From a virus: a stretch of 25,486 nucleotides of DNA. Made by a program: the position numbers and the translations under genes. Under the pieces are notes generated by a model. The model had not been told where the DNA came from, searched no databases, and worked only from the letters and a program-made list of their open reading frames with translations. Every line of letters begins with the position of its first letter. Positions within the stretch are counted from its first letter, which is position 1. This document shows, in pieces, positions 1-25,486 of the stretch. The stretch is from IMG/VR virus record IMGVR_UViG_3300009702_000076, positions 1 through 25,486 of that record, one strand, 5' to 3'.

Positions 1-921
1 AGTTCCAGCGCTGTAGCTTAGGTCGTGACCATTCCCTGTTTGGTCAGCAATGGCAGTGATATCTCTCTCAGGACCCTTATCAGCGTCAAAGTCAGCTACG
101 AGGTTTCCCTGTGCTGAGAAGTCTAACTGAGTGGGAGTTCCGGTACCTTTGTACATGGCATCAAGTTCCGACATTATGGCGAGGTCAGGGGCTCCACCGT
201 CGGACAGGTTCTCCTTATAGATGAGGATGCGGGCGCATTTTCCCGGCATGTAATGCGTGCCAGCGGTGTTGAGGGAGAAAATGTTCAGCGTTCCAGTCGA
301 TGACGCCACCTCGTCCGGTGCAGCTGCGACAGTCTCCGAGTCTGAGTCCACACGGATTGCTGAATCCACACCGGCAGCATGTCGCACCTTGATGACCTGC
401 GCCGTGTCGTTGAGAGGGGTCGGTCCTATCGCCGTGTACACGCCACTGTTTGCTGCATTCGTTGTCAGCCAGCGAATACCACCCCCGCTGGAAACTTGGA
501 TACGCCATGACATATCAGTCCCGATAGTCGCCCTCTTGGCCATCAGCGTGTTGTTAGCGCCGGGGTCCGGCAACTTTCCAACGATGTAGATCGTGAGCCC
601 GGTCCCAAGCTCAAAGTCGGCGCTGTCTGGAGAAGTGAACCAGTCGTTGACTCCATCAAACGAGACCGAGTTGTGTCCGTTGAAGTCCGTGTCATTCTCG
701 ATGAGCGTTCCACCATTGGTACCACGAGTGGCATTGTGTGGCGTGTTGGTATTTGGAGTTGAATCCGTCCAACCTGTCACATCGGCAGATACAGTGACTC
801 CCTGATCACCGCGCCAATACGCCTGTAGCGTAGGATCCGCAGTGGGATTCCACCCAACGGCACCACCGATACCACGGAAACCACGCCTTCTTTGGGCGCC
901 TATGCCGGGTCTACGGCTCAT
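1..921 (-). CDS. LamG/concanavalin A-like tail fibre or receptor-binding protein, partial
   Basis: The minus frame beginning with ATG at 921 is open without a stop to position 1, giving 307 codons; the C-terminus lies beyond the left edge. The protein begins MSRRPGIG and has an Arg/Gly-rich head, then a segment FDGVNDWFTSPDS followed by LTIYIVGKL. That pattern is typical of LamG/concanavalin A-like jelly-roll domains. A second domain seems to begin near residue 270 (LDFSAQGNLVADFDADKG). Such domains bind glycans, and the gene is the most distal of the tail operon, so a role in host surface binding is inferred. Its start codon overlaps the end of the preceding 109-residue gene. The LamG assignment rests on a visible pattern, not on a profile search. 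Confidence 0.75.
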   Translation of the reverse strand, partial: MSRRPGIGAQRRRGFRGIGGAVGWNPTADPTLQAYWRGDQGVTVSADVTGWTDSTPNTNTPHNATRGTNGGTLIENDTDFNGHNSVSFDGVNDWFTSPDSADFELGTGLTIYIVGKLPDPGANNTLMAKRATIGTDMSWRIQVSSGGGIRWLTTNAANSGVYTAIGPTPLNDTAQVIKVRHAAGVDSAIRVDSDSETVAAAPDEVASSTGTLNIFSLNTAGTHYMPGKCARILIYKENLSDGGAPDLAIMSELDAMYKGTGTPTQLDFSAQGNLVADFDADKGPERDITAIADQTGNGHDLSYSAGT

Positions 922-1250
922 TAGGCGGCTCCGCTAGACTGCCACACCCACACCTTCATCGTGCCCGTTACAGGTAGACCGGTGACAAACTGCGTATTTG
1001 TCTCCACCATCCAGTCAAATCGTTGATTGGCCGCAAACTCTACATCGGAAGTAGTGGCTGTACCGGCTGTATCGCCCCATTGTAGGTGAACAGGAGTGTC
1101 ACTAGAGACAATAAGAGTTGCCATTTGTCCCACCTTCATTGCTGTAGCATGTGAAGTAGAGGCTGCACCAGTGATTAACTGGGCCTTTCTGGGAGCAACA
1201 CCATTACTGTCAGGTGCTAGCATCATATCTGCGCTGGTAGGCATGGCCAT
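921..1250 (-). CDS. Small tail-associated protein of unknown function
   Basis: This gene encodes 109 residues, is rich in Thr, Ala and Ser, and has no cysteine, signal peptide or membrane segment. The start is supported by a Shine-Dalgarno site AAGGAG eight bases before ATG. Just upstream of that site is a small inverted repeat (TGGTCT-ATA-AGACCA, 1264-1278), which could form a hairpin in the leader. The C-terminal half (FDWMVETNTQFVTG, then MKVWVWQSSG) looks beta-rich. By position it sits between two fibre-like genes and may be a fibre accessory, tip or trimming protein. I do not recognise the family. Its stop overlaps the start of the LamG gene, so the two are probably translationally coupled. 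Confidence 0.7.
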   Translation of the reverse strand: MAMPTSADMMLAPDSNGVAPRKAQLITGAASTSHATAMKVGQMATLIVSSDTPVHLQWGDTAGTATTSDVEFAANQRFDWMVETNTQFVTGLPVTGTMKVWVWQSSGAA

Positions 1251-1287
1251 TGTAGGATCTCCTTGGTCTATAAGACCATCAAAATGT

Positions 1288-2349
1288 TCAAGTCTCAGTT
1301 ACAGACAGTGAACTAACATAGATGTGTCTACCACTAGTGGTAGATTGGAACGAAAAATCAAGATAGTTAGTTAAGGAGGACTGTGTACCTCCATTGAGAA
1401 CATTGGAAACGTCCTCACTATCAATAGATAGTGTACTAGTATACCACATTGGCGTGGTACTTGTAACACTTAAAGTAGCTAAAGAACCAGTTTTTGTGTT
1501 TTTGATGTATACTTTACCTGATCCACCGGACTCAACCCAAGCAAATGCACGCACTGTGATCGTAGCCGTGGTCGTACCAGGGGTTGACATAAACCTCGCT
1601 AATACGGGTACTTGTGAGTTATCAGAGAATATACTAGTCGCTGATGTAGCTGTAGTCTTCTTAGCAAATGTAGTAGTAACTACTGAGTTATCTTCATAAG
1701 GAACACCCCACTGGAAGAAGGTTCGAGCACCTAACGTAGGGGATAGTTGAGCATTTGAGGGGAATCCAGCGGCTCCAGGCTCGTAATAAGGCTCTCTAAC
1801 ATCAGCAGTAATCGGTAGACCGGCCCTTAATGGAGAAAGAGACACACCATCTGGTGAAAGAAAAATACTATCAACAGGAAGTTCTTGGCAAGTAATGTCT
1901 TGAACGGCCACAGTGGTGGTTGCTGATTGTGTAAAAGTCAGATCTAACCAAGAGTCTGTAGCTGTAAAAGTACTAGTAAAGAATAGAGAATCTACACGAG
2001 ATGTTCCAGAATAACTACCTGTTGATCCAGATATTGTTCCATTTAGGGCAAGTACTGCTGAGCCAGGGGTTCCACCTGTTCCGGGTGTAACATTAGGAGT
2101 ATAACCAATGTTCCACAGACTCTGTGTAGCGCCGCCTGAGTGACCATTAATGGAAGGCTGCAGGTAATACCGGATTCTATAGGTTCGTGCATTATATGCA
2201 GTCCAGCCTGTTCCATGCCCCGAAGCTGGGATCAGTTGAACCCCTTGCCCCACCAAGTAGTTCATCTGGTTTGCCATTTGAATGTGCTTATTAGGATGAA
2301 CTAAAGAAGCAGTACTCACACCACTTGTGTTGATCAGTCTCCTAGACAT
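1288..2349 (-). CDS. Beta-rich Ser/Thr/Gly-rich tail fibre-like protein
   Basis: This 353-residue protein is very rich in Ser, Thr and Gly and poor in charged residues, as is common in fibre and receptor-binding proteins. Two stretches look like copies of one beta-sandwich module. One ends WLDLTFTQSATTTVAVQDIT (about residue 145) and the other ends YLDFSFQSTTSGRHIYVSSL (C-terminus). Both resemble the last strands of carbohydrate-binding jelly-roll domains. The start codon overlaps the stop of the upstream gene (TGATG), showing coupling. The N-terminus MSRRLIN resembles that of the distal LamG protein (MSRRPG), which may mean a shared virion attachment segment. The fibre role is inferred from position and composition. 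Confidence 0.7.
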   Translation of the reverse strand: MSRRLINTSGVSTASLVHPNKHIQMANQMNYLVGQGVQLIPASGHGTGWTAYNARTYRIRYYLQPSINGHSGGATQSLWNIGYTPNVTPGTGGTPGSAVLALNGTISGSTGSYSGTSRVDSLFFTSTFTATDSWLDLTFTQSATTTVAVQDITCQELPVDSIFLSPDGVSLSPLRAGLPITADVREPYYEPGAAGFPSNAQLSPTLGARTFFQWGVPYEDNSVVTTTFAKKTTATSATSIFSDNSQVPVLARFMSTPGTTTATITVRAFAWVESGGSGKVYIKNTKTGSLATLSVTSTTPMWYTSTLSIDSEDVSNVLNGGTQSSLTNYLDFSFQSTTSGRHIYVSSLSVTET

Positions 2350-2963
2350 CAGCCACCACCAAATTCTGCTACATATACGCCTTCAAGCTTAGCGTCTGTA
2401 CCTGCGGGTAGTCCGAAATTTGTCCATACATATACACTTGCTGCATACAGAGGAAGTGTCTGTGTAGGAGACAATGCAGTCTCTGCGTCAGCCACCATGT
2501 GTGTTGTGAAGGTATTAATGATATGGGGTGTAGTTGCATCAATCCAAGGTGATGGAGGAGGGGACACGTAGGTCAACGCAACCTGTGGGAAGGTACCATC
2601 AGGCAGGAGATAGTCTGGGAAGCCCCAGGGGTGTACTCTGATGCCATAGACGAGTGGGTTTGAACCCTTGGTACGTATTCCTGCAATCCCAACGCGGACT
2701 GGGTTAGGAGTACCTGCAGATGTAGTCAACAGAGAGAATGGACCTAAGGTAATGAAGCGTCTAGGTATATTGTTACTGATGTTATTTAGTACAATACCTG
2801 AGTTAGCTGCGATATAGTTCACTCTCACTTGAGCATATTGATCCGCTAAGTGATTTAGGTTACTAATCCAAGCTGTCGTGTGTAGTGCAGACAGATCACT
2901 AGTGTCTAGCTCAGCAATATTGTGAGCATAGTAACCAAGTTGTCCTGTTTCATAGCTTGCCAT
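2349..2963 (-). CDS. Tail tip-associated protein of unknown function
   Basis: This gene encodes 204 residues with mixed beta-type composition and no signal peptide or transmembrane helix. It lies one base downstream of the stop of the 877-residue tail hub candidate and overlaps the next fibre-like gene by TGATG, so it belongs to the tail tip/fibre block. The C-terminal part, which includes VYVWTNFGLPAGT and ends LEGVYVAEFGGG, has the alternating hydrophobic pattern of a beta-sandwich. A role as a baseplate or fibre-connecting component is inferred from order alone. I recognise no family signature. Confidence 0.65.
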   Translation of the reverse strand: MASYETGQLGYYAHNIAELDTSDLSALHTTAWISNLNHLADQYAQVRVNYIAANSGIVLNNISNNIPRRFITLGPFSLLTTSAGTPNPVRVGIAGIRTKGSNPLVYGIRVHPWGFPDYLLPDGTFPQVALTYVSPPPSPWIDATTPHIINTFTTHMVADAETALSPTQTLPLYAASVYVWTNFGLPAGTDAKLEGVYVAEFGGG

Positions 2964-2964
2964 A

Positions 2965-5598
2965 TTAAACGAAGTTGTGTGGGTTAGTGTCTGTAGCGTA
3001 GATCTCTGTTGCTGTTACAGACAGGTTGTTAGAATACTTGAGTATATAGCCATTGGGGTTAGCCCAGGTCGGAGCACTTGGAGAGAAAGTAACTCTTATG
3101 ACGTTACCAGTGAGTGTCTTAATCGTGCCTTCATAAGCAGTAGGAGGACTTGTGGCCTTGTCCCATTCAATTACATTTACCTTGTCTAGAAGATTCAAAC
3201 GATTTTCAGCAGTCTGTGTATCTAATGTGATAGCAGCAGTAGCAGGAGGTGGAGGGATAGAGGCTGAAACTGTGAGATCATAGGTGAGTCCAGAGACTAG
3301 CGTATGGGAAACAACGGAGTATCCGGGTGCATAACCACCTGGGTTAGCTAAGGACACATAGATAGAGATTGCTGAATAAGCACTACTAAGATCTCTATTC
3401 ACACTAATCACATCACCAATGAATCGTTGATCTGAAGTTGCACCAAACCTTGGTAGTGCATGGTGTTTTAAGCTCACTGTAGAACCAATGCCTATTGTAG
3501 ACATTAGGTTATTTCTAACCTCTGCAGTTAGTATAGCATAAGGAGCAGCAGATAGCCTTAGTGTATTCTCTGCGATCTCTACAATCTGGTCCACGGGCAC
3601 ACCAGAAGTGAGTATAGATGCGTCTTCTAAAGACTTTGCTTCTATCTTAAGGGACTTCACTCCACCAAGTGTACCTACTCCTCTTAGGTCATTCACCTTG
3701 AACTCACGGCCCTTGAACTCATCATCAATAGGGCTGTAACCCGTTGGAATCACGATGGTGTTCTTGTTTCCATACTTCGAGCGTTCAATAGAAGGAGTGT
3801 TCCTTATGTCCTTTTCTGTGATTGCAACATCAGGATCCATAGAACTTAGTATGAATCTAGCAGAAAACTTCCCGTTAGAATCAATAACAGGAGAAATACC
3901 ATATAAGTGGAAATGTGATTCTATCAGTTCCTTGAGATCTACATCTTCACCCGACTGGAAGATGCGCCTCATTGCATAGTCAGGAGGATTCGCTTCAAGC
4001 TGTGCAGTAGCAATACCACCTATGTCTACGTCTTCTACGTGAATGAAAGGCACTGTACCTGCATTTGCAAGGGAAGGTGCATCGGTATAGATGTTCTGGA
4101 TCACATCAGCAATGGTTGAACCTGTGTAGGTTACGTTCTCTCGGACAATAGGAGCATCTGCAAGGCCACCCCAGGACTTCTGGATGGCTCTAGGAGAGTG
4201 TAAATCACGGAACCACAGTAACTCAATGTAGTTATCAGTTGAGTTATATGCTGTGACTGTATAGTTCTCAGTGTCTTTAGCACCTGATGGATCCCATGTT
4301 ACGTCAACAGAAGACACGGTACCAAATGGAACAGCTGCATCAATGTAAAGTCTTGCTGTATCTCTAATGAAGCCACGGGGCTCTACACCAGGGGTGCCAA
4401 TAAACGTGGAGTTATCTAAAGGAGGACTGTCCTCAGGAATCATCTGGTATGTAGTGCTAGCAGAGACAGTAGACACTGGGTTTCCAAATAGATCCTCAAA
4501 CTGTTCAAACTTAGGATCAATAAAGGTATGCTGTGTAATCCTAGGATAACGTGGTGTTGTAGGATCAGTCGTAAATCTCCAAGTCCATTGGTCTGTAAAT
4601 AAGGCTACTTCAGTCTGTGCATGTAATGTAAATCCCCAACCTGCCCAGTTGCCGGTGAGTGTAGCAAGCTGACTATTAACCCACGCTACCCAGTCGTAGT
4701 TACTGTTAAAGAACTGGTCACTAATGTCTAGTGTGACAGATAGTCCCGCACCGTTCTTCACTTTGATATAGCACTTATCTCTTCGTCTTGAGATACCAGG
4801 GTCTTGGTAGGGATAGTAGATACCTTGAGTATTTACTTCGGTCTGTAGGTTAGCTCCAAGCTTCTGCTTGAACACGGAACTAATAGGATCAATAGAGATA
4901 TCCCATGTTGTACCGTTGTTAGCTAGTTTACCATTAGTGACAATGATGCCTCGATAGACAACAGATGGAGAAGTCCAGTCTCTGTTGTCTACTTGATAGA
5001 GTGTGGCTCTCTTGCCTTCTGTGACGAACTGTCCTGAGATAGTTGAGTCAGTATCTAGGATCTTCCGAATAATAGGTGGAGATACGCTCTCACCACCTAC
5101 ATTTTTAAAATGAGCTTGTGCTGTAGATCCTGCAACTCCTCTTGTGTCTACATGAAGAATAAAGAGATTAGTTGCGTCTCCATGTACTTCAATAGTCTCT
5201 GTGTCTAATGAGATTAGGAATGTAGGAGTCGTAGGACCCCAGGTTGTGTCTTGGAGTGTTGTGTGTATTGTAGTGTCTAGTACAGATACATCAGCGGTTA
5301 GGAATATAGGAGACTCTACACTTGCAGAGGTAGCTTGAGGAGGTCCTGCTCCAAGGAAGGCAATGTCTAACTCATCACTCCGTACCAAGCTTAGGTTCAA
5401 CGGAGAAGATTCTAGTGTGCCTGCAATGGGGTCTAGCTCATTGTTGATGGTCACTGAGTCTACAAGGACTTCCTTCACTGTAGGTAGGAAGTTAGTACCT
5501 GTGAGATGGGAAATAGATGCAGACGCAGCTGGATCTGTAGCAAAGACTCTTGGGAATCCTTCTATGACTAAGAGATAGGTTGTACGAATACCACTCAC
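2965..5598 (-). CDS. Large tail tip/hub protein (baseplate hub-like)
   Basis: At 877 residues this is the largest protein in the window. It follows the tape measure and a 259-residue distal-tail candidate, which is the usual place of the tail hub or tip attachment protein in long-tailed siphoviruses. The N-terminal half is beta-rich. Residues of about 480-720 contain a segment running from a predicted helix (DLKELIESHFHLYGISPVI) to VSLKHHALPRFG, followed by FIGDVISVNRDL. That gives the feel of the beta-barrel hub domains of gp27-like proteins. The start overlaps the upstream stop by ATGA. The hub role is inferred from gene order and length; no enzymatic motif such as a peptidase or lysozyme was recognised. 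Confidence 0.65.
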   Translation of the reverse strand: MSGIRTTYLLVIEGFPRVFATDPAASASISHLTGTNFLPTVKEVLVDSVTINNELDPIAGTLESSPLNLSLVRSDELDIAFLGAGPPQATSASVESPIFLTADVSVLDTTIHTTLQDTTWGPTTPTFLISLDTETIEVHGDATNLFILHVDTRGVAGSTAQAHFKNVGGESVSPPIIRKILDTDSTISGQFVTEGKRATLYQVDNRDWTSPSVVYRGIIVTNGKLANNGTTWDISIDPISSVFKQKLGANLQTEVNTQGIYYPYQDPGISRRRDKCYIKVKNGAGLSVTLDISDQFFNSNYDWVAWVNSQLATLTGNWAGWGFTLHAQTEVALFTDQWTWRFTTDPTTPRYPRITQHTFIDPKFEQFEDLFGNPVSTVSASTTYQMIPEDSPPLDNSTFIGTPGVEPRGFIRDTARLYIDAAVPFGTVSSVDVTWDPSGAKDTENYTVTAYNSTDNYIELLWFRDLHSPRAIQKSWGGLADAPIVRENVTYTGSTIADVIQNIYTDAPSLANAGTVPFIHVEDVDIGGIATAQLEANPPDYAMRRIFQSGEDVDLKELIESHFHLYGISPVIDSNGKFSARFILSSMDPDVAITEKDIRNTPSIERSKYGNKNTIVIPTGYSPIDDEFKGREFKVNDLRGVGTLGGVKSLKIEAKSLEDASILTSGVPVDQIVEIAENTLRLSAAPYAILTAEVRNNLMSTIGIGSTVSLKHHALPRFGATSDQRFIGDVISVNRDLSSAYSAISIYVSLANPGGYAPGYSVVSHTLVSGLTYDLTVSASIPPPPATAAITLDTQTAENRLNLLDKVNVIEWDKATSPPTAYEGTIKTLTGNVIRVTFSPSAPTWANPNGYILKYSNNLSVTATEIYATDTNPHNFV

Positions 5599-6374
5599 TC
5601 TAGTGATCCTTCCTCTCGTACAGTCTTGAAGTCAAGGTTCCATCGGTCGTTCCAGTCTTGGAATGCTTGCGCAGGATGGAAGGATGTGGACTCATCCCTA
5701 AGATAGTGGATTGTAGAAGAGAGTACAGTGGAAGTAGAATTTACATTGTAGACAAAGAACGGATTGATGTTCCTAGCAGTCTCATAAAAGGCCTGATAAG
5801 TCCAAGGTGTTCCTGCTGTAGAGTGTGCTCTATACACAGCAGCTTGTGTTTCCATTGTAGCTGAGAAGTCATCATACTGGCGTACATAGGATTTGCTGAT
5901 CCCATAGTGCTGCCATGTTCCTGCAGACTCTGAGATCTGTCCAGGCTCGTAGATTCCTCCTCTGTGGGCCATACAGAGGTTGGCTACTTGGATGATGTAG
6001 TGAGGATCATAGTCACTTGTATAGGCATCTAAGCCTGTTCCTGCTGAGATACCCAGTACGGGTGTGTTCCCAATGTCATATGTCTGAGATAGATCCTCAG
6101 AGACTGTATACTCGTTGCTATATCGGTTGTAATCTACGTTGAACACATAGCCGTTTACAGAAGCTGCGGTCATTGCAGTAGCCATCGCAGAGGCCATATT
6201 GGGGTATGCACTACCTACAGCTTCTAAACCGGGAGTATAGGAGCCTGTTAGGTTAACCACAATATCATCACCATAAGGCTGTTCAGTCCAAGAGATCTGG
6301 ATACCGTTGGCTCCAAACTCATCTACCGCATTAAAACTGGCTAATATGAACGTCTTGTCTACTGTGCCTGCCAT
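5595..6374 (-). CDS. Distal tail protein candidate
   Basis: This 259-residue protein is encoded directly after the tape measure, with its ATG sharing bases with the tape measure stop, and it overlaps the hub candidate by ATGA. It is rich in Tyr, Ser and Thr. The C-terminal third contains aromatic-rich stretches such as YETARNINPFFVYNVNS. In siphoviruses this slot usually holds the distal tail protein that caps the tube and joins it to the tip complex, and that role is inferred here. No sequence motif confirms it, and it could be another tip component. Confidence 0.6.
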   Translation of the reverse strand: MAGTVDKTFILASFNAVDEFGANGIQISWTEQPYGDDIVVNLTGSYTPGLEAVGSAYPNMASAMATAMTAASVNGYVFNVDYNRYSNEYTVSEDLSQTYDIGNTPVLGISAGTGLDAYTSDYDPHYIIQVANLCMAHRGGIYEPGQISESAGTWQHYGISKSYVRQYDDFSATMETQAAVYRAHSTAGTPWTYQAFYETARNINPFFVYNVNSTSTVLSSTIHYLRDESTSFHPAQAFQDWNDRWNLDFKTVREEGSLE

Positions 6375-8236
6375 TAGAACCTATTCTCTGCTGCTCGTCT
6401 TGCACGGGCTTGCATCCTGCCAATGTCTGCTTCAGCTACAGGAGAGTTATAGTTGATGATGGTTGTACCACCGCCTCCAGATGAGCCACTGGTGCCCCCG
6501 GAGCCCGTCTGTGTGGGCTTTGAAGCTCCTCTACCGCCTCCACCCTTGCCGCCTGTGGAAATGGCAGCAGCGCCGCCTCCAGCAGCAGCAGCTAGTGCAA
6601 AGTGTTCGCCCGCACCTAGGAACTTAGCAGCAGCATTGGGCGGGTTACTGATAATAGAAGCAATACCTTCCGCAATGTCCTCACCGCCCTTAAGAGTCTG
6701 TTGGAGTGCAAAGTTCTTCAACCAGTCTTTGATGGTCCTCTTGCGAGCCTGAGAACTTGTCTCATCATCTTTCTTCTTGACATTGATCAAGCTTCTTGCG
6801 AGACCTAGAGACTGGTTGACTCCATCCTTGATCCTAGCTTGCTGCCTATCCTCTGCAGCCTTTAGGTCATTGAGACGTTTCTGGTTCGCAATGGAACGCA
6901 ACTGGGCCTGATGCTCCCTACCTTCTCGTTGCTTTGCAAGGATATCATTCTGTTGAGCCAAGATAAGAGCATTACGGCCCACACGAATCTTGTCTTGCTC
7001 AGCAATTACTGAAGCCTGTTGAGCAAGTAACTCATCTGCCCTCGCTTGTGCAAGCTTATCACGATTGGCCGCATCCTCGGCCTGTATCCGATTCTCTATA
7101 CGCAGCAGCTGGTTCAGTTCCTCTTGGTCAGAACGTGCTCGTGCGGCACGGGCACGGGCTGCTGCGGACCTTCTTGTTGCTGCATCTGCTGCTGCTTTTC
7201 TAGCTGCTGCAAGAGTATCAGCATTGTTTCTAGCTCGAACACCGGCTGCTGTCTGTTGATCAGCTAATTGCTGCAGGCCCTGTGCTCTCTCATCTAAGAG
7301 GTTGTCGATTATTGTAAATGGATTAACAATGAGTGATTGACTATCTCTACCAATCCTTGCAACTTCGTCTAAGTCTCCTTGCGCAGCTGCCTTAAGCTGT
7401 CTGAAACCATTTATTATTAGCGTAGTGGAGTTTGCTATTGAGGTCATCCCTGCCTCAATACTAATCAAGGTGGCTTCTAATGGAGAGAGACCATTTGCGT
7501 CTTGTATATTTAGTAGCTTTGTAATTGAACTACCAAGTTCAGCAAATGATCTAACTAAAGAATCTGCCGAATTTGCCGTCTCAAATAGTTTAAGCTTCTG
7601 GTTATCCCATCGTACACCTAGTGTCTGTACTTGACCACCTAGTGTGTCTGCGGAAGAGGTCATACCATCGGCTTGTTCCGTCAGCTGTCTTAATGCTTCA
7701 GTCTGCTTATTGGTAATACCTGTGACACCACTAACATCTACACCATACTTGAGTAGCTGCGTAGATCCTGTGACGAGCCCTTGGGTTAACTCTCTCATGT
7801 TTCCAGAGAAGTCACCAATGCCTGCAGATGCTTTCTCTTGAGCAATCACAGAAAGAGCAGCAAACTGGTCTCCAGTGAGTTGTAAACCAGCTGCTGCGGC
7901 TCTATTGGATTCCGTCATTAGGTCAATGTCGGAGACTAACCCATTGAGGTTCTCTCTCGCTACATCAATGTTGCCACCAAATCTATTGACAATACCGATC
8001 TCTTTTTCCATCTCGTCGGCAAGTTCGGATACTTTAGAAACAAGCGCAGTGACGGCCTGTACTGCAGCTTGTACAACAGAGACTGTAGCGGTTACACTGT
8101 CGGCAAAAGTAGAAGTGGATCCAGAGGCTCCCTGTGTGGCAGAGTTAAGATCATGCATCTTATCTGCAGTACTACCTAACGCAGCATCTGCTTGAGATGT
8201 ATCAAAGTTGACCTTAGCTGTATATTTAGCACCCAT
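6374..8236 (-). CDS. Tape measure protein
   Basis: At 620 residues, the protein has a long helical, Ala/Gln/Arg-rich central region (about residues 330-480). It contains runs such as AARKAAADAATRRSAAARAR and repeated RADELLAQQ-type heptads predicted to form coiled coil. The N-terminus carries a hydrophobic Ala/Val-rich helix (VVQAAVQAVTALVSKV, about 50-70). The C-terminus has a Gly/Ala/Ser-rich low-complexity tail. This architecture, and its place right after the two-frame tail chaperone, is that of phage tape measures, which set tail length and pass through the tube. It is short for the family, so a rather short tail is expected. The start shares an A with the upstream stop (TAATG). Confidence 0.88.
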   Translation of the reverse strand: MGAKYTAKVNFDTSQADAALGSTADKMHDLNSATQGASGSTSTFADSVTATVSVVQAAVQAVTALVSKVSELADEMEKEIGIVNRFGGNIDVARENLNGLVSDIDLMTESNRAAAAGLQLTGDQFAALSVIAQEKASAGIGDFSGNMRELTQGLVTGSTQLLKYGVDVSGVTGITNKQTEALRQLTEQADGMTSSADTLGGQVQTLGVRWDNQKLKLFETANSADSLVRSFAELGSSITKLLNIQDANGLSPLEATLISIEAGMTSIANSTTLIINGFRQLKAAAQGDLDEVARIGRDSQSLIVNPFTIIDNLLDERAQGLQQLADQQTAAGVRARNNADTLAAARKAAADAATRRSAAARARAARARSDQEELNQLLRIENRIQAEDAANRDKLAQARADELLAQQASVIAEQDKIRVGRNALILAQQNDILAKQREGREHQAQLRSIANQKRLNDLKAAEDRQQARIKDGVNQSLGLARSLINVKKKDDETSSQARKRTIKDWLKNFALQQTLKGGEDIAEGIASIISNPPNAAAKFLGAGEHFALAAAAGGGAAAISTGGKGGGGRGASKPTQTGSGGTSGSSGGGGTTIINYNSPVAEADIGRMQARARRAAENRF

Positions 8237-8727
8237 TAGGTTTTGTTCTTTTCTTTGTACAGTCTCAGTTCATTAGCTGACATTCTTCTCATAGCATCAG
8301 CATAATGGCGTAATCCTTCATAATGTAGATTAGGAGGATCTAGTATTAGTATAGCAGATATTGAAACATCTTCCCCTGTGCGAGCATCATCATAAAGGGA
8401 AAGAATAGCCCCAAGGTCAGGATCAGTGAAGGCTTTCCAGGGGCACCCAATGGGCCTTGCTCCACAGATTCTTTCAATGGAGAGCAATGTGTCTGCTGCA
8501 GGTCGATAGGAGTCAAGGGCATAGTCTAGTCGGTCTCCACCTCGGCAGTCACATCCGTAGCTTTGTTGCCATTGCTGGGCGTAGGAGGCTCCTGGGGCTC
8601 TTGTTTGCTCTTGGATGAAGACGTGGTTACGGTCGATTCCGCAGCCTGGGATAGGACCACCTCTGCTTTCCTCTGGGCCAAGCCGGTGAGCGATGAAGGC
8701 AGCGGCTGAAAGATGGCCCCGGAGCGT
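8236..8727 (-). CDS. Tail assembly chaperone extension (GT-type), made by -1 frameshift
   Basis: This frame is open from the slippery site at 8727-8733 to a TAA that overlaps the tape measure start. If ribosomes slip by -1 on GGGAAAA, residue 139 of the upstream chaperone is joined to 163 residues encoded here, for a 302-residue fusion. A stand-alone gene would have to begin at a TTG at 8487 with no clear ribosome site, which is unlikely. The C-terminal part (GARPIGCPWKAFTDPDLGAI, then helical LRHYADAMRRMSANELRLYK) is the probable conserved T-like domain. It should bind the tape measure, as lambda gpGT does. The frame and slippery site are seen directly; function is by analogy with lambda G/GT. 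Confidence 0.82.
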   Translation of the reverse strand, partial: TLRGHLSAAAFIAHRLGPEESRGGPIPGCGIDRNHVFIQEQTRAPGASYAQQWQQSYGCDCRGGDRLDYALDSYRPAADTLLSIERICGARPIGCPWKAFTDPDLGAILSLYDDARTGEDVSISAILILDPPNLHYEGLRHYADAMRRMSANELRLYKEKNKT

Positions 8728-9143
8728 TTTCCCAAGCGTGATCTCTCGTAGGCGATCTTCCCCATTTCAGACACATAGGCTGGTGGGATATCATCGAGTT
8801 GTTCATCTGTTACAAACGTACCAAAGATAGATCCAGCTTGCGTCTTCCCAGCGGGCTTAACTAGAGGAATAGGATCGCCATCGGGTGTTACTAGATCATC
8901 AATCTGTACACAAGAGACCTGAAAAGCTCTTAGATACTTCTCTCCAGCTGTGTCTGCTAGGTCTACATATTGAGTGAAAGCTCTAGTTTTGATTAGAGCA
9001 AGATGGAACACTGTGGGTTTCTCAGCAGGGAGGAACTTCAATAGGGACATATCTCGATGTAGGAGATAGTCCTTGATGTTTTCCTCTGATGCTACTACAT
9101 CCACTGCGCTGTCTTCAATAGATACTACTTTCAATGTTGACAT
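8526..9143 (-). CDS. Tail assembly chaperone (G-type)
   Basis: The 205-residue protein lies between the tail tube and tape measure genes, the standard place of the tail assembly chaperone. Residues 1-135 look folded and mixed. The last about 45 residues are a Ser/Thr/Pro/Gln-rich, probably disordered tail (SSSKSKQEPQEPPTPSNGN). Codons for Leu-Gly-Lys at 137-139 are TTG GGA AAA, which contains the heptamer GGGAAAA in the correct phase for -1 slippage. Most ribosomes would end at the TAG at 8526-8528 and make the short form; a minority would make the longer fusion. Such ratios are needed for tape measure loading in lambda-like tails. Function is by position and frameshift architecture. Confidence 0.82.
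   Translation of the reverse strand: MSTLKVVSIEDSAVDVVASEENIKDYLLHRDMSLLKFLPAEKPTVFHLALIKTRAFTQYVDLADTAGEKYLRAFQVSCVQIDDLVTPDGDPIPLVKPAGKTQAGSIFGTFVTDEQLDDIPPAYVSEMGKIAYERSRLGKRSGAIFQPLPSSLTGLAQRKAEVVLSQAAESTVTTSSSKSKQEPQEPPTPSNGNKATDVTAEVETD
8727..8733 (-). promoter_or_regulatory. Programmed -1 ribosomal frameshift site GGGAAAA
   Basis: On the minus strand the sequence reads TTG GGA AAA CGC in the chaperone frame, so the heptamer G GGA AAA fits the X XXY YYZ rule. It is one base different from the lambda G site (G GGA AAG). After a -1 shift the frame stays open for 163 codons up to the tape measure start. No stimulatory structure was computed. Confidence 0.85.
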
Positions 9144-9170
9144 GTCTCACCATGTTGTTAGGGTTATAGA

Positions 9171-10406
9171 TTAAGCGAAGCTAATACGGAAAGCTGCACG
9201 CCTAAGGTCAGTTGAACGGTCAGTGGCATTGGAGTCACCTAGGGTCTTAGAATCAACCTTCTGGTAACGAATACCATCTGCGTCTTCACGTTGCACATCC
9301 ATAAGCTGGATTAGTGGGGCAGAGATTAAGATCATCTCTCCTGCTGCATTTCCAATCTGCTGATATAGTGAGTATGTAGTGATGTTGGTACGAGCCGTGA
9401 AGTATGTGAAGTCTTGGAAAGGTAGAGAAACAGAGGGCTTCGCTAAAGGTGCAGTACGAGCCCTTCTCCACTGCTTGATTGTGTTAACTCCAGATCCTGA
9501 CTTGATCGGTGTGTACTTAGGACCCTGCAAAGCAAAGTCAAAAGAAGCAGCATCAATCACGGTGCGTACTGAGCTACTCGCAGCAAGTAGAATAGTCTCA
9601 CCAAAGGTGTAGACAGGGGAGTAGTTGTTATATGTGGCTCCACTAAGGGGTCCTAGTGACGAGACATGGTACCATTCAGCAAAGCTAATCGTGAAGTCAA
9701 TGGTAGGAATCTCACCAAGCTTTGTAGTTAGCTTAGGAGCCGAAGTCATTTGACCTCCTGAGAGGACATACTGATCATCAGCTTCTGCACCTTGTAGTGT
9801 AAACTGAAGAGCCGTAGTGGGGTTGGAAGCACCATAGATGGTTAGGCTGTTGAGTACTACATCGGAAGCACTAGGAGTAGCGGAGAGTGCAACCTTTAGG
9901 GTCACTGTGTCTCCTACAACAGAGGCTACCTCACGCATCTCATAGGACCCGCCTGCGCCCGTAGGAAGCCCTACAGCGCATCCTGCTTCAAAGTTACTAC
10001 CGTCACCAATGGCGACATCGAACACGGTTGCAGAGGTACCTGAGGCCACTGTAGAGCCTACATTAGACCGTGAGCCACCAAATCCTACATGAAGGAGCAT
10101 GTAGAGTGCAGCTGCATTCTTAGTAGCGGCTGCAGTTGTAGCATCAGCGGTAATTCCCGAACCATGAAGTGGCATAGAGAATGTGAGTTCTCCAGCTCGT
10201 GGTCCTAGTACAGCAGCATCAGTATCATCAATGTATTGCTGAGCTACACCGGGTGTTTCCAACTTCTGATTTAGCTTAGCCTTTGCTGATCCTTCTTTGA
10301 AAGGTAGGTCAAGGAAGGTATAGGACCCCGACTTGTCCGTACCAAAGTCTGCTAATGCTTCCTCAGCAACTCCGATTCGCTCTAATGTAGATAGTTCGTA
10401 ACTCAT
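9171..10406 (-). CDS. Major tail tube protein
   Basis: This 411-residue, Ala/Ser/Thr/Gly-rich, beta-type protein sits between the tail completion candidate and the tail chaperone, the usual place of the major tail protein. It is longer than a minimal tube protein, so extra surface domains are likely. One Gly/Ala-rich stretch at about residues 115-175 (VASGTSATVFDVAIGDGS) may be an inserted decoration domain. The start is supported by an AGGACAC site a few bases before ATG. No sheath gene was found nearby, so a non-contractile tube is inferred. The assignment is by gene order and composition. Confidence 0.75.
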   Translation of the reverse strand: MSYELSTLERIGVAEEALADFGTDKSGSYTFLDLPFKEGSAKAKLNQKLETPGVAQQYIDDTDAAVLGPRAGELTFSMPLHGSGITADATTAAATKNAAALYMLLHVGFGGSRSNVGSTVASGTSATVFDVAIGDGSNFEAGCAVGLPTGAGGSYEMREVASVVGDTVTLKVALSATPSASDVVLNSLTIYGASNPTTALQFTLQGAEADDQYVLSGGQMTSAPKLTTKLGEIPTIDFTISFAEWYHVSSLGPLSGATYNNYSPVYTFGETILLAASSSVRTVIDAASFDFALQGPKYTPIKSGSGVNTIKQWRRARTAPLAKPSVSLPFQDFTYFTARTNITTYSLYQQIGNAAGEMILISAPLIQLMDVQREDADGIRYQKVDSKTLGDSNATDRSTDLRRAAFRISFA

Positions 10407-10419
10407 ATTGTGTCCTAAG

Positions 10420-10932
10420 CTAGAGTGTTACTAGCGCGATCCGACTAAATGTAGAATCGGTGATGATGGTTTTGTTCTTGATTTGAGGGACAACAATGCC
10501 GTCAAACCTTATTAAGCCACTAACTAGTCCAGTGGGTGCTGCACTAGCCGTTTGTGTTAGGTTCCCAGGGTATGATAGAGCCTGAGATAACACTGAAGAG
10601 TCTTTAGCTGCCAATGAGTCTAATAGATCTCTTGTAATTGTAGTCGATTTATGCTCTGTTGTAAACGCTCTAGACACTAATATAGACAAGGTTAGTTCAT
10701 AAAGAGCTTTGTTACCAAACTGAACAGGGGTCATTTTGCTCGTTTTGACCTTTTTGATCCTCACATCAACAGATGGAACAGAGAGAGACTTGAGTCCCTT
10801 TGCATTATCTGTGAGTGCATCATAGTATCCGGGCCTATATTCTCCAGATGCTATGGTTTGAGCACTACCATGGTTGTTGTGGAGCACATCACGAATCGCA
10901 GTAATGATGTTTGTAGATTCAATATAGGCCAT
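10420..10932 (-). CDS. Tail terminator/completion protein candidate
   Basis: This 170-residue protein begins MAYIESTNIITAIRDVLHNN, an N-terminal helix typical of small head-tail joining or tail terminator proteins. The gene follows the gpG-like morphogenesis gene by one base and precedes the tube gene, which is the conserved slot for the tail terminator. A helical segment (STTITRDLLDSLAAKDSSVLSQAL) is followed by beta-type sequence (SGLIRFDGIVVPQI). The function is inferred from order; no family motif was recognised. Confidence 0.6.
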   Translation of the reverse strand: MAYIESTNIITAIRDVLHNNHGSAQTIASGEYRPGYYDALTDNAKGLKSLSVPSVDVRIKKVKTSKMTPVQFGNKALYELTLSILVSRAFTTEHKSTTITRDLLDSLAAKDSSVLSQALSYPGNLTQTASAAPTGLVSGLIRFDGIVVPQIKNKTIITDSTFSRIALVTL

Positions 10933-11385
10933 TTATCGTCCCTTTATGATGAAGTTGACGATACGAGTCTGGGCTTTATTAACCCAAGCTGCGAATAGTG
11001 GCTTATTAGAGTCTACTGCACCACTTTTAGTGAGCGGTAGAAAGGGACGTGCGGGCATCTTAGAAGTACCACCTTGGTGGAAATCTCCATAAGGAGCAGA
11101 TGCACCAAACGTAACTACATGGTCACCATTGCCTACTGCGGAGCTTTTAGCAAACACAGATCTCTTGAGTCTTCCTGACTTATTGAGCAATGGATGAGGA
11201 GCAGGCTTCTTCCGTGCTGCCCATGGCGTACCACCGAATGATGATACAGCAATGAACCTAGATTCTATTAGACCTTTGAGTTCAGCTGCTGAAGCGGCCA
11301 TAATACCAGAGATAGAGTTAGCACGTTTCTGTGCCTTCCTTATGTCCTTCTCAGCTTCTTCCCATTGTGAAAAATCAATCGTCAT
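10933..11385 (-). CDS. Virion morphogenesis protein (Mu gpG / HK97 gp10-like)
   Basis: The 150-residue protein shows the signature of the phage virion morphogenesis family. It has an N-terminal helical half, then PWAARKKPAPHPLLNKSGRL, a beta strand, then YGDFHQGGTSKMPARPFLPL. The HQxG...MPARPF block is characteristic. Members act at the head-tail junction or in tail completion. It overlaps the start of the upstream gp36-like gene by one base (TAATG-type junction) and leads directly into the tail terminator candidate. Family placement is good; the exact step in assembly is not shown. Confidence 0.82.
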   Translation of the reverse strand: MTIDFSQWEEAEKDIRKAQKRANSISGIMAASAAELKGLIESRFIAVSSFGGTPWAARKKPAPHPLLNKSGRLKRSVFAKSSAVGNGDHVVTFGASAPYGDFHQGGTSKMPARPFLPLTKSGAVDSNKPLFAAWVNKAQTRIVNFIIKGR

Positions 11386-11822
11386 TAGTAGATGTTTCTA
11401 AGGTTTCCCATGACCTGTGGTTTGGCACCTGCACCTGTCGTAGGTGAGAACCGAACTCCACCCACTCCATCTTCTTTAGAGGCAGAGAGTCCAGGCACGG
11501 GCACTTCACCGGTCCTAGTGCCCTCTAGAAGCCCACCAAATCGAGTTTCAAGGGCAGGAGGTATCTCCAGGCCCACACGGCCATATGCCATCCCTATGAA
11601 GGCTGCTATGGCCACATTGATGACACCTCTGTTAGTTGAGGAGTCACCTGGGGCATAACCTGCATTCTCTAATGCGGCCCGTGCTAACTCAGATGCCATC
11701 TCTTGTACAATCACAACTGAAGCTGCATCATAGACACCACCTTCTGGCGTAAAGAGTCCAGAGAGTACATTAGGGCCGAGAACAGCAGTAATGTCGGCAT
11801 CTGTTAGATAGTTCGTTGTCAT
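11385..11822 (-). CDS. Head-tail connector, Mu gp36/DUF1320-like
   Basis: The 145-residue protein begins MTTNYLTDADITAVLGPNVL, the typical opening of gp36/DUF1320 connectors (YLT..D......G...L). It has a mostly helical middle (VIVQEMASELARAALENAGY) and a Gly/Pro-rich C-terminus. The family is placed between head and tail genes in Mu-like phages, as here. Its ATG directly follows an intrinsic terminator's T-run, which leaves no room for a normal Shine-Dalgarno site. Translation may therefore be weak or controlled by that structure. Confidence 0.75.
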   Translation of the reverse strand: MTTNYLTDADITAVLGPNVLSGLFTPEGGVYDAASVVIVQEMASELARAALENAGYAPGDSSTNRGVINVAIAAFIGMAYGRVGLEIPPALETRFGGLLEGTRTGEVPVPGLSASKEDGVGGVRFSPTTGAGAKPQVMGNLRNIY

Positions 11823-11861
11823 AAAAAAACCCGCCTAAGGAATGCGAAGTTTCACCTAGGC
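11823..11861 (-). terminator. Intrinsic terminator inside the late operon
   Basis: On the minus strand GCCTAGG (11861-11855) and CCTTAGGC (11840-11833) pair with one bulged T, followed by GGG and seven T residues at 11829-11823. The T-run abuts the ATG of the gp36-like gene. Partial termination here would make capsid-region RNA more abundant than connector and tail RNA. A second small hairpin (GGTGA-GACAT-TCACC) lies at 11879-11893. Confidence 0.7.
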
Positions 11862-11910
11862 ATCCAGTAGACGGGCCGGTGAGACATTCACCTATTGGTA
11901 TGGAAATGAG

Positions 11911-12336
11911 CTAAGATACAAGATGCTTAGCGATGGCTGCCAAACGCTTTTCATCAGCATCGAGACGAGGAGCAATGTCGGTCTTAAGTACCTTCAGTGA
12001 TTTGAAGGGAAGTGGAGACCGCATGTTCCTTTGGAAGAACTCAGAAGCAGGAGAACCTGTGAATCGTGAGGCTTGTCCACCTCTCTTCACATAGACTTCA
12101 AGCTTATGCTTGTAACCTTCTTCTGCTTGCTTCACTAGAGAATCATCTTCTACTAGCTTCTTGAGAGAAGGAAGGATAGATGAGGGGACAAGGAGCTTAT
12201 GCTTCCCTGCTGTGAGTAGCTTTCCCGCTACTTGATAGGTTAATGGGCGCACTACAACCTCAATCTCAGCCTGCGTATCATGCAGAGTGGGATCAAGTGC
12301 ATTAATCTTTGCGCCAGAAAAGTCTTGAATTGCCAT
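11911..12336 (-). CDS. Head-region protein of unknown function
   Basis: The 141-residue, Lys/Leu-rich protein lies between the major capsid gene and the connector block. It begins MAIQDFSGAKINALDPTLHD and has a predicted helical C-terminus (LDADEKRLAAIAKHLVS). AAAGGTG upstream of ATG is a plausible ribosome site. In Mu-like heads this slot often holds small, poorly conserved proteins; a capsid accessory or connector role is possible but not shown. The basic stretch YKHKLEVYVKRGGQASRFTG resembles no motif I know. Confidence 0.65.
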   Translation of the reverse strand: MAIQDFSGAKINALDPTLHDTQAEIEVVVRPLTYQVAGKLLTAGKHKLLVPSSILPSLKKLVEDDSLVKQAEEGYKHKLEVYVKRGGQASRFTGSPASEFFQRNMRSPLPFKSLKVLKTDIAPRLDADEKRLAAIAKHLVS

Positions 12337-12364
12337 GGTTGTCTACACCTTTATATTATGAAGG

Positions 12365-12404
12365 GGGGAGACTGGGATAACTACAAGAGTGTCCCAGCCT
12401 CCCC
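12365..12404 (-). terminator. Strong hairpin 3' of the major capsid gene
   Basis: On the minus strand GGGGAGGCTGGGA pairs with TCCCAGTCTCCCC over 13 bp with one G-U pair and a 14-base loop. No T-run follows, so it is probably not an efficient intrinsic terminator. It more likely protects the 3' end of abundant capsid mRNA or marks a processing site between the capsid gene and the next. Confidence 0.6.
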
Positions 12405-12413
12405 ACATGTCTA

Positions 12414-13334
12414 CTAGAGGTTACCGTAAACGAGCTGCCAGTTCTCTGGACCACTCGCCATATCGGCGCTAATGACATAAGGCACCTTGCCGGTACGCTC
12501 GATGGCCTCAAAGTCAGTGCTAGGAATCGCCTCAGGAGCCCGAAGGAACCCATGGCTGTAGGGCATACCCGCGCTCGTTGAAGCGATGGCCCATGCGCCT
12601 GGGGCAAGATAAGGAACCACAACGGTCATTAGGTCACCCTGGAAGCCGTTAGAGGCGCCCGCAGCGGCAGTAACAGCCGCACCGGGGTCAATGACACCGT
12701 TGGCATCCACGGTCACGATGCGAGTAGCGCCCGTGATTTCCTTCGCCGTGTGCTCAAGGTCAGCCGCAACGAAGAGATGGGAGGGACGGATGTTGAGCAC
12801 CTGACCCGACTCATCGGTACGCTGGCTCATGGCCGCCTTAGCCGCTGCATAAGCAGAGACCGAGAGAGCATCCGTGGTCTTGTTCGACTCTGTACCCCCG
12901 CCGAAAGCGAAGGGATGAGCCGTCGAGAACAGTGGAAGACCATCGGGACCAAGCTTAGCGTTTGCAGCAAAAGCTTCCCAGATGGCACGCTCAGGAAGGA
13001 AGCGAGCGGAGTCAATGAACTTCGCAAGCATACGGCCAACGTAACCCGAAGAATCACCCTCAACATCAATCTTGTTAAGGAAGATCCGGCGATAGATGGT
13101 TTCCACATCGTGGCTTGAACTCAGTGTACGAGTATCATCCTCAATCTGGTCCTCACCTACAACCTGGGTCCGTTGCTGACCAAGGGAGCGTGTGCCGCCG
13201 TTAACGAGCCGTGTTCCATTCAGAGGAACCTCAGCCGAGATTAGAGAGAGGGACGGACCCTGCTCTGCCATTGCAGCCATAAAGGTATCCGTGAACACCT
13301 GATTGGCCTGAAGTAGTTTATCGCGATTAATCAT
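12414..13334 (-). CDS. Major capsid protein, Mu gpT-like
   Basis: The 306-residue protein matches the length and pattern of the Mu gpT family. It has an N-terminal INRDKLLQANQVFTDTFMAAM helix, then a mid-section ending FLNKIDVEGD. Next come RFLPERAIWEAFAANA and DGLPLFSTAHPF, the latter strongly typical of Mu-type capsid proteins. A further block reads LFVAADLEHTAKEI. It forms the icosahedral shell. AGGAAACAACT precedes the ATG and is a good ribosome site. The GC-richer third positions here than in flanking genes fit a highly expressed gene. It lies directly after the decoration-like gene. Confidence 0.9.
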   Translation of the reverse strand: MINRDKLLQANQVFTDTFMAAMAEQGPSLSLISAEVPLNGTRLVNGGTRSLGQQRTQVVGEDQIEDDTRTLSSSHDVETIYRRIFLNKIDVEGDSSGYVGRMLAKFIDSARFLPERAIWEAFAANAKLGPDGLPLFSTAHPFAFGGGTESNKTTDALSVSAYAAAKAAMSQRTDESGQVLNIRPSHLFVAADLEHTAKEITGATRIVTVDANGVIDPGAAVTAAAGASNGFQGDLMTVVVPYLAPGAWAIASTSAGMPYSHGFLRAPEAIPSTDFEAIERTGKVPYVISADMASGPENWQLVYGNL

Positions 13335-13354
13335 AGTTGTTTCCTATATATTTC

Positions 13355-13789
13355 TTAGGCTTCAGTCTGTCCAAGAACGCCTACATGCACCCATGCTGTA
13401 GAACCATCAAGCTTAAGTAGTTTGCCTACATGAAGAGGATTCGCACCCGCTGCGGCAGCATCTGTAACAGTCTGGTCATCAAGAGCCGAAACTGTCTGAC
13501 CCGTCTGAGTAATAGCAAGACCCGAAGAAGCAAACGCTTCCACTTGGCCTACCTCAACGGATACAAAAAGATCACCCGAAGCACCTGCTGAGTTATCCAC
13601 ACTGGCCGTAGCTACACCAAGGTAACTTGCACCAGCTGTCGAAGCAGCAGGAACAGCGTAACCTGAAGAGTCAGCCATAACGTGTCCACCGTAGTAGATC
13701 TTCGTTGCAGCCTTCACAGGAAGCTGTAGGGTTTGTACGGAAGGCCCCATCTTGTTGCGGCCCGGCTTGTCGTCTGCTAGAGCAGTCAT
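13355..13789 (-). CDS. Head decoration/stabilisation protein candidate (DUF2190-like)
   Basis: The 144-residue, Ala/Val/Gly-rich, beta-type protein lies directly upstream of the major capsid gene. The pattern VKAATKIYYGGHVMADSSGYAVPA followed by YLGVATASVDNSAGASGD, with VEVGQV after it, resembles small capsid decoration proteins of the DUF2190 type. These bind capsid surfaces and stabilise the shell. A site AGGAC lies about ten bases before ATG. The family is suggested by pattern and context, not by a search. Confidence 0.7.
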   Translation of the reverse strand: MTALADDKPGRNKMGPSVQTLQLPVKAATKIYYGGHVMADSSGYAVPAASTAGASYLGVATASVDNSAGASGDLFVSVEVGQVEAFASSGLAITQTGQTVSALDDQTVTDAAAAGANPLHVGKLLKLDGSTAWVHVGVLGQTEA

Positions 13790-13807
13790 ATTGTTTGTCC
13801 TATTTCC

Positions 13808-14449
13808 TTAGGCCGCAGTGGCCTTGCTGATGGCTTCCTGAAGCGAGAATCGCCCAGTGGCCAGATACATATCAATGAGTCCCTGCTTGCTTGCAGGAAC
13901 ATCTTCACGAGAGAGAACAACAGTGTCACTCTCTACAGGAGGCTTAGAGGCCGTAACAGCCTCAGGGACAGCGGGAGAAGCTGCAGCAAGCTTTAGATGC
14001 TCGTCAAGCAGCTCATCACTCGTTCGTCCCAACTTGATGAGATAGTCTCGCTGAGCCACTGTAACGAGCTTATCGTTAATGGCCTTATCAACTCGGTTCT
14101 CTAACTTGAGGTTCTTTAGTTCCTCAACCGCTGAGAGTTCTACTGCATCCTTTGTAGGAGCCTCGTTCTCAACAGGTGCATCAGGAGCTGGTGCGTCCTC
14201 CATAGGAGCGGGTTCCTTGCCTGCAGCTTGGTCAATGGCAGGCTGTAGTGCATCACCAAGGGCCTCAAAGACTAGCTCAAGGAATGCAAACACATCCGCA
14301 TCAGTCGTCTCTTCATCGAGTCCTAGTGTAGCCTTAAGGCCATCAATGGGGGCTGCCTCAGGAGCACTCTGTGTGGCATCCTGAGGTGCATCTGGTTCCG
14401 CATCGGGAGCAGGCGCATCAGCTAGTTTAGTGGTTTCATCAGTCTTCAT
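13808..14449 (-). CDS. Internal-start scaffold protein (Mu Z / lambda Nu3 type)
   Basis: An in-frame ATG at 14449 lies exactly at the border between the protease domain and the acidic scaffold region. The protein begins MKTDETTKLADAPAPD. It is preceded by AAGGGA, seven bases before the ATG, a good Shine-Dalgarno site for an internal position. Independent translation would give a 213-residue scaffold in the same frame and with the same C-terminus as the protease, as Z does in Mu and Nu3 in lambda. The motif and spacing are seen; use of the start is inferred. Confidence 0.65.
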   Translation of the reverse strand: MKTDETTKLADAPAPDAEPDAPQDATQSAPEAAPIDGLKATLGLDEETTDADVFAFLELVFEALGDALQPAIDQAAGKEPAPMEDAPAPDAPVENEAPTKDAVELSAVEELKNLKLENRVDKAINDKLVTVAQRDYLIKLGRTSDELLDEHLKLAAASPAVPEAVTASKPPVESDTVVLSREDVPASKQGLIDMYLATGRFSLQEAISKATAA

Positions 14450-14950
14450 AAAAGTTTCCCTTGATAAATGTATCGGTTCTAACCCATCAATGAATGGTGT
14501 GTTTGTTAGGCCCACTTCAAATAACTCAGCACCAATCGACTTATTGGTCTTTCTGTCATTAGATGCAAACTTTACCACAGATGAACAATATTTGTACTCT
14601 TCATCTTGAATCATTTGTAATGCACGCTTGGTTGGTTCCACAAGTGCCCACAACTGGTCACCTATGATCTTCATCTTCTTCAACCAACCAGCGGCGGGTC
14701 TAGGCTGTCCTGGGACTGCACCATGACCATAAGATAGGTGGAGATCGTTATCAATCGCTTCAAAGTTAGCTACGATCTTCTCAAAGACACTATGGGTAAA
14801 GACTACATCCCCAACAGGGTGTCCCTTCCATGTGCCTTCTTTCGCAATGTTGATCCAAATCTTCCCGTCTTCTACAGCGGGAATAACAGCTGATAATGTA
14901 ATCAGGCTGTTGTCCTGTTTGGATCCAAATGCTTTGATGTTTTCTATCAT
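13808..14950 (-). CDS. Head maturation protease, Mu I-like, with C-terminal scaffold
   Basis: The N-terminal about 170 residues contain GHPVGDVVFTHSVFEKIVAN and LSYGHGAVPGQPRPAAGWLK, the signature of Mu I-type prohead proteases. They also contain YCSSVVKFASNDR and GAELFEVGLTNTPF. The rest is acidic, Ala/Pro/Glu-rich with a coiled-coil segment, typical of scaffolds. I choose ATG at 14950 because it overlaps the portal stop as ATGA. An in-frame ATG at 14983 (adding MGLTFSKSSYT) with AAGGG before it is the alternative and gives 391 rather than 380 residues. The protease cleaves scaffold during head maturation. A second internal start for scaffold alone is listed separately. Confidence 0.85.
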   Translation of the reverse strand: MIENIKAFGSKQDNSLITLSAVIPAVEDGKIWINIAKEGTWKGHPVGDVVFTHSVFEKIVANFEAIDNDLHLSYGHGAVPGQPRPAAGWLKKMKIIGDQLWALVEPTKRALQMIQDEEYKYCSSVVKFASNDRKTNKSIGAELFEVGLTNTPFIDGLEPIHLSRETFMKTDETTKLADAPAPDAEPDAPQDATQSAPEAAPIDGLKATLGLDEETTDADVFAFLELVFEALGDALQPAIDQAAGKEPAPMEDAPAPDAPVENEAPTKDAVELSAVEELKNLKLENRVDKAINDKLVTVAQRDYLIKLGRTSDELLDEHLKLAAASPAVPEAVTASKPPVESDTVVLSREDVPASKQGLIDMYLATGRFSLQEAISKATAA

Positions 14951-16338
14951 AGTGTAGCTAGACTTGCTGAACGTGAGCCCCATTCCCCGCCCTTGGGTTC
15001 TAATCCTTGAGATCGTCGAAGCTCATCATTGGTTACTGTACCTGCATTGATACCATCGGGTGTCACTGTGGGTACATCTTCCTGAGAGGGTGAGAAGCTA
15101 AGCTTGGGGATAGCGGGGATTTCGTTTCCAAAGAGATGAGAGTTTAGTTGAGTTGTAGGGGCTGCCCAATAGGTCTGTAGTGTTTGTGCGAGTCTATCAG
15201 ACTGTGCTTGAATACGAGGAAGGAAGGTTGCTTTGAGTTGTGTTTCAGCTAATGCTCTATTGCCTGATATCTCACCACCTCCAAATGGAAGTGTGGAGCC
15301 CACTAGGGCTTCTGCATAAGCTTCGTTATAGTTAGCAATCGCTGCAAGATGTGGAGACTGTTGTAAAGCAGATGTAGCATCTACAATGTTAATAGGATCA
15401 GAGCCATCGGCTAGTGATTCAAACACGGCTACTTGGTCACCATTAAGGTTCGATAGTCCTTGCATCATTGCATCTCTCACCTCTGCCGGTGAGTTACTAT
15501 CAACTTTACCATAAATAAAGGGTTCTGCAAGTCTTTCTAAGGCGGTTTGATGCCATAGTCTTGCCCAATGTTTGAATACCCATATCCATGCAAGTGTATG
15601 AAACGTGCCAGATTGTGTAGGGGGCTCGCCTCTTGAGGGCGTATGAATGATCCATCTGTTGGGTGAAGATTGTTCTATATTAGCCCAATAATAGATACTA
15701 GACTGATCAATAGGAGTGATATCTGGAGGTACTTCACTGCTCCATACTCGTATTTCAGTGTCCCAGTTCTGTGAGAATCGAATATCTCTAGCCTGTACTA
15801 GCCTTGGTGTGGACACATAGACATTGTTGACTAAGGACCAATCGTGCTCAGCGGCTGCAAATCCTACTTGTTCTGCATATAAGAGACTTGTGAGGAAGTC
15901 AGTCCAACCTGGGGTCTCTTGCTGTATCTTGATAAGTACATCTGCTGCAAGTTGAGAGACAGGACGATCATCTCCGGGTTCTATCGTTAGCTCACCACTG
16001 GCTACAGATAGAGCTAGAGATTCTACTAAGGATCGAAGCTTAGTGTCTGTACGCATCATATGGGCAGAGAAGTCGGCCCATCGTTCAGTTTGTCCAGCTA
16101 GAATCTGTTGAAGTATGTTGGCCACTGCTGCGGGTGTGTAGCCCGCAAACTGGTGCATACGGGCCGTATAGCGTGGCGCGTATTCAGTGGCGGCAGAGGG
16201 CGGCTGAGCGCCCTTAACGGCCTTGTTTGACTTAGGTGCAGACAGCTGTAACATCTCCTTAGGTGGAGGTGGGGTCAATACATCCTCTTTTGGAGTAGAT
16301 GTGAACAAGTTAGCTAGCTTTGAATAGACGCTCATCAA
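14947..16338 (-). CDS. Portal protein, Mu gp29/DUF935-like
   Basis: The 463-residue protein has a disordered N-terminal about 60 residues (PPPPKEMLQ, Lys/Ala/Pro-rich). The DUF935 pattern follows. It includes MMRTDTKLRSLVESLALSVA, TDFLTSLLYAEQVGFAAAEHDW, HTLAWIWVFKHWARLWHQTA and ALERLAEPFIYGKVD. Also present are SNLNGDQVAVFESLADGSD, STLPFGGGEISGNRALAE and SQGLEPKGGEW. It forms the dodecameric DNA channel at one capsid vertex and docks the terminase. ATG codons at 16338 and 16335 are adjacent; either could be used. It overlaps the terminase stop and the protease start. Confidence 0.9.
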   Translation of the reverse strand: MMSVYSKLANLFTSTPKEDVLTPPPPKEMLQLSAPKSNKAVKGAQPPSAATEYAPRYTARMHQFAGYTPAAVANILQQILAGQTERWADFSAHMMRTDTKLRSLVESLALSVASGELTIEPGDDRPVSQLAADVLIKIQQETPGWTDFLTSLLYAEQVGFAAAEHDWSLVNNVYVSTPRLVQARDIRFSQNWDTEIRVWSSEVPPDITPIDQSSIYYWANIEQSSPNRWIIHTPSRGEPPTQSGTFHTLAWIWVFKHWARLWHQTALERLAEPFIYGKVDSNSPAEVRDAMMQGLSNLNGDQVAVFESLADGSDPINIVDATSALQQSPHLAAIANYNEAYAEALVGSTLPFGGGEISGNRALAETQLKATFLPRIQAQSDRLAQTLQTYWAAPTTQLNSHLFGNEIPAIPKLSFSPSQEDVPTVTPDGINAGTVTNDELRRSQGLEPKGGEWGSRSASLATL

Positions 16339-17696
16339 AACACCTTAGATAGTCCACGAGCTTTACGCGGTGATGAAGAAGTAACAAGGCCGGGAGTATT
16401 TGAGGGAAGCTTATCAAATGCTGCGACAAAGGCATCTACTTGGTCATCATGTACATCGCCTCTACCTGAGAAGCCGTTGACTTCCTTAAGGAAATCTTGG
16501 GACCAAGGTGCATCCGTAGGTACAATCACTGTACCCTTCCTAACTTCTTGAGCCAATGGCTGTGCTCTTGTATACTTGTCTTTACTTGCATTCTCAGAGG
16601 TCAAACGTATTCCATCTCTAGAAAGGAAAGATGCAGATCCTTTTTCTACACCGGCTGTGTACCAGTGGAATGAGCATCTGTACTTATCTTGATATTGCCT
16701 TATCACAGGAACAAACTCAGGAGCTTCAACTTGTCTTCGGATTACGTCCTTAACATAAGTTAGTCCTGAGCGGAGTTCTTTGATTAATACTACTATAGCA
16801 GAGAAATCTGCTCTTGTCGAGTTAGTGTATGCTAAATCTACACCACCTTGTATTACTCCTGATGTGGGTATGTCTTGTAATAGGCATGTAGAGACATGTG
16901 GGAATACCTTAGAGCCCTTTGATACAGGTGTTTGATCATAGAGAGCACCCCATACATAGGGTCCTACATCGTTCCTAACTTTCTTCAAGAAATCTAAGGG
17001 TCTGCCTTCTTCCCATAAGGATTCACCTGTAAATGGGTCAATGGCGTGCATAACTACAGATTCCCAGCCTTCTGCAAGTAGTCTTCCGGAGAGATCATCT
17101 GGGTTCCATCGGGTCTGAATGAGAATAATAGAGCCTGTGGGATGGACTCTGGTTGTGGCTACTGAAGTATACCAATCGTAGATGATGTTTCTACGGGCAA
17201 GAGAGTTCGCCTCTTCCATGTTCTTCAATGGATCATCTATGACTAAGACTCCATCTACGCCTTCTCCTGTTAAGCCTCCGCCAATACCAGTGGCTAGTAG
17301 TCCTCCACCTTCTACTGTTCTCCATTCTTCTAGCTTGTTTGCTGCGGGTGCCATGGTGACTCCTGCAGCTGTGGCATATTCTCGACACTTTCTAGACTTC
17401 TTTAAGCTTAGTGACGCAGAGTATGAAGCATAAGCATGAGTTCTCTCCGGTCTTGATCGAATCTCATTAGCTATAAAGTGGAGTATTGTTTCAGTCTTGC
17501 CGAACTGTGGAGGTACATTGACAATGAGCTTCGTAGGTTCTCTGAAGGCTCTCTCTAGTGCATCTACTAGAGGCTGTAACCAATAAGGGTATTGGAACGT
17601 GGGAGATACAACATGGATGAACTCCTTAAGAGATAGATCTCTCTTTACTGGAGCTTCTCTAGTTTTATCTAGCCACTTCTGTGATACAAGTCTCAT
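16335..17696 (-). CDS. terL: Terminase large subunit
   Basis: The 453-residue packaging motor shows an ATPase N-terminal half and nuclease C-terminal half. The Walker A-like motif is PPQFGKTE (residues 62-69), Walker B is VLVIDDP (150-156) and the coupling motif region is IQTRW (193-197). The RNase H-like nuclease has GVDLAY with an aspartate at about 287 and HDDQVDA (415-421). The protein cuts phage DNA and drives it through the portal. It starts with ATG overlapping the end of the upstream gene (ATGA-type), and its stop overlaps the portal start. All expected motifs are present and the length is normal. Confidence 0.96.
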   Translation of the reverse strand: MRLVSQKWLDKTREAPVKRDLSLKEFIHVVSPTFQYPYWLQPLVDALERAFREPTKLIVNVPPQFGKTETILHFIANEIRSRPERTHAYASYSASLSLKKSRKCREYATAAGVTMAPAANKLEEWRTVEGGGLLATGIGGGLTGEGVDGVLVIDDPLKNMEEANSLARRNIIYDWYTSVATTRVHPTGSIILIQTRWNPDDLSGRLLAEGWESVVMHAIDPFTGESLWEEGRPLDFLKKVRNDVGPYVWGALYDQTPVSKGSKVFPHVSTCLLQDIPTSGVIQGGVDLAYTNSTRADFSAIVVLIKELRSGLTYVKDVIRRQVEAPEFVPVIRQYQDKYRCSFHWYTAGVEKGSASFLSRDGIRLTSENASKDKYTRAQPLAQEVRKGTVIVPTDAPWSQDFLKEVNGFSGRGDVHDDQVDAFVAAFDKLPSNTPGLVTSSSPRKARGLSKVF

Positions 17697-18469
17697 TTAG
17701 TATCATCAGGTAATGTAGGTAGCACAGTAATGATATTAGTATCTTGTGCGGCTAATGTAGCAAGAAGCTCGTCTCTGGCTCCTTCAGAGAGTGCAGGCAT
17801 TACAGCATCTAGGATCTCTTCTGCTGTTCTCTGTCTTGCGGTAGTATCCTTCTCTGTGATCCTTCCCCAGTCATATCTAGTGTATGGAGAGTTGAGGGCC
17901 ATAAACTTCGCTGCATCAAGTCTGTACTTCATGGGAGCATCTGGGGAGTTGATAACTTCTTTGATGAGGGATACTCCACATGTCATATTGCTCTCTACGG
18001 CCCGTGAGATGGCCGGTGCGTACCCACATGGGTCTTCCACTGCTCCTGACAGCACATCGGACACTAGGTAGGCTGACAGGCCCGTTGTGATGGCAGCTTG
18101 TCCTAGTCCTAGTCCAGCTTGTACCCTACGTAGCAATGAGGCCCACTTGGCTTCTTCTGTCTGATCTACAGTGACTTCTAGACCGAACTCTAGTTCTGCT
18201 AGTTCTTCTATATGGGTTTTAGGAGGGATAAGCTCATCCAACGTATGGTTAGGATGAGGATGCACGAACATATGGTATGCAGCGAGAAGTACATAGTATC
18301 TATTCGCCATAGCCTTCTCAGGCATTGGATAGTCCCATCCTATCTCTGCGGCTAATGTTGCATGAGTCCCTGGGGGTTCACCCATGACTCCATCTAGATA
18401 CTCAAGACTAATGTCTATAAGCTTTGTCTCACCTAGATATGATAAGCAAGTTCTGGATACTTTGATCAT
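17693..18469 (-). CDS. First gene of the late operon, small terminase subunit candidate
   Basis: The 258-residue protein is mainly helical (for example TEEAKWASLLRRVQAGLGLG, about 105-125, and ARQRTAEEILDAVMPALSEG near the C-terminus). It lies directly upstream of terL and overlaps its start by four bases. That is the usual place of the small terminase subunit, which recognises DNA for packaging. I see no clear helix-turn-helix, so the name rests on position. The predicted promoter lies only a few bases before the ATG, so the transcript may have almost no leader. Other possibilities are a terminase accessory protein or regulator. Confidence 0.6.
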   Translation of the reverse strand: MIKVSRTCLSYLGETKLIDISLEYLDGVMGEPPGTHATLAAEIGWDYPMPEKAMANRYYVLLAAYHMFVHPHPNHTLDELIPPKTHIEELAELEFGLEVTVDQTEEAKWASLLRRVQAGLGLGQAAITTGLSAYLVSDVLSGAVEDPCGYAPAISRAVESNMTCGVSLIKEVINSPDAPMKYRLDAAKFMALNSPYTRYDWGRITEKDTTARQRTAEEILDAVMPALSEGARDELLATLAAQDTNIITVLPTLPDDTK

Positions 18470-18478
18470 ATGTACCTA

Positions 18479-18506
18479 ATTTTAGCACATATAGCTAGAT
18501 GTGCAA
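18479..18506 (-). promoter_or_regulatory. Late operon promoter with inverted repeat in the spacer
   Basis: On the minus strand TTGCAC and TAAAAT are separated by 16 bp, and TGC before the -10 gives an extended -10. The inverted repeat GCACAT-8-ATGTGC (18485-18490 and 18499-18504) fills the spacer, so a bound protein would block the promoter. The predicted transcript would begin about three bases before the ATG at 18469. Confidence 0.5.
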
Positions 18507-18511
18507 TATTG

Positions 18512-18520
18512 TGATATACT
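18512..18520 (+). promoter_or_regulatory. Extended -10 promoter for the divergent rightward gene
   Basis: TGATATACT is an extended -10 (TG-N-TATACT) with no good -35. Transcription would begin about at 18527, which is the A of the ATG, suggesting a leaderless mRNA. The GCACAT/ATGTGC repeat shared with the opposite promoter lies just upstream. Confidence 0.45.
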
Positions 18521-18526
18521 AGTGTT

Positions 18527-19333
18527 ATGCCTAGACGTAACTACAACATGTTTATTCCTAAGTCTGAGTCCACTCGTTGGCTGCGATTGTTCATGAAGGG
18601 AAAGAGGATCTATGAAGGACCTCACTCTAAGGGTCCAGTGACTTGGAACACGGGTCCTAAGTATGTTCGTATTGGTAACATAAGGGAGACTAGGCAGTCT
18701 TGTCTGTTAACAATAATGATACAATACATTACATTCTGTTATGAGCTTCCTGATGTGAATCCATTTAGGCGGGGTCATAAGAGCATAAATCTTATGTTGA
18801 GAGATATCCGCAAGGAGGGAAGCTTAACATGGAACAATAACTACTTAGACAAGCTGTGGGTTCAGGCAAGGAACATGTGCTCCATTGGAGATGTGCCCAC
18901 TGTGCCCTGGGAAGGCACCTACAAGGAGATTGCAGAGTCTATATGCATGGAGCTACGGGAAGACATGCTATACGGCCCTGAGAGGGAATGCTGGTACTAT
19001 CCTGATCATAAGGGAGTATGGAAGCGTAGTAATGATATGAAGTGGCGGAGAGCTGCTGACGTTGTATTCAAAGTATTAGAAACACATAGATTAGGTGTTT
19101 ATGGTATGAAGGCGGCTCTTGATAAGAGTACAAGACGTATTGTAGCAAAGAGTATAAAGGAAAGACTAGTAGGTCAGGTGTTGATAGAACTCACCAAAAT
19201 GGAATGTATGCGCTTTGCAGAGAATATTAGGGATCCTCAACAACGTACACTCTATGGAATAGGTCCTAAAGAGCCCAAAGTAGACATGAATGTTAAGCGT
19301 CGTTTGAAGTTTCAGCGGGAGATAGTTGAATAA
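18527..19333 (+). CDS. Basic protein of unknown function
   Basis: The 268-residue protein is rich in Arg, Lys and Trp, with no signal peptide, membrane helix or known catalytic motif. Segments such as NDMKWRRAADVVFKVLETHR and RRIVAKSIKERLVGQVLIEL are helical and positively charged, so nucleic acid binding is possible. There is no Shine-Dalgarno site, and an extended -10 promoter lies immediately before the ATG, which suggests leaderless translation. A second ATG at 18548 is possible but also lacks a site. The gene diverges from the late operon and could encode its regulator, though I see no helix-turn-helix. Its last 41 bases overlap the opposite-strand gene. Confidence 0.7.
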   Translation: MPRRNYNMFIPKSESTRWLRLFMKGKRIYEGPHSKGPVTWNTGPKYVRIGNIRETRQSCLLTIMIQYITFCYELPDVNPFRRGHKSINLMLRDIRKEGSLTWNNNYLDKLWVQARNMCSIGDVPTVPWEGTYKEIAESICMELREDMLYGPERECWYYPDHKGVWKRSNDMKWRRAADVVFKVLETHRLGVYGMKAALDKSTRRIVAKSIKERLVGQVLIELTKMECMRFAENIRDPQQRTLYGIGPKEPKVDMNVKRRLKFQREIVE

Positions 19334-19679
19334 AGGGAGTAGTTTTCTCTTGTTTCCTTAGTCTACGAAGGTGATTCTTCCTAGATTCTCCTTTGTGGCG
19401 GCCTGGAAACATCTTGTCATGTTCACTCACCACCTTGTTGTTGTTCCAATCAACATTCTCAGAAGGCTTTATATAGTATCCAGGAGGTAGAAAACAGACT
19501 GTCTCCTTATTGAGTACGTAAATACGTACGTCTTCTGTCCCACGGGTACAGGCAATACATTCATTATCGACTAGAGAGATTAAGTGCTTAGGACATTTCA
19601 TATTCATAGTATACCATGGATGTGCGGCGGTGTTGACAGTGTGGGATACGGTGTTACAATGTGGAGGTAGGTAGTTCAT
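19293..19679 (-). CDS. Small CxxH/CxxC zinc-ribbon-like protein
   Basis: I choose ATG at 19679 (128 residues) because AAAGGAG lies five bases upstream; an earlier in-frame ATG at 19727 lies inside a terminator-like hairpin. A third ATG at about 19607 would start MNMKCPKH. The motif C-P-K-H, ten residues, then C-I-A-C could bind a zinc ion. The later part (DKMFPGRHKGESRKNHLRRL) is strongly basic, compatible with DNA binding or an HNH-like nuclease, but no full HNH motif was found. The gene points against the preceding rightward gene and overlaps its end by 41 bases. An outward promoter within its 5' coding region could make an antisense RNA. Confidence 0.65.
   Translation of the reverse strand: MNYLPPHCNTVSHTVNTAAHPWYTMNMKCPKHLISLVDNECIACTRGTEDVRIYVLNKETVCFLPPGYYIKPSENVDWNNNKVVSEHDKMFPGRHKGESRKNHLRRLRKQEKTTPFIQLSPAETSNDA
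19633..19660 (+). promoter_or_regulatory. Sigma-70-like promoter antisense to the small zinc-ribbon gene
   Basis: TTGACA (19633-19638) and TACAAT (19655-19660) are separated by 16 bp. Transcription would start near 19667 and run outwards, opposite to the leftward gene in which the promoter lies. Both hexamers are close to consensus. Confidence 0.6.
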
Positions 19680-19740
19680 ACCTGCTCCTTTCAGAACCCT
19701 ATGACGCGCCAGGGGTGGTTGCGGCATAGGGTTTTGTTTT
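19667..19740 (+). ncRNA. Candidate antisense RNA over the start of the leftward gene
   Basis: A short transcript of about 70 bases is predicted between the promoter at 19633-19660 and a terminator-like hairpin. It would be complementary to the start codon (19677-19679), the Shine-Dalgarno site (19685-19691) and the leader hairpin of the 128-residue gene. It could block that gene's translation. Both ends are inferred from motifs; no transcript data are available. Confidence 0.45.
19695..19740 (+). terminator. Intrinsic terminator of the candidate antisense RNA
   Basis: AACCCTATG (19695-19703) pairs perfectly with CATAGGGTT (19725-19733). The 21-base loop contains a further CCA/TGG pairing, and a T-rich tail (TTTTGTTTTG) follows. 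Read on the minus strand the same hairpin forms in the leader of the leftward gene, just before its ribosome site. Confidence 0.6.
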
Positions 19741-19796
19741 GTCTTAATGTATAATGCTGCCTTATTAGTATTAGTTGATGTTTTATGTGTGGACCG

Positions 19797-19855
19797 TCCC
19801 TAAATAGGGAGGTGGGCCAGAGGATTTATCGTTGTCTGGCCCACCCTTGCTTTTA
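19797..19855 (+). terminator. Two adjacent hairpins, the second terminator-like
   Basis: TCCCTA-AA-TAGGGA (19797-19810) is followed at once by GGTGGGCCAGA (19811-19821) paired with TCTGGCCCACC (19835-19845) across a 13-base loop. CTTGCTTTTA follows. It could end rightward transcription, but the arms belong to a wider family of repeats in this region, so protein binding is equally possible. Confidence 0.5.
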
Positions 19856-20110
19856 TAATACACCTATAAAATAGAGGTATTATGAGATGAGAAGGGAAGG
19901 TGGGCCACTTGGGCCACTGAAATAGAACTTTTTCAACTCTTCTGTGAGAACCATGGTTCTGTGCTGCTCAGAAAAGTTTGGTTAGTAATTATAAGATCTC
20001 TGGCCCATAATTATAATTATAGGGTATAAACACCGTAAAAACAGTGGTTTTAGGGTGGGCCAGAGGGTGGGCCAGAGGGGCTACAGTGTACCTAAGAACT
20101 CTGGCCCACC
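19811..20110. repeat. Dispersed GGTGGGCCAGAG repeats
   Basis: Exact plus-strand copies of GGTGGGCCAGAG lie at 19811-19822, 20054-20065 and 20066-20077; the last two are in direct tandem. A perfect reverse-strand copy is at 20099-20110 (CTCTGGCCCACC). Shorter or partial copies lie at 19835-19845, 19899-19907 and 19998-20007, and a GGGCCA at 19911-19916. The set spans about 300 bp with no supported gene. Such clusters are typical of initiator or repressor binding sites; the function here is unknown. Confidence 0.75.
19947..19960. repeat. 14-bp perfect palindrome
   Basis: AGAACCATGGTTCT is a perfect 14-bp palindrome in the non-coding control region, between copies of the GGGCCA repeat. Its symmetry fits an operator for a dimeric regulator. 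Confidence 0.55.
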
Positions 20111-20112
20111 TA

Positions 20113-20130
20113 TGTGTCAAATATGACACA
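20113..20130. repeat. Inverted repeat TGTGTCA-AATA-TGACACA
   Basis: Perfect 7-bp arms lie at 20113-20119 and 20124-20130 around a 4-bp centre. It directly follows the last GGGCCA repeat. ACAGTGTA-type words recur beside it (20084-20091, 20128-20135 and 20147-20153), which may be half-sites of the same binding protein. Confidence 0.6.
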
Positions 20131-20170
20131 GTGTATCCAAAAGTTCACAGTGTATCAAATATGCTACACA

Positions 20171-20210
20171 CCTACATGAACCTACATGCACCTACATGTA
20201 CCTACATGTA
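20171..20210 (+). repeat. Iteron-like array of four 10-bp CCTACATGNA units
   Basis: Four head-to-tail decamers CCTACATGAA, CCTACATGCA, CCTACATGTA and CCTACATGTA occupy 20171-20210 without gaps. A fifth degenerate CTACATGTA is at 20234-20242. The unit is about one helical turn, so bound proteins would line up on one face of the DNA. Adjacent A/T-rich stretches (20008-20030) and the following polymerase-like gene make an origin of replication the leading guess. No initiator gene is recognised. Confidence 0.7.
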
Positions 20211-20239
20211 ATAGTTACAGTGTGAGCATATAACTACAT

Positions 20240-20255
20240 GTATCAACCATGATAC
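20240..20255. repeat. Inverted repeat GTATCA-ACCA-TGATAC
   Basis: Perfect 6-bp arms lie at 20240-20245 and 20250-20255, 21 bp upstream of the -35 box at 20277. Together with the repeat over the next -10 box, it suggests regulated transcription. Confidence 0.55.
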
Positions 20256-20276
20256 CCAAATAGTTACCTTTCTTGC

Positions 20277-20304
20277 TTGACAACCGCTCAGCCAGTGTTA
20301 CACT
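20277..20304 (+). promoter_or_regulatory. Promoter with inverted repeat over the -10
   Basis: TTGACA (20277-20282) and TACACT (20299-20304) are 16 bp apart. CAGTGT-T-ACACTG (20293-20305) is a perfect inverted repeat covering the -10 box, an ideal repressor site. Transcription would start near 20311. Confidence 0.6.
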
Positions 20305-20372
20305 GTGTATAGGATTCAGCATATATCTTTCATAGCTAATCCTTTCTTTCGGGAAAAACTTGTTACTTCGGG

Positions 20373-20400
20373 AGCCTACTGAGAAATCGGTAGGCTTTCG
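20373..20400 (+). terminator. Terminator-like hairpin between two promoters
   Basis: AGCCTAC (20373-20379) pairs with GTAGGCT (20390-20396) around a 10-base loop, followed by a weak T-rich tail. It would end a transcript of about 85-90 bases from the promoter at 20277, or act as an attenuator. Confidence 0.5.
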
Positions 20401-20412
20401 TCGTTTTATAGC

Positions 20413-20440
20413 TTGACTATTTAGTCCTTAGCTGTATACT
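20413..20440 (+). promoter_or_regulatory. Promoter for the polymerase-like gene
   Basis: TTGACT (20413-20418) and TATACT (20435-20440) are 16 bp apart. Transcription would start near 20447, about 44 bases before the ATG at 20491. No clear Shine-Dalgarno site lies before that ATG. Confidence 0.6.
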
Positions 20441-20490
20441 GTTATTAGTGGTTTTAACAGTACCACCCTATTCATGAAAGTAAAAAAGCT

Positions 20491-21471
20491 ATGAAAGATG
20501 TAAAGACTATGATCCAACCCTCAATTCCACAGAAGTTTCCCAAAGGTTTATGGGGAGCGATCAAGAGGAACAACAAGAAAGAGCCTGTCATCCTGTTCAA
20601 CAAGAAGAGGCTGAAGAGCACAAGCTATCTGAAGTTCCTGAATATCCTAAGAAAGATGTACTACTTGCTAGAGGACAAGGAGGAACCCTACCTCAGGCTC
20701 TACTCCCATGTCATGAAGGGCTACCTTGGGGATAAATACATGTATTATGTTTCCTTGGCTGAAGCAGATGGGGTCTTGAGTCTCCACCTAGAGTGCATGC
20801 CAGGGAAGTCCAGAGTCTACAAGTTAGATATTGATAGTCTTCATCGAGCTTATGTCTATCTATCTGATGTAGATCCTCTAGCTCCTGAGATCCAGAAGTT
20901 CCTGAAGAAAGAAGAATCTAAGGAATGGAGGAAGGCATACAAGAAGCTACACAAGTGGGGCATGGACTCTTCTCAGATCACCTACATGAAGAACATGAAC
21001 ATCAGGGCAGTGAACATGTATAATCAGTTGTTTCCTAAGAGTCTTCCTATTGAGCCTTGGATCAAGGTAGGTGACGATCACAAGAGGGTATATACAGCAG
21101 CTGGGAACATCCCTAGTGATCTCAGGCACCAGTGTCTTGTAGATAGCACAGGAGAGCCTCTAGTAGAGTTTGATCTGAAGTATGCCAACACCACCTTGTT
21201 AGCTATGCATCTTGGCTTAGAGAAGCTCCTAGCTCTACTGAAGGATGATTCTAAGGACTTCTACACTCTAGTAGGGTTACAAGCTATAGAGAATAAGAAG
21301 TATCATAGGATAATAGAATTATATGAATTAGATGTAGAAGAAGACAGGGAGGAGGGAGGGGGTCCGGCATTGTGCAGGAAGTTAGAAGACAACACTCATT
21401 CTACATCTGAAACTAAGGGCGATTATGAGATAACAAACTGTCCCCCGACCACACTTTCACTAGACCCTTAG
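20491..21471 (+). CDS. Family A-like DNA polymerase, N-terminal part (palm motif A)
   Basis: This frame encodes 326 residues before a TAG. The first 190 residues are Lys-rich and helical with no recognised exonuclease motif. RVYTAAGNIPSDLRHQCL (199-216) followed by EPLVEFDLKYANTTLLAMHL (222-241) matches the palm entry and motif A of a polymerase family found in phages and mobile elements. Asp228 would be the metal ligand. The last 60-70 residues are Glu/Gly-rich and look unlike a folded domain. The missing motifs B and C lie in the -1 frame that overlaps from 21429. I infer that this and the next frame form one polymerase, joined by frameshifting, or broken by a lost base. Confidence 0.7.
   Translation: MKDVKTMIQPSIPQKFPKGLWGAIKRNNKKEPVILFNKKRLKSTSYLKFLNILRKMYYLLEDKEEPYLRLYSHVMKGYLGDKYMYYVSLAEADGVLSLHLECMPGKSRVYKLDIDSLHRAYVYLSDVDPLAPEIQKFLKKEESKEWRKAYKKLHKWGMDSSQITYMKNMNIRAVNMYNQLFPKSLPIEPWIKVGDDHKRVYTAAGNIPSDLRHQCLVDSTGEPLVEFDLKYANTTLLAMHLGLEKLLALLKDDSKDFYTLVGLQAIENKKYHRIIELYELDVEEDREEGGGPALCRKLEDNTHSTSETKGDYEITNCPPTTLSLDP
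21348..21363 (+). other. G-rich purine tract in the polymerase gene
   Basis: GGGAGGAGGGAGGGGG is a purine run that could form a two-layer G-quadruplex or stall ribosomes. It lies about 80 bp before the overlap of the two polymerase frames. Confidence 0.4.
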
Positions 21472-22025
21472 GCAAGCATATTACGAACGCTGGACTGAAC
21501 ACTATTCATAACCAAGACAAGGTGAATAGGAAGATGAGGGTAGTCCTAGATACGATAGCTGAACACTGTGGAGAGCAGGAAGCAGAAACACTACGAGAAT
21601 GGTGCTTAGAGCTAGATAGAAAGCGTGGAAGTGCCTTTAGGAAGCTCACTGAGTATGAGTGGGAGTATATCCAAGTGAGCCTATCGAAGACCTTAGCTAC
21701 TTCGGGAGTCCATGTGTTCCCTATTCACGATGCCATCTATGCTGAAAAGGATAGTGTTTCCAAGGTATTAGAGGTGTTACAGCAACTAGGTACAGCAAAG
21801 TGCAGCCATATGTCTTGTAGTGCGGAGAATATAGAGAAGCTCACAGAAGGCTCTCTAAGGCTTCCTAAGCTACAAGATGACCTAGGACCCATGGAAGACT
21901 TTAGAATCGATTCTAGGCCCCTTCTCGTGGCAGCACGGGGGTATATAGAGGAACTTGCTGAGGTACAGATAGAACAATGGAGAACGTGCTTGACTACTGA
22001 GACACAGGAGTTAAGCTATGCATAA
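21429..22025 (+). CDS. Family A-like DNA polymerase, C-terminal part (motifs B and C)
   Basis: The frame is open from 21429. A stand-alone gene would begin at GTG 21522 or ATG 21534, giving at most 167 residues. The stretch before those codons reads RPLGKHITNAGLNT, which has the Arg-x3-Lys spacing of polymerase motif B (compare RRSAKAINFGLIYG in Pol I). Further on, VHVFPIHDAIY gives motif C with Asp at 21729-21731; the usual HDE is HDA. Because motif B lies upstream of any start codon, this frame is probably the continuation of the preceding one by a -1 shift between 21429 and 21471. The C-terminal about 75 residues are of unknown role. The end overlaps the next gene. Confidence 0.65.
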   Translation, partial: DNKLSPDHTFTRPLGKHITNAGLNTIHNQDKVNRKMRVVLDTIAEHCGEQEAETLREWCLELDRKRGSAFRKLTEYEWEYIQVSLSKTLATSGVHVFPIHDAIYAEKDSVSKVLEVLQQLGTAKCSHMSCSAENIEKLTEGSLRLPKLQDDLGPMEDFRIDSRPLLVAARGYIEELAEVQIEQWRTCLTTETQELSYA

Positions 22026-22059
22026 CAAATCAACCGAAAAACAGGAAGGAAAAGCGAAA

Positions 22060-22671
22060 ATGATTGTACAGATGGACATGTCGGGGAACGAAGTAGCGCG
22101 GTTTAGTAGTGCTAATGCTGCTGCTAAAGCCACTAGTTTCGATAAGGGAGCTATCTCTAGATGCTGTAGAGGGAAGCTAGGCAAGCACAAAGGATTTAGG
22201 TGGGTGAAGGAGGGGGGTGAAGCTACACAAGTTCACCCCTTAGAAACAAAGGATATTAAGCAGGTTCACCCCCGTGAAGTAGTAATGGCTGCACAGGGGG
22301 GTGAAGTAGGGGGTGAAGTAGGGGGTGAAGTAGGGGGTGAAGTAGAGGACGTCAAGGCTAGGTTTGAGAGAGAGAAGCATTCATTCTCTGTAGAGGATAT
22401 AGCTAAGGCAGATAAGAAAGACACTACTGTAGAAGAGTCAGAACCTTATGAAAGCCCGAGTACTAGTAAAGAAGAGCTTATTAGTATGATCCACAAGCTA
22501 GACGATAGGGTTTCTGAACTAAGAGAGCATCTTATCGTAACCAATAAACAACTAGTTACAGCTCAAAAGGAACTAGAGGCTGTTAAACAGGTTGTTATTG
22601 AACAAGGACGAGAACTGCGGGACTATGTAGTTTCTCATGAGGAAAAACTAAACAAGAAGGAAACAGTATGA
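22060..22671 (+). CDS. NUMOD1-headed coiled-coil protein, first paralogue
   Basis: I choose ATG at 22060 (203 residues) because the paralogue downstream starts at the same place (MIVQM) and GGAAGGA lies nine bases upstream; an ATG at 22018 would add 14 residues and overlap the polymerase. Residues 1-50 (VARFSSANAAAKATSF, then GAISRCCRGKLGKHKGFRW) match NUMOD1, a DNA-binding module of homing endonucleases. No nuclease domain follows. Instead there is a linker with four GGEV repeats (encoded by 12-bp tandem repeats) and a C-terminal coiled coil (LDDRVSELREHLIVTNKQLV). It may be a DNA-binding oligomer, possibly regulatory. It overlaps the next gene by ATGA. Confidence 0.75.
   Translation: MIVQMDMSGNEVARFSSANAAAKATSFDKGAISRCCRGKLGKHKGFRWVKEGGEATQVHPLETKDIKQVHPREVVMAAQGGEVGGEVGGEVGGEVEDVKARFEREKHSFSVEDIAKADKKDTTVEESEPYESPSTSKEELISMIHKLDDRVSELREHLIVTNKQLVTAQKELEAVKQVVIEQGRELRDYVVSHEEKLNKKETV
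22214..22239. repeat. Inverted repeat GGGGTGAA-10-TTCACCCC
   Basis: Perfect 8-bp arms at 22214-22221 and 22232-22239 flank 10 bp inside the NUMOD1 gene. The same word recurs in the tandem array downstream and as TTCACCCCC at 22265-22273. Confidence 0.6.
22297..22344 (+). repeat. Four 12-bp tandem repeats GGGGGTGAAGTA
   Basis: Four exact, gapless copies lie at 22297-22308, 22309-22320, 22321-22332 and 22333-22344. They encode the GGEV linker repeats. As in-frame 12-mers they can vary in number by slippage without breaking the gene. Confidence 0.85.
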
Positions 22672-23108
22672 TTGTACAAATGAATATGGACGGGAACGAG
22701 ATGGCTAGGTTTAGTAGTGCTAATACTGCTGCTAGGGCTACAGGATGTAATAAGGGAGCTATCTCAAGGTGCTGCAGAGGGATACTACACAGCCACCACG
22801 GCTTCAAGTGGAAGAAAGAAGTTAGCAAAGAGAAACAACAAGCAACACAAGCTGCTAAAGATGATGTTTGTGCTGAGCTTCGTAGTCTAACTGATGCTGT
22901 GTTTAAGCTTATTAGTGAGAATGAGAAGCTTAAGGACCGTATAACAGACCTGCAGGACAAGGCTTGGTTGGAGATAGTCGTCAATAAAAGGAAAGACACT
23001 ATAGCTTCACGCGCTGAACTCTTAGCTGCCGTAATCAATATCACACTAGGTGAAGAGGATGCTTCTGAAGAAGTAGACGATCATGGCTTTGTTAAGCTTT
23101 TAGACTGA
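22668..23108 (+). CDS. NUMOD1-headed coiled-coil protein, second paralogue
   Basis: The 146-residue protein starts MIVQMNMDGNEMARFSSANT and continues GAISRCCRGILHSHHGFKWK, almost the same as the head of the preceding protein. The two clearly arose by tandem duplication. After the NUMOD1-like module comes a coiled-coil region (ELRSLTDAVFKLISENEKLKD) and a different C-terminal segment (RAELLAAVINITLGEEDASE). No nuclease motif is present. The start overlaps the previous stop (ATGA), so the pair are co-translated and might form hetero-oligomers. The function is unknown; the family is known from homing endonucleases, where it binds DNA. Confidence 0.78.
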   Translation: MIVQMNMDGNEMARFSSANTAARATGCNKGAISRCCRGILHSHHGFKWKKEVSKEKQQATQAAKDDVCAELRSLTDAVFKLISENEKLKDRITDLQDKAWLEIVVNKRKDTIASRAELLAAVINITLGEEDASEEVDDHGFVKLLD

Positions 23109-23161
23109 GATATATAGATTCTCTATTGCTCAGTTATTAATATACTACGACTGCAGATAAA

Positions 23162-23174
23162 GTCAGTATCTGAC
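23162..23174. repeat. Inverted repeat GTCAG-TAT-CTGAC
   Basis: Perfect 5-bp arms lie 11 bp upstream of the -35 box at 23186. It may be an operator or activator site for the following promoter. Confidence 0.4.
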
Positions 23175-23185
23175 CAAAAAAACAC

Positions 23186-23213
23186 TTGACTTGTACCACA
23201 CCCATGGTACTAT
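23186..23213 (+). promoter_or_regulatory. Promoter with palindromic spacer
   Basis: TTGACT (23186-23191) and TACTAT (23208-23213) are 16 bp apart. GTACCA-6-TGGTAC (23193-23210) is a perfect inverted repeat within the spacer and -10, so a repressor could sit on the promoter. Transcription would start near 23220. Confidence 0.6.
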
Positions 23214-23219
23214 ACGTTC

Positions 23220-23282
23220 ATAGTCATTGATATCCATCTTGCCCCCCGTAGGTCGTCCATTGCCTACGGGGGGCATTCTTTT
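23220..23282 (+). ncRNA. Candidate small RNA of about 60 bases
   Basis: The promoter at 23186-23213 is followed by a very strong terminator and then a second promoter, with no open reading frame of useful size between them. The predicted product is a short RNA of which most is the terminator hairpin. It could be a decoy, antisense or attenuator RNA. No transcript evidence is available. Confidence 0.4.
23241..23282 (+). terminator. Strong intrinsic terminator
   Basis: GCCCCCCGTAGG (23241-23252) pairs perfectly with CCTACGGGGGGC (23263-23274) around a 10-base loop, followed by ATTCTTTTG. The 12-bp GC-rich stem makes termination very likely. It isolates the KTSC gene from the upstream genes. 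Confidence 0.85.
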
Positions 23283-23292
23283 GTGCAGGGGG

Positions 23293-23320
23293 TTGACAGC
23301 CTACAACAGCTGGTTATTGT
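23293..23320 (+). promoter_or_regulatory. Promoter for the KTSC gene
   Basis: TTGACA (23293-23298) and TATTGT (23315-23320) are 16 bp apart. It starts just after the terminator, so the KTSC gene has its own transcript from near 23327. Confidence 0.55.
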
Positions 23321-23357
23321 GGATGTGTAGGGAAGAACAACACAAGCCAACGAGAAC

Positions 23358-23606
23358 ATGATGAACCACCCCAGCCCCACAGATGCCATTGTCACCGTCC
23401 GCAACGTGAAGAAGTCTTCATTCGTACAGAGGATCGCCTACTGCCAGTCTACTCAGGAGCTAACCCTTGAGTTCCTCAGCGGTACTTATACCTACTCTGA
23501 CGTGCCTGCTATGACTGCCAAGACCCTCTGGGAGGCTAAGAGCTATGGCAAGGCCTACAACCGTCTCATCAAGGGTCAGTTCAAGAGCGAGAAGGTTGCA
23601 TTATAG
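23358..23606 (+). CDS. KTSC-domain protein
   Basis: The 82-residue protein consists almost entirely of a KTSC domain. The pattern is SSFVQRIAYCQSTQELTLEF, then SGTYTYSDVPAMTAKTLWEA, then KSYGKAYNRLIKGQF. This domain takes its name from conserved residues and occurs alone in phages and bacteria; its molecular role is not settled, and nucleic acid binding has been suggested. Two ATG codons are adjacent (23358 and 23361). It is a single-gene transcription unit between a dedicated promoter and a strong terminator. The codons are GC-richer than in its neighbours, suggesting strong expression or separate origin. Confidence 0.88.
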   Translation: MMNHPSPTDAIVTVRNVKKSSFVQRIAYCQSTQELTLEFLSGTYTYSDVPAMTAKTLWEAKSYGKAYNRLIKGQFKSEKVAL

Positions 23607-23652
23607 CACATATTGGGATATGAATCCATCCTGAGCATGTCGATACAGCATG

Positions 23653-23693
23653 ATGCAGCTAGAGGCCCTTAGAGACCCTCTGGCTGCATTTTT
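23653..23693 (+). terminator. Intrinsic terminator after the KTSC gene
   Basis: ATGCAGCTAGAGG (23653-23665) pairs with CCTCTGGCTGCAT (23677-23689) over 13 bp with one G-T wobble, followed by five T. The loop is 11 bases. Confidence 0.88.
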
Positions 23694-23745
23694 ATGTATG
23701 TAGAAAACTTAATAGTAAAATAACCCAAAAGAAGATAAATAAAGT

Positions 23746-23773
23746 TTGACTTCTAACCCACATGTGGGATAAT
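23746..23773 (+). promoter_or_regulatory. Promoter with CCCACATGTGGG palindrome in the spacer
   Basis: TTGACT (23746-23751) and GATAAT (23768-23773) are 16 bp apart. The perfect 12-bp palindrome CCCACATGTGGG (23757-23768) fills most of the spacer and ends at the -10 box. It drives the three-gene unit at 23799-24701. Confidence 0.65.
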
Positions 23774-23798
23774 ACATACATGGGGTTAAGGAGCAAAC

Positions 23799-23930
23799 AT
23801 GAACAAGCAAAAGACTGAAGAAACCTATGAAGAGATACTGAATGAAGTAGTAGCTCTCACTAAGGATGTAAAGAGAGATACGAAAGAACTGAAGGAGTTA
23901 GTACGGGAGCTTGAAGATGCTTCCAAGTAA
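23799..23930 (+). CDS. 43-residue coiled-coil peptide
   Basis: This small gene begins with ATG at 23799, five bases after a perfect AAGGAG. It encodes MNKQKTEETYEEILNEVVAL followed by TKDVKRDTKELKELVRELED and ASK, a highly charged sequence with leucine/valine heptads predicted to form one long amphipathic helix. It is the first gene after the palindrome promoter and overlaps the next gene by 14-20 bases, so the two are coupled. It is too short for common gene-length cut-offs. The function is unknown; oligomerisation or binding of the next protein is possible. Confidence 0.7.
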   Translation: MNKQKTEETYEEILNEVVALTKDVKRDTKELKELVRELEDASK

Positions 23931-24390
23931 ACTTAGCTTCCGAGGAGTTCCCATTTACATCATCTTCCCCAGCAAGGACAAGTTCAAGCGGGTCAAAGTA
24001 CCCGACACTCAGTTTGTTCAAGACTCAGAGATATGGGCTGAAGGCTTTGAAGCCATCATGCTTAACATCCAGTCTGGCTGTAGGTACAAGAAGAAGAAGT
24101 GTTCCTATGTCTCCTTCTATGACGAGAAGCAAGGGATTCCCTTTGTACTGCTTGTCCAAGGAAGGGCCATGGAGATCCTAGATAACAACTATGAGCAGAT
24201 AGTGAACAATAAGCTCTCTTTATCTCTTGTGAAAGGAAAAGAGGGTTTTGTTTCAGCTATCAAGATAGGAAAGTTCTTGACTCATGAAGAGCAAGTGCTA
24301 CGCTTCTTTCATCATCAACAGATTGCCAAGCAGTTCCGACTTCCTGTCAATGAAGTGTTTAAACCACATGTGATAGGAGAAGCCGCATGA
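23917..24390 (+). CDS. Protein of unknown function
   Basis: The 157-residue protein starts at ATG 23917; a TTG at 23911 is the other option. It is basic at the start (MLPSKLSFRGVPIYIIFPSK) with a beta-type first half. The second half has KGKEGFVSAIKIGKFLTHEE and an aromatic, His-rich helix (QVLRFFHHQQIAKQFRLPV). No catalytic motif or membrane helix was found. It overlaps both neighbours, the second by ATGA, so the three genes form one translationally coupled unit. I do not recognise the family. Confidence 0.7.
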   Translation: MLPSKLSFRGVPIYIIFPSKDKFKRVKVPDTQFVQDSEIWAEGFEAIMLNIQSGCRYKKKKCSYVSFYDEKQGIPFVLLVQGRAMEILDNNYEQIVNNKLSLSLVKGKEGFVSAIKIGKFLTHEEQVLRFFHHQQIAKQFRLPVNEVFKPHVIGEAA

Positions 24391-24701
24391 TCATTCGAGA
24401 GAACAAGATCTCATTACCCAAAGAAACCCCTTCTGACTTTGAAGTACAGAACTGGGTTGACGAGGTTGTTCCACACATGGTCCTAGTGGAGTACAGATAT
24501 GGCATGAAGGAGTTTTCAGACTTCTATGACACTAGGAACCATACAATATTCAGCGTGGCCTTAGGGACGCTCCTACACGTACTAGGGGTCATTCCTGAGT
24601 ATGTACCTGACTTCAAACGAGGAACTTCCTGCCTAAGCTATGCTTTGTTAGACAGGAAGTACAAGAAGCCAGTATATGATGATGATGAGATTAGTGACTA
24701 A
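24387..24701 (+). CDS. Protein of unknown function
   Basis: The 104-residue protein starts with ATG overlapping the upstream stop (ATGA). It has a hydrophobic middle (HTIFSVALGTLLHVLGVIPE, about 52-71) that may be a buried helix or a weak membrane segment, and an acidic end (YDDDEISD). Its TAA overlaps the stop of the opposing small gene at 24698-24700, so two operons meet here with no spacer. No family was recognised. Confidence 0.7.
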   Translation: MIIRENKISLPKETPSDFEVQNWVDEVVPHMVLVEYRYGMKEFSDFYDTRNHTIFSVALGTLLHVLGVIPEYVPDFKRGTSCLSYALLDRKYKKPVYDDDEISD

Positions 24702-24871
24702 TAGTCATATAACATAGAGAGTATGTTCTCATAGTCATACTCATCACCAGTAGTGATAGTGTAGCTAGTTGAAAACACAGGAGGAAGATCGAGAGGAAGC
24801 TCCAAGCGTTGGGGCTTCCTTTCTTGGTCCTGCCTCAACTTCTTAAGTTCTTCCTCTAGGAGATAGTCCAT
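24698..24871 (-). CDS. 57-residue acidic protein, last gene of the Tad2 operon
   Basis: The start ATG shares its A with the stop of the Tad2 gene (TAATG), which strongly supports translation although no Shine-Dalgarno site is seen. The protein begins MDYLLEEELKKLRQDQERKP, a charged helix, and ends with an acidic and aromatic tail (GDEYDYENILSMLYDY). No domain was recognised. The stop overlaps that of the convergent rightward gene. A small acidic phage protein next to an anti-defence gene may itself be an inhibitor or DNA mimic, but that is only a guess. Confidence 0.65.
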   Translation of the reverse strand: MDYLLEEELKKLRQDQERKPQRLELPLDLPPVFSTSYTITTGDEYDYENILSMLYDY

Positions 24872-25146
24872 TATTCTACCGTTTCAGAGCACCAGTCTTC
24901 TGCAAGCATATCCCCTTGACTAGCAAGCCATCCAGGCTGCCATACCTTCTGTGCAGTCATGATTACAAAGTAACCACCTACATGCAAATCTCCACTTGTA
25001 TGAAACTTGCGAGTACGACCATTCACCAAGTCCTGTGAGATAGTGACAGAAGGCATATAGCATACCCATTGTCCTTTACCGTTCCATCCCTCACGCATGA
25101 TCTTATGACCCTGCTTTGCTTTCTCTAATGCTTCACTAAAATTCAT
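24871..25146 (-). CDS. tad2: Tad2-family anti-defence protein (DUF2829)
   Basis: The 91-residue protein has the full DUF2829/Tad2 pattern. It opens MNFSEALEKAKQGHKIMREG, followed by WNGKGQWVCYMP, a middle GGYFVIMTAQKVWQPG, and the strongly conserved WLASQGDMLAEDW near the end. Tad2 proteins are sponges that bind the cyclic nucleotide signals made by Thoeris defence (gcADPR isomers), and some bind CBASS signals, so that the effector is not triggered. The length is normal (about 90 residues). The start overlaps the upstream stop (ATGA), and the stop shares an A with the next start. It lies in a separate leftward operon of small genes. Confidence 0.92.
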   Translation of the reverse strand: MNFSEALEKAKQGHKIMREGWNGKGQWVCYMPSVTISQDLVNGRTRKFHTSGDLHVGGYFVIMTAQKVWQPGWLASQGDMLAEDWCSETVE

Positions 25147-25349
25147 GATTCCTCCGGTGGAAACTTATCGTCAATAAGTGCGTCAATGGACTTCCGCTGT
25201 TCCTCAATCTTTTTATGCTCTTCCTGAAACATCTCTACCATCGTCTGAGTATCTGAGTGCTTCAATAGCTTGATAAGACTTGGGATCATCTCAGGAGCCA
25301 ACTTAACCACTTCCTTGACTAACTCTAATAGCTTGCTCTTATTCACCAT
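25143..25349 (-). CDS. 68-residue helical protein upstream of tad2
   Basis: The protein begins MVNKSKLLELVKEVVKLAPE followed by MIPSLIKLLKHSD, an amphipathic helix of the kind that lies on a membrane or packs as a bundle. A charged coiled-coil (MFQEEHKKIEEQRKSIDALI) follows. GAGGAGGTG just before the ATG is a strong ribosome site. It overlaps tad2 by ATGA. The function is unknown; co-translation with tad2 suggests a related role. Confidence 0.75.
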   Translation of the reverse strand: MVNKSKLLELVKEVVKLAPEMIPSLIKLLKHSDTQTMVEMFQEEHKKIEEQRKSIDALIDDKFPPEES

Positions 25350-25486
25350 GCACCTCCTCTAGTAGTAATCCAGCAGCTTCAATACCCGTGTAGGCTACGT
25401 CGCACCTGTGTCGTATGGAAACTACCCCCTCAGTGGCCTGAGAATGGCTTGTAGCGGCTTCTAAGGCATGTTCCTGCAGTTGACCA
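25339..25486 (-). CDS. Partial gene at the right edge, unknown
   Basis: The minus frame ending with TAA at 25339-25341 is open to the window edge, giving at least 48 residues that end GIEAAGLLLEEVHGE. It overlaps the next gene's start by 11 bases, which fits the tight packing of this operon. The N-terminus lies outside the window, and no domain can be named. Confidence 0.55.
   Translation of the reverse strand, partial: GQLQEHALEAATSHSQATEGVVSIRHRCDVAYTGIEAAGLLLEEVHGE

Follow-up and report, generated by a model that had tools for sequence, protein, structure and literature searches.

A divergent phage intergenic region with 12-mer clusters, operator-like dyads and a predicted start-codon helix: a possible replication origin and early switch

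Does the repeat-dense region ahead of a presumed polymerase gene in this phage start replication, control early transcription or do both? The window analysed here is the entire linear IMG/VR virus record IMGVR_UViG_3300009702_000076 (25,486 bp), which is incomplete, a fragment. Its head and tail genes, read leftward, occupy positions 1 to 18469 and include a large terminase (PHROG 38, E 2e-66) and a Mu-type portal (Pfam E 5e-40). Between the leftward ORF that ends this side and the rightward genes lies a divergent intergenic region, a gap of 763 bp at 19728-20490. No DNA-level similarity to phage records was found for the record, and an Rfam search gave no match.

The earlier note on this DNA had proposed a combined replication origin and operator at 20054-20305. 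That combination fits the anatomy of the region, given the 12-mer clusters around an AT-rich stretch, the trio of operator-like dyads, the dyad on a -10 element and the divergent 763-bp setting, but its boundaries are wrong and strand skew lends the origin no support. Taken as a unit, the interval splits the structure: the likely origin array (19811-20110) lies mostly to its left, and 20113-20305, as far as its sequence indicates, looks like operators plus a promoter (Table 1). Repeats are far denser than chance would give, with 23 repeated 10-mers in 20054-20305 (dinucleotide-shuffle mean 0.7, maximum 12 in 1000 shuffles) and 51 across 19728-20490 (2.7 in shuffles, maximum 20); within the window, repeats are denser only in the gene at 22018, where they are coding. 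That gene belongs to a side observation of its own, two adjoining paralogous proteins (22018-23108) with NUMOD1/I-HmuI-like DNA-binding domains and no recognised nuclease domain, the first of which carries a GGEV tandem repeat.

Table 1. Coordinates of the genes, repeats and predicted elements in and around the divergent intergenic region.
Feature	Position	Strand	Remark
Presumed small terminase gene	17693-18469		assigned by position only
268-aa protein, candidate replication protein	18527-19333	+	sub-threshold D5_N match
Leftward ORF	19293-19727	-	
12-mer GGTGGGCCAGAG, left cluster	19811-19822	+	exact
12-mer, left cluster	19834-19845	-	inverted, 11/12
Diverged 12-mer GGTGGGCCACTT	19899-19910	+	9/12
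AT-rich spacer, candidate melting region	19917-20053	.	65.7% AT
12-mer in AT-rich part	19998-20009	-	inverted, 10/12
12-mer, right cluster	20054-20065	+	exact
12-mer	20066-20077	+	exact, tandem to the preceding copy
12-mer	20099-20110	-	exact, inverted
Operator-like dyad 1	20113-20130	+	TGTGTCA-AATA-TGACACA
Leftward promoter-like site	20130-20158	-	TTGATA-17-TACACT
Operator-like dyad 2	20151-20168	+	TGTATCA-AATA-TGCTACA; absent from the earlier note
Four gapless decamers CCTACATGNA	20171-20210	+	10-bp period
Fifth near-decamer ACTACATGTA	20233-20242	+	
Operator-like dyad 3	20239-20256	+	TGTATCA-ACCA-TGATACC
Rightward sigma70-like promoter	20277-20304	+	TTGACA-16-TACACT, TG before -10
Dyad CAGTGTTACACTG over -10 of the 20277 promoter	20293-20305	.	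CAGTGT-T-ACACTG
Leader segment pairing with 20487-20502	20322-20337	+	16 contiguous pairs, one G-U
Terminator-like stem-loop in leader	20369-20400	+	14 pairs
Second rightward promoter-like site	20413-20440	+	TTGACT-16-TATACT
Start-codon region of presumed polymerase gene	20487-20502	+	includes ATG; paired by leader
Presumed A-family/TV-Pol-like polymerase, N-terminal part	20491-21471	+	DLR, EFDLKYA, DFY motifs
Polymerase continuation, another frame	21432-22025	+	RPLGK, PIHDAIYA motifs

Two 12-mer clusters flank an AT-rich stretch

The tandem 12-mers GGTGGGCCAGAG and their inverted copy, which the earlier note had described, are found at 20054-20077 and 20099-20110, as members of an array that begins 243 bp left of the interval in that note and runs from 19811 to 20110 with four exact and three diverged copies in both orientations. 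Allowing up to two mismatches, the window holds 8 copies against 2.1 expected, and 6 of these fall within the array. They form a left cluster (19811-19910, in which the copies at 19811 and 19834 make an 11-bp hairpin) and a right cluster (20054-20110) on either side of a spacer that ranks within the most AT-rich 0.7% of equal windows. The inner part of this spacer, 19970-20030, reaches 73.8% AT (top 0.2%), and only three 50-bp segments of the record are less stable than 19982-20031.

Replication origins of PICIs have two iteron sets, one on either side of an AT-rich region (PMC6092414). The present array has that layout, with its short repeats in two sets and, between them, a stretch that belongs to the most AT-rich 1% of the window, and this match suggests a PICI-like origin. 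As in PICI and SaPI origins (PMC6092414, PMC7581432), the two repeat sets lie beside presumed replication genes; unlike in PICIs, the record carries the head and tail genes of a tailed phage, the repeats do not directly adjoin the end of a Rep helicase gene, and one diverged repeat sits within the AT-rich part. A second likeness is to SCCmec, in which a TV-Pol-type polymerase is coupled with an intergenic repeat region regarded as a putative origin (PMC7581432). The CCPol-MP-Cch2 replicon shares with this locus an A-family (TV-Pol) polymerase accompanied by direct and inverted intergenic repeats, whereas here neither a Cch2-like helicase nor an MP (SSB) was recognised and the polymerase is recognised at the level of motifs.

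Other origin signals are missing from the region. Cumulative GC skew, which the earlier note had offered as a check, has no minimum here, and third-position GC skew on the plus strand does not switch at the site, with values of about +0.10 on its left side and about +0.09 on its right. We did not count a sign change in AT skew near 20 kb as an origin signal, as it coincides with the change in gene direction. The intergenic region contains no DnaA box (TTATCCACA at 0-1 mismatch) and no cluster of them.

Operator-like dyads and divergent promoters

Right of the array, the remaining elements listed by the earlier note were all recovered: TGTGTCA-AATA-TGACACA at 20113-20130, the four decamers at 20171-20210, GTATCA-ACCA-TGATAC at 20240-20255 and CAGTGT-T-ACACTG at 20293-20305, which covers a TACACT -10 element (20299-20304). 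Two of these dyads, treated separately there, form one 18-bp family, TGTATCANNNNTGATACA, together with the dyad at 20151. At up to two mismatches the window contains 3 such dyads against 0.18 in shuffles, a ratio that is somewhat flattering because the consensus was derived from the same three copies. In the overall dyad count, 20054-20305 has 5, with 0.98 in shuffles and a maximum of 5 in 500.

The dyads are interleaved with promoter-like sites. The leftward site has its -35 element inside dyad 2 and its -10 element adjoining dyad 1. Consensus promoters in this record are no more than suggestive, with 13 sites matching at least 10 of 12 positions against about 5 (at most 12) in shuffles. ACAGTGT half-sites occur additionally at 20083, 20128, 20147 and 20217; CAGTGT-N-ACACTG as a widespread dyad was rejected, since it shows no enrichment past the one perfect copy. 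Early operators of the lambda OR/OL type comprise three related dyads of about 18 bp around divergent promoters. The present region likewise has several copies of one dyad at or next to divergent promoters, three of about 18 bp, but unlike the adjacent lambda sites they are spaced 38 and 88 bp start to start, and a scan of early-side and flanking proteins of this incomplete record identified no CI-like repressor gene.

Promoter-like regions of related design occur elsewhere in the window. At 23190-23320 and 23746-23773, two further intergenic rightward sites bear palindromes over the spacer or the -10 element (GTACC..GGTAC and CCCACATGTGGG) that differ from the 20293 dyad, and terminator-like hairpins near them give an arrangement resembling 20277-20400. 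The small ORF at 23358-23606 presumably resembles a KTSC-domain protein. On the opposite flank, 19633-19750 holds a strong promoter-like site (TTGACA-16-TACAAT, 11/12, with TG) followed by an 84-nt stretch that folds with z of -5.3 and has a stem and a T-rich tail at its end. It may encode a short RNA, antisense to the leftward ORF at 19293-19727 in the 5' end of that ORF.

The presumed polymerase gene and its leader

The earlier note had placed its interval directly upstream of a polymerase. The gene starts 186 bp past that interval, and its identity as a polymerase is backed by motifs: the ordered DLR, EFDLKYA, RPLGK and PIHDAIYA correspond, as judged by eye against Microcystis phage MAP_030 and plasmid TV-Pols, to the β-hairpin Arg, motif A Asp, fingers RxxxK and motif C Asp of TV-Pols, a family whose motif list is published and whose members are often linked to D5-like helicases (PMC2579912). 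Searches of Pfam, PHROGs and NCBIfam gave no informative match for the gene. A profile HMM built from five TV-Pols (MAP_030, chosen by its motifs in this analysis, a relative, one Calothrix plasmid and two Polaromonas plasmids) aligned motif A correctly at a non-significant E of 4-6.5. TV-Pol-like polymerases that are unannotated or labelled 'hypothetical' also lie on a small Calothrix plasmid and on Polaromonas plasmid pW9NP1, one of them adjoining a RepA gene. The ORF is broken, with motifs A and C in different frames; the switch falls somewhere from about 21427 to 21468, close to five consecutive C, and may reflect a sequencing error, a real mutation or frameshifting. A PICI-type origin would be expected directly 3' of its initiator (rep) gene, with a helicase-type initiator bound to the repeats and autonomous replication of the region. 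On the left flank, the protein encoded at 18527-19333 matches D5_N at E 0.0028 and 18.4 bits, under the Pfam cutoff of 22.4, and its gene ends 477 bp before the 12-mer array with an opposing ORF between. An AlphaFold model of this protein alone (pLDDT 36) was unusable. No helicase with a credible Walker A motif was found in the incomplete record. Both the polymerase and the D5_N assignments are leads.

The collections searched gave no relatives in which the repeats could be compared. None of the polymerase or the D5_N-like protein was found in viral contigs, and none of the polymerase core in genome contigs, plasmids or phages; among phages the top match was to Microbacterium phage Huwbert (E 1), dismissed for falling on the strand opposite the annotated gene. 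Terminase relatives reach at most 46% identity; those tested have no detectable relative of the polymerase, and comparing the early-side proteins of the window with their loci gave one short match, to ORF 24871-25146. No portal relatives were found, and the DNA patterns of the 12-mers and decamers did not recur in viral contigs. The searches covered viral contigs, genome contigs, plasmids and phages, in collections that may lack close neighbours of this record.

The most unusual part of the region is a predicted helix over the ATG of the presumed polymerase gene, which lies outside the interval of the earlier note. Transcription from the 20277 promoter, presumed to start near 20311, gives a leader of about 180 nt whose 5' part is complementary to the start-codon region. 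Its 16 pairs are an outlier (the runner-up among 24 genes has 11); when the leader was shuffled 2000 times by mononucleotide, one shuffle attained as many. The leader folds with z of -7.1, and its interior without both complementary arms still scores -4.6, so that its structure is not owed to the 16-pair helix alone. For RNA that starts at 20311, the predicted ensemble has the ATG fully paired. Transcripts of the 20413 promoter-like site, starting near 20447, would lack the complementary segment; their ATG is predicted to be largely paired too, in a weaker local fold. For a short terminated leader RNA acting on this mRNA, the predicted duplex of -42.7 kcal/mol lies about 2.3 s.d. below shuffles, at least 1 in 300 of which were lower, which makes the trans-acting version weaker than the cis one. 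Alternatively, the two arms may be an inverted duplication of a translation start; the minus-strand copy reads ATGAAAGATATATGCTGA, a five-codon frame.

A composite region and its rivals

We give an even chance to a composite of an origin core (19811-20110), a promoter/operator block and an RNA leader that controls the presumed polymerase. What we read directly is the layout of the sequence and its predicted pairing, and from these we infer binding, melting, repression and translational control. In the composite, a phage- or host-encoded initiator would bind the 12-mers of both clusters and open the AT-rich stretch between them. The segment 20113-20310 would switch divergent early transcription: the three 18-bp dyads would be sites for one dimeric regulator that blocks the leftward promoter at 20158-20130 and is bound some 60 bp upstream from where rightward transcription begins, the decamers could form a side-by-side array for a second protein, and the further dyad covers the rightward -10 of the 20277 promoter. 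Pairing of the 5' leader with the start codon would make RNA from the 20277 promoter poorly translated; alternatively, the short terminated leader RNA may act on mRNA from the 20413 promoter. Together the three blocks would tie the supply of polymerase to use of the origin. Against the composite stand the mixed orientation of the 12-mers, most of them in hairpin-capable inverted pairs that would equally suit operators or RNA structures, the lack of a skew switch, a DnaA-box cluster, a credible helicase and relatives in which to assess conservation, and the weak D5_N and TV-Pol scores.

Its main and serious rival, which we hold to be possible but less probable, is transcriptional control only: 12-mers, dyads and decamers would be operators through which two to four regulators, of phage or host, act on the divergent promoters, and replication would start elsewhere. 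As that account would have it, the repeats are interspersed with promoter-like sites on both strands, some bases of promoter elements are shared with dyads and the skew does not switch; yet the 12-mer clusters flank the AT-rich stretch and not the promoters nearest the genes, and 6-7 GC-rich sites over 300 bp exceed what operators typically need. The inverted 12-mer pairs 19811/19834, 19998/20054 and 20066/20099 fold into strong stems, and each end of the region has other leaders or short RNAs with low z-scores for structure, so the 12-mers might instead be RNA hairpins, serving attenuation or protein binding in long leaders of divergent transcripts, and not DNA sites. We judge this improbable: two copies are tandem and direct, the 19998 copy has diverged, and, as inverted repeats always fold well, the folding is no independent evidence. 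Partition sites are often built from short tandem repeats, and the presumed small terminase gene is 1.3 kb away, which could point to a site for DNA packaging (pac/cos) or partition, recognised by the small terminase or by a protein like ParB. Two ORFs between the terminase genes and the repeats, the position of the repeats on the early-gene side and the failure to recognise a partition gene among the proteins searched make such a site very improbable.

Most likely, then, the region is an origin/operator of a known general kind, real and non-random but ordinary in type. A more specific picture, which we consider unlikely, is a tailed phage that replicates from a two-cluster origin in the style of PICIs and uses a TV-Pol-like polymerase of its own; a leader or a same-strand short RNA, made from an operator-controlled promoter beside the origin, would hold off translation of that polymerase in a manner resembling plasmid copy-number control. 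Were the locus an operator region only, it would be an ordinary early switch. If the composite is correct, a phage lineage that has no close relatives in the collections searched would gain an origin open to experiment, and TV-Pol-like polymerases, mostly known from mobile elements, would be tied to an origin made of repeats in a phage that forms virions; RNA control over the supply of a phage replication enzyme could then be tested on the start-codon helix.
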